From contig CM046341.1 in NCBI GenBank assembly GCA_025403435.1, positions 20,731,460 through 20,795,459 of the forward strand: a DNA stretch of 64,000 nt. Reading direction: 5' to 3'. The notes beneath the pieces were generated by a model. It ran no database searches and was not told where the DNA came from. It worked only from the letters and a program-made list of their open reading frames with translations. This document shows, in pieces, positions 1 through 64,000 of this stretch. Within the stretch, counting starts at the first letter, position 1. Every line of letters starts with the position of its first letter. Both the position numbers and the translations under genes were made by a program. This stretch comes from Artocarpus heterophyllus. Taxonomy: Eukaryota > Streptophyta > Magnoliopsida > Rosales > Moraceae.

Positions 1-136
1 TACTTATCATACATTCAACAAATATGAACGTAAAGAGGACAATATTTGGTATATATAAATGAATAAATTCTTTATTGATAAAAATGTCTCCAAAAACGTA
101 TTACCTTTTTACTCCTTAGAGCATACATGTCTAACA
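1..136 (-). repeat. 3' LTR of Copia A, partial (cut by window edge)
   Basis: Matches 15810-15945 with about two mismatches. Its end at 136 (tctaaca) is the complement of the LTR start TGTTAGACATG seen in the sister copies. A purine-rich tract, complement of atctcccacttgc at 137-149, lies beside it and is the polypurine tract that primes plus-strand synthesis. Confidence 0.9.
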
Positions 137-150
137 ATCTCCCACTTGCA

Positions 151-960
151 CTAAGTGAGTAAATACTGCAAATTTCGCATCCCCATAGCTTTCACATGCC
201 TCTTGAAGACTCTCCCAGTAAGTGTCTTCGTAAATGGATCAGCCAAATTGTCCTCTGACGCGATCTTGCACACCGTGACATGCCCGCTCTCAACGAAGTC
301 TTTTATCACATGATACTTCCGATCAATATGCTTACTCTTCTTGTGAAATCTTGGTTCCTTAGCATTAGCTACCGCCGCACTGTTATCACAGTACAGTGAT
401 ACTGCCTTATCCATACCAGGAACTACCTCAAGATCCCCAAGGAACTTGCGGAGCCACACTACTTCTTTCGAAGCATCACTAGCCGCCACATACTCGGCCT
501 CCATCGTTGAATCCGAAGTGCAATCTTGCTTCGCACTTCTCCAACTGATAGCACCGCCACCTAGAGTAAACACAAACCCCGAAGTCGATTTCCTAGAATC
601 CAGGCAGGATTGAAAATCCGAATCAGTGTATCCTAGAGGAGTTAAATCCTCACCCGAATACACAAGCATATACCCTCGAGTCCTTCTCAGGTACTTGAAA
701 ATATACTTTACCGCAACCCAATGGTTTGGTCCTAGATCCGCCTGAAATCGACTCACAATCCCGACCGCATAGCTAATATCCGGTCGAGTGCAAAGCATGT
801 CATACATGAGACTACCCACTGCAGAAGCATAAGCTACCTTCTTCATGTATTCTTTTTCTTCATAAGACTTTGGAGAGTCTTTCTTAGAATGAGTAATTCC
901 AGACCTAGATGGTTGCCCACCTTTCTTGGAATCCTGCATTGCAAACCTCCTGAGAATTTT
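151..960 (-). pseudogene. Copia A pol: end of RT and RNase H
   Basis: Last part of the Copia A polyprotein. It reads continuously through the RT-RNase H connection and the RNase H domain, including the motifs DSDFQSCLDSRKSTSGF, TMEAEYVA and YCDNSAAV typical of copia RNase H, and stops just before the polypurine tract. The frame enters from 9180 upward, where the RT breaks off at the residues AGYID; the join is interrupted by the insertion at 966-9174. This section has no internal stop, but the whole polyprotein is broken elsewhere, so I call it a pseudogene. Confidence 0.9.
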
Positions 961-965
961 ATCTA
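961..965. repeat. Target site duplication, left copy (atcta)
   Basis: The 5 bp immediately before the LTR terminus TGTGACACCC are repeated at 9175-9179, immediately after the right LTR. Five-bp duplications are usual for LTR-retrotransposon integrases. Confidence 0.93.
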
Positions 966-2941
966 TGTGACACCCGTTATTCTCCTAACGGGTATTGAGG
1001 TAATTAAATTAATTTTTAATGTATAAAAAAAAAATTGCTTCATTTAAATTTATTTTATAATATTTATTTTTATCTATTTTTAAATTTTCTAAAATTCTCC
1101 TATATTTATTTAGTATGATTACTAAAAAGCCTTAGAACTTCTAATAAATCTCAAAAATGTCATATTGGCATTATATGTGTTAAAGTCTTTAGATGAGACA
1201 TAAGGATATCTTTTCCAACTACTCTTGACCCTCATTTTCTTTATTTCCTCCGTGACATGCTTCAACATGTCTCCTCTATAATTGTTTCCATCACTTCTCT
1301 TCAAAGACTTCATCTTTTCTTCCTTTCTCTTCCACGGTTCCCACACTCTTCTTCTCATTTCTTTGCTGAAGCAAAATACTTAGAGAACTTCTTCAAGGCA
1401 GCCATAAAAATCAGCCACCATCACCTCCATTTGAGCAAGAATTTCAGTCATACCGAACTAAAGGAACCTGTTTTGAAGCCATTTCAAGCTTCCAACTAAC
1501 CATAATCCGAGGTTAGAAATCTTATGAACAAATTTAGTCTTTCATTTATAAATTTTCTTTTATACTAAAGGATTATTCAAATTTGCGTTCTTAAACCTAA
1601 GTATATGTTTGTTGCTATTTTGGAGCATATGTATGAAGTCTAAGTGTATATGCCCTAGACAGAAAATTTATATTGTTAAGCTTTATAATACCTCTATGGG
1701 CAGTGGTTATTTCTTGAAATTCTAAGATTAAATTAAAATAAATTTTATGAATGTAGTTGTATGTTGTGCTTTAGTTTTAATTATCCTTATGCACGCCTTA
1801 GGATCAAGGGAGTATGGAGCTAACGTTAATTGATTCCAGGATTAAGAGACTGTTGATAAGCTTAAAAGGTAGGGATTCTATTACTCATCTTTTGTGAGGT
1901 TTTTATAGAATTAAAATTGATTGTTTTGCCGCAACATATATATATCTATGTTGAACTGATATTATATGATTATCACATATGAAACTATGACATGGACTCG
2001 TCTTGTATTGTACGGCGAGGAACATAATGAATTGACACATGTTATAAATTGAGAAGCATGGTTAGGAAAACTAACTCTATTGATAATGATTCAATATAGA
2101 GAAATTGTGAGACATGAAGAGGGCGACGGTTACGTCCTTGGGCATGAATACCCTAAAAGGTAAAGTAGGGGGAAGGCGATGACGCTTCCTTGGGTTGAAA
2201 GTCCCAGAACACACTGTACAGGAATCGATTTGGTGAGGACTCGGGGCTTGATGTCCCCTCACCGGAACACCCTTGGAATGTTTATAGGGTGATCAAGTGC
2301 GCCCATTTGGGTTTCGATGAGTTGAGTGATACTCAATTTAACATGGATACCTAGGAACAATGATGATTGTTAATATTTGTATAAATGTGTAATTATGACA
2401 CTTGGTAATGATTAACTACGGTATCCATAAGATGTGATCATAATAAACCTCATAATCTGGAATATGATGTAACTTATTAACCATGCAGGTTTTAATGTGG
2501 TAATGATAAAAATCTAAAGGTGAGTAATGGCTTTCTCTACTGAGCATAGTGTCGCTCATTCCCTTATGTTTATATCTTTTCAGGACTCACTAAGTGTGAG
2601 GTGGCTACGAGAAATATAGTTGAGGAAGCGATGTAACTATATTACATTGGGACTGCTCAATTGTAAAGAATGTTCTTCATGATAATGTAAGCATCAATTG
2701 TTACTTTCTGTGACTGTAATTATAATGTGTTGAGGGTTAAAATGATGATGACAACAGTTTATATTATTAAATTTAAGGTGCTACATCAAAACTGTGGTTT
2801 ATTTGTCGTTTATATTTTTATTTTTGAGTTGAGAGTTTTCATTTAAGTCCCGGGCAAATTTTATTTTTAAGGTTTTACTTTTATTATTTATTTTTATTTT
2901 ATCTCATTAAAAACTGTTAACCCCCATATAGGGGCGTTACA
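966..2941 (+). repeat. 5' LTR of the LOG-carrying element (1976 bp)
   Basis: Direct repeat of 7201-9174. By eye the two differ by a g/a substitution near 1021 versus 7255, a c/a substitution near 1249 versus 7483, and a 2-bp difference in an AT run near 1935 versus 8166. It starts TGTGACACCC and ends GCGTTACA. Small ORFs inside it occur identically in the other LTR and are not treated as genes. Confidence 0.95.
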
Positions 2942-2948
2942 GAATTTT

Positions 2949-2960
2949 TGGTATCAGAGC
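2949..2960 (+). other. Primer-binding site (tRNA-iMet type)
   Basis: TGGTATCAGAGC, 7 bp after the 5' LTR end, is complementary to the 3' end of plant initiator methionine tRNA, the primer used by most plant LTR retrotransposons. It fixes the plus orientation of the element. Confidence 0.9.
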
Positions 2961-4429
2961 CTAGGTTCGGTTAACCTAGGGAGTGTAGCACCACTTTAAA
3001 AAATATATTTTTGAGATGGTTTTGAAGCTGAATTTTCATTGTCATCATCAAAATGAACCTTCACATTGATTTATACAGTCTAGAAGGATGTAACATGGAA
3101 AGGCCATAGAATGAAAATATCAATAGTTATATGAGTACAATAATTATATAGAAGGAAAGTATTAATAGTTATGAGGGAATGATAATCATATGAAATGAGT
3201 TTATAAGTAGAATGCTTATGAGAGATTCGTATAATATTAGGATCTATAAGCATATTTAATTCGTATAAACGATGAGAAATTCGTATAGATACGAGGATTT
3301 AAGAGCCTTTTATCTCGTGAAAAACAATAAGAAATATAAGGCTTGATTTATTGATTTTAAAGTTTGACATAGATATGCCAAATTTTTCGTAATTGATTCA
3401 AACCTAAGTAATGATTATGTGTGGATTCGATGGAGCACATAAGTGTCAATATCTTTTCTTGAAAGTTCTATTTATTTGAGGAATATGATATAAGTTGGGA
3501 ATCATGGTATTGAATTTTGAGAGAGATAAATGTTAGACTTTTGGTCTGTTGAGACTGTGTAAAGTCTAGAATGCATGAATCTCAAAATTGGAATATTTTG
3601 TTACGTACATTGTATTTAAGTGTATCAGTGAATCTTTTGGTTACCTAAGGTTTTGTTATATGAGGAAATTATATATTGTATGAGTAGAATTGTGGGGATT
3701 GTAGATGTTCTTAAGTAGTAACATCAAGTGTCTTTGTTCGTTGATATGGTCTACGTTGAAAGACGTAAATCGTATTGATTTCAAGGTTAGTCACATTCTA
3801 AACCCTTGGTAGCAATGATGATGAATCCATTGATAGATGTTAAGTATTATGAATAACATATGGGTGTATGTATTGTTCAATAAGGTTTTGATTAAAACAA
3901 AATTATTCGAGTTGCTGGAAGATTATGTTGTTATGAAATGATTTTAAATATCATTCAGGAAGATCCTTGTTGTCGTTAAATTAGATTTGTTGTTCATAAT
4001 TAACTTTATCTATAGTGGGCTTTGAATTGGGTTTAAGATTCATACGAATTGGTTTTCAATTTTATGTTTGTTATTTAACTTGTTCTAAATGTGTTAAGGC
4101 CCGAAACAACCTGACCATTTTCAACTTAGAACATTTGGGCCTAGTTCAAATCTTAAATCAGTTTGATTCACACTGTCTCTCCCACGTGGTCTCTATACGT
4201 GTCATATACAGTGGTTTAATTATTGTTTACATATACGTTTACTGTGCGTATGACCTTATTTCTCCGAGTTCACTTTTTCTCTCTTAATTTGTTATTTTCT
4301 CTCTAAATCGCAAATCCACTTCTTTTTCATTAGAAATTCTTCTTTTTCTCTAAAAGAAGAAGGAATTCTAGGATTCTGCAATTTACTATCTTAATTTTTT
4401 CTTTCTATTTACTCTTCTTTCATCTCATC
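2961..4429 (+). other. Leader/spacer before the first cargo ORF; no coding seen
   Basis: About 1.47 kb of AT-rich DNA between the primer-binding site and the first cargo ORF. No gag or other retroelement domain can be read in any frame. A gag would normally begin here in an autonomous chromovirus. Its last 250 bp look like a plant promoter and leader (see 4182-4429). Confidence 0.7.
4182..4203 (+). promoter_or_regulatory. G-box (CCACGTGG) and adjacent ABRE-like ACGTGTC
   Basis: The palindromic G-box CCACGTGG is at 4182-4189 and ACGTGTC at 4197-4203, about 230-250 bp before the ATG of the first cargo ORF. Paired ACGT-core elements are bound by plant bZIP/bHLH factors and are typical of ABA- or light-responsive promoters. 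A pyrimidine-rich stretch resembling a plant 5' untranslated leader follows at about 4259-4429. I see no convincing TATA box, so an internal promoter is an inference. Confidence 0.45.
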
Positions 4430-4843
4430 ATGGACCCAAAGTACCAACACCTGAGAAAGTATTTCCCATCACTCTCCCAAAAGATTCTTAGAAAGAAATA
4501 CAAGGCTAGAATTACTCGGTTGTGGATTCTTATGCGTTTTGGTATCCCTTGTGATGTGAGAATGTTAATAGAGGGGAAAATCCGTCCGAGTGACTTTAGT
4601 CAAGATGTCGGTTTACCAGGAACAGGTACCAGTCGTAGTGCAATGAAAAGAAGAGCTCGTGCCATCGTGGTCACTTGTAACAAATGTGGAAGACAAAATT
4701 GTAACGGTAAATGTACTTCACCTGGTTATATGTCTACGAATAGAGAGGATAAAATAAGGTTTTGTAGGGATGGACTTTCAAAGGAGAACTTGGATAGCAT
4801 CCATCCTCCTCTCCACGGTCACCCTAGTGGATATGTTCAATGA
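4430..4843 (+). CDS. Unrecognised 137-residue basic protein with a Cys cluster, cargo of the LTR element
   Basis: Open frame from ATG 4430, preceded by a pyrimidine-rich leader, to TGA. I do not recognise the family. The N-terminal half is rich in Lys and Arg, with a very basic stretch at residues 19-31. At residues 83-95 there is a C-x2-C-x4-C-x3-C cluster (CNKCGRQNCNGKC), close in spacing to the CCHC zinc knuckle of retroviral nucleocapsids but with Cys where His is expected. There is no signal peptide or membrane segment. It occupies the place where gag would start, so a shrunken nucleocapsid-like packaging protein is one possibility; a second captured host gene is another. It might also be an upstream exon. 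The intact frame in a young element argues that it is not random. Confidence 0.5.
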   Translation: MDPKYQHLRKYFPSLSQKILRKKYKARITRLWILMRFGIPCDVRMLIEGKIRPSDFSQDVGLPGTGTSRSAMKRRARAIVVTCNKCGRQNCNGKCTSPGYMSTNREDKIRFCRDGLSKENLDSIHPPLHGHPSGYVQ

Positions 4844-5594
4844 GCTATTTTTAAACTCTGGCCTAAATTTTATACAGAAAGACAACGCCTCAGGAATATG
4901 GTATTTCTAGATCCTGTTTGCCAAGCCATAAGAAAACTGGATGGGAAATAAGTCATCGCTCTATAAAGGTTATTTAGTCTTTACTTATTTGAAGCAGTTT
5001 TAGCTGATGTTCAACAGTTTGTGTTTTTCTTTTACTCAGAATATTTGCTTTTGTGTTTGAAATAATTGTGATTATTAGATTGATACAGTAAGTGTTAATA
5101 TCTTATTTAATTTATGATTTTCTTAAATATATATATAATAAAATATATTATCTTATCAGACACGTTACATACGGTACAGTAATATGTTTGAATTTTGAAA
5201 AGCTTATCCAGATATTTCAAGATTTGTGTCTCAAATTTCAAAAGTTCTACAGTATTTGTCGTTTATATTAAATTTCTAGACTTGGTGTATATTTGTCAAA
5301 AAGTCTACAGTTGTGTCATGAGGGTCTTCTGTCAAATTGTTCTCAATTGTCAAAAGTTATACAATTAGAGTCTAATCTTTTTCAAAAAGTGAATCAGATT
5401 TTCTGTAAACTATCAATCACCTTATCTTACTTTCTTATCCGCACAAGATTTTGTTTAAATCTTTGGATTACCTTTTCATTACCTACTCGTCTATCTCTTT
5501 AGCCCTTTTTGTATATTTCTCATCTTTAAAAACTCATGTAGAACCCGAAGTCTAAGTGGAGCAGACATTAAGCAACCACTTCTATAAACCAAAT
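4844..5594 (+). other. Spacer between the two cargo ORFs
   Basis: About 750 bp of AT-rich sequence with stops in every frame. A short open stretch at 5293-5502 has no similarity I recognise. An in-frame stop at 5553-5555 separates the LOG-like frame from anything upstream, so the two cargo ORFs are not fused unless by splicing. Confidence 0.6.
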
Positions 5595-6245
5595 ATGTCT
5601 ACCTCCCAGTCCACGAAGAAAATAAAGAATGTCTGTGTCTTTTGTGGTTCCAGCCTTGGAAAAGATAAAGCTTATTTAGAAGCTGCAAATCACTTAGGGC
5701 AAGTCCTAGCACGCAAGAAGATTAACATAATCTATGGGGGTGGTAGTATAAAAATGATGGTAAATATGGCACTAGCAGCTAGGTCTAGCGACGCTACTGA
5801 TGTAAGAATTTGGCCTCATATTCCAGTTGAAGGAAACCTTTGTAAGGAAGCCATAGGTAAGGGAGAAGGAGTCAGGAGTATCCCTAAAAATTTTAAAGAC
5901 ATAATCTATAATTCCGATGCTTTTATAGCATTACCTGGTGGTCTAGGTACTCTTGAGGAAATATTTATAGTTGCTTGTGGGCAATTGTTGGGCTTTTATT
6001 CCAAACCTTTGGGTCTGCTGAACGTAAAGGGTTTTTATGACGGTCTTTTGAAATTTCTAGATTACGCTGTGGAAGAAAACATCACTACAGAATCGGAGAG
6101 ACAAATCTTTGTTACTGCTTCAACAGCTGAGGAATTGATAGATAAAATGCAAATCATACATCCAGAATCCGACACTGCAACATCCAAGCTTGAATGGGAA
6201 AGGGAAAGCCGGGAGCGGCCAATTGATTTGAATCTCCATCTGTAA
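5595..6245 (+). CDS. LOG-like protein (cytokinin riboside 5'-monophosphate phosphoribohydrolase family), captured cargo
   Basis: 216 residues, the usual length of plant LONELY GUY proteins, which release active cytokinin bases from their riboside monophosphates in the cytosol. The Rossmann-like core is clear: VCVFCGSS at residues 13-20, IIYGGGS at 45-51, SDAFIALPGGLGTLEE at 107-122, KPLGLLNVKGFYDGLL at 137-152. The PGGxGTxxE signature is intact. The QRK segment that supplies the catalytic Arg in LOGs (about 15 residues before PGG) reads PKNFK here, and the GLMG of the nucleotide loop reads KMMV, so enzyme activity is doubtful. The tail DLNLHL resembles the ends of some divergent LOG-like paralogues. 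Host LOG genes have several introns; this copy has none, so it derives from a spliced transcript. I chose ATG 5595, since an in-frame stop lies at 5553-5555 with no ATG between. Confidence 0.88.
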   Translation: MSTSQSTKKIKNVCVFCGSSLGKDKAYLEAANHLGQVLARKKINIIYGGGSIKMMVNMALAARSSDATDVRIWPHIPVEGNLCKEAIGKGEGVRSIPKNFKDIIYNSDAFIALPGGLGTLEEIFIVACGQLLGFYSKPLGLLNVKGFYDGLLKFLDYAVEENITTESERQIFVTASTAEELIDKMQIIHPESDTATSKLEWERESRERPIDLNLHL

Positions 6246-7186
6246 TCTTTTTGTTTTATCTTTGGCATGTAGGCATGTGTGTCCGTATTTCGTGTGTTAC
6301 GAATAACCGTTTGCCTTGTATTCTGTGTTTCTTGTGGTACGTCGTTGTTAAATCTTTTAGATTCATTGAGCCTAATGCCGGGATGGCTGGATACGGAGTA
6401 CTTGATGCTCTCGAAACGCATCCTTCTTAAGGTCCGATATTTTGTTTATCGATGTTTTTGTATCCTATAAGCATGCATGATATGGATAGCTGGTATACGG
6501 AGTGCCTTGTACTCTCGAAACGTATCCGTATCATGTTTGTAATGTGTAATATTCTGTTAATATTATGTGGAAGTACCAGAGTCAGTTATGGGGATATTCC
6601 ATATGAAATATGAGTATATTATTTGGGTTGAATGTTTGTGTCATGGGGATAGCTGTTTAATGAAAAATATGTCGGGTTTGTCTGCAACTCTGAGATTCCG
6701 TTTAATATCTCTATGAATAAGTTTAATGTATGGTTTTGAATATAAGTGTTTGTGATATATGTTTTATGATTATGTTTTAGTTTATTAGTTGAGGTATGAA
6801 ATCAAATATATTTGACTTTTCCTTACTCAAAAAGGAAAAGGAACCTAAAGATGAAGTATATAAAATTTCTCTGGCAATCTCCTTAAATGTGATTGTAAAT
6901 CACAGTCCATGGACAATGAAGGACCGGAATCATGATATGGTCAATATGTATGCCTGATCAGATTCTTAGACTATTATACGGTGTTATAAGTTGAAACTTG
7001 TCAGAAATACTCTTATTGAGGGATTTAGGAGTAAGATTTATTATGCAAGTAAATAAGTGGAAATACGATAACTTAAATTTGGAGGACAAACAACATTAAC
7101 GGTTTAGACTCAGAATTGGAATCATAGTGGAATCATAATTTTTACTAGTATTGCTAGAATTGAAATTTCGAGGACGAAATTTCTTT
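6246..7186 (+). other. 3' part of the internal region; repeated stem-forming motif
   Basis: No protein is recognisable. A roughly 40-bp motif occurs twice, at 6385-6423 and 6488-6527: each has GGATACGGAGT or TATACGGAGT, a short spacer, then CTCTCGAAACG and ATCC, so each can fold as an imperfect hairpin. The region ends in the chromovirus-type sequence before the polypurine tract. Confidence 0.6.
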
Positions 7187-7200
7187 AAGGGGGGTAGAGC
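7187..7200 (+). other. Polypurine tract of the LOG-carrying element
   Basis: aaggggggtagagc lies directly against the 3' LTR and is preceded by gaggacgaaattt, the arrangement seen in plant Tekay/Del chromoviruses. It primes plus-strand DNA synthesis. Confidence 0.85.
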
Positions 7201-9174
7201 TGTGACACCCGTTATTCTCCTAACGGGTATTGAGGTAATTAAATTAATTTTTAATATATAAAAAAAAAATTGCTTCATTTAAATTTATTTTATAATATTT
7301 ATTTTTATCTATTTTTAAATTTTCTAAAATTCTCCTATATTTATTTAGTATGATTACTAAAAAGCCTTAGAACTTCTAATAAATCTCAAAAATGTCATAT
7401 TGGCATTATATGTGTTAAAGTCTTTAGATGAGACATAAGGATATCTTTTCCAACTACTCTTGACCCTCATTTTCTTTATTTACTCCGTGACATGCTTCAA
7501 CATGTCTCCTCTATAATTGTTTCCATCACTTCTCTTCAAAGACTTCATCTTTTCTTCCTTTCTCTTCCACGGTTCCCACACTCTTCTTCTCATTTCTTTG
7601 CTGAAGCAAAATACTTAGAGAACTTCTTCAAGGCAGCCATAAAAATCAGCCACCATCACCTCCATTTGAGCAAGAATTTCAGTCATACCGAACTAAAGGA
7701 ACCTGTTTTGAAGCCATTTCAAGCTTCCAACTAACCATAATCCGAGGTTAGAAATCTTATGAACAAATTTAGTCTTTCATTTATAAATTTTCTTTTATAC
7801 TAAAGGATTATTCAAATTTGCGTTCTTAAACCTAAGTATATGTTTGTTGCTATTTTGGAGCATATGTATGAAGTCTAAGTGTATATGCCCTAGACAGAAA
7901 ATTTATATTGTTAAGCTTTATAATACCTCTATGGGCAGTGGTTATTTCTTGAAATTCTAAGATTAAATTAAAATAAATTTTATGAATGTAGTTGTATGTT
8001 GTGCTTTAGTTTTAATTATCCTTATGCACGCCTTAGGATCAAGGGAGTATGGAGCTAACGTTAATTGATTCCAGGATTAAGAGACTGTTGATAAGCTTAA
8101 AAGGTAGGGATTCTATTACTCATCTTTTGTGAGGTTTTTATAGAATTAAAATTGATTGTTTTGCCGCAATATATATATCTATGTTGAACTGATATTATAT
8201 GATTATCACATATGAAACTATGACATGGACTCGTCTTGTATTGTACGGCGAGGAACATAATGAATTGACACATGTTATAAATTGAGAAGCATGGTTAGGA
8301 AAACTAACTCTATTGATAATGATTCAATATAGAGAAATTGTGAGACATGAAGAGGGCGACGGTTACGTCCTTGGGCATGAATACCCTAAAAGGTAAAGTA
8401 GGGGGAAGGCGATGACGCTTCCTTGGGTTGAAAGTCCCAGAACACACTGTACAGGAATCGATTTGGTGAGGACTCGGGGCTTGATGTCCCCTCACCGGAA
8501 CACCCTTGGAATGTTTATAGGGTGATCAAGTGCGCCCATTTGGGTTTCGATGAGTTGAGTGATACTCAATTTAACATGGATACCTAGGAACAATGATGAT
8601 TGTTAATATTTGTATAAATGTGTAATTATGACACTTGGTAATGATTAACTACGGTATCCATAAGATGTGATCATAATAAACCTCATAATCTGGAATATGA
8701 TGTAACTTATTAACCATGCAGGTTTTAATGTGGTAATGATAAAAATCTAAAGGTGAGTAATGGCTTTCTCTACTGAGCATAGTGTCGCTCATTCCCTTAT
8801 GTTTATATCTTTTCAGGACTCACTAAGTGTGAGGTGGCTACGAGAAATATAGTTGAGGAAGCGATGTAACTATATTACATTGGGACTGCTCAATTGTAAA
8901 GAATGTTCTTCATGATAATGTAAGCATCAATTGTTACTTTCTGTGACTGTAATTATAATGTGTTGAGGGTTAAAATGATGATGACAACAGTTTATATTAT
9001 TAAATTTAAGGTGCTACATCAAAACTGTGGTTTATTTGTCGTTTATATTTTTATTTTTGAGTTGAGAGTTTTCATTTAAGTCCCGGGCAAATTTTATTTT
9101 TAAGGTTTTACTTTTATTATTTATTTTTATTTTATCTCATTAAAAACTGTTAACCCCCATATAGGGGCGTTACA
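7201..9174 (+). repeat. 3' LTR of the LOG-carrying element (1974 bp)
   Basis: Near-identical direct repeat of 966-2941, with two substitutions and a 2-bp length difference seen by eye. It is followed directly by the right copy of the target duplication at 9175-9179. Confidence 0.95.
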
Positions 9175-9179
9175 ATCTA
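9175..9179. repeat. Target site duplication, right copy (atcta)
   Basis: Matches 961-965. The Copia A reading frame resumes right after it, confirming that the element was inserted into Copia A. Confidence 0.93.
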
Positions 9180-12100
9180 TGTAGCCGGCCTGTGACAAAG
9201 CTATCATTTTGTTCTTCCTATCCCGAAAGATCTGGATACCAAGAACAAAATTAGCCTCACCTAAGTCCTTCATATCAAACTGCTTGGTCAACCATAATTT
9301 GACCGATGACAATGCGCCAACGTCATTGCCAATTAGCAGAATGTCATCTACATAGAGTAGTAGAAAAACCACCTTCCCATTCTTAATGTGTTTGTAAACA
9401 CATGGTTCATCCACATTTTGTGAGAACCCATAAGTCTTGATCACTTGATCAAATCTTATGTTCCAAGAACGAGAAGCCTGCTTAAGTCCATAAATTGACT
9501 TTAGCAGCTTACAAGCCTTACCCTCTTGACCCGCGACCTTGAACCCGTTTGGTTGTTCCATATAAATGGACTCATCAAGATAGCCATTCAGAAAAGCCGT
9601 CTTGACATCCATCTGTCAAATCTCGTAGTCGAGAGCGGCAGCTATGGACAAGAGAATCCGGATGGACTTAAGCATGGCTACAGGCGAAAAGGTTTCCTCA
9701 TAATCGATTCCTTCCTTTTGCGTATAACCCTTAGCTACCAGTCTAGCCTTAAAGGTTTCGACCTTTCCATCCACTCCTCTTTTCCTCTTGTAGATCCACT
9801 TACATCCTATGGGTTTTACCCCTTCGGGAAGATCCATAAGCTCCCAGACCCGATTAGTCTCCGTAGACTTCATCTCTATGTTCATTGCCTCTGTCCAGAG
9901 TCTTGAATCAACATCCTCCATGGCTTCTGCGTAAGTATAAGGATCTTTGTCATGTTCATCCGGTTCAGCCAAAAAGACTTCCCCATTGAACATATACCTT
10001 TCAGGTTGACGCCCGATCCTCCCACTACGCCGAAGCCCCTGAGGTTGTTGTTCAAGTTTGTTTGGTTTTTCTACACTGATCGGAATGGTTTCATTCGGAA
10101 CCTCCGGAGTAAACGGATCACCCCTCAACTCCTCAAGCACCACTTTGCTTCGAGGTTTAAAGTCGTTCATGTAACTCTCCTCAAGGAAAGTTGCATTAGT
10201 TGAAACCACGACTTTATTTTCCTTTGGGTTATAAAAATGACCCCCTTTAGTCCCTTTTGGATATCCTACAAACACGCAAACTTCTGAACGTGCTTCCAAC
10301 TTATTCGGATCCTTAAACAGGACATGAGCTGGACATCCCCATATGCGAATATGGTTTAAGGATGTCCTCCGTCTTGTTCACAACTCATGAGGAGTTTTAG
10401 GGACCGATTTTGAAGGCACATTATTCAAAAGATAACATGCGGTTTGTAGTGCATATCCCCAAAAGGATAAAGGCAATGATGAATAACTCATCATGGACCG
10501 AATCATGTCCAACAAAGTCCTATTTCTTCTTTCTGCTACGCCATTCTGCTGCGGAGTGCCTGGCGCAGTCAAATGGGATAAAATCCCATTCTCTAACAAG
10601 TGTCCTAAGAACTCTTCAGAAAGGTATTCCCCACCTCGATCAGATCGAAGTGCCTTTATGGGTTTACCCAATTGCTTTTCCACTTCGGCCCGAAACTCCT
10701 TGAACTTATCATAAGTTTCGCTTTTGTGGTGCATCAGGTATACATACCCATATCTTGAGTAATCGTCAATAAAAGTGACGAAGTACTCATGCCTTCCTCG
10801 TGCCCGGATGTTCATCGGTCCGCAAACATCACTATGCACAAGTTCTACAACCCTTTCGGCCCTATTGCCCTTAGACCCATATGGTCTTTTGGTCATTTTA
10901 CCCTCCAAACAAGACTCACATTGAGGTATAGATTCCACCTTTAAGTGACTTAAAGGTCCATCCCTTACCAACCTTTGAATCCTATTCAGGTTAATATGGC
11001 CAAGGCGCAAATGCCAAAGATAAGTCTTATTAGAGTGAGAAGTTTTAAGTCTTTTTGAGTCATTATCATTTATCTCAGCATTAAGCAATAGGTCCATCTT
11101 AGGTTTGATAAAATATAGATTATTTTGCATCCATCCAGAACAAATAAAAGATTTGTTTTTACGAATCACCACTTTTTTATTAAAAGATACCACATAGGAG
11201 TCTTTAAATAAAGAAGATACAGAAATTAAATTCCTTTTAAATTTAGGAACATAAAAACAGTCTCGCAAAATTAAACTCCTATAATTATCAAAATAAAGAT
11301 GGACATCTCCCACTGCTTCCGCTGAGACCAAGGATCCATCGCCCATCCGAAGCGTTAAGTCTTCACGAAGTAGACTTCTCGTTTCTTTGAATCCCTGCAG
11401 AGAAACACAAACATGATTAGTTGCATCGGAATCTATGACCCAGATGTCACTAGATTCCTCAACCAAACAAGTTTCTAAATATAGAAGATCACACCTGCCT
11501 CCCCTGGAAAGGAAGTCCTTGCAATGCTTCTTTATATGCCCGATCTTACCACAGAAGAAGCACTTAAGCTTCTTTGGGTTCTTCTTCTTCTTCTTCTTGC
11601 TCTTGGTAGCAACAGGAATATAAGACTTCCCACTTTTGGCCCGTTGCTTCTTTCCATTCCCAGAGTTAGAATTGGAACCAAAAGCAGCTACCATGTTGGC
11701 CTCTCCACCAGCAGGAGACTCCCTGATCAGCAGTTCAAACTCCTGTAACTGTTTCATTAGTTCTGTCAAGGTCATATCCCGTCTATTGCTCAGATTAAAA
11801 GTAGCTCTAAACGGAATAAATTCCTTAGACAGAGTCTCAAAGACCATAGTCATCTGAGTTTCAGCATCGATGTCGGCTCCATTGGTTTGAGCCTCAGCAA
11901 GGTAACTCATGACCAACATCATATGCTCCTTTACAGATGTCCCCGGTCTCTGTCTATAGTTTAAGAGTTTCCGAAGCGCCCCTTGCCGCTTTGTTATGGC
12001 TTGGCCTCCAAACATGTCCTTAAGATTATCCATGATCTGCTTCGTAGTCTCATAATCCTGATGTTGAGCCTGCAGTACATTGTTCATGCTAGCCATAACA

Positions 12101-12318
12101 TAGCAGCGGGCCTAATCATTAGCATCTTTCCAGCGGTCGTACGCTTGGAATTGCTCATTACTTGAGTCTCCCGTAGGCTCAGGAGGACAAGGAGTTGTCA
12201 GAACATATTTCAGTTTCTCAAAGGAAAGGACGATGTCTAGGTTCCGTTTCCAATCGTTATAGTTCTCACCAGTTAATTGGTTTTTGTCAAGTATCGATGA
12301 TAAAGCGTTTTTAGACAT
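9180..12318 (-). pseudogene. Copia A gag-pol (gag, protease, integrase, most of RT), broken
   Basis: Copia polyprotein from ATG 12318 (MSKNAL...) downward. Gag includes a CCHC zinc knuckle, [14 protein letters not shown], at 11521-11562. The protease motif at about 11415-11433 reads DSDATNH where DSGATNH is expected, so its active-site loop is altered. The integrase zinc-binding region and DD35E core follow at about 10450-11050. RT has the catalytic YVDD at 9343-9354. In-frame stops: TAG at 12109-12111 in gag, TGA at 10378-10380 and TGA at 9616-9618, the last two in place of Trp codons. No frameshift is apparent. It cannot make a full polyprotein. Confidence 0.92.
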
Positions 12319-12439
12319 TTTCAATCTTCAATAAAGAATCATATACCAAACATAAGCAAACATATATAATAATTTAGTAAGATAACACAATCATGTAAAA
12401 TCATACAAATGTGTTTATGTGTCAAAACCTTGAAAATAT

Positions 12440-12720
12440 CACAACCTTACAACGATAATTCCAACAAGCTCCTAGGGGAGTCATGCCAAATTCAATCAGG
12501 AACACGGATCCCCTCCTGATTAACATATGCCATCCAGGACCCGTATGATCCAGTATATACTAATAATCGTTTCTTTGGCCATTAATTTTATTAACAGAGC
12601 TCCTAGGGGAGGTTAATAATAAAATTAACGTGAGTGTATAACCACCGTTTCAATATTTTATCCACGATTTATAATCACCACCTAGGGGTGTGCAACCATA
12701 AATCATACTAAAATACCTTA
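12440..12720 (-). other. Copia A leader: three hairpins with CCCCTAGG cores
   Basis: Three inverted repeats follow each other in the untranslated leader. At 12581-12629 the arms TTAATTTTATTA and TAATAAAATTAA enclose GAGCTCCTAGGGGAGG. At 12666-12704 GATTTAT and ATAAATC enclose CACCTAGGGGTG-like sequence. At 12464-12490 a shorter one is centred on CTCCTAGGGGAG. A further stem, AATCAGGA/TCCTGATT, is at 12494-12521. The same set is present in elements C and D. It probably folds as structured RNA just upstream of gag. Confidence 0.65.
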
Positions 12721-13269
12721 TCCTTTCAGAGATCCAATCTGGTACATGATAGAAATCCCTTCCAAGGGGTCAGGATCACCATGTTCTTCCTATGGACCAA
12801 CGATGGAGGCCTTAGGTTCTCTCTTCGAAAACCTTCTCCCACTCAATCTTTTGAAGTCAAGGTTTTATTTTAAAATTATGCATGAACAATTTTAATATGA
12901 GCGGCACTCCCTATTCTATATGGCATGTTATCAATATACATGGTAAATCATATTATAATGCAGACAAGCAAGGCAATCAAGCAATGCTACAAGCATAATA
13001 ATAATGATAACCGTAATATTATGGTTCCACCCTAGAGAATAGAAAACTAAGATTACAAGAGAATAATCGAGACATTTATCGATTCTTCATCCTTGAATCC
13101 TCAAGCTGTATCCTTCTTCATGTAATATCCATCTTCAAGTCCTCAATCCCGTATGAATCGAACACTTCATATTTCCGGTCATATCCAAATTTAATGTTTC
13201 TCAGAATTGTCCCAAAAATAAAATTAAAACTGCAACGGAAAAAAAATTGCACCTTTTCTGGACATTTGG

Positions 13270-13425
13270 TAGCTCTCGGTCGGCAGGCCGATCTAGGTGA
13301 TCGGCCTACCGATCATGGAGGTTCGGCCTGCCGAACATGAAGGTTCGGCCTGCCGGCAGAGCACCAAAATTTCTGTCCCACTGTCGGCCTGCCGAACTGT
13401 GAGGTCCGGCATGCCGACCGAGCAG
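13270..13425 (-). repeat. Copia A leader: array of TCGGC-NN-GCCGA quasi-palindromes
   Basis: Six copies or near-copies of a 12-bp imperfect palindrome (TCGGCCTGCCGA or TCGGCAGGCCGA, with variants) lie within about 150 bp. They are GC-rich islands in an otherwise AT-rich leader. Three related copies are in the LTR (14447-14512), and similar arrays occur in the sister elements. Confidence 0.75.
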
Positions 13426-13919
13426 AAAACGCACATTCCAGAAAATACAATTTTAATGCAATTCATCAATTTTATTTTCAACAATTCAAAAACATAAAAT
13501 TAGAGACTCAGGAAATACTTGAAGGCGCCATCATCAATCTTTAAGATCCGACTTCTCGTTCCGTCTTCTCCAAATAATTATTTAATTACAAAATTCTTAC
13601 AAATTAAAAATTAAATAACATTTCCTAGACGGAGATGATAGTCCGCCATCTAATTACTTGAAAAACCTAGATACACATTCTAACCTCTAAGGAACCATAA
13701 CCGGTATTAATTAATTAATAAATAATTAAACAACAATTTAATCAACCATAATTAATTAATAAATATTCACCACATAATCTATGACAACATTTATATATTA
13801 TATAGAAACCTAGAGTGCCATCTCTCTATAAAATTCAATTCAAGCATAGGAGAGACTAAGATCACAAAATTTATGCATATAACATGATCACAAACTTGCA
13901 AATTTATGTAAAAACCTTG

Positions 13920-13931
13920 GCTCTGATACCA
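13920..13931 (-). other. Primer-binding site of Copia A
   Basis: gctctgatacca is the complement of TGGTATCAGAGC, matching the 3' end of initiator methionine tRNA. It lies two bases from the 5' LTR end at 13934. Confidence 0.9.
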
Positions 13932-13933
13932 AT

Positions 13934-15945
13934 TGTTGGAAACAAAGTGTGCAACGGAATTTTAAAAATTTTCGTCAGAGTATTTTCTAAAACACAAGTT
14001 TGACATGTTATATGTATAAATTAAACAGATCTTACTAACCTCAGTGTGCCGAAGAACCTCCGCGACCTGTGTAGAGAAGTAACGTTCCAGAAGAGCCTCA
14101 ACCAACTGGTCTTCTTTGCTATTCTCTATCCACAACCGGAGTGAGTGTGGGCTCACACGTACAGCTCTTCCACCGGTGACTCTCCTTCCAACCAACAGAG
14201 AGAACCCAAAGCTAGTGTTCGTGATTTGTGAACAAAAGCTCTCAAGGAGTTTTCAGATGCTTACTCGAAGAGTATCACTCTTAATATCTCAAATTGATCT
14301 GAGTAAATCATTAGACTCACTCCCTTTTTATACCTATTGGTCCTAGGGTCAGTCCATATCAGATTAGGTCTCAAAAAATCGAAACAAAATCAAGTTCGGA
14401 TCAATATCTGATAAGATCCGCATGAAAACGCGTAATCTTAACTATCATCGGTCGGCAAGCTGAACTTTCTGATAGGTAGGCCGAACACGCCATCCGGCAG
14501 GCCGAACTGCTGGGAAAAAATCTCCACGAATCTTTTATTTTCCACCCGAGATTCTAAAGGATAAAGTCTCAGTTTTGATTCAAATAGCCCAATAGAAAAG
14601 ATATCTGATCAAAACAAACTTTATCAAGATAATCTCTAAGAAAATAAATCAATTCACAATAATTCTACAACTTTATCTTGTTCTAATTGTCCAAAATTAA
14701 AACAACCGATAAACAGACAAGAATTACCCGAACGCAATAATTCAACAAGTTCATCTTGAACTAATTTTCTTACATAATTAATTCAACCGATAAGCAGACA
14801 TGAATTATTTGATTCTTATAAATTTTAAACCAATATGATAAATCCGACATAAGTCACCAATTATTGGAAAAGCACGCCGTGTCGTTACAGGATTTTGTGA
14901 GCTAGCAAAGGGGACCAAAATGGACCTATAAAGTTCAAGCTCATGATAATTATGAAACCCAATATCCTAGATATACATTTCACAATTATCAACTCCAACG
15001 CTACTCCACTAAAAGCTTGGAGCTGCACTCTCAAACTTTATAGAATTACGAAGCTCGTGTAGCTAAGTCTCCATGACGTATCATAGTGTATCGCATTCCC
15101 ATATGATCATCCATAATCGGCTTAAGGACAAATTCTGTCTTACCTTCTCGATTATTTTTATCTTACGTTCCATTGTCTCACCATTAGAAAACTTACCATC
15201 CAAAGATAGTATACCATTCGGTTACACCTATGTATCTAAATGGTTGAGCGCTCTAGTTTTCCAATTACAGGACAACGCATATAAGAGGATATCATTACTC
15301 CTAAAGAGGAGCTACGGATTCCATATCTATGAATAACAAGTCTACGCTATCAAGAGTCATGCCTCCAACGTACCGGCATGCATGCCACTATAGAAATGTG
15401 GGAGTCACCCATTGGTACATCAAAAGACACAAGTCGAGACAACGGGCCCATTATTCATCTCAGGATTAAGACACAAGTCGAGACAACGCATATAAGTGAA
15501 TCGATTTTCCAAGACAGAATTATTAATCCAAATCAATTCACTTTATGTCTCGATCCAACACATCGTCACCTTTGACAACGTGCAAATGTTTCTATTCATG
15601 GAGTCCAACTCCGATGGTCAAGACAAACCATCTCCCAAAAGGGATAAAGACAACATAACAATCTTTACATGAATAAAGCGCCCAACTTTATTCCCTCGAT
15701 TACGGATCATATGTTTTAGACCGTCACCCTAAGAATTGTGTCTTCCGCATAATCATCCCATCATATGCCCAATTCTTAAGGTTTAGATTGACAGTCTCAG
15801 ACTACTGTTTGCTTATCATACATTCAACAAATATGAACGTAAAGAGGACAATATTTGGTATATATAAATGAATAAATTCTTTATTGATAAAAATGTCTCC
15901 AAAAACGTATTACATTTTTACTCCTTAGAGCATACATGTCTAACA
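13934..15945 (-). repeat. 5' LTR of Copia A (2012 bp)
   Basis: On the minus strand it begins TGTTAGACATG (at 15945) and ends TCCAACA (at 13934), next to the primer-binding site. It matches the B 3' LTR (18263-20279) along its length in opposite orientation. Beyond 15945 the sequence switches at once to plus-strand Copia integrase coding, the insertion point in element B. Confidence 0.93.
14447..14512 (-). repeat. Palindrome array inside the Copia A LTR
   Basis: Three degenerate copies of the TCGGC-NN-GCCGA motif: ggtcggcaagctgaac, ataggtaggccgaac and ccggcaggccgaac. They are the LTR counterpart of the leader array at 13270-13425, and aligned copies occur in the B LTR at 19697-19762. Confidence 0.65.
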
Positions 15946-18248
15946 GGTAGACCCATAAAGGCACTTCGATCTAATCGAGGTGGGGAATACCTTTCTAATG
16001 AGTTCTTGGGACACTTGTTAGAGAATGGGATTTATCCCATTTGACTGCGCCGGGCACTCCGCAGCAGAATGGCAAAACGGAGAGAAGGAATAGGACTTTA
16101 TTGGACATGATTAGGTCCATGATGAGTTATTCATCATTGCCTTTATCCTTTTGGGGATATACACTACAAACCACATGTTATCTTTTGAACAATGTGCCTT
16201 CAAAATCGGTCCCTAAAACACCTCACGAATTGTGGACAAGACGGAAGACGTCCTTAAACCATATTCGCATATGGGGATGTCCAGCTCATGTCCTGTTTAA
16301 GGATCCGAATAAGTTGGAAGCACGTTCAGAAGTTTTCGTGTTTGTAGGATATCCAAAAGGGACTAAAGGGGGTTATTTTTATAACCCAAAGGAAAATAAA
16401 GTCGTGGTTTCAACTAATGCAACTTTCCTTGAGGAGAGTTACATGGATGACTTTAAACCTCGAAGCAAAGTGGTGCTTGAGGAGTTAAGGGGTGATCCGT
16501 TCACTCTGGAGGTTCCGAACGAAACCATTCTGATCGGTGTAGAAAAACCAAACAAACCTGAACAACAATCTCAGGAGCTTCGGCGTAGTGGGAGGATCAG
16601 GCGTCAACCTAAGAGGTATATGTTCAATGGGGAGGTCTTCTTGGCTGAACCAGATGAACATGACAGGGATCCTTATACTTACGCAGAAGCTATAGAGGAT
16701 GTTGATTCAAAACTCTGGACAGAGGCCGTGAACATAGAGATGAAGTCTATGGAGACTAATCGGGTCTGGGAGCTTGTGGATCTTCCCGAAGGGGTAAAAC
16801 TCATAGGGTGTAAGTGGATCTACAAGAGGAAAAGAGGAGTGGATGGAAAGGTCTAAACCTTTAAGGCTAGACTGATAGCTAAGGGTTATACACAAAAGGA
16901 AGGAATCGATTATGAGAAAACCTTTTCGCCTGTAGCCATGCTTAAGTCCATCCGGATTCTCTTGTCCATAGCTGCCGCTCTCGACTATGAGATTTGGCAG
17001 ATGGATGTTAAGACGGCTTTTCTAAATGGCTATCTTGATGAGTCCATTTATATAGAACAACCAAACAGGTTCAAGGTCGCGGGTCAAGAGGGTAAGGTTT
17101 GTAAGCTGCTAAAGTCTATTTATGGACTTAAGCAGGCTTCTCGTTCTTGGAACATAAGATTTGATCAAGTGATCAAGACTTATGGGTTCTCACAAAACAT
17201 GGATGAACCATGTGTTTACAAACACATTAAGGATGGGAAGGTGGTTTTTCTACTAGTCTATGTAGTTGACATTCTGCTAATTGTTAATGACGTTGAGGCG
17301 TTGTCATCGGTCAAATTATGGTTGACCAAGCAGTTTGACATGAAGGACTTAGGTGAGGCTAATTTTGTTCTCGATATCTAGATCTTTCGGGATAGGAAGA
17401 ACAAAATGATAGCTTTGTCGCAGGCCGGCTACATAGATAATATTCTCAGGAGGTTTGCAATGCAAGATTCCAAGAAAGGTGGGCAACCATTTAGGTCTGG
17501 AATTACTCTTTTTAAGAAATACTCTTCAAAGTCTTATGAAGAAAGAGAATACATGAAAAAGGCGCCTTATGCTTCGGCAGTGGGTAGTCTCATGTATGCC
17601 ATGCTTTGCACACGACTGGATATTAGCTATGCGGTCGGGATTGTAAGTCAATTTCAGGCAGATCCAGGACCGAACCATTGGGTTGCGGTAAAGCATATTT
17701 TCAAGTACCTGAGAAGGACTCGAGGGTATATGCTTGTGTATTCGGGTGATGATTTAACTCCTCTAGGATACACTAATTCAGATTTTCAATCCTGTCTGGA
17801 TTCTAGGAAATCGACTTCGGGGTTTGTGTTTACTCTGGGTGGCGGTGCCATCAGTTGGAGAAGTGCGAAGCAAGATTGCACTTCGGATTCAACGATGGAG
17901 GCCGAGTATGTGGCGGCTAGTGATGCTTCGAAAGAAGTAGTGTGGCTCCGCAAGTTCCTTGCGGATCTTGAGGTAGTTCCTGGTATTGATAAAGCGGTAT
18001 CACTGTACTGTGATAACAGTGCGGCGGTAGCTAATGCTAAGGAACCAAGATTTCACAAGAAGAGTAAGCATATTGATCAAAAGTATTATGTGATAAAGGA
18101 CTTAGTTGAGGGCGGGCATGTCATGGTGTGCAAAATCGCGTCAGAGGACAATTTAGCTGATCCATTTACGAAGACACTTACTAGGAGAATCTTCGAGAGG
18201 CAAGTGGAAGCTATGGGGATGCGAAATTTGCTGTATTTACTCACTTAG
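15946..18248 (+). pseudogene. Copia B pol: integrase C-half, RT, RNase H, broken
   Basis: Begins inside the integrase core (RPIKALRS-RGGEY) and continues through RT and RNase H to a stop at 18246-18248. Defects: one base is missing in the run at about 16028-16034, shifting the frame ahead of the PGTPQQNG motif; TAA at 16854-16856 where the family has Glu; TAG at 17379-17381 where it has Gln. The RT active site reads YVVD instead of YVDD at 17259-17270, so the catalytic Asp pair is broken. The RNase H section from about 17406 is open. A polypurine tract, caagtgggag, precedes the LTR. Confidence 0.92.
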
Positions 18249-18262
18249 TGCAAGTGGGAGAT

Positions 18263-20279
18263 TGTTAGACATGTATGCCCTAAGAAGTAAAAATGTAATA
18301 CATTTTTAGAGACATTTTTATCAATAAAGAATTTATTCATTTATATATACCAAATATTGTCCTCTTTACGTTCATATTTGTTGAATGTATGATAAGCAAA
18401 CAGTAGTCTGAGACTGTCAATCTAAACCTTAAGAATTGGGCATATGATGGGATGATTATGCGGAAGACACAATTCTTAGGGTGACGGTCTAAAACATATG
18501 ATCCGTAATCGAGGGAATAAAGTTGGGCGTTTTATTCATGTAAAGATTGTTATGTTGTCTATATCCCTTTTGGGAGATGGTTTGTCTTGACCATCGGAGT
18601 TGGACTCCGTGAATAGAAACATTGGCACGTTGTCATAGGTGACGATGTGTTGGATCGGGACATGAAGTGAATTGATTTGGATTAATAATTCTGTCTCGGC
18701 AAATCGATTCACTTTAGACATCATTTGTATTGTATCTTAATCTTAAGATGAATAGTGGGCCCGTTGTCTCGACTTGTGTCTTTTGATGTGCCAAAGGGTG
18801 ACACCCACATCTCAATAGTGGTATGCATGCCGGTACATTGGAGGCATGACTCTTGATAGGGTAGACTTGTTATTCATAGATATGAAATCCATAGCTCCTC
18901 TTTAGGAGTAATGATATCCTCTTATATGCGTTGTCCTGTAATTGGAAAACTGGAGCGCTCAACAATTTGGATACATAGGTGTAACCGAATGATATACTAT
19001 CTTTGGATGGTAAGTTTTCTAATGGTGAGACAATGGAATGTAAGATAAAAGTAATCGGGAAGGTAAGATAGAACTTGTCCTTAAGCCGATTATGGATGAT
19101 CATATGGGGATACGGCACACTATGATATGTCATGGAGACTTAGCTACATGAGCTTCGTAATTCTATGAAGTTCGAGAGTGCAGCTCCAAGCTTTTAGTGG
19201 AGTAGCGTTGGAGTTGATAATTGTGAAATGTATATCTGGGATATTGGGTTTCATAATTATCATGAGCTTGAACTTTATAGGTCCATTTTAGTCCCCTTTG
19301 CTAGCTCACAAAGTCCTGTAACGACACGACTTGCTTTTCCAATAATTGGTGACTTATGTCGGATTTATCAGATTGGTTTAAAATTTGTAAGAATTAAATA
19401 ATTCATGTCTGTTTATCGGTTGAATTAATTTTGTAAGAAATTAGTTCAAGATAAACTTGTTGAATTATTGCGATCAGATAATTCTTGTCTGTTTATTGGT
19501 TGTTTTAATTTTGGACAAATTAGAACAAGATAAACTTGTAGAATTATTGTGAATTGATTTATTTTCTTAGAGATTATCTTGATAAAGTTTGTTTTGATCA
19601 GATAACTTTTTTATTGGGTTATTTGAATCAAAACTGAGACTTTATCCTTTAGAATCTCGGGTGGAAAATAAGAGATTCGTGGAGATTTTTTCTCGGGAGT
19701 TCGGCCTGCCGAATGACGTGTTCGGCCTGCCGATGGAGCCTGTTTGGCCTGCCGATCAGCGAGAGATAAGATTACGTGTTTTCACGCGGATCTTATCAGA
19801 TATTGATCCGAACTTGATTCTGCTTCGAGTTTTTGAGACCTAATCTGATAAGGACTGACCCCAGGACCAATAACTATAAAAAGGGAGTGAGTCTCATGAT
19901 TTACTCAGATCAATTTAAGAGATTAAGAGTGATACTCTTCTAGTGAGCATCTGAAAACTCCCTAAAAGCTTTTGTCCACAAATCACGAAACACTAGCTTT
20001 GGGTTCTCTCTATTGGTTGGAAGGAGAGTCACTGGTGGAAGAGATGTACGTGTGAGCCCACACTCACTCTGGTTGTGGATAGAGAATAGCAAAGAAGACC
20101 AGTTGGTTGAGGCTCTTCTGGAACGTTACTTCTCTACACAGGTTGCGGAGGTACTTCGACACACTAAGGTTAGTAAGATCTGTCTAATTTATACATATAA
20201 CATGTCAAACTTGTGTTTTGGAAATTACTCTGATGGAAATTTTTTTTTTAAAATTCCGCTGCGCACTTTGCTTCCAACA
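18263..20279 (+). repeat. 3' LTR of Copia B (2017 bp)
   Basis: Starts TGTTAGACATG directly after the polypurine tract and ends TTCCAACA. It has an AATAAA near 18323 and the palindrome array at 19697-19762. It is nearly the same length as the A LTR. Confidence 0.93.
19697..19762 (+). repeat. Palindrome array inside the Copia B LTR
   Basis: Three copies, TTCGGCCTGCCGAA, TTCGGCCTGCCGAT and TTTGGCCTGCCGAT, spaced about 20 bp apart. These are the cleanest LTR copies of the motif in the window. Confidence 0.75.
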
Positions 20280-21224
20280 CACTACTCCAGTAAAAGCTTG
20301 GAGCAGTACTCTCGAACTATATAGAATTACGAGGCCCGTATAGCTAAGTCTCTATGACATATCATAGTGTATCGTATTCCCATAGGATTATCCATAATCG
20401 TCTTAAGGACAAGTTCTGTCTTACCTTCCCGATTATTTTTCTCTTACATTTCATTATCTCACCATCAGAAAACTTACCATCCAAAGGCAGTATACCATTC
20501 GGTTACACCTATGTATCCAAATGGTTGAGTGATCCAGTTTTTCAATTACAGGATAACGCATATAAGAGGATATCACTACTCTTAAAGAGGAGCTATGGAT
20601 TTCATATCTATGAATAACAGGTCTACACTATCAAGAGTCATGCCTCCAACATACCGACATACATATCACTATTAAAATATGGGTGTCATATTTTGGAGCA
20701 TCAAAAGACACAAGTTAAGACAACGGCCTACTATTCATCTCAAGATTAAGATACAATACAAATGATTGTCTAAAGTGAATCAATTTACCGAGACAAAATT
20801 ATTAATCCAAGTCAATTCACTTTATGTCCTGATCCAACAAATCGTCACCTATGACAATGTGTCAACGTTTCTATTCACGGAGTCTACCTCCAATGGTCAA
20901 GACAAACCATCTCCCAATAGGGATATATACAACATAACAATCTTTACATGAATAAAGTGATCAACTTTATTCCCTCGATTGGGGATCTTGTAATTTAGAC
21001 CGTCACCTTAAGAGTTGTGTCTTCCGCATAATCTGTCCATCATATGCCCAATTCTTAATGGCTTAGACCGACAATCTCAGACTATAGTTTGCTTAACATA
21101 CATTCAAAAAATATGAATGTAAAAGGACAAGATTTGGTATATAAATAATGAATAAATTCTTTATTTATAAATTGTATCCAAAAACATATTACATTTTTAC
21201 ACCTTAGGGCATACACGTCTAAAA
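20280..21224 (-). repeat. 3' LTR of Copia C, inner piece
   Basis: Corresponds to the half of the family LTR from about 15000 to 15945 of element A, in the same orientation. It begins abruptly at the end of element B, which interrupted it. The polypurine complement follows at 21225. Confidence 0.88.
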
Positions 21225-21229
21225 ATCTC

Positions 21230-24200
21230 ATACTTGCACTAAGTGAGTAAATATGACAAATCTCGCATCCTCATAGCTTCAACATGCCTCTCAAAGACTC
21301 TCTCAATAAGTGTCTTATGAATAAATCAGCTAAATTGTCTTCTGACACGATTTTGCACACCGTGACATGCCCGCCCTCAACGAAGTCCTTTATTACATGA
21401 TACTTTCGATCAATATGCCTACTCTTCTTGTGAAATCTTAGTTCCTTAGCATTAGCTACCGCCGCACTATTATCGCAGTACAGTGATACCACCTTATCCA
21501 TACCAAGAATTACCTCAAGATCCCCAAGGAACTTGCGGAGCCACACTGCTTCTTTCGAAGCATCACTAGATGCCACATACTCGGCCTCCATCGTTTAATC
21601 TAAAGTGCAATCTTGCTTTATACTTCTCCAACTGATGGCACCACTGCCTAGAGTAAACACAAACCTAGAAGTCGATCTCCTCAAATCCAAAAGGATTGAA
21701 AATCTGAGTCAGTATATCCTAGAGGAGTTAAATGCTACCTGTATACACAAGCATCTACCCATGAGTCCTTCTGAGGTACTTAAAAATATGCTGAACCGCA
21801 ACCCAATGGTTCAGTCCTAGATCTGCCTTAAATCGACTTACAATCCCGACCGCATAACAAATATCCAGTCATGTGCAAAGCATAGCATACATGAGACTAC
21901 CCACTGTCGAAGCATAAGGCACCTTCTTCATGTATTTTCTTTCTTCCTTAGATTTTGGAGAGTTTTTTTTAGAGAGAATAATTCCAGACCTAGATGGTTG
22001 CCCACCTTTCTTGAAATCCTGCATTACAAACCTCTTGAGAATTTTATCTATATAGCTGGCTTGTGACAAAGCTATCATTTTGTTCTTCCTATCCCGAAAG
22101 ATGTAGATACCGAGAACAAAATTAGCCTCACCCAAGTCCCTCATGTCAAACTGCTTGGTCAACCATAATTTGACCAATGGCAATGCCCCAATGTCATTGC
22201 TAATTAACAGAATGTCATCTACATAGTGCAGTAGAAAAACCACCTTTTCATCCTTAATGTGTTTATAAACACATGGCTCATCCACAGTTTGTGAGAACCC
22301 ATATGTCTTGATTACCTGATCAAATCTTATGTTCTAAGAACGAGAAGCCTGCTTAAGTCCATAAATTGACTTTAGCAGCTTATAATCCTCTAGTTGTTCC
22401 ATATAAATGGACTCATCAAGATAGCTATTTAAAAAAGCTGTCCTGATATCCATCTGCTAAATCTCGTAGTCGAGAGTGGTAGCTATAGGCAAGAGAATCC
22501 GGATGGACTTAAGCATGGCTACAAGCGAAAAGGTTTCCTCATAATCGATTCCTTCCTTTTGCGTGTAACCCGTAGCTACTAGTTTAGCCTTAAAGGTTTC
22601 GACCATTCCATCCACTCATCTTTTCCTCTTGTAGATCCACTTACACTCTGTGGGTTTTACCCCTTCGGGAAGATCTACAAGCTCTTAGACCTAATTAGTC
22701 TCCATAGAATTCATCTCTGTGTTCAAGGCCTCTGTCTAGAGTTTTGAATCAACATCCTCCATAGTCTCTGCGTAAGTATAAGGATCCCTATCACGTTCAT
22801 CTGGTTCAGCTAAGAAGGCCTCACCATTGAATATATACCTCTTAGGTTGACGTTCGATCCTCCCATGCACTACGCTGAAGCACCTTAGTTTGTTGTTCAA
22901 GTTAGTTTGGTTTTTCTACACTGATCGGAACAGTTTCATTTGGAACCTCCGGAGTGATTGGATCACTCCTTAACTCCTCAAGCACCACTTTGCTTCAAGG
23001 CTTAAAGTCGTCCATGTAACTCTCCTCAAGGAAAGTTGCATTAGTTGAAACCATGACTTTTTTTTCCTTTGGGTTATAGAAATAACCCCCTTTAGGCCCT
23101 TTTGGATATCCTACAAACATGCAAACTTCTAAACGTGCTTCCAACTTATTTGCATCCTTAAACAGGACATGAACCGAAGATCCCCATATGCGATTATGGT
23201 TTAAGGATGTCTTCTTGCCCGTACACAACTCGTGAGGAGTTTTAGGGACCGATTTTGAAGGCACGTTGTTCAAAAGATAACATACGGTTTATAGTGCATA
23301 TCCCCAAAAGGATAAAGGTAATGATAAATAACTCATCATGGACCTTACCATGTCTAATAAAGTCCTATTCATTCTCTCTGCTATGCCATTTTGTTGCAGA
23401 GTGCCCGACACAGTCAAATGGGATAAAATCTTATTCTCTAATAAGTGTCCTAGAAACTCATCAAAATGGTATTCTCCACCTCGATTGGATCGAAGTGCTT
23501 TTATAGGTCTACCTAATTGCTTTTTCACTTCTGTCTGAAACTCCCTGAACTTATCAAAAGTTTCGCTTTTGTGGCGCATCAGGTATACATACCCATACCT
23601 TGAGTAATCATCAATAAAAGTGACGAAGTACTCAAACCCTCCTCGTGCTCGAATGTTCATCGGTCCGCAAACATCACTATGTACAAGTTCTAGAACCCCT
23701 TCGGCCTTATTTCCCTTAGGCCTGAATGGTCTTTTGGTCATTTTACCCTCCAAACAAGATTCACATTGTAGTATAGATTCCACCTTTAAGTCACTTAAAG
23801 GTCCATCCCTTTCCAACCTTTGAATCCTATTCAGGTTAATATGACCAAGGCACAAATGCCAAAGATAAGTCTTATTAGAGTGAGAAGTTTTAAGTCTTTT
23901 AGAGTTATTATCATTCATCTCAGCATTAAGCAGTAAGTCCATCTCAGGTTTGATAATATATAGATTATTTTGCATCTATCTAGAACAAATAAAAGATTTG
24001 TTTTTACTAATCACCACTTTATTATTAAAAGAAACCAAATAGGAGTCTTTAAATAAACAAGCTATAGAAATTAAATTCCTCTTAAATTTAGGAACATAAA
24101 AACAATCTCGCAAAATTAAATTCCTATAATTATCAAAATAAATACGGATGTCTCCCACTGTTGTCGCTGAGACTAAGGATCCATCGCCCATCCGAAGCGT

Positions 24201-25162
24201 GAAGTTTTCATGAAGCAGACTTCTCGTTTCTATGAACCCCTCCAGAGAAACACAAACATGATTAGTTGCACTGGAATCTATGACCCAAATGTCACTAGAT
24301 TCCTCAACCAAACAAGTTTCTAAATACAGAAGATCACACCTACCTCCTTTGGAAAGGAAGTCCTTGCAATGCTTCTTTATGTGCCTGACCTTCTCATAAA
24401 AGAAGCACTTAAGCTTCTTCAGGTTCTTCTTATTCTTCTTCTTGCTCTTGTTGTTAGCAGGAATAGAAGACTTCCTATTTTTGGCCCATTATTTCTTTCC
24501 ATTCCCAAAATTGGGATTGGAACCAAAAGCAGCCGACAAATTGGCCTCCCACCCACAGGAGACTCCTTGATCAGCAGTTCGAACGCTTGTAACTGTTTCA
24601 TTAATTTTGTTAAGGTCATATCCCGCCTATTGCTCAAATTAAATGTAGCTCTAAATGGAATAAATTCCTTTGACAGAGTCTCAAAGACCATAGTCATTTG
24701 AGTTTCAGCATCAATATCGGCTCCATTGATTTGAGTCTCAACGAGGTAACCCATGACCAACATCATGTGCTCCTTTACAGAATTCCCTGGCCTTTGCTTA
24801 CAGTTTAAGAGTTTTTGAAGTACTCCTTGCCGCTTTGTTAGAGCCTGGCCTCCAAACATATCTTCAAGATTATCCAAGATCTTCTTCGTAGTCTCATAAT
24901 CTTGATGTTGAGCCTGCAACATGTTGTTCATGCTGGCCATAACATAGCAGCGGGTCTAATCGTTTGCATCTTTCTAGCGATCGTACGCTTGGAATTGATC
25001 ATTGGTGGAATCGCCCATAGGCTCGGGAGGATAAGGTGTTGTCAGCACAAATTTCAATTTCTCAAAGGAGAGGACGATATCGAGGTTCCGTTTCTAATTA
25101 TTATAATTCTCTCTGATTAATTGGTTTTTGTCAAGTATCAAAAATAAAGCATTTTTAGACAT
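21230..25162 (-). pseudogene. Copia C gag-pol remains
   Basis: The full order from gag (ATG about 25162) to RNase H can be followed, but it is split by many stops and frameshifts. Recognisable blocks: gag 24419-24940; zinc knuckle and protease around 24280-24420, here with DSSATNH; integrase 23000-23975, including the DVCGPMN and [11 protein letters not shown] segments; RT with YVDDILLI around 22210-22225; RNase H 21271-21591. A TAG at the gag position corresponding to 12109-12111 of element A is also present here (about 24958). Confidence 0.88.
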
Positions 25163-26804
25163 TTTTAATCTACAATAAAGAATCATATACCAAACATAAG
25201 CAAACATATCATAATAATTTAGTAAGATAACACAATCATGTAAAATCATACAAATGTGTTTATATGTCAAAACTTTAAAAATATCACAACCTTACAACGA
25301 TAATTCTCAATTCAGAATTCAACAAGCTCCTAGGGGAGTTATGCTAATTCAATCAGGAACACGGATCCCCTCCTGATTAATATATGTCATTCAAGACCTG
25401 TATGATCCAACATATATTAATAATCGTTTCTTTGGCCATTAATTTTATTAACAGAGCTCCTAGAGGAGGTTAATAATAAAATTAACATGAGTGTATAACC
25501 ATTATTCTAATATTTTATCTATGATTTATAATCACCACCTAGGGGTGTGTAACCATAAATCATGCTAAAATACCTTATCTTCTCGGAGATCCAATCTGGT
25601 ACATGATAGAAATCCCTTCCTAGTGGTCGGGACCATCATGTTTTTCCTATGGACTAACGATGGAGGCCTTAGGTCCTCTCTTCGAAAATCTTCTCCCACT
25701 TAATCTTTTGAAATCAATGTTTTTATACATGAACAATTTTAAATGAGTGGCACTCCTTATTTTATATGGCATGTTATCAATATACATGGCAAATTATATC
25801 ATTATGCAGATAAGCAAAGCTACAAGCAAAATAATAAATAACCGTAATATTATGATTCCACCCTAAAGAATAGAAAACAAAGATTACAAGGGAATAATCG
25901 AAACATATTATTGATTTTTCATCCTCGAATCTCCAAGCTGTATCCTTCTTCATGTAATGCCTATCCGTAAGTCTTCAATACCGTATGAATTGAACACTTT
26001 AAATTTTCAGTCATATCTAAATTTTTATGTTTCTCAAAATTGTCCAAAAAATAAAATTAAAATGTACATTTTCTGGAAAATTTCTAATTCTCTACCAGCA
26101 AGCCAATCTGTATAATCGGCCTGCTGGTCAGGACCATCCGCCCTGCCGATCTTTTCAGATCAGCATGTTGGTCATGACGGTTCGGCCTGCCGCCAAAGCC
26201 TCCTAATTTTTGCCCCGCTGTCAGATTGCCGAACCTCACGTTTGGCCTATCTATCTACAATCATCGGCTTACCGAACTAGGGATTCGACATGCCGACCGA
26301 GCAGAAATCACCCTTTCTAGAAAATATAATTTTTTAATGCAATTCATCAATTTTATTTTCAATAATTCAAAAACATAAAATTAGAGACTTAAGAAATACT
26401 TGGGTGGGCCATCATTCATCATCTAGATCCGTCTTCTTTGAATGATTATTTAATTACAAAATTCTTATAAAATTTAAAATTAAATAATAATTCTTAGATG
26501 GAGATGATAGCCCGTTATCTAATTACATGAAAAACCTAGATACACATTCTAACATTTAAGGAACCATAACCGGTATAAATTAATTAATTAATTAATAATT
26601 AAATAATAATTTAATCAACCATAATTAATTAATAAGCATCACCATATAATCCATGACAACATATAAGATTATATAGAAACCTAGAGTGCTAACTCTCTAT
26701 AAAATTAAATTCAAACATAAGAGAGATCAAGATCACATAATTTACACATATGGCATGATCACAAACTTGTAAATTTACGTAAAAACCATGTCTCTAATAC
26801 CAAT
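25163..26804 (-). other. Copia C leader with decayed hairpins and palindrome array
   Basis: Aligns with the A leader. The CTCCTAGGGGAG-type hairpins are at about 25320-25560, and degenerate TCGGC/GCCGA copies at 26093-26303. No gene is present. Confidence 0.7.
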
Positions 26805-28831
26805 TGTTAAAAAAATAGTACGCAGCAGAATTTTTAAATTTTATATCAGAGTATTTTCTAAAACACAAATTTGACATGCTATATGCATAAATTAACCAGA
26901 TCTTACTAACCTTTGTGTGCCGAAAAGCTCATGCAATCGGTGAAAAGAAGTAACGTTCTAGAAGGACCTCAACCAACTGGCTTTCTTTGTTATTCTCTAT
27001 CCACAATCGGAGTGAGTGTGGGCTCACACGTACAACTCTTCCACAAGGTGACTCTCCTTCCAACCAAATAAGAGAACCCAAAGCTAGTGTTCGTGATTTG
27101 TGAACAAGAACTCTTAGAGAGTTTCAGAATCTCACTATTAGAGTTTCACTCTTAATCTCTCAACTGATTTAAATAATAAAGAGATTCACTCCCTTTATAA
27201 AGAGGCTGGGTCCAGGAGTTAGTCTTTATTAGATAATGCCTCAAAATTTGAATCAAAATCAAATTCGGATCAATATCTAATAAAATCCACGTGAAAACGC
27301 GTGATCTTTTTATCGCGTGATAGACAAGCCGATCTGTCAACTGGCATGCCAAACTTGCCCCATCGACAGGCCGAACCTAAAGATCGACATGTCGAACTGT
27401 CGATAAAAATCTTAGCGAATTTTTTATTTTTCACCCGAGATTCTATAGGATAAAGTCTCAATTTTAATTCAAATAACCCAATAGAAAAGTTATCTAATTA
27501 AAAACAACTTTATCTAGATAATCTCTAGGAAAATAAATAAATTCTTGATAATTCTATAAGTTTATCTTGATTTAATTTATTCAAAATTAAATTAATTGAT
27601 AAACAGACAAGAATTATCCAATTCCAATAATTCAACAAGTTTATCTTGAATTAATGTTGCCACAAAATTAAGTCAACCGATAAACATACATGAATTATTT
27701 GATTCTTCTAAATTTCAACCAATCTAATAAATTGACATAAGTCATCAATTATTGAAAAAACACGTCGTATCATTACAAGATTTTGTGAGCTAGCAAAGGG
27801 GACCTGATGGATCTATATAGTTTAAGCTCCCGATAATTATGAAACCCAATATCCTAGATATACATTTCATAATTATCAACTCCAACGCTACTCCACTAAA
27901 AGCTTGGAGCTGCACTCTTGAACTATATAGAATTACAAAGCCCGTATAGCTAAGTTTTCATGACATATCATAATATATCGTATCCCCATGGGATTATCCA
28001 TAACCGGCTTAAGGACAAGTTCTGTCTTACCTTCCCGATTATTTTTATCTTACGTTCTGTTATCTCACCATCGAAAAATTTACCATCCAAAGACAGTATA
28101 CCATTCGGTTATATCTATGTATTTAAATAGTTGAGCGCTTCAGTTTTTCAATTATAGGATAACGCAAATAAGAGGATATCACTACTCCTAAAAAGGAGCT
28201 ACAGATTTTATATCTATGAATAACAAGTCTACGCTATCAAGAGTCATGCCTTTAAAGTACCGGCATGCATACCACTATTAAAATGTAGGTGTCACCTTGA
28301 GGTACATAAAAGACACAAATCAAGACAACGAGCCCACTATTCATCTCAAGATTAAGATACAATACAAATGATTGTCTAAAGTAAATCGATTTGTTGAGAC
28401 ATAATTATTAATCCAAATCAATTCACTTTATGTCCTGATCCAACACATTGTCACCTATGGCAACATGTCAATGTTTTTATTCACGGAGTCCACCTCTGAT
28501 GGTCATGACAAACCATCTCCCAATAGGGATATAGACAACATAATAATCTTTACATGAATAAAGCGCCCAACTTTATTCTCTCGATTGCAGATCCTATGAT
28601 TTAGACCGTCACTTTAAGAATCGTGTCTTCCGCATAATTTGTCCATCATATGCCTAATTCTTAATGGCTTAGATCAACAGTCTCAGACGTTTGTTTGCTT
28701 AACATACATTCAACAAATATGAACGTAAAGAGGACAAGATTTGGTATATAAATAATGAGTAAATTCTTTATTGATAAATTATCTCTAAAAACATATTACA
28801 TTTTTACTCCTTAGGGTATACACATTTAACA
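26805..28831 (-). repeat. 5' LTR of Copia C (2027 bp)
   Basis: Bounded by TGTTAAAAAA at 26805 beside the decayed primer-binding site and by atttaaca at 28831. It aligns with the A and B LTRs throughout. Palindrome copies at 27318-27403 are strongly eroded. Confidence 0.88.
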
Positions 28832-29220
28832 GGGTTTAATGTAGAGGCGCAATAACCCTCAATGGTAAAATATTTAAGAAAGAGATGGCAGAGAAACCTA
28901 TTGCAAAGCAGGAGTCACGCGAGTAGAGAATCATCACTGTAGATATGAACCCACTGTTGATTAGCAAGAGTCAAGTGAATATTGTGCAAAGAATCATCCC
29001 TATAGAGACACCATTCAAGTCTCAAGAAAACAACCCCGAGGTGTACTCGGGCATATGGATTCGGAGGTCTCAGAAAGTAATTAAAGAGATTTGAGAATTA
29101 GGACACCAAACGTCGAACTTGGATGACTCTTGGTACTCGAGTATGGACTTGAGTCCACTCAGTCAAAGAGTCCACAAACCAAACACGCCCTAAATTCTAA
29201 AAACTGAAGGAAGAACTCAA
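28832..29220. other. Spacer between Copia C and the TOM40 promoter; possible MITE end
   Basis: No gene recognised. A short open stretch near 28860-29090 has no identifiable similarity. The segment about 29100-29191 ends in ccaaacacgcccta, which reversed is TAGGGCGTGTTTGG, the kind of terminus found on plant hAT/PIF miniature elements; a matching left end is not evident. Confidence 0.45.
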
Positions 29221-29243
29221 ATGCTATGCGGATTTCCCGGGCC

Positions 29244-29249
29244 TGGGCC
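29244..29249 (+). promoter_or_regulatory. Site II element (TGGGCC) upstream of TOM40
   Basis: TGGGCC about 240 bp before the TOM40 ATG. Site II elements (TGGGCC/T), bound by TCP factors, are common in promoters of plant nuclear genes for mitochondrial and ribosomal proteins, usually together with a telo-box, as here. Confidence 0.6.
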
Positions 29250-29298
29250 TTGACCAGGTGATCGAAGACTGACCTACCATCAACCGAAAACCGGCTTC

Positions 29299-29306
29299 TA
29301 GGGTTT
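29299..29306 (+). promoter_or_regulatory. Telo-box (TAGGGTTT)
   Basis: TAGGGTTT, the reverse of AAACCCTA, lies 50 bp after the site II element and about 180 bp before the ATG. It is followed by a CT-rich leader (about 29365-29400), common around plant transcription starts. Confidence 0.65.
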
Positions 29307-29485
29307 TAGACGTTCAAGCTCTCTCTGGTCGTTTTGGGGTTTTGGAGAGGGAGTTACTTCGCTGACATTTTCTCGCTCTCTCTCTCCTTTCTCTCTCTAG
29401 CTCAATCACAGGGCTCTTTTCGTCGTTTCCTTCGCTTCTTCTTCTGTTTTTAGTAGAAGCCAAGAAGAGGCAAAAGAGCAGCAAA

Positions 29486-32400
29486 ATGGCGACCCTTATT
29501 CCTCCACCGCCAGCCACTGAATCGATGAGCAAAAGGGATGAGAAAGTCGATTACTTTAATCTTCCTTGCCCCATTCCCTACGAAGAGATCCATCGCGAAG
29601 CACTCAGTCAGTTTCTTCTTCTCGTTTATCTTTTTTTTTTCTTCTTTGTTGTTGTTGCTGTTGTTGGTGTTTTGCTTTTGTTGTTTTGTTTTTGTTTTTG
29701 TTTTTGTTTTTTTTTTTTTTTGCTTTCTTGCTTTTGAGACCATTTGCTGCTTCTCTATTTTTTCTTTTGGCGAAGAAATAATGATCTTAAGCCCTTGTAA
29801 TTATGATATTTGTTTATATCTATGTATATTTTGGTGTGACAGAGTTTTTGCAAATAGACAGGTTTTGTTTTGATTGGGGGAATTTAAAATAAAAGGATAT
29901 TTTTTATGGAGTTTTACACTATAGAAAGGTTGTTGTTGTTGTATTTTTTTTTTCTCCAGTAGTAGTAAAATACGAAGAGGACGATCACTTTGTTGCCCTA
30001 ATTCTGTGTTTGTGTGGATATGAACAGCGTCAAAGGGATGGTTAAATTAGGCTGTGTTTGGTAAGAGGGAAAGGAATAGGAAGGGAAGAAATGGGGGAAA
30101 ATTGTGAGGAAGGGATACTTTTTTCTAATTCTTCTATATTAAAAGCATTAAAATTGAGGGGATTTGAAATCCTACCCCTAATTTATCCCGTTTTGTTTTT
30201 CCTCCTACAAAACATAGTCCCAAAATCGTTTTACTAATTTTCTCACTAATATCCCTCTTACCAAACAAGCTCTTTGAATGAAAAGGAGTAGAATTGCTAA
30301 GGATGTAATAAGTGTTTATTTATTTATTTTCTATTTTCTGGTAGTAGCAAAGACCAAAGAGGATGATGAGTCTGTGGTACTAAATCTCGTGTTTGTGTGT
30401 GAAATTGAACAGTGTCTTTAAAGCCAGAACTTTTTGAAGGGATGCGCTTTGATTTTACCAAAGGACTGAACCAGAAGTTCTCACTCAGTCACAGGTCATC
30501 ATATTGAGCTTTCCTCCGCATGTGTTTTGATGGAATTTGTTTAGTTTTGAAGTACTACTGATGATGGTTATATTTTGTTAAACCCAAAATTAGTGTTTTC
30601 ATGGGGCCTACAGAGATTCCTTCCCAGTCTTCTGAAACTATCAAAATCCCAACTGCTCACTATGAGTTTGGGGCTAATTTTATTGACCCAAAGGTAACTT
30701 ATTCTATTATTTTGGTTACTCTTTTTGGGCTTTTTTTCGTAAGAGTTCATTTGTATTGCCTGGTGAGAATCGTTTTCGCTTATCATGCAGTTGATGCTTT
30801 TTGGAAGAGTATTAACCGATGGGAGGTTAAATGCAAGAGTGAAGTGTGATTTGACTGAAAATCTTATCCTGAAGGCCAATGCACAGGTACTAGATGTCAT
30901 TGTATTTCTGATGGTGAAAATTTTTACGTCTAAGATAGTTGACTAACTTTTCTTTTTGGCTTTTCCAGCTCACAAATGAGCCTCATATGTCGCATGGCAT
31001 GGTCAATTTTGATTACCAGGTCAGAGCTCTTACCATGAACCATCTCTGTATTTCCTATTGTTATTTCTTATGAAAGATAGAGCAAGAGGTTGACCTATTT
31101 CTACTGCAAATTCTACAAGTTTGTAACTCAGTTTCTATGATTGTGTAAAAGGTGCAGGGTAACAAAGGGAAATATGTTGGCTGAAATGTCATGTGATTTT
31201 TTCATACACATATAAGTTTTTTTTTTTTTTAAAGCTCTCTACAGAAACTTGTAGAAATTTGAAGGATTGTTTGCCCATAATCTCTCCTAGACTTTTGAGA
31301 GGGGTGAGAAGTTTTATTTTGAGTTGTTTTGTAACTTTTGTTATTGTTTCAACGAGCCCTTCTCTTTTGTTATTTGATAGATTGTTACCCGACCCATGTA
31401 TCACATGATCAATATTTCCCACTTCTCTTAAGCTGTTTCCCCATCTTAAGGGCTAAGAAATCACGTTTTTTTCTTATTGATTTTCCCTTTCAATTGATCT
31501 TTGGTAGGACGGTAGTGCTTAAAAAAGACAGGCAATTATAATTAATTAGTCACAATGAATCATCTCAAAACATTTGGGCTGTGAACACAGAATCACTCAT
31601 ATAAGCAAATATTTGGACGAAGAGAATGGGTTGTTTGCAACAATTAAACAGTTCATGAGGATGATTGCTGCAGTTGGAAGTCCATGGGTGTATTTGACCC
31701 TACAAAATTCTAAAGGGAGGGTATTTATAATGATCTGAAATATGAAAGTAAACAATGAAATGAGGCTCAACTATTGTGTTTGAGTGGGTATCTTCTCTCT
31801 GACAAACAACTTCCCACGACCAGCTCCAGCAAAAGTAGTTCTCTTACCTTGGTTCCTTGCATTCGTCAACTGTGCCGTCGGCTGGTGCTTGATTAAGGGA
31901 ACTATTCAAGTCTAGCTTTTTCTGCTACGTTTTGGGATGTTTGATGTAGATGCTAGGTGGGGACGATTTTTAGTTTGAATCCATTCTCAGCGGGACTTGT
32001 CTTAAAAAAAAGGTCTTTTGTTAGCTTTATTTGTTACTTGACTTCTGGTACCGTTCCTAATTCTATTTTATTTTCTTTTGTACAGGGCAGAGACTTCAGG
32101 TCACAGTTTCAATTAGGAAATGGTGCATTATTTGGGGCTAGTTACATTCAGGTTAGCTCTCTGCTTAACTCATGCTCTATCAATAGCGTGGATTGTCTAA
32201 ACAGTCTCATTGTAGTTACAGTGGCATTCCTGGTGCTGTTGCACAATTTATCTTTTTTTTCTTCAATTCAAAGAATTTTTTGACTGAGTTTTTCTGCCAT
32301 GAGGTCAAGTTTGACTTTTTTATTTAGTAAGATAAATTTTATTTATAGCAATACAAGAACAACAATGAGGGGAAAAAAATAAAGGAGGATGCTAAAGTAT

Positions 32401-35400
32401 GCGATTTTAATATGTAGTTTTTGCTAAGTTCCTTTGTATTGTTCTCATATTTGATATGCTGTTGATTTTTGGTGCAACCACAGTATCCCTCTCTTGTTAT
32501 TCTTCTATCTACGGTGGCTTCCAAGTTCCTTAAAGCTTTTTGTAGACTAAGTTCTTTACACTTTTTATGGGCAATTAAACCTAGGACTGAAATTATTTTT
32601 GACAACCATCAGATTGAATTGAAATCCTCAGAATCCTTGAAATCAACTGCTACCGAAATTACCTTTGCAACAAAAAATTTTTTCAAAATCATTTCAAATT
32701 ATAATCACTAACCGTGCAAGCTCTAGGCCGTTTAAGCACAAGTTTATAATCTTAGCACCCATCATAGATGACAAAAAAATACAAAGGATGTTTCCTAATT
32801 TATCATAAAGAAAGAGTTGTGGATGAATTACCTGTGAAATATTAAAGAAAAAGAACAATGTTAATTTATTATAAGCATCAATATAAATTGTGACGGAGGC
32901 AGGTTTGGATGATCATGATGTATTTATAATTTTTTTCCCCACTTTCAATTTTTTGCACCTTGGTGCTTCTCCAATTATGATTTTGTTCAATTTCTTTTGG
33001 TAGGTTGAAACTGTTGAGTGTATTTATTTTGGAATGCTTTATTTGTCTTTTGATGATGAGTGTGATTTTTTAGGTTCCTTGATGACAATGAGATTATGGC
33101 CCTAATCCTCTCTCTGTCTCTCGCTCACTTTTTTTCCTTCCCGAACAAAACATGTTTATTGGTTTTTTTCAGAGTGTGAGCCCTCATTTTTCATTGGGTG
33201 GTGAAGTATTTTGGGCTGGTCAGCACCGAAAGTCTGGCATTGGGTATGCTGCTAGATATAACACAGACAAGATGGTCAGTCTCTTGAGCTTTATATGATC
33301 ATCCTGGTTATCTTAGTGATATTTGTTATTTTTGTATTGACTTCACCAACAAAGAATTTTGCTCAATAGTAATGAAGTATTTCTACCATCTAATTTTTGA
33401 TCATTTGTCGAGACTAGAAGTAATTCTGCCACGTAATTTTTGATATTTTGTTGAGACTTTTTCTTAACCGTACACTAAGGCATCTGGTGCTTCATACTTC
33501 ATACTTGAATATTCCCGAAGATGTATTATTTTTTTATTCTGTTTTCAAATGCACTTGAGCCTTCACAATTGCTAAAGTATCGAGCATGTGGCGAAAGTTG
33601 AAGTGTTGAGGCTATGTCCTTTCTGTTTTGCAGGTTGCCACAGGGCAAGTTGCTAGCACTGGAATGGTTGCTCTTAGCTATGTGCAGAAAGTATCTGAGA
33701 AGGTGGGTAAATCGATTTGCCAATGAAAATTCTATGATTTGTTATTAAGCTTGGTCTCTTACATTGTTTTTCTGCTTTGCATAGGTTTCTCTAGCAGCAG
33801 ACTTCATGTACAACTACATGTCAAGGGAGGTCACGTCTAGTTTTGGTTATGATTATATCCTTAGACAGGTATTTTTTCTTTTTATAAACATCCTAAAATG
33901 CTAATATTCGTGCTTTTAGTGATTTTGCCTTTTATTGTGAGTTCTTGTTGTAGGGAAGAATATGTCCAAAACTTGGGCCCAAGTAATCTTTTCTTTCTTG
34001 CAAATAAAAATTAGGGTTATTAATACTAATGATTCCTAAACTTTAGGGTCTTTCTCACTTTGTCCCTTTGAATTTAAAAAATCGCCGTTTTACCCCTTGA
34101 ACTTAAAAAAACTCCTCACTTTGCCCATGAATTTAAGAAATTACCATTTTGCCCTTATACTTTCAAAGCTATTCACTTTGTTTCCTAAGTTTCCGATTCT
34201 CCATTCAAATAGATGGAATTAATCTTAAGTGATTGCACATGGATCACCTATAAGGGCAAAAATGAGACTTTATCACTCTTAAGTTTTGTTTCACGTTTAC
34301 ACTCTCACTTAATGCCTTTGTTTTTTTTATTTGAACTCTTATTTGGGAAGTGCTTGCCTGCACATTTTTTCTCAATTTAATGTGTAATTCATTTAATAAG
34401 TCGATATTATTCACTGGTATTTGAATTTGAATACTAAAGAAGATGAATTATGTATTAAAGATGAGGAGATATCGATGAACAATATCGAAAATAAATGTGC
34501 ATATATATCCTTTTTAAGTGAGAGCAGATAAAAAAAGTTAGAGGTGTAAAAGTGAAACAAAATTTGAAAGTGGTAAAATCTCATTTTTGCCCTTACAGGT
34601 GACCTACGTGCAAATCACATAGGTTGAATTTTGTTCATATTAACGGAAAATCAAAAAATAGGAGATAAAATGAAGAGCTTTGAGAGAAGGTCAAAATGGT
34701 GATAGCGAGGAGTTTAGGGGATGAAGTATTGATTAAGGGAAAGGGCGAGAGATCTTAAAGTTTAGGGGTCATTAATGTTAATAACCTTAAAACTTATTAA
34801 TGCTTATATCCATCCCAAACTTGATCTATCACTTCCTTTTCTTTTTTTTTTTTTTTTTAAGATTTTGCTTGGAACTTGGTTCATGACTTAGTCCATCGGG
34901 CAAGAATGCACAAGCCCTCACTTCAATTTTTTTTTTTTTTTTTTTGGTGGCATACTTATTGCCAACTAATGTGGCTCGAATGGTCTATTTTTTTTTTCCC
35001 CTTCACATGTAAGAAATTCTCCCTTGAATAATTTTTTTGCATCATTTCTTGTCTATTAGCCATCTCAATTTAATTTGTCAGTAGCAGAAAGCCTAAAGTA
35101 TTTGTGTTTTCAGCTGATCTGGACTGGTCGCTTGTGATAGAGTCTAGCCCTAATGATTCAAGCTCTTACTCTAACTCTTCCTTCTTGAAATGAAATTCAG
35201 GAGCTACATAAAGGGAGGGGTAGTTATTTGATAAAGATCTAGTAATCACTATTAGTTTTGAGCATGATGCATGATGTTGTCTTGATTATTTCATTTTAGT
35301 CTTTGTTGTCTTCAATTTGTCTATACATGTGGTAGGCTGCCATATTTTTCTTTATTTGAGGGTTTTATTGATATTATTGTTGCTGATAGAAATATGGAGT

Positions 35401-35891
35401 CAGACTGCCGTTTTATTCGAATCAAAGTACTAATGTTTGTGCTTTGATGCGGGCTATTTTCCAAATAAAAAAAACCTGCTTAACATACCAGTATTTTGCA
35501 TGACTCCTTTATCGTTGTGATAGTGTCGTCTTAGAGGAAAGATAGATTCGAATGGCTGTGCCGCTGCCTTCCTGGAAGAGAGATTAAATATGGGTCTTAA
35601 TTTTATTCTTTCTGCAGAGGTGAGTTCAATCAATAATTTTCTTTTCTCACTACTGCAAATTAGCAACTCTTTTTTTAATGGTCCATCCATTTGTGTATCT
35701 TACCCGGTTGAAGTGCCATGTTCCACTGCACGTAAAGCCAACTGTGAACAGAACACATAGGGAGAGTAGATTGCAGTAGTGCCTTAGATTATCCCATTAA
35801 CAAAAAGGTCTCTTGGATTTATTATGCCTTGCAGCTAGATCACAAGAAGAAAGACTACAAGTTTGGGTTTGGATTGACTGTTGGAGAGTAA
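29486..35891 (+). CDS. TOM40: Mitochondrial import receptor subunit TOM40, 11 exons, intact
   Basis: Exons: 29486-29606, 30413-30494, 30594-30693, 30791-30886, 30969-31019, 32086-32151, 33173-33274, 33634-33702, 33785-33868, 35524-35619, 35835-35891. All introns are GT-AG. The joined frame is 924 nt, 307 residues plus stop, matching plant TOM40 (about 309). The product is the beta-barrel channel of the TOM complex in the mitochondrial outer membrane, through which nuclear-encoded precursors enter. The Pro-rich N-terminus ([14 protein letters not shown]) is followed by [20 protein letters not shown] and then the porin-3 type barrel, with the segments [37 protein letters not shown] and [21 protein letters not shown]. 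It ends FGFGLTVGE. No frame defect is seen despite transposons in introns 1 and 9. It is the only ordinary host gene in the window. Confidence 0.97.
30051..30270. mobile_element. MITE in TOM40 intron 1
   Basis: About 220 bp with terminal inverted repeats: gctgtgtttggtaagaggga at 30051-30070 and tccctcttaccaaacaagc at 30252-30270, one base shorter. The GTTTGGTAAGAGGGA type of terminus suggests a hAT-like miniature element. No coding. A target duplication is not clear. Confidence 0.7.
34011..34790. mobile_element. 780-bp foldback element with long inverted repeats in TOM40 intron 9
   Basis: Left end ttagggttattaatactaat and right end attaatgttaataaccttaa are inverted. The pairing continues inward with gaps: gggcaaaaatgagacttta at about 34255 mirrors taaaatctcatttttgccc at about 34576, and ttttgtttcac at about 34285 mirrors gtgaaacaaaa at about 34553. 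Arms are roughly 330-350 bp around a 100-150 bp centre. There is no transposase. A long-TIR Mutator-like or foldback element is likely. Confidence 0.72.
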
Positions 35892-38230
35892 ACTGGAAGA
35901 AGACCAAATGGTTTTCTTTTGTCTTCGTTTCTTTTAAATGTCGTGGGTGATAAAGCAAGTTCTTCTGCATTGAATTTTTGTGTGTTGAGTAGATTCTCGG
36001 TTTGTACTTTTGTAGTTTGAGTATCATTATTTCTGGGCAGCATTTGTAACTCCCGCCCTTTTAGTATTACATTTGATGGATTTTGGCTATACAGTTACAG
36101 AATGTTATTTTAGAATAATGCAGATTGGATTCTTTAGCGCCATGTTCAGCCTTAAATTAAAATATGCAGTTTTTATCAAATATTAGGAGTGCAGTCGATG
36201 TTATCCTGTTGGCTTATGTTTTGGGATGAAACCTTATTTCAAAACTTAAGCATACCACCCCCCGATCAAGGGTTTCTAGGACTATCATGTTCAGTGGTAT
36301 TTATTATGTTGGTGCTGGAATATCATATTCTTGTTATTTATTGGGTCTTTTCATGATTATAACAACTTATTTTGATTTCCATTTCTTGGTCTGAAATCTG
36401 TCCGATCCAATTCAGACTCCGGTTGCGCGTAAGCAAATACACCGTTTGTATCAAACTGTCACTCTTAAGGATTCATAGCAATACAAATTACAAAGGTATT
36501 TGAAAGCATTGGTGTGAGTCAGTTTGATAAAAATATTATAGTATGAGGTTTTACACTAATATAATTTTTTGCTTGATATTAGAATAATGTAGCAATTAAA
36601 AAGTTCTGGTTGAAATTGATTTTGACAAACAAGGCTTATGTTTGAGTTTTATGTATCTTTGAACCAATAATTATGGTCTTTAAGGATTCATGTACCAAAG
36701 CTCTTTCATCGAACAACAGTTATTTATGTAACTAGTACTCGTACTGGTGCATATTCTTATTAATTTCAACGACCGTGTTTTGCCTAATATATCATTAACT
36801 ACTTTTAGGGTGTTTGGAAAAATGGTGGGAACCAGTTGTGGGAACTACTTTTACTGTAGCATGTGAGAGTTTTATACTGTAGCATATTTTTTTTATTGTT
36901 ACTATAGCATGTGAGAGTTTTACACTGTTCATAACTGAGATTGTGGTGGGAACTGAGTGGTGGAACTCCCTTTGTCTCTAGAAGAAGAAATAGTCAACCA
37001 GTTCAATTTTTTAGAATTTTTTTTCTTGAGAACTACTGTCATTAGTTTACGATTATCTAATCTGGTTTTGGAGATTTTAACCTAGATTGATGATCAAATG
37101 GTATTCTTTGACCTCAATTCTCTATCTACCTGGGATTTTTTTCCCTTCAGGAAACGTTTCCTTTTATTGTGGCTGAGAAATCATTTTGAATGAAACGTTT
37201 CATCTCATCCTAAAAAAAATTCATCTCGTTTCTTAATATAAAAATAAAAAGTTTTCTAATTCATCTAGTGGATATCATAAGTATTATTTACAAGATTTCC
37301 ATGTTAAACCCCCTATTACTTATACTATTATTTAAGAATGATTTACGGTAACAAAATATTTGAGATATTTATCACAAATATCACCTTACTGAACAGTTGA
37401 TGGACTTTTATCACTTATAAAAAAACTTTTATACTATATGTCACTCATAAGAATCAATACAAGATTAACCAAAAAAAAAAAAAAAACAAGTGACTTGTGG
37501 TATTTTCAAAGAGTGTTTTTCTATGTGGTATATTTCAATCCACAGTCTAAAAAGGTGTTGTATTTGTAAAGCTCCCAAAATATTTTCATAATCTTGTAAG
37601 GAAAAAAAAAGATAAAATGACATGTTATGTTACACTTTTAAAAGTGTTTATTTATGCCACACTTATAAAAGTTTATGTCATAGTATCATTCATATTACAT
37701 ATTAAGTTATATCACAAATGAACATGCATTTTATACCACAAATGAACATATGTGTTATTTATAAAAATTAATCTTAAAATAGAGTATTTATGAAAATTCT
37801 CATACATGTTAAGTTATGCCACACATGAACATGCATTTTATACAGTAAATAAACATGTGTACCATTTATAAAAATTAAATCTTAAAATAGGGCGTTTATG
37901 AAAATTCCCAAAAAATTTTGTTTAATCAGACCCAAGGAAAACGTTGGTTGGACTAACAAGTCAACCTTTTTGAAGTAAAATATTGGAAACAAAAGAGAAA
38001 AAAAGAAAAAGAAAACAACAGACAGGAAAAAGACCTTACGCACAAGAAAAAGTTGAAAGAGACCAAAAACTAAAGGCCAACCCCATGGTAAATACGTCTA
38101 CATATATATATATATATGTATATCCACCTATGTAAGTTTTAAATTATATATTTTAAATTATTATGTGATTTTAATTAATATTTGAAATTGGGAAAATTTT
38201 AGTGAGGTATTAAAAAAGGAGCTTTTTTTT
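35892..38230. other. TOM40 3' flank and AT-rich intergenic DNA
   Basis: TOM40 3' untranslated region, then AT-rich sequence without a recognisable gene. At 36806-36950 a terminus-like agggtgtttggaaaa and a repeated gtagcatgtgagagtttta motif hint at a degraded miniature element, without a matching second end. A short TA run lies at about 38100-38120. Confidence 0.6.
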
Positions 38231-38239
38231 TTTTGTAAA

Positions 38240-39060
38240 AATCCCACCAGTGGTGTTGTTGATGCCCTGCTGTCACTCAAAACTACATGTGGCTGCGCAC
38301 GGTCTCAGTTTCCCTGGGGGGCTTGCAACAAGAAGAGGGAATGCTTTGGAGGTCAAGGGGACATCGGTATAGTGCTGGCCAAGGACTCTTCGTCGCTCAA
38401 GAAATGTATCTGTTCGGCTGAGAGTGAGAGTATACCACCACTTGGACCAAGTGTAAACCGGGTTTTGACCTATAACCTTAGTGCTCCGTATGGTGGTGCC
38501 TGGGGGTAGGTGACAAGTGTTACAATCCCAAAAGGTGGACAACCGTTCATCTAAGGGCTGTAATGAGGCCATGTGATGGCCTTAAATATGGGTTGTTTAC
38601 CTGGCTTTAGGTTATATCTATTCGTCTTGAGCACACATTCTTTTCGAGGAGGCGACATCTTAAGTGGAGTCAAAGGCAGCCCCAGGGACCACCTTGGGAA
38701 AGTGTGTTGATCAATGGAGAGTTTTGTAAGCTCCGAAAATGACTTCTATCCAAGCAAGGTGGTCAGACAGTCGAGGTGAGCTCTTTGGGAAATGGCACCG
38801 AGCACAGCCCTAAACAATAGTCCCAGTGCACCTAGTCAGTGCTCAACCAAGTTGCACTCTACTTGAGTAGGGTTGGTCGGTAGAAATGGTCATCAGATAT
38901 TCATCCTCAGGATCACAGGATCCCAAAGGCCCTTTGAGGCATCGGTCAGGTTCGGCCAACACGTGTCAGCTTACTATTGGCTGTTTCCTTGATGAGTGAA
39001 ATTATGCACCTCTTTGTATTCCTTGTTCATCCTTGATTATGAATAGGGGAGCCCCCCTCT
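38240..39060 (-). repeat. Probable 3' LTR region of element H
   Basis: More GC-rich than its surroundings, no ORF, and placed where the 3' LTR of a minus-strand Tat element should be. The purine tract complement gagcccccctctc at about 39048-39062 could be the polypurine tract. There is no second copy in the window, so the boundaries are guesses. Confidence 0.4.
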
Positions 39061-39184
39061 CATTTGTTTACTTTGCTTACGAATTTCTCAAAGCTTGTGT
39101 CTAGCTGTAGAGCAGAACTCAAATTTCAAACATGAAAATCTTTGCTTACTTTAAACCCAATTAGGTAATTCCTGAACATAAGAA

Positions 39185-39416
39185 TGAGTGATTTAAGTGA
39201 TTACCAAAACCAGTTAGTTAGCATCTTTGGGTCAGACGAGAGTACTGAGTCTGACCAATCAAGCCCCACGGAGAGGGGAAGCATTGGGAGGGCGATCGAG
39301 TAAGAAGGGGGTGGCTCGGTTAGCCCAAATCTTGAGCCTAGGGCATGGCACTGCCCCCAACAAGAGTTCTTGGACCTTTTGGAAGGAAACGTCCTGATTT
39401 GGCTGTGTAGGGGAGA
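39185..39416 (+). pseudogene. Element H antisense ORF, 5' part
   Basis: A plus-strand frame begins at about 39185 (MSDLSDYQNQ...), Ser/Asp-rich at first, with a stop at about residue 40. The reading frame passes into the G insertion site, and removing G joins it to 49983 onward (...GED then LYIDAAIAGMSQVT). This fits one ORF interrupted by G and by point mutations. Confidence 0.5.
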
Positions 39417-39421
39417 GGACC
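39417..39421. repeat. Target site duplication of element G, left copy (ggacc)
   Basis: ggacc directly before the LTR start TGTAACTCC; the same five bases follow the right LTR at 49983-49987. Confidence 0.9.
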
Positions 39422-42400
39422 TGTAACTCCCCTCTTACAGACGTCACAATAATCATTACTTTCATCCTTGTTATCATCATTTATAAGATAAACTATTTAA
39501 ATTTCAACTTGATAAACATATCCCAAGGATCCATGCAAAATTATTTTTTAAAAAATATTCTAAATATTTTAAATCCCTTTTTTTTTCCAATGCCAAATTA
39601 ACAAAACCATAATTCAAATAAAATTTCAAAACAAACTTTAAAATCTGTTTAAACAGTTTAGTAGATCGAAACTTTAGCAAAATCAAAATAAATGTAAAAC
39701 AAGTCTTTTTACTTGATAACGCGAAAATTTAAGCATTCAAAGAAATAAAAACAGCGTTCAAAAAAATATTCTTCCTTGGCATTCTTCCGATTCTAATCCA
39801 TCGTTCACAGTTCACATGCTCATCCTCGCCCTCCACTTATTCCAAGGTCTCTTACCTTTATCTGCAACATGATTATAAACTAAGTAAGTAAAAGCTTAGT
39901 AAGTACGCTTTCCTATCTCACAACATAAAACATTTCATGAACACCTTTATGAAACATCATAGTCATAATCATCATTAACACAATAGTGCACTTGGCACAG
40001 TTTCATATATAACATATCTTTCATTATCATTATTCATATTAAAAACTTCATTCATTTTATGTTTGAGGGCCCAAGTGTTGCACCATAAACATCATCATCG
40101 TAGGCGCGCCATTATGAGAGGAGAGGGGTAGCTAATCCCAAACCAAACATGACAAGTCCAACCTTTGGGACATCATAACATAAACATAAACATAGGGTGT
40201 GCAACACTTAATTAAGTGATACATATATATTGATATACTTTTAACATACCTCATCATTGAAACATTCGTTAAACTTTCTTGTTGCAACAAGAGTTTTCAT
40301 GAGAAAACAACATACAAAAACAAACTTAAAAATTATCATAAAACATGTTCTAAAAACTTTTTCGTAAACTTTTATCTTGTTGCAGGTGAGAATGTAGTTA
40401 CTTGTCTTGCTTGCTTACTAAACCTTAACTTGGGTGACGTTGCTGCAGTCCTTGGTGTGCTCGTCTTTTGAAGTGTTCATGTCAAACATTCATATTGACC
40501 ATAAGTCACTAGCAATACTATTAGCAATATATAAATATCTCATACTATCATTAAACATCACCTTATCATGTAATAGTATCAAGAAGCACAAAATCACAAT
40601 TTATGAACCAAGGGTATTCCCAAAAGTAGGCAGAATGACCTTTATTCACTTAAAAATTCATAATAATTTCATCTAAACTCCAAATCAATGAAAACTAGTG
40701 GCATTATAAACTAGACTCAAAAACAAAGAATTGATATACTACACACATATTTTGACAATAAATTGCATGAAGAAAATGTCCTCAAAATTCAATCTAAATT
40801 TCGGGTCTGTGTAAAACTATACAGCTTTCAAGGTAAAATTCGAAAAATCATAACTATTTAATGAAAACTTCGATTCAAGCGATTCAAAAGCCAAACGAAA
40901 GCTTAAGATGTCCAGTATTTGGGAAAAATATAAGAAAAATATAAGCCGCAAACACAGAATAGAAAATTACTGAAGCACGATAGCTATCATGTGTTTATAT
41001 GAAAAGTAAGCATAAGGCATAAAAAAAACTCAATACCAATTAATAAGCCAATAAAACCTCAATTAAAATTGTAAACACATAATTAACATGATACTAATTG
41101 ATAATAAAATAAAACAATAAAGATCTACATAACAAAAATATAAAAATCTATGATATCTCTAATTTATGGTTTATTGAGAAGTTAATCAAAACAAGTAAAT
41201 CATCAACTCTTTACAATCATCGATTGATATAAAATACATACAATAAAAGAATCTTTGTGATGATAATAATAATTCTAATACTAAGTAGAATACACGAAAA
41301 CTATAACATATCTAAAAATTAGCTTCAAATAAATTTTCAACAATTCATAACATGCATTAGAATTCATAGACCAAACAAACTCTAATTACCTAAATCAGTG
41401 AGCAACACACGATCACAAAATTCCAATAATTAAAATAAAATTACTTTAACCCTAAATTTTTTATGAAAACCTAATAACATATATATACAGTACCACAAAA
41501 AGTTCTCATTAGCAAATAAATTTGTTTAGCTATACAAATAGGTCACAAAAACAAGAAGTACTGAATTCACTGAATAGACAGCCACAAAAACCTATCTTAA
41601 AGAAAATTCAAGAACTCATAAAATATCCATTAAGTAACCACCAAATTTTTCAGATCATAACTTAACATATGCATGAATATCTTTGTAAAATTTCGTTCAA
41701 ATCAAAGGTCGTTTGCCCCTTAAACATGGACTATACTTTTGTGCAAAATACCGATTAGCAACAGTTTGGTCATGAGTGGCAGAGAATAAAAATTTAATAT
41801 CACAGCATAGAAAATTCCAAATAAAGTGAAATTTTGAGAAATATCACATAACACATATATAAACATCATACTAAAATTTTAGAGCAAACGGAAATTCATA
41901 GACAAGTTATGGGGGTCGGATTATAAAGCAAACAAAAATTCAACAATAGTGTAGAATGAGTTTCTTACCTTCAAAACGATTCTTTGCAATTCCCTTGAAT
42001 TTATCTAAGTGAAAACTCAATTATTTTATTCAATTGTTTGCAGAAAAATAAGGGAGAGAATGCAAAAAAACGTGGAGAAGAAGGAGAAAGTGTCTAAGAA
42101 TTTTTTTTTTTTTGAGAGAGAGAATTTTCTTTGGCTAAAAATTAAGAGAATGGAAGCTTTGGTGGCTTAGAGGTATATTTTTAGGTTTATGAGAGAGAAG
42201 AGATTAGATGAGTATAGAAAACTCTAATCCTAATCTAATTCAATTTCCTCCCCCCCTTTTTTTTCCTTTTCTTTTTTTTTTCTTTCTTTTCTTTTTTTTT
42301 TCTTTTCTTTTCTCACGGCAATCTGTCGTTTTTCACATATAACATAATATATAATATACATATATAATATAATATAAACATTAATATTATAAAAATAAAA

Positions 42401-42701
42401 AAATATGCAACAACATTCATGTCATCATAAAAAAATTAACTTTAGGCATACATAACCGTAGAATATTATAAAGATTATGAATTTAGAGCAAGTTGGAACA
42501 AAAAAAAAAAAAATAAAATTTTAAGCTTATCATTACTTTTGACATGAACATCTCGAGCACATCGATCCCATGAGGTCGTCACCTGCGACATTTCTAAATA
42601 AAAAATTAATTTACTAAACATAAATAATTATAGCACTAAAGTATCATATTCTAACGTTAAATTAACATAAGTGTCCATAGAAGAAAACGGCTGGCGTTAC
42701 A
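39422..42701 (-). repeat. Left (3') LTR of element G, 3280 bp
   Basis: Aligns with 47257-49982 but is about 550 bp longer. The segment at about 39900-40385 is absent from the right LTR, and the stretch at about 42096-42355, containing a CTTTT-rich run, differs from the right LTR, which has an ATAAT run instead. Confidence 0.92.
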
Positions 42702-42737
42702 ACTCTCCCCACCTTATAAGAGTTTTATCCTCAAAAC

Positions 42738-45700
42738 TCAAAACAATTGTCGATACTTGGCCCTCATATCATCCTCACGTTCCCATGTGGCTTCTTCTAC
42801 TTGGTGATTTCGCCACAAAACTTTAACCAAGGGAATTTCTTTATTCCTTAAGATTTTAGCTTTTCGATATAAAATGTCGACCGGCTTCTCTTCATAGCTG
42901 AGATCCTCTCTTATCTCAATCACCTGTGGTTTGATCACGTGTGTAGGGTCCGGGACATACTTTTTAAGCATCGAGACATGAAACACATCATGGATAGATG
43001 ACATTTCCGATGGCAAACTCAACTGATAAGCCACCTTGCCTATCCGCTTCACAATTTCATAAGGTCCGACAAACCTCAGGCTCAGGTTGCCTTTCTTCCT
43101 AAGCCTCATGACTCCCTTCATTGGTGCAACTTTTAAGAAGACAGAATCGCCTACAACGAATTCCAAGGGCCTTTTCCTTTTATCGGCATAACTTTTTAGT
43201 TGACTTTGAGCAGTCTCGATTCTTTTACGTATCAACTTCTACATGCTTTTGTAAAAATTGAAAGTGAATCTACAATCACTGATCAAAGAGGATAGACTTA
43301 GGAATTCCATGAAGCCTCACTATCTCCTTGACATAAAGTTCCGCTAATCGCTCCATAGAGTAGCTGATCTTAATGGGATGAAGTATGCCGTCTTTGTCAA
43401 TCTATCAATAACAACCCAAATGGCATCATATCCATTCATAGTTCTTGGCAAACCTATGATGAAATCCATCACAATCTCCTCCCACTTCGACTCAGGTATC
43501 TGAATTGTCTACAAATTGCCACCAGGTCTTTGGTGTTTAGCTTTAACTTGCTGACAAGTCAAACATTTCTTACATACTTAGCAACATGACGCTTCATTCC
43601 AAACCACCAAAAGCAATCCCTCAAATCATTGTACATCTTTGTTACACCCGGATGGATTGAATAAGGAGTATTATAGATTTCTGCTAAGATCCTTTCCCTT
43701 AAACCATCAACATTAGGAACACATAAGCAGTTCTTAAGATATAGAGATTCCATCATCAACAACTCGAAACTCCTCACATCTCCCTTCCTTGATTTCCTGC
43801 TTGATCCTTGCTAGACTTGTACCTTTATCTTGTTTGCCTTGAATCTCATCAGATAATGATGGAGCAAGAGTCAATGCTAAAAGCTGTCTCGATATAAGTT
43901 TCAAACCAAAGTCTAGAATTTCTTTCCTTAAAGACCGGGACATCGCTTGTAATGACATCAGTGTTACAACAGTCTTCCTACTCAGAGCATCAGCCACCCG
44001 ATTCGCCTTTCCTGGATGGTACAAGATTTCACAATCATAATCTTTCACTAATTCCAACAATCTCCGTTGCCTCATGTTCAAGTCCTTCTGAGTGAAAAAG
44101 TACTTTAAACTTTAATGGTCGGTGTAGATCTTACATTGAACTCCGTACAAGTAATGTCTCTAAATCCTTCAATGAAAAAACTACGGCTGCCAACTCGAGG
44201 TCATGAGTAGGGTGATTCTTCTTGTAATCCTTTAGTTGTCTCGAGGCATAAGCAATCACCCTATCATTTTGTGTCAACACTGCACCTAGGCCCATTTTAG
44301 AAGCATCACTATAAATGACAAATCCTTCACTCCCTTCCAGAATAGCCAAAATTGGAGCTATCGTCAACCTTGTTTTTAATTCTTGGAAGCTCTTTTCACA
44401 CTCATCATTCCATTCAAACTTCTTCCCTTTGCAAATTAGATTCGTGAGAGGCGATGCTATCTTGGAGAAATCCTCCACAAACTTCCAACAATAACCAGCT
44501 AATCCCAAGAAGCTTCTTATCTCACTTACATTCTTAGGTTACTTCTAGTTAAGAACAGCCTCAACCTTAGTAGGATCAACCATTATTCCATCCTTTGATA
44601 CAACATGCCCTAAGAAAGACACACAGTCGAGCCAGAACTCACACTTAGAGAACTTTGCGTATAACTTGTGTCTCTTCAAGGTCTCTTAAATAATCCTCTG
44701 GTGCTTAGCATGCTCTTCCTGACTCTTTGAATAAACAAGAATATCATCAAGAAATACTATGACAAATTTATCAAGGTAATCCTTGAACACCTAATTCATC
44801 AAGTCCATAAAAGCTACAGGTGCATTCGTTAGATCGAAAGGCATAACCATGGATTTATAGTGACCATACCTCGATCTAAAGGCTGTCTTAGGGATGTCTC
44901 CTTCTTTTATCTTCAACTGGTGATACCCCGACCGCAAATCAATCTTTGAGAAAATAGATGCACCCTTAAGTTGATCAAACAACTCATCAATTTGAGGCAA
45001 CGGGTATTTGTTCTTGATCATCACCTTATTTAGCTCTCTATAGTCGATGCAGAGCCTCATAGAACCATCCTTCTTATTCACAAACAAAACTGGTGCTCCC
45101 CATGGTGAGTGACTAGGTCGGATGAAACCCTTATCAAGAAGTTCCTTTAGTTGGGAGTGCAACTCTCTCAATTTCACTGGAGCCATTCTACACGGTGTCT
45201 TGGAAATCGGATCAGTGCCAGGAGCAAGCTTGATCTCAAATTTGATTTCTCTATCTGGAGGTAAGCTTGGCAGGTCTTCTAGAAATACCTCTGGGAATTC
45301 TTGAACTACTGAAACATCTTCAATCTTTGTCTTTTCTTCTCAACTTTTATCTACAATGTTTGCCAAATAACCTATACAGCCACTTGCTAACAACTTTCTT
45401 GCCTTCAAAGCTGACAAAAACATGTTTGGCTTCTTTCTTGACTCACCCACAAACACGAATCTTTCTTCGCCTTCCAGATGGAAAATCACTTTTCATTTTC
45501 GGCACTCGATAGAAGTATTATACTTACTCAAGAAGTCCATCCTAAGAATCATATCATAGTCACACATATCGATTATAATAAGATTGACAAAAAGTTCTCT
45601 TTCAGAAATCCATAAAGGAACTGTATGCAAATAATGCGTAGACATAATCATTTCCCCAGAGAGCAGTGTCGTAGTGAACCCCTGTCTCATAGGCTCTTGA

Positions 45701-47028
45701 TGTTCTTTTAACTTCATAGCAAACGAACAGGATATAAATGAATGCGTAGCACCCGTGTCAAAAAGAGCATGTGTATTAAAAGAAAGTATTGAGATCTGAC
45801 CTGTGACAACATTGGAAGTTTCATCTACCACTTGTTCCTTCGTCATTGCATAAATGCGAGCATTGGTAGGTGGAGCTTCAAGTCTTCCCTGGCTTATGAG
45901 TGGTCCCTCCAAGGTAGCTTGCATATGGTGAAGTTGAGCATAAGGGGCTCTTTGCTGACCTTGAGCATTGAACTGGGTAGGGCAGTTCCTGGAAAAATGA
46001 CCCTCACGTCTGCAAATGAAACATTGGTTTGTTCCACGATGGCATTCACCCGGATGCTTCTTTCTACAATTGGCACATGGTTGCATCTGCCTATTATTGT
46101 TGTTGTACTACCCACTATTTTGCTTCTTATTACCTTGGTCCTACTAGTTCTGAAAGTTACTCTTCCTCTTGTTGTTTCTCCTAGTTCTGGCTATTGTTAT
46201 TGTTGTTTCTACCCTGAGGTCGATTCTGGCAGTTTGCATTATTCACTGGTTGACTTGATTAAGGCTAGTTTCTTCTTAGCTTTGACAGGTGGAATTCAGC
46301 TCGTTGCGCTCTCAAGACAACCTATTCTTGGTTTTTGGGTGGACTGGCCCCATCAACAATTGCTACAATCTTTAGCCTGAGGACTCTGATCAATCTTTGA
46401 CCCTTTCACTATCATCACTAACCATCCTGGGCAAAGTCGTGCCAATTGGTCGAATTTAGCCACCTTATCGGTAACTGACATTCTCCTTGGTGTAGGTTCT
46501 CGAACTCACCGTAATGCTTCTGGGTAATGTTCACGTGGAAGAACTTTGTGTTGAATTCATGAACAAAGCCTGCCCATGTCATCTCGTCTATGTTCCTGCT
46601 TTGTTCGATTCCATCCCACCAGATTCTGGCCTCCATGGTGAGGCAGTAAGAAGCATAGAGAACTTTCTCATTATCAGTGAAACCCATAAGCTTCAAAATG
46701 GCTTCAATTGTCTTCAACCATCCTTGAGCGACTAGAGGATCCTTAGAACCTTTAAAGTCTACTGGCTTAACTCTCTTCCATCTGACTAATAATAGTTGTT
46801 GATAAGCGGGTCTTAGTTCTAGAACAGGAGCTAGGACTTCTTCTCTTCAAGGCTGAGGATGAGGAGGTGGTGGCATGTCATTACCTGGTCTTTCACCACC
46901 TTGACCATTAGCTCATTGTTCCTTAATCACTCTTCTTTGCTCTTCGAGTTGCCTTTGCAGTTGGTAATCGTCGTCATCATTCTTTCATTGGTTTGAGCAC
47001 AAGTTTGAATTCTTCTACGACCGTTCAT
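42738..47028 (-). pseudogene. Element G gag-pol: gag, protease, RT, RNase H, integrase remnant, chromodomain
   Basis: Minus-strand order from a start at about 47028: gag (46418-46717, including WWDGIEQSR and EFNTKFF); zinc knuckle CFICRREGHFSRNC at 45982-46023; protease DTGATHSF at about 45740-45759; RT 44500-45190, with [22 protein letters not shown] and the active site FLDD at about 44750-44762; RNase H 44131-44508 ([13 protein letters not shown]); integrase zinc-binding part 43559-43777; chromodomain C-terminus 42738-43235 (GPYEIVKRIGKVAYQL, VLWRNHQVEEATWE). Stops and frame changes separate the blocks. The integrase catalytic core is mostly missing: at about 43255 sequence around the second Asp region jumps to the segment before the GPY/F module. 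Confidence 0.9.
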
Positions 47029-47240
47029 CTTTGATTTCCTAAAAGAATTAGGAGCTTAGAGACAATCTTTCAATTTATGAGATAGGATTTCACTACTAAA
47101 TTATGTACTAAGGCACTCATCATCATATGTCTAAATCTTACACTTATCGTTAAACTTACATCAACATTAAATTAACTAAAACATACTTACTTGGAGGACT
47201 TGAACTGACGTGTGGCAATGTGAGTTGGAAACAGAAACCC

Positions 47241-47252
47241 GCTCTGATACCA
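47241..47252 (-). other. Primer-binding site of element G
   Basis: gctctgatacca, complement of TGGTATCAGAGC (initiator Met tRNA), four bases from the 5' LTR end at 47257. Confidence 0.88.
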
Positions 47253-47256
47253 TATA

Positions 47257-49982
47257 TGTAATGCTCCCTTATGGACGTCACAATAATCATTACTTTCATC
47301 CTTGATATCATCATTTATAAGATAAACTATTTAAATTTAAACACAACTTGATAAACATATTCCAGGATCCATGCAATTTTTTTTTTAAATATTCCAAATA
47401 TTTCAAATTCCTTTGTTTTTCCAATGCCAAATTAACAAAACCATAATTCAAATAAATTTCAAAACAAACTTTAAAATCTATTTAAACAGTTTAGTAGACC
47501 AAAACTTTGCAAAATCAAAATAAATGCAAAACAAGTCTTTTTAGTTGATAATGCGAAAATTTAAGCATTCAAAGAAATAAAAACATAGTTCAAAAAAATA
47601 ATTCTTTCTTGGTGTTCTTATGTTTCCAATCCATCGTTCACAGTTCACATGCCCGTCCTTCACCCTCCACCTATTCCTAAGGTCTTCTTACCTTTATCTG
47701 TAATATGATTATAAACTAAGTAAGCAAAAGCTTAGTAAACCTTAACTTGGGTGAGAATGTACTTACTTGTCTTACTTGCTTACTAAACCTTAACTTGGGT
47801 GACGTTACTACGGTCCTCGGTGTGCTCGCCTTTTGGAGTGTTCATGTCAAACATTCATATTGACCATAAGTCACTAGCAATACTATTAGCAATATATAAA
47901 TATCTCATACTATCATTAAACATCACCTTATCATGTAATAGTATGAAGAAGCACAAAATCAAAATTTATGAATCTAGGGTATAATTCCCAAAAGTAGGCA
48001 GAATGACCTTTATTCACTTAAAAATTCATAATAATTTTATCTTAACTCCAAATCAATCAAAACTAGTGGCATTAGAAACTAGACTCAAAAACAAAGAATT
48101 GGATATATTACACGCATATTTTGACAATAAATTGCATGAAAGAAAAGTCCTAGAAATTCAATCTAAATTTCGGGTTTGTGTAAAACTATGCAGCTTTCAA
48201 GGTCAAATTCAAAAAATCATAACTATTTAATGAAATCTCTAATTCAAGTGATTCAAGAGCCAAACAAAAACCAAACGAAAGCTTAAGATGTCTAGTATTT
48301 GGAAAAAATATAAGAAAAATATAAACCACACAACACAGAATCGAAAATTACTGAAACACAATGGCTATCAGGTGTTTGTTTGAAAAGTAAGCGTAAGGCA
48401 TAAAAAAAACTCAATACCAATTAATAAGCCATTAAAACCTCAATTAAAATTATAAACACATAATTAACATCATACTAATTGATAATAAAATAAAACAATA
48501 AAGATCTAAATAACAAAAATATGAAAATCTATGATATCTCTAACTTAGGGTTTATTAAGAAGTTAATCAAAACAAGTAAATCATCCACTCTTTACAATCA
48601 CCGATTGATATAAAATACATATAATAAAAGAATCTTTGTGATGATAATAATAATTCTAATACTAACAAAATACACAAAAACTATAACATATCTAAAAATT
48701 AGCTTCAAATAAATTTTCAACAATTCATAACATGCATTAAAATTCAGAGACCAAACAAACTCTAATTACCTAAAGTAGTAAGCAACACACGATCACAAAA
48801 TTCTAATAATTAAAATAAAATTAATTTAACTCCAAAATTTTTATGATAACCTAATAACATATATATACAGTACCACAAAAAGTCTCATTAGCAAATAAAT
48901 TTGTTTAGCCATACAAATAGGTCACAAAATCAAGAAGTATCGAATTCATTGAATAGATAGCCATAAAAACCTATCTTAAAGAAAATTCAAGAACTCATAA
49001 AATATTCATCAAGTAACCACAAAATTTTTCAGATCATAACTTAACATATGCATTGAATATCTTTGTAAAATGTCATTCAAATCAAAGGTAGTTTGCCCCT
49101 TAAACATGGACTATACTTTTGTGTAAAATACCAATCAACAACAGTTTGGTCATGAGTGGCAGAGAATAAAACTTTAATATCTCAGCATAGAAAATTCCAA
49201 ATAAAATGAAAATTTGAAGAATATCACATAACACATACATAAACATCATAGTAAAATTTTAGAGCAAACGGAAATTTGTAGCAAAGTTATGGGAGTCAGA
49301 TTACAAAGCAAACAAAATTTCAGCAATAGTCTAGAATGAGTTTCTTACCTCTAAAACAATTCTTTGCAATTCCCTTGAATTTATCTAAGCGAAAACCCAA
49401 TATTTTATTTAATTGTTTGCAGAAAAATAAGGGAGAGAATGCAAGAAAACGTGGAGAAGAAGGAGAAAGTGTCTAAAAATATAATATAAGCGTATAGTAT
49501 AATATAATATAATATAATATAATATAATATATTATAATAATATAAATATATTATATTATATTATAATATACAATTATTATAATACATAATTACTTATATA
49601 CAACAATAATATTTACTTCCATAACCCCAAAAGTTTTAATTTTCACATGTAATTATCATGACAACATTAATATTATAAAAATAAGAAAATATGCAACAAC
49701 ATTCATGTCATCATCAAAAATTTAACTTTAGGCATACATAACGCCAGAACATTATAAAGATGATGGATTTAGAGCAAGTTGGAACTAAAAAAAAAATACT
49801 TTTAAGCTTATCATCACTTTTGACTTGAACATCCCGAGCACATCGATCCCATGAGGCTATCACTTACAACATTTCTAAATAAAAAGTTAATTTACTAAAC
49901 ATAAATAATTATAGCACTAAACTATCACATTCTAATGTTAAATTAATATAAGTGTCCATAGAAGAAAACGACGGGCGTTACA
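47257..49982 (-). repeat. Right (5') LTR of element G, 2726 bp
   Basis: Begins tgtaatgctccc and ends gggcgttaca. Relative to the left LTR it lacks about 500 bp near 47730, and it carries an AT-only run (ATAAT repeats) at 49483-49575. Confidence 0.92.
49483..49575. repeat. (ATAAT)n low-complexity run in G right LTR
   Basis: Short tandem AT-only repeat, mostly ataatataat units. Absent from the other LTR, so it arose or expanded after insertion, or the left copy lost it. Confidence 0.85.
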
Positions 49983-52258
49983 GGACCTATACATTGATGC
50001 GGCCATCGCGGGCATGTCTCAGGTGACCAAATAAGAGCATGCACGCTTGGCAGCCGTTGTGAGTGGGTTGAGCTCCTCTGGCTGAGATACCACCAAGGGG
50101 GCCTATGTAATGGGTGAAATACTTGTTAAGGGGGTTGATAGTGTCGAGGAGAGGCAACAAGTCCTAGAAGGCAATAACAATGAGGACAAGAAGGGAGTGT
50201 CTATGCCTTTGGAGACAAAGGTCTATAGAGTTGTGGTTTATCGAGTATGCTAGCCTAGACAGACTTCTGCCACCGAGTACACTTTGGTAATGACCTAGGC
50301 CCGCTTGAATGTCCTTCATCAGGAGTACGAGATTTCTGACTATGTAATCTTGACCATGCTTGAGGCTAGGGACTCCCTCGTTGAACCACTGAAGTGGTGC
50401 ATCACGCTGTATGCAGAGTTCTTCCGAGTAGAGTTTTGTCTTCTTATGCACCCATTTATGTGTTGAGCCCTCAATGATTTAAATGCATGCCCCGAGTAGC
50501 TAAACCTAAATTACTACCTCACGAATCGGCATGTATGTGCTATGGATGTACAACTATGCCTTTGAGATGCCGTAAAAAGCCTTTAAGTAGATGTTCAAGT
50601 TGAAAAAGCTCCCACAGTAGGTTAGGTGGTACTACTTCATTGAATTCTTCAAGGAATTCATCCTCAACAACCACGACTCGAAGTAGCTATGCAAGTTTAA
50701 GTAAATTTATACCGACAGAAGGTGGCTGTCTTGGCTAGGAGAAAGGGGTCCTACCGACCAGGTCATGCTGACGAAGTTCAAGTAAGACCATTTGTGGTCA
50801 AAGAGGCCATGGGCACGAGGGCGATCAGGCAGTCTATTGAGGACTTGTTAAAGAAGCCTGACCCTATCCAACAATAGACATTCTTACTGAGCAAGACGAG
50901 CTTGGTAAATTATGGCTGGTTTAGGGTTCTAGCTTAACCAACCCTAGACATAACGATGTCCCACTTGCTCAGGTGGCCGAGTAAGTGACAGTAGCTTAGT
51001 GAGAGGTTGCTAATGTCTTGGGGTAAGTTCCTGCCGACCTAGGCAGCAGGCGAGGGTTCCATCATCGTCTAGTTGGAAGAAGTCTCGTAGTGGTTCCCCT
51101 AGTCTAGGGTCACCCATCATCGATGAGGACCTTGGGGATGTAATAAGGCTACTCTACCTGTTAGGCCTTCTCCGGATTGGCGGTCTGACCTAAAGACTTT
51201 TCTTTTTCCTTTTGTTTATATTTTTCCTAAACATATCTTGACTTTTTTTAATCCCATTTTGCAGATATGTCATCCCGCTAACTCTCTAGGGAAGAAAGAC
51301 TTTGGAGAATGATGGAGCTCTAGGGCCAGGGCAAAGGCAAGGCAAAGGCTGGGACAAAGAGAAAAAGATCCAAGCGGGCTAAGTAGCTTGACGTTGTTGC
51401 TCCCTGAGCACCCAATAGCTCGGATTGGTGTCTTGCAGGGGGGCTTCAATAAGCCAGAACATTCCTCTACCCCCACCATCAGTAGTTCCTTCAACCTACT
51501 AGCTGAGGACAACCTAGTATCCTCTACGCCTGTCCATCGTTGGGTACTTCGATGACCTAGTTCCTATGAAAGAGTTCTTCAGCTCTTTCTGGCACAAGTC
51601 CTACCAGGAGTGCTAGGAGTTGTTCTTCCAACAATTAGTTCAGGTGGGTTCTATCTCAGACTTTGAGCTTTTTTTTGCCCTTTATATAAGGTTATTCTCA
51701 TTTGGTTTTACTAACATCAAACTTTGCAGGATTATATGTACATGATTATATGGCCTTCAAAGTTGTCAACCTTAGGGTCGAGCAACAGGTCAAGTTGCAG
51801 CGGGATAGGACTAACAAAGCCACCGTGAAGATTGTCAAGGTTAAGGACAAGCTGAAGGACCGCACTGACTAGTTGGCCTAGGTCAAAGCTAAATTAGAGG
51901 TCACCATAAAGGAGGCTAATGAGGCCCAGGGAAAGTTCAGAGGGCTCGGGCTGACCTCTTAGAAGCAAAAGTAATGGCTAGGGTTGGTAGGGTGGAGCAC
52001 CATAGGTTCCTTAGGGAGTAACTACCAAACCGGCTAGCCAAGGTAGTGCGCCAAGTGGTGGAGAACTTTAAAGGCATAAAGGAGTCCTTCGATAACTATT
52101 TCCTCAAAATGAAGAACCTACATGGCGACATCTTGATGAAGCATCCTGAGATAGTCGCCTTTGGCTGGTCACTTGTTGAGGACCCTAAGGAGGAAGGTGG
52201 AGGTGAGGAGGAAGAGGAGGAAGAAAAAGAGACCCCCAGCCCCAGCCGAGTAGGATAG
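49983..52258 (+). pseudogene. Element H antisense ORF, main part (plant gypsy-type accessory protein)
   Basis: Decayed plus-strand coding, readable in pieces across frames. A Lys/Glu-rich helical segment at about 51760-51930 (VKLQRDRTNKATVKI, KAKLEVTIKEANEAQGK) would form a coiled coil. At 52046-52258 an open C-terminal stretch reads NFKGIKESFDNYFLK and ends in an acidic tail of consecutive Glu residues. A coiled coil plus acidic tail is typical of the accessory ORF of Tat-lineage elements. I cannot assign a biochemical role. The family identification rests on architecture, not on a search. Confidence 0.5.
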
Positions 52259-52779
52259 CTGTGGGCAGAAGCAGAACACAACCTAAGCTGCTGTCGATTC
52301 AGATGTTGAGGATGCTGAAGACAACACTTAGCTCGAAGTTTAGGGTTCTTGCTCTCCTAGTTGTTTCTATTCCCTTTTTTTTGTTTATGCCTAGGGATGG
52401 GAGGTGCCTGATTATTGTACCTCCTCAAGACATTTATTTATATAACATTCAAATTTCCCATATTGAGTTGTTTGAATATATGTTTTTTTTTATATATATT
52501 ATTTTAAACACATTCTACTCTTTTCAAGCATATTCTACTCAGATTTGGGGTATGATGTAATGATATTATAAGTTGGGAATTAAAGTGGCCCCTAGGCTCG
52601 AGTTGCTAGCTCGTGGTGTCATCTCAGTCTATTTTTTGTTTTATTTTTCAAATAATTCTTAAGTGTGTATTCATTGATGTCTATTCGATGTACATTCATT
52701 TACTGCCTTGGTAGGTAGATTTTTATAGAGTCTTTGCAAAAAGAATATCTATTAGCTAGAAGTCAAAAAAGGGTCTGGC

Positions 52780-54176
52780 TCTTGGGTCAGCAATAATCTC
52801 TTTAGGTGGTCGGCATTCCATGGGCGAGCGAGCATGCTTCCTTCAATATTGGCAATCTTGTATATTGCTGGCTGGATAATGCTGACTACTTTGAATGGTT
52901 ATCCCATTTGGGCCAATAAGATCCAAGCTCGAGCTACTAGACAACCACTTTTTTAAAATTATCTCCAATTTTGAAGCTCTTTAGTTTTACTCGCTTGTTA
53001 TAACATTGAGCCACAACTTGATTATGAGTAGTTGTTCAGATGTAAGCAGTATCTTGCTTCTCTTCCACCAAGTCTGGTTCAACCATCATGAGTTTGGCAT
53101 TTTTTTGTTTGTCATAGTGTTCCACTTTATAGCTCGGTAAGCCGACCTCTACTAGGATTATTGCTTCAGCTTCGTAGACCAAGGAGAAAGGAGTCTCTCC
53201 TATGGAAATCTAAATAGTCGTGTGGTATGCCTAGTGGACCTTTGGAAGCTCATTGATCTAGGTGCCTTTGAGGCCTTCCAACTTTTTCTTTAAGTTGTCC
53301 TTGATAGTTTTATTGATAACCTCAACTTACCTGTTACTCTAGGGGTATCCCAATGAAGAAAAGACTTTCTTAATGCCAAGCTACTTACACATTCTTAAGA
53401 GGCTCGTTGCTTCAAACTGCTTGGCTTTGTCCAAGACCATTGTGTGTGGGATACCTATGGTAAATTATGTTCTTCCAGATAGAATTAGTTCACTTAGTCT
53501 CAGTAATGTCGATACAGGGCTCGACCTCTATCTATTTTGTGAGGTAATTAATGGCCACATTGCAATACTTAAATTGTGATCAGGCCACAAGGAGAGGTCT
53601 TATGGGATCGATGACCCATTTAGCAAAGGGCCAAATGCACATGATCGAGTTGAGTAGTTCAAGGTGATGCCCGATCGCCCAAGTAAAATGTTGGCAATTG
53701 AAGCACTTGCGAGTATATTCTCTACAATCTTGATCCATGGTTATCCAGTAATACCCTTGACTGAGGCACTTGAGGGACAAGGAATGCCCACCCACGTAGT
53801 TGCCGCACAGCCCACTATAGATTTCCTCCATGAGGTACTAAGCTTCTGATGGTTTTACACATCTCTGGTAAGGTGTTGAGTAGCCACATCCGTAAAGTCT
53901 TCCCTTGATCATCGAATATCAGGCCGAGCGGTTACGAACGCACTGGGCTTCTTCTCAGTCCCCAGGCAGTTCAGCTATGATCAAGTATTGGATGATTGGG
54001 TCCATCCATGTTCTGGTTTGTTTGGTAGCTTTACTTACTGATTCTGTTCTTTTGATGCTTGGCTTGGCTAGCCTCTCGATTGGTATCGATGTTACGTTGC
54101 CAGTCTTTGAGACTTGAAGCTAGCCGAGTGAGTACAGGCAACCTATGTAACTGAAAAGCTCTTGAATTGTTTGAGC
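52780..54176 (-). pseudogene. Element H pol: RNase H end and integrase, decayed
   Basis: Minus strand. The RNase H-integrase linker (SWMDPII-like segment, here TWMDPIIQYL) lies at about 53960-54030. The zinc-binding domain at 53580-53831 has CGNYVGGHSLSLKCL, GYYWITM and RKCFNCQHF, followed by WPFAKWVIDPI at the start of the catalytic core. Further left, segments such as GETPFSLVYEAEAI mark the end of the core. Stops are frequent. The element is an old Tat-type copy. The coding is cut at 54176 by a Copia LTR fragment. Confidence 0.85.
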
Positions 54177-54967
54177 TGTTGGAATACAATACACAACGGA
54201 ATTTTAAAAATTTTAAATCAGAGTATTTTCTAAAACATAAGTTTGACATGCTAAATACATAAATTAATGATAGATCTTACATACCTCTTTTGTATACCGA
54301 AACAACAGGAATTCATGAAGAGAAGAACATTCCAGAAGGACCTCAACCACTTGGTCTTCTTTGCTATTCTCTATCCTCGATCAGAGTGTGGGTGGTCACA
54401 CATCGTACAGCTTTTCCTTTAGTGACTCTCTTTCAACCACTAGAAAAAACCTAGAGTTAGTACTCTTAATGTTGAATAATAGCTCTCAAATAGTTTCAGA
54501 ATTTCTCTCATTAGAATACTAACCCTATGCTTCTTAAATGATCTAAATAACAAAGAAAATTCACCCTTATTTATAGTGATTAGATCTGGGATTAAACCTT
54601 ATCATATTAAGCTTCAAAATTTGAGTCTAGATCAACTTCAGAGTAAAAACACATGAAACACATTTACTGATCTACCTGCTGTGGCCGATCGCAAAAACAA
54701 AGGTGTAGTCGACTGCGCCATCATGACCCTAAGTTTGAATCAAATTCAAACTCCTCAAGTTGATCTGATTGATCCAATCTCAACCAATTAGATAAATCCT
54801 ATCTTATTTGACCCGGGTATTCTTTATAGAGCCTTAATTTTAATTTAAATAACCCAATAGAAAAGTTATTTGATTAAAATAGTCAAATACAAATAAACCC
54901 ATACAAATAAAATATTATTCAAATAATTCAACATGCTTATCTTGAACTAATTCACAAAATTGATTCA
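54177..54967 (-). repeat. LTR fragment E1 of the Copia A-D family
   Basis: Starts exactly at the family LTR terminus (TGTTGGAATAC) and follows the A LTR for about 790 bp before breaking off near gaactaattcac. It is AT-shifted and lacks a clear palindrome array, so it is old. Confidence 0.8.
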
Positions 54968-55230
54968 GTTGGAAAAATAGTACGTAGCGAAAAGTAAATT
55001 TTTTTTATACTAAAGTATCTTCCAAAACACAAGTTTGACATGCTATATGTATAAATTAATCAGATCTTACTAAACTCTTAACGCTGAAGAGCTTCTTGCA
55101 ATCTATGGATAGAAAGGCATACCAGAAGAACCTCAATCAACTAGTCTTCTTTGTTATTCTCTATCTACGATTAGAGTATGTGTGAGCACACCTCGTACAG
55201 CCTTCCCCGGTGACTTTCCTTCCAACCAAT
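54968..55230 (-). repeat. LTR fragment E2 of the Copia A-D family
   Basis: A second, shorter piece starting again from the LTR terminus (GTTGGAAAAATAG) in the same orientation as E1. It runs to ccttccaaccaat, where it joins Copia F gag. Two LTR ends in tandem imply two insertions or a rearranged element. Confidence 0.78.
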
Positions 55231-55367
55231 TCGAGGACATATTCCTTCCTTTCTTGCTTAAGCACAATTCTTAAGTTTCTGTACAAGTCAAGGAAGTTAG
55301 TCCCATTGAGCTTATCCTTCTCAAGGATCGTTCGCAGTGACAAGTTAGATGTGGTGTTTGATGCCAT
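55230..55367 (-). pseudogene. Copia F gag, N-terminal fragment
   Basis: MASNTTSNLSLRTILEKDKL then NFLDLYRNLRIVLKQERKEYVLE: the start of a Copia gag, where plant copies typically have an FLDWYRNLRIVL-like segment. The frame then runs into LTR sequence of fragment E2, so only the first 46 residues are gag. Confidence 0.82.
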
Positions 55368-56651
55368 TACCTACAACACATATATACACAGAGAACTTAG
55401 CATTTTATTAAACAATTTTTAATGAGGCATAATTTAAATCCCACTAATTTTATCAAATTAATAACCCTTAATGTTAATTTGGCAATCACAACAATTGTAA
55501 TTTTAGTGGGCCAAGGTCCATATTTCACCTCACTTTAAGTAAGCTTTGGCTTATCACCTAAAGTATGGTTATTTAGGTAGGTAACTCTTTACCAATTATA
55601 TCTTATGTAACTCTTGGATAACTATAGGATTTGACATCACATGTCCTGGCTAATTAAAATCCCATCTAATGCCCTAGGTCCAAAACCAGTTTTGATAACC
55701 TAGTTAAGTCTAACCATTTATGGATATCACTATTATCCATCTTGTCTTACCTAGATGGTTTAACACACATTGCTTTGGCAGAACCTATATTTAGCAATCC
55801 AAGTCTTGACAAGTGTTGAATTATGGGAGGCATTTTAATGACTTAATATTAAGCGAGGGTTCTACTTTAAATTTTATTTTATTGTTTATTATTATGTCGC
55901 ATCACATAGATAGCATATATACACAGCATCACATACATCGCATCATATACACAGCATCACATACACAACATAATAATAACACAATAAGTATGTCAAAGCA
56001 TGGACCCAAATCTAGATTAAATAAAATTAAATAAAACCTGCCTAATCACATTGGTATAAAAGGGCCATGCTATGCACCATGCAATTCACACTAAACACAT
56101 AAACATAATAATATAATATAATTACAGTTAAGTTTTATTATGACCAAAACGATTTATGTGACAAATCAATTCGGGGTCAAGAGGCAGTGCCCCTGGCGGC
56201 GATCCTATGATATTAATTTAATCTCTGTTCATAATAGAATTAATTAATCTTTGCTTAACACTTAAACAGATTCATGAAATTTATTGATCTGTTTTAAACC
56301 GATCATCCTTGTTTAACAATTAAATAGACCCTATGATATTTATTAATCTTTTCAAAACATATTACCACTGTTTAACATTTAAATAGTCCGTCACCTTAAT
56401 AAAACCAAAACCAGATTTACAGTATATCGTTCAATCATCTCGAAACAGATTCCTAGATTCTTGTTAAATTGTAATATTAATCAAATTAACAACAACAGGT
56501 TACAAGAAACGGTAAACGTCTTAATCAAATTAACACGGTTAAAACGTTTAATCAAATAAAACCTCAAACACATTAATCTAATTAATGCATAAATCGTATC
56601 CATGCATATACACAGAGCCATATAAAATCAATTTAATCGAATTCACAAGTC
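55368..56651 (-). other. Copia F leader; no gene
   Basis: AT-rich untranslated region between gag and the primer-binding site. At 55908-55970 a short imperfect tandem of the unit cagcatcacatacac is present. No coding recognised. Confidence 0.65.
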
Positions 56652-56663
56652 GCTCTGATTCCA
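56652..56663 (-). other. Primer-binding site of Copia F (one mismatch)
   Basis: gctctgattcca is the complement of TGGAATCAGAGC, one base from the usual TGGTATCAGAGC, next to the LTR terminus at 56665. Confidence 0.8.
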
Positions 56664-56664
56664 C

Positions 56665-57067
56665 TGTTGGGTTTTGTTGGATTTTATGATTCAAATAAAC
56701 AACAGAAAATCAAAATTAATTATCACAAAACCCTCGCAGGATCCATGCAATTCGATTAGATTGATAAGAAAAGTCATAGAATCTTACTAGGATGACAAAG
56801 GGGCAAGATTTCTTGAAGGAAGAGAGCGGGTTCACTCTGATGACACCCTAACTCGAGCTTTTCGTATTCGAGATAGAAGTCAGACGTTGTTACTGAGAGC
56901 AACGCCTTTTGTAGGTATCCACACAAACAAACTCTCTTAAAAACTGAATTGGTGTGCTAGCACCTCTCCTTAAATTAAATGACTCTCTCTAATTTTTAGG
57001 GTTTTAATGTTTTTCGCCTTTTAAAATAAGAGAACACCTTTTCTTATCTAATTTGGCCAGAAACCCT

Positions 57068-57111
<44 letters not shown>

Positions 57112-58202
57112 TTGACTTCGAGATAGAGTCAGATTTTAACTAAGGTAAACTATAATTCAAATATGATTCATAAAATCTAGATAATGTCAGATTCAATGAA
57201 CCTAGACATATCTAGTACATCGAATCTGGACATGATCAGGTTCATTGAACCTAGACATAGTAAACCTAAAATTCATTTTTGGTTTCTTCTAAGTGTACGA
57301 CCCTATAGGTTCACATAACGTTGGCAGTGAGCTTAAAATTTTGTTTCTGGCCCACAAATCATAAGTGGCCTCTAGGAAGACATTATGATTACTCAAGTTA
57401 TGCGAATTTCAATAATCTGACATAACCTAATCCGCAATAAGTATTAAAGTCCTTTTGTCACTAGATACCTTGATTGAACATAAGGCATGGTTTTTGTCAT
57501 CCTTATACTATTCAATCATATTATTTATCGATCTTAAGTAGACTGACATTGATAACACTTATCAATTTATTCCAATATAGCCATACATTTTTCTTTAGTC
57601 TAACTTATCGAGGGGCCTATAGATATCTTTCTCATAACAAATGAGAGACAAATTCCTTCTTAATCACTCACATTCCTTACATGATTCACTCTATATCCAA
57701 CAACAATCTATTCAATCATCCTGTTAAAGATAATATTAGAATGTGTCAAAATATAGAACTTGTCATGTAGGAAACAATGGTGATTTCAAGACAGAGAACT
57801 AAGATAATACTATTGTGATGAGAATTACTTATGACAATTATCCATGTAGTATTCTCATAGCGGATCGAACCAATACATCATTTTTTGAATATGTATCTAT
57901 AAGTTAACTTAGTATCTCATACAAATGATTAGTAAAACATAATCATCAGTCAAACTTCATACTAGTCTTCATTCATTATTATCCCTATAATAATGACCGA
58001 CTATGGATAATTTAGAATAGAATTCAATTTTCACCTAAGAGTTTTACTATCAAGTCACATACTTGATGACCTTAGGCAGAATTAACTATTCATGGAATTA
58101 GAATAAAAATAATCATGAAAATGCCTCTTTATTAATAAAATGCAATTGTAACGAAGTCAAAATGTGGTTATTACATAGTTGGCCTAGGGCACATCACTAA
58201 CA
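56665..58202 (-). repeat. 5' LTR of Copia F (1538 bp)
   Basis: Bounded by tgttgggttttg at 56665 and gcacatcactaaca at 58202, as TG...CA termini should be. Contains a pure (AT)n run at about 57071-57108. No second copy is in the window. Confidence 0.8.
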
Positions 58203-58442
58203 TAACATCATAGGCTAACCGTCATGAGAGGAGTAGGGTAGCTAGTCCTAAACATGACAAGTCCAAACCTTGTGGGACATCATAAACATGAATATAGGGT
58301 GCGTAATGCTTACTTAAGTGAGATATACACATATAAGCTTTCTTTGAAAGCTTGTCATAAACCATAAAAACATAAACAAAAAAATCCTTAGGATAATTCA
58401 TCATAAAAGGTCTTAAAATAAGAATATTACATCGCAAACCTT
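58203..58442 (-). repeat. Fragment similar to the element G LTR
   Basis: The stretch from gagaggagtagggtagctag to about 58330 resembles 40115-40240 of the G left LTR (gaggggtagctaatcccaa, aacatgacaagtccaa, gggacatcataa). It is a remnant of a related chromovirus LTR between Copia F and Copia D. Confidence 0.65.
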
Positions 58443-60543
58443 TGTTAGACATGTATGCCTCAAAGAGTAAAATATTGTAATATATTTTTGGAGACATTTT
58501 ATTAATAATTTATTGTTCATATACCAATCATTGTCCTCCTTACGTTCATATTTGTTGAATGTATGTTAAGCAAACAAAAGTCTGAGACTGTCGGTCTAAA
58601 CTTTTAAGAATCAAGCATATGATAGACAGATTATACAAAAGACATGACTCTAAAAGTGATGGTCTGAATCATAAGATTCTTCAATCAAGGGAATAAAGTT
58701 GAGTGCTTTATTCATGCTAAGATTGTTACGTTGTCTATATCCCTAACGGGAGATAGTTTGTCTTGGCCATTAAAGTTGGACTTTGCGAATAGAAACATTG
58801 GTACATTATCATAGGTGACGATATATTAGATTAGGACAAAAAGCAGAATTGATTTGGATTGATAATTTTATTTGTGCAAACCAATTTACTTTAGACAATC
58901 ATATGTGTTGTATCTTAATCTTTAAATGACAAATGGGCTTGTTATCTTGACTTATATCTTTTGATGTATCAAAGGGTGACATCTTGACTTTATGATGGTA
59001 CGAATACCGGTATGTTGTAGACATGACTCTTAATAGCGTAGACCTGTTATTTATAGATATGGAATCCATAGGTGGCGGAGTCAATGATATTCTCTTATAT
59101 GTGTTATCTTATAATTAGAAAACTAGAGCGCTTAACCATTTAGATACATAGGTGTAACCAAACGGTATACTGTCCTTGGATGGTAAGTTTTCTAATAGTG
59201 AGATAATGAAACATAAGATAAAAATAATCAGGAAGTAAGATGGAATTTTCCTTAAGCCAATTATGAATATCCTATAAGGATGCGACGTATTATGATATGT
59301 CTTGGACACTTATCTATTTTGGCTTTGTAATTTTATATAGTTCGAAAGTGTAGCTCTAAGCTTTTAGTAGAGTAGCGTTAGAATTGATGATTATAAAATA
59401 TACATATGGGATATTATAGTTTATAATTATCGAAGCTTGGACTATATAGGTCCATTAGGTCTTCTTTGCTAGCTCATAATAAATCCTGTAATGATACGGC
59501 ATGCTTTTTCAATAAATTGTTTACTTATGTTAAATTATTAGATTAGCTGAAATTTGAAAGGATCGGATAATTCATGTTTGTTTATCAATTGAATTAATTT
59601 TGTAAATTAATTCAAGATAAACTTGTTGAATTATGAGGAATATTTATTTTCTTAGAGATTATTTAGATATGACTATTTTAATCAGATAACTTCTCTTTTT
59701 CAATAAATTGTTTACTTATGTTAAATTATTAGATTAGTTGAAATTTGAAAGGATCGGATAATTCATGTTTGTTTATCAATTGAATTAATTTTGTAAATTG
59801 ATTCAAGATAAACTTGTTGAATTATGAGGATTATTTATTTTCTTAGAGATTATTTAGATATGACTATTTTAATAAGATAACTTCTCTATTAGGTTATTTG
59901 AATTAAAGCTGAGGCTCTATCCAAAGAATCTTGGGTGGAAAATAAAAGATTCTTAGGGATTATATCATCGCAAGTTCGACAGGCCGATCAGTTAATTCGG
60001 CCTGCTAATGGAGCAAGTTTGGCATGCCGATCTGTTACTTTGGCCTACCGATCTAACGATAATTTGATTACGGGGTTTTGATGCAATTTTATCAGAAGTT
60101 GATCTAGGTTCAAATTTTTGAGGCTTTATCTGATAATGACCAACCTTGGGGATGACCTCTATAAATAAAGAGTTATTTAGATTAATTAAGAATTAAGAGT
60201 GAGTACTTTTGTGTTAGATACTCTAAAACTCCTTAAGAGCTTTTGTTCATAATCACAAACCTTTGCTTTAGGTCTTCTCAATTGATTAGAAGGAGAGTCA
60301 CCAATGGAAGAGCTGTACGAGGTGTAGCCATACATATTCCGATCGTGGATAAAGAATAACAAAGAAGACCAGCTGGTGGAGGTTCTTTTAGAATGTTCTT
60401 CTCTTCACAGATTGCAGGAGTTCTTCGGCACTTAAAGGTTGGTAAGATAAGGTTAATTTATGTATACAGCATGTTAAACTTGTGTTTTAGAAAATACTCT
60501 GATTTAAAATTTTAAAATTCTGTTGCGTACTCGTTTTTCAACA
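58443..60543 (+). repeat. 5' LTR of Copia D (2101 bp, with internal duplication)
   Basis: TGTTAGACATG at 58443 to TTTTTCAACA at 60543. It is longer than its relatives because of a 191-bp tandem duplication. Palindrome copies are at 59968-60056. Confidence 0.9.
59504..59885 (+). repeat. 191-bp tandem duplication inside the D LTR
   Basis: Copy 1 is about 59504-59694 and copy 2 about 59695-59885, both starting ctttttcaataaattg, nearly identical. Other LTRs of the family have one copy. Confidence 0.88.
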
Positions 60544-62187
60544 ATTGGTATTAAAGCCATGGTTTTTACATAAAATTAAGAGTTTGTAATCATGCTATAT
60601 GTGTAAATTATGTGACATTGATCTCTCCTATGCTTGAATTTAATTTTTTAAAGAGTTAGTACTTTAGGGTTTCTATATATATTTATATATGTTGTCATGA
60701 ATTATAGTGAATGTTTATTAATTAATTATGGTTGATTAAATTACTATGTAATTATTTACCAATTAATTAATTTATGTCGATTATGGTTCCTTAGAGGTTA
60801 GAATATTTATCTAAGTTTTTCATATAATTTGATGGCAGTCTATCATTGCTGTCTAGGAATTATTATTTTATTTTAAATTTCTAAGAATTTTATAATTAAA
60901 TAATCATTCGAAGTGAAGACGGATCTAGAAGATGGAGATGATAGTGATTCCAAAGGTATTTCCCGAGTCTCTAAATTTTTATGCTTTTGAATTGTTGAAA
61001 TAAGATTGAAAAACTGTGTAAAAACTATTTTCTAGAAAAACGTGATTTCTTCTTAGTTGGTAGGTCGAACCCTTCAAGATCAACCAACCAATAGGCCAAA
61101 CCTCTAGTCGGTAGGCCATCCACAGGGCGGATTTCAACCAGCTCTGGCGGCAGGCTGAACTACCAAGTTCGGCAGGCCGATGGCTTATGACCGGTAGGCT
61201 GATCTCACAGATCGGTATGCTGGCAGAGAGTTGTTGTTTTCAAAGAAGATGCATTTTTTGGTGCAATTTTGATTTTATTTTTGAGACAGTTCTAAGAAAC
61301 ATGAAATTTTGTGATGACTGGAAAAGTGAAGTATTTGATCTATGCAAGATTAAGGACTAGAAGATGGATGTCATATGAAGACGGATACAATTTGAAGATT
61401 CAAGAATGCAGAATCCATAATATGTTTAGATTGATCTCTTGTAATCTTTAATTTCTTTTCTCTAGGTGGAACCATAATATTATGGCTGTTTATTATTATT
61501 TTGTTTGTGGCTTTGCATGATTGCTTTGCTTGTCTGTATTATAATAGGATTTTCCATGTATGTTGATAACATGTCATATAGAATAGGGAGTGTCGCTCAT
61601 TAAAAATTGTTCATGTATTTTTTTTAAATAAAACTTTGATTTCAAAAGATTGAGTGAGAGAAGGTTTTCGAAGAGAGGACCTACGGCCTCCATTGTTGGT
61701 CCACAGGTAGCACATGGTGGTTCCAACCCCTAGGAAGGGACTTCATCATGTACTAGGTTAAATCTCCAAAAGGATAAGATATTTTAGCATGATTTATCAT
61801 TACACCCCCTAGGTGGTAATTATACATCATGGAAAAATAGTTGAAACAATGGATATACACTCATATTAATTTTATTATTAACCTCCCCTAGGAGCTCTGT
61901 GAATAAAATTAATGGCCAAAGAAAATGATTATTAATATATGCTAGATTAGACGGATCCTCAATGGCATATATTAATCAGGAGGGGATCTATGTTCCTAAT
62001 TGAATTTGGCAAGCCTCCCCTAGGTGGCTTGTTAAATTTGGAGTAGGAATTATCATTGTAAGGTTGTGGTAGTTTCAAGGTTTTGATACATAAACACAAT
62101 TGATTGTTTACTTGGTTGTGTTATCTTACTAAATTGTTATGGTATATTTGCTTATGTTTGGTATATGATTCTTTATTGTAGACTAAA
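60544..62187 (+). other. Copia D leader: weak primer-binding site, palindromes, hairpins
   Basis: TGGTATTAAAGC at 60546-60557 is a mutated primer-binding site. Degenerate TCGGC/GCCGA copies lie at 61054-61232. The three CCCCTAGG hairpins occur at about 61796-62040 (caccccctaggtgg, cctcccctaggagc, cctcccctaggtgg). No gene is present. Confidence 0.72.
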
Positions 62188-62810
62188 ATGTCTAAAAATG
62201 CTTTATTTTTGATACTCGATAAAAACCAATTAACCAGTGAGAATTACAATGATTGGAAAAGGAACCTGAATATCGTTCTAGCCTTTGAGAAACTAAAATT
62301 TATGCTGACAACACCGTGCCCTCCCGAACCTACCAAGGAATCCACCAATGAGCAAATCCAAGCATATGATCGCTGGAAAGATGCTAATTATCAGATCTGG
62401 TGTTATGTTATGGCTGGTATGAGTAACATATTGCAGGCTCAATATGAAGATTATAAGACTACAAAGTAGATCTTGGATAATCTTGAAGACATGTTTGGAG
62501 GCCAAGCCATAACAAAACGGCAAGGGCGTTTTGGAAACTTTCAAACTACAAACAAAAACCAGGGTTATCTATGAAGGAACGTATGATGTTAGTCGTGGGT
62601 TACCTCGCTGAGGCTCAATTCCATAGAGCTAATATCGATGCTGAGTCGCAGATGACTATGGTCTTTTAGACTCTGTCAAAGGAGTTCATCCTGTTTAGAG
62701 CTTTATATAATTTGAGCAATAGACAGGATGTCACCTTAATTGAACTGATGAAACAGTTATAAGAGTTCAAAAATCTGATCAAGAAAACTCCTGTGGTTGG
62801 CGAGGTGGCA
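62188..62810 (+). pseudogene. Copia D gag, truncated
   Basis: MSKNALFLILDKNQLTSENY at the start, then DWKRNLNIVLAFEKLKF and TTPCPPEPT, the same gag as elements A and C. A TAG at 62467-62469 and a frameshift near 62525 break it. It still follows the family through MTMVF and LMKQL and ends near KTPVVGEVA. At the codon where A and C carry TAG, D has CAG (Gln). Confidence 0.88.
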
Positions 62811-64000
62811 TCAAATCAAAAATTCTCTTCTTAAACGACAGACGTATATAGTATAGAAAGGTTGTTGTATCTACGAAGAGGTGAAAAATTTGTAACTCGA
62901 GAGATTGTTAAACATAAACATTCAAAAAGGCAACCAATTTTTGAAAACAAAGTTTAAAATAAAATATATATTTTTGTGGTTTTTTATTATTTCAAAATTT
63001 AAAACATAAAATTAAAACGGTGAAGTTTTGAGAATCTCTTATATATTTCACAACTGGTATGGAATTTTAACTCTAATTAAATTATTTAAAGCATTTAATT
63101 TGTTATATCCTTTCCTATTAATTGCAAGCACTTTTATTATTTTTATAAGTCAATCGAGAGCGACAATATAGCAAGCCATAATGCAGTAAGGGTCTTCCTA
63201 CAAAAAGTAGCAAAATAATCATCTCTCATAATGAGTAGGTGCACTAATTATGGAAATGATAACCGCTGTTACTACAATTATAATTAACATAATTTTAAGA
63301 TAGAAAAGATAATAACAAATCAAAATTATTATATTTTCATGGAATAAATTATTGCATTAATTTCAGCAGTATCTTAACTTATTAAATGGTTTAAGAATAT
63401 ACTATGTCATCCTCTGTCGACAATAAGTCAAGAATTTCTAAGCATTTATTGTGCCAATCTATATCTATAATACAACAGAAACTCAACTTAATAAACGAGC
63501 ATGACTTATTTATTATTAATATTGATTATGCAACACAATTAAATTACATAAAGAAAGCATGACTGAATTTATGCAAGAATTGGACAACATAATAACATTA
63601 ATAATAATTATTAAAAACATAAAAACATAATTTATTCCACAAAATATAAGCATTACAACACAAAAATAGAATCAAAATCCATACTAGAGTACTATACATA
63701 CAAGATCATCTCTCTACCTCAACAAACTCTCTATACTAGTTTAGATATTTTTTTATTAAGGAGATATTGCTGAGTCTAACTCAGCAAAAAGAAGACAAAG
63801 GAAAGAATGGGAGAAGAAGAGGGCCAAAGGCCCGTTGAGGGGTGATCTGCTGAGGCAAGGAGCCTTGGTGTTTATAGGCTAAAACAAATACTATTCATGA
63901 TTATTATAATATTTTTTACTATTTCATTTTGATAAAAATGAATCAAAAGATTCATTTATATCCAATTTTTTCTACACATATGGGCCTTCATGATTGTGTG
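62811..64000. other. Unassigned AT-rich sequence
   Basis: No ORF of note, no LTR terminus, and no similarity to the other elements that I can see. A TATAAA-like stretch on the minus strand near 63870-63880 (complement of tttata) stands before a short GC-richer segment at 63800-63870, which could be a promoter or an LTR, but nothing coding follows. Confidence 0.4.

What the first reader, a model, noticed from the sequence alone, without database searches (positions are those of the whole stretch)
966..9174. LTR retrotransposon that has replaced gag-pol with a captured LONELY GUY-like gene
The element has all cis-acting parts (two LTRs, iMet primer-binding site, polypurine tract, 5-bp target duplication) but no retroelement protein. 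Instead it carries an intronless LOG-like ORF in the sense orientation plus a second ORF. LOG enzymes make active cytokinin, so a mobile family spreading a LOG paralogue could affect host hormone signalling or be a neutral passenger. The lack of introns points to capture of a spliced mRNA, not DNA transduplication. I know of no described family of this kind, but cannot search.
Basis: partly seen in the sequence, partly recalled or inferred. Interest (0 to 1): 0.88.

Follow-up and report, generated by a model that had tools for sequence, protein, structure and literature searches.

The report
Retrotransposon carrying virus-like suppressor and LOG
A young plant jumping element, whose end sequence occurs about 2,700 times in its host genome, carries none of the genes for its own copying but two conserved genes, one resembling a plant-virus silencing suppressor and one resembling a cytokinin-activating enzyme without a residue likely needed for activity, which together would likely help it evade or manipulate its host.

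Summary
In detail: window 966-9174 is an intact 8.2-kb LTR retrotransposon without gag-pol, inserted in a copia element (TSD ATCTA; empty-site paralogues). It is no one-off: the 985-Mb host assembly holds 2,687 exact LTR/PBS junctions; of 96 compared, 86 have the LOG motif at about the window spacing. Both ORFs show purifying selection. The second ORF is a cysteine-rich protein (CRP) whose relatives match viral CRP families (Carla_C4, Viral_NABP). CRP and LOG form a conserved pair, also in Citrus and Orobanche gene models. In the same genome the pair also sits in an Athila-like element with a different LTR and PBS, whereas the window element has Tekay-chromovirus-like ends; a gag-pol-bearing Tekay relative shares its junction. 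So the cargo is most likely an old portable cassette, not a fresh mRNA capture. This LOG lacks the Arg kept in 112 of 120 listed homologues, yet ends in LxLxL (EAR consensus; 87 of 120). LOG domains in Citrus and Populus Gypsy elements are in print; my searches listed no report of the CRP partner or the tail. Function is inferred, not tested.

The parts
961..965 (.). target site duplication, left copy (ATCTA)
   Evidence: uninterrupted in two paralogous copia copies in the window
966..2941 (+). 5' LTR, 1976 bp, TGTGACACCC...GCGTTACA
2949..2960 (+). primer-binding site TGGTATCAGAGC (iMet type, recalled)
   Evidence: the exact 31-nt LTR/PBS junction occurs 2,687 times in the genome
4430..4843 (+). 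CRP ORF, 137 aa in this copy: KRRAR basic stretch (residues 73-77), CNKCGRQNCNGKC zinc-finger-like motif (residues 83-95)
4844..4951 (+). continuation of the CRP frame after an in-frame stop; coding in relatives such as P0001
5595..6245 (+). LOG-like ORF, 216 aa, intronless
6228..6242 (+). C-terminal LNLHL (LxLxL, EAR-like) of the LOG-like protein
7187..7199 (+). polypurine tract, chromovirus-like 3' end
7201..9174 (+). 3' LTR, 1974 bp
9175..9179 (.). target site duplication, right copy (ATCTA)

Best explanation
This is a recently amplified non-autonomous LTR retrotransposon with Tekay-chromovirus-like ends that carries, in place of gag-pol, a conserved two-gene cassette (a viral-type cysteine-rich protein and a LOG-fold protein ending in LxLxL), likely mobilised in trans by gag-pol-bearing Tekay relatives, with the cassette likely acting on the host and not on reverse transcription. 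Shown by calls: structure, abundance, absence of recognisable gag-pol, pairing of the two ORFs in several plants and in two LTR families with unrelated LTRs in this genome, dN/dS well below 1 for both, and loss of the conserved LOG Arg with retention of LxLxL. Inferred: the CRP suppresses RNA silencing and/or acts as a nuclear factor, as CRPs of carlaviruses do; the LOG-like protein binds TOPLESS-type corepressors through its EAR-like tail (or alters cytokinin pools where the enzyme site is kept) and so changes host transcription where the element is expressed; the element gains by weaker silencing; and the cassette came from Athila-like elements by recombination.
For: LTR/TSD/PBS. 150 of 150 scored genome matches are printed as 100% identical to the 216-aa LOG protein without stops (6120 first-look candidates, only the best 150 scored). 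2,687 exact junctions, control 0; 3,238 LOG motifs at <=3 mismatches, control 0; 86 of 96 compared junctions paired with LOG, a lower bound because the LOG list shows lowest-mismatch places first. 7 of 7 sister copies fetched align along the internal 4.26 kb, with small indels and no room for gag-pol, followed by the 3' LTR. dN/dS against L081: LOG 0.27, CRP 0.13. pN/pS within the family, each ORF in loci picked by the other: LOG 0.43 (19 of 20 loci), CRP 0.30 (29 of 29). CRP relatives: PF01623 in 21 of 25 and PF05515 in 18 of 25 aligned members at E <= 0.01. CRP+LOG gene models in Orobanche and Citrus. Athila-like host element L082/L080/L083. Integrase followed by CRP in L001. Tekay relative with the same junction. 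LxLxL tail 87 of 120.
Against: No expression, silencing, TOPLESS-binding or enzyme data. The window CRP alone is below the Pfam cut-offs, as is L080's; the AlphaFold model of P0132 is poor (mean pLDDT 64.8) and no BFVD match reaches E 0.001. The window copy's CRP has an in-frame stop. L080's LOG ends CDLSL, not LxLxL. 33 of 120 listed LOG homologues lack LxLxL in the last 12 residues, not all of them truncated, and on a 43-row tree the tail needs 8 gains or losses. The pN/pS loci are top-scoring, hence young, copies; among LOG singletons nonsynonymous changes (109) outnumber synonymous (69), a per-site ratio of about 0.45. The PPT region of L001, a non-Tekay element by recall, also resembles the window PPT (6 of 2000 shuffles), so PPT likeness alone is weak. 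The Athila label rests on recalled hallmarks.
Confidence: 0.6

Rival explanations
1. Passenger cargo: the two ORFs ride along, and their conservation only reflects recent amplification from few source copies or selection in older autonomous ancestors.
For: Elements are very young: 2 substitutions between the window LTRs and 1 substitution in 5655 aligned LTR bases over 7 copies (copies chosen as LOG-identical, so biased to young). The window CRP is already cut by a stop.
Against: dN/dS 0.13 (CRP) and 0.27 (LOG) between the window family and L081, which differs by about 24-27% in DNA; pN/pS 0.30-0.43 inside the family; a neutral simulation leaves the LOG frame open in 2 of 200 runs at 46% identity, 4 at 60%, 7 at 68% and 23 at 80%.
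Confidence: 0.2
2. Active cytokinin enzyme: the LOG-like protein releases active cytokinin and the element benefits from proliferation of the cells it lives in.
For: LOG fold; 112 of 120 listed homologues keep the Arg of the MHxRKxxM motif; L081 keeps it.
Against: The window family has Asn at that place and a changed GGGSxGLMG loop, so for this family the reading is weak.
Confidence: 0.12
3. Direct capture: this element family itself picked up a spliced host LOG mRNA, and CRP separately.
For: Intronless ORF in sense orientation.
Against: The CRP-LOG order is shared with L080 and L081 and with Citrus and Orobanche gene models; the window LOG is 62.5% identical to L081's and 38-48% to the 24 other LOGs aligned. 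Host LOG genes of this genome were not examined.
Confidence: 0.05

Closest known systems
LOG (YgdH) domain in Gypsy consensus sequences of Citrus sinensis, C. clementina and Populus trichocarpa (Alvarado-Marchena et al. 2022, PMC9289625; sections 12 and 17 and search passages read)
   Same: LOG-fold domain as extra coding sequence of Ty3/gypsy elements
   Different: Those consensuses were built around a reverse transcriptase; the parts read mention no CRP partner, EAR tail, gag-pol-less family or catalytic loss
Extra ORFs of plant Ty3/gypsy elements (Steinbauerova et al. 2011; not held, abstract recalled: two Athila-like elements similar to LOGL4)
   Same: Athila-like elements with LOG-like 3' ORFs
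   Different: Not read here; by recall no viral-type CRP was identified
Carlavirus/allexivirus-type cysteine-rich proteins (Pfam PF01623 Carla_C4, PF05515 Viral_NABP)
   Same: Basic stretch and Cys cluster; profile matches in most family members aligned
   Different: Encoded in LTR retrotransposons and paired with LOG; profile matches cover only about residues 33-124 of proteins of about 175-185 aa
LARD-type non-autonomous LTR retrotransposons (recalled)
   Same: Long LTRs, PBS, PPT, no gag-pol, presumably mobilised in trans
   Different: LARDs are by recall non-coding; this family keeps two selected ORFs
Sunflower Tekay 5' additional ORF proteins (PMC11728184; abstract and passages read)
   Same: Tekay elements with an extra ORF with a nuclear signal; role in silencing modulation suggested by those authors
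   Different: Described there in gag-pol-bearing Tekay elements; I tested no sequence relation to CRP or LOG

Membership tests
LTR retrotransposon | two near-identical LTRs, PBS, PPT and TSD | tested here: met
Tekay chromovirus (cis kinship) | LTR ends, PBS junction and 3' end like a gag-pol-bearing Tekay | tested here: met
   0 of 2000 mononucleotide shuffles reach the match to the window's chromovirus at either end; L092/L087/L093 has the same exact junction, LTR stretches 68-89% identical, and gag, PR, RT, RH and integrase sequence; the window chromovirus's chromodomain is PF00385 E 0.0013, below its cut-off. Lineage name by recall
Tekay chromovirus (autonomous member) | gag-pol with chromodomain | tested here: not met
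   no gag-pol recognised in the internal 4.26 kb
LONELY GUY (type-I LOG fold) | Lysine_decarbox/LOG fold with PGGxGTxEE | tested here: met
LONELY GUY (active enzyme) | Arg of MHxRKxxM (catalytic by recall) | tested here: not met
   Asn in the window family; activity itself not testable here
EAR-motif repressor proteins | LxLxL consensus (recalled) | tested here: met
   IDLNLHL at the C-terminus; 87 of 120 listed homologues (window's own included), against 1 of 120 elsewhere in the same proteins and 1 of 112 tails of CRP hits under 220 aa
EAR-motif repressor proteins | TOPLESS binding and repression | not testable with these tools
   needs a binding assay
Carlavirus/allexivirus CRP | profile match above the curated cut-off | tested here: inconclusive
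   window copy below cut-off; of nine relatives scanned, P0132, P0138, P0134, P0124 and P0216 pass both cut-offs, P0175 and P0182 one, P0128 and P0166 none
Carlavirus/allexivirus CRP | RNA-silencing suppression | not testable with these tools
   needs an assay
Athila (source of cassette) | Athila-type gag/PBS next to CRP-LOG in the same genome | tested here: inconclusive
   L082/L080/L083: PBS TGGCGCCGTTGC, gag PF03732, protease PF13650, CRP, LOG; lineage label by recalled hallmarks, no RT to place in a tree

The most novel reading that the evidence does not exclude
A retrotransposon family that has given up every replication gene and lives as a counter-defence specialist: its thousands of copies encode only a virus-type silencing suppressor and a LOG pseudoenzyme turned into a TOPLESS-recruiting factor, while Tekay relatives supply Gag-Pol. 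The two-gene set is a portable anti-host island that jumps between retrotransposon lineages, and plant RNA viruses and retrotransposons share this suppressor by gene exchange.
Probability: 0.35. Interest if true: 0.92.

Novelty: new variant of a known kind. Interest (0 to 1): 0.76.

Why it matters
Non-autonomous elements are expected to lose coding sequence because they are copied in trans. Here a family with 2,687 exact end junctions (about 2% of the assembly if each marks a full element) keeps two ORFs under purifying selection and no replication gene. That makes it testable whether retrotransposons carry their own anti-silencing and hormone/corepressor effectors. It also links betaflexivirus-type CRPs to retroelements, and offers a natural LOG fold that seems to have traded catalysis for a corepressor tail.

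Tried and rejected
Gag-pol remnant hidden in the internal region: 10 of the 12 other frames of 58 aa or more scanned, no Pfam hits (the two left out are minus-strand frames of 59 and 58 aa); tblastn with peptides of the window chromovirus region gave only weak matches.

CRP as a different protein: NCBIfam and PDB hits to an oxidoreductase at E 0.0014 and 0.08 were set aside as chance, since the homologue family hits Viral_NABP and Carla_C4 instead.

IMG/VR scans for either ORF: none, none, then 14 loci for LOG (L002-L015, 25-62% identity in the best segment), not studied further. Plasmids: none. Rfam on the window: none.

Rejected numbers: one search failed in the script; one search aligned minus-strand loci without turning them, so its substitution counts are not used. 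In one search the '0 of 16' LOGs without the tail is no control, because I picked those 16 from the tail-less ones. One search's column conservation used 21 relatives chosen for having the tail, so it only describes them. The LOG tree used 43 of 120 rows after thinning at 85% identity; the CRP tree 36 rows.

Not reached: host species name, host LOG genes, a random sample of copies, an intact autonomous partner. L092/L087/L093 is a relative with gag-pol split over several frames, not a proven partner.
Full report
What is there. Window 966-9174 is an LTR retrotransposon inserted in a copia element whose pol lies on the minus strand on both sides. The LTRs (966-2941, 7201-9174) differ by 2 substitutions and a 2-bp indel; at recalled rates of 1.3e-8 or 6.5e-9 per site and year this is about 39,000 or 78,000 years (arithmetic). 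The 5-bp duplication ATCTA is single in two paralogous copia copies inside the same window. The PBS is TGGTATCAGAGC at 2949-2960. The element's LTR/PBS junction and 3' end both align with the chromovirus remnant at 42.7-50.0 kb of the window (0 of 2000 shuffles reach either score); that remnant has RT, protease, integrase C-terminal sequence and a sub-threshold chromodomain. The PPT region of the unrelated L001 also resembles the window's (6 of 2000), so the PPT alone does not fix the lineage.

The internal 4,259 bp hold two ORFs with homologues and nothing recognisable of gag-pol (10 of 12 other frames of 58 aa or more scanned). LOG-like ORF 5595-6245: PF03641 9e-22, TIGR00730 5.8e-38, PDB 2a33; AlphaFold model pTM 0.72, best Foldseek match 2a33, TM 0.70/0.86, with the last 18 residues of low confidence. 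The other ORF, 4430-4843, was unidentified. Alone it is below Pfam cut-offs (PF05515 E 0.0061, PF01623 E 0.06). A profile search with it and its three closest relatives found 175 proteins at E <= 10, of which the best 120 are listed. Of 25 aligned members 21 match PF01623 and 18 match PF05515 at E <= 0.01; of nine relatives scanned singly, P0132, P0138, P0134, P0124 and P0216 pass both curated cut-offs, P0175 and P0182 one, P0128 and P0166 none. 99 of 120 have the C-x2-C-x4-C-x2-4-C pattern and 103 a basic stretch. The predicted structure of P0132 is poor (pLDDT 64.8) and no BFVD match reaches E 0.001 (best 0.014), but 11 of the first 13 of 29 matches are proteins of betaflexiviruses, several named RNA silencing suppressor (family membership of those viruses is recalled). 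Carlavirus CRPs are described as silencing suppressors, and the chrysanthemum virus B one also as a transcription factor, in PMC12172455 (passages read).

The pair is conserved. Six of the 120 listed CRP proteins also carry a LOG-family Pfam domain (P0147, P0164, P0186, P0216 from Orobanche; P0166, P0191 from Citrus; P0216 and P0166 re-scanned, P0166 below the cut-offs). These look like two neighbouring ORFs merged by gene prediction (inference). CRP is also listed in Hibiscus, Xanthoceras, Acer and Striga; LOG homologues in Populus, Xanthoceras, Reevesia and Diplodiscus among others. L001, a 3.3-kb probably plant contig filed under a bacterial MAG, has an integrase ORF (PF00665, PF17921) directly followed by an intact CRP ORF, with no LOG found in the 1 kb after it, so CRP also travels with a pol-bearing gypsy element.

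Host genome. The window is part of a 985,004,640-base assembly. All 150 scored LOG matches, out of 6120 first-look candidates, are printed as 100% identical to the window protein without stops; only the best 150 are scored, so this is a lower bound and favours intact copies. The exact 31-base LTR/PBS junction occurs 2,687 times (1312 + 1375; control 0) and a 31-base LOG motif with up to 3 mismatches 3,238 times (control 0). I compared the 96 junctions (of 100 listed) and 97 LOG places (of 100 listed) on contigs C1-C2 that cover the same stretch: 86 of 96 junctions have the LOG motif 2.5-3.6 kb downstream, at a median of 2983.5 bp (window 2983). The LOG list shows lowest-mismatch places first, so 86 is a lower bound. 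Times 8.2 kb the junctions would make about 22 Mb, 2.2% of the assembly, if each marks a full element. Seven of seven sister copies fetched align with the internal 4.26 kb along its length, with small indels, and with the 3' LTR, at 97-99% identity (only part of each 5' LTR was in the stretch, and some 3' LTRs hold an insertion or run out of it). Where I saw both ends (3 of 7) the 5-bp duplications are perfect (GCACG, ATTAT, TTATA).

Selection. To avoid scoring each ORF in loci chosen by that same ORF, I used CRP-chosen loci for LOG and the reverse. LOG: 19 of 20 loci complete (one without LOG), 80 synonymous and 120 nonsynonymous differences, pN/pS 0.43, per copy 0.30 (2 copies with a nonsense change, 1 with an indel). 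CRP codons 1-137: 29 of 29 loci, 16 and 18 differences, pN/pS 0.30, per copy 0.09 (1 nonsense, 1 indel). These loci are top-scoring and therefore young. Against the diverged relative L081: dN/dS LOG 0.27, CRP 0.13; against L080: LOG 0.28, CRP synonymous sites saturated. The in-frame stop in the window CRP is shared by 2 of 29 LOG-chosen and 0 of 20 CRP-chosen loci. The window copy is therefore slightly damaged while the sampled family is not.

What the LOG protein has lost and kept. The Arg of MHxRKxxM is kept in 112 of 120 listed homologues (4 Lys, 2 Gln, 1 Pro; the 1 Asn is the window's own entry); the window also has a changed GGGSxGLMG loop. The diverged relative L081 keeps both, so the loss postdates their split. 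Two Orobanche models (P0147, P0164) also read Asn at that place by eye (sequences). The C-terminus IDLNLHL fits LxLxL, the EAR consensus (recalled). 87 of 120 listed homologues, the window's own included, have LxLxL in the last 12 residues, against 1 of 120 elsewhere in the same proteins and 1 of 112 tails of CRP hits under 220 aa. On a 43-row tree the tail needs 8 changes (3 of 500 shuffles as low), and a seven-row clade with Ensete and Xanthoceras LOGs has none. L080 ends CDLSL, without the first Leu.

Where the cassette comes from. In this genome L082/L080/L083 form another LTR element: a direct repeat of 91% identity over 1.2 kb, PBS TGGCGCCGTTGC, gag (PF03732), protease (PF13650), then CRP and LOG, with no RT or integrase ORF in the stretch. 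Its LTR does not match the window LTR. The PBS and gag-protease sequence are Athila hallmarks by recall. Of the 10 junctions without a listed LOG motif I fetched 8: five are members of the same family (L084, L086, L088, L090, and L089 with the LOG part deleted), L085 runs into masked or gap bases, L091 is unresolved, and L087 is a gypsy element with gag, protease and RT. Fetching its flanks showed LTR stretches 68-89% identical to the window LTR, RNase H and integrase sequence aligning to the window chromovirus, and the 3' end GAGGACAAAATT...GAGAGCTGTAACACC. So the window family has Tekay-type ends and a cassette otherwise seen here with an Athila-like element. Transfer by recombination or template switching is my inference; independent gain by both lineages is not excluded.

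Known and new. PMC9289625 (sections 12 and 17 and passages read) reports the LOG (YgdH) domain in Gypsy consensuses of two Citrus species and Populus. I recall, but could not read, a 2011 survey naming two Athila-like elements with LOGL4 similarity (not held). Searches showed, in titles and abstract starts, no paper that joins a viral CRP with a retrotransposon or reports this EAR tail; (retrotransposon, Betaflexiviridae, cysteine-rich) gave 2 papers, neither on the subject by title. Lists were capped and only open-licence papers are held, so absence there is weak. I rate it a new variant of a known kind: LTR retrotransposons with extra ORFs.

Mechanism. Most likely chain: LTR transcription in the host; translation of CRP and LOG-like protein from the element's RNA (how the second ORF is translated is unknown); CRP weakens RNA silencing or acts in the nucleus; the LOG-like protein recruits corepressors through its tail; gag-pol proteins of Tekay relatives package and integrate the RNA. 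Structure, abundance and selection are shown; each functional step is inferred.

Noticed in passing
window 42701-49982 (-): Chromovirus remnant with gag-pol split over several frames, sub-threshold chromodomain and LTR copies (39434-42701 against 47268-49982, 88-92% identical).
   Followed up: partly
window 1-28833 and 58442-62805: Several related copia copies, nested and on both strands, mostly 77-95% alike.
   Followed up: partly
window about 29366-29600 (+): Open frame containing [39 protein letters not shown], which by recall looks like the first exon of a mitochondrial import receptor TOM40 gene; not tested.
   Followed up: no
window 59504-59887: Two tandem copies of a 191-bp unit, 97% matches.
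   Followed up: no
L001 (DAIEQH010000041.1): Plant-like gypsy DNA filed in a 'Candidatus Nomurabacteria' MAG: probable contamination. A CRP fragment (P0235) is likewise filed under Clostridioides difficile.
   Followed up: partly
L080 C4:19349300-19353300; L081 C17:24138900-24144400: Other CRP-LOG families in the same genome; one search suggests several LOG subfamilies (46-57% identical to P0053).
   Followed up: partly
window 6381-6423 and 6484-6527: Imperfect 44-nt repeat (82%) with a TACGGAGT core in the 3' untranslated part of the element.
   Followed up: no
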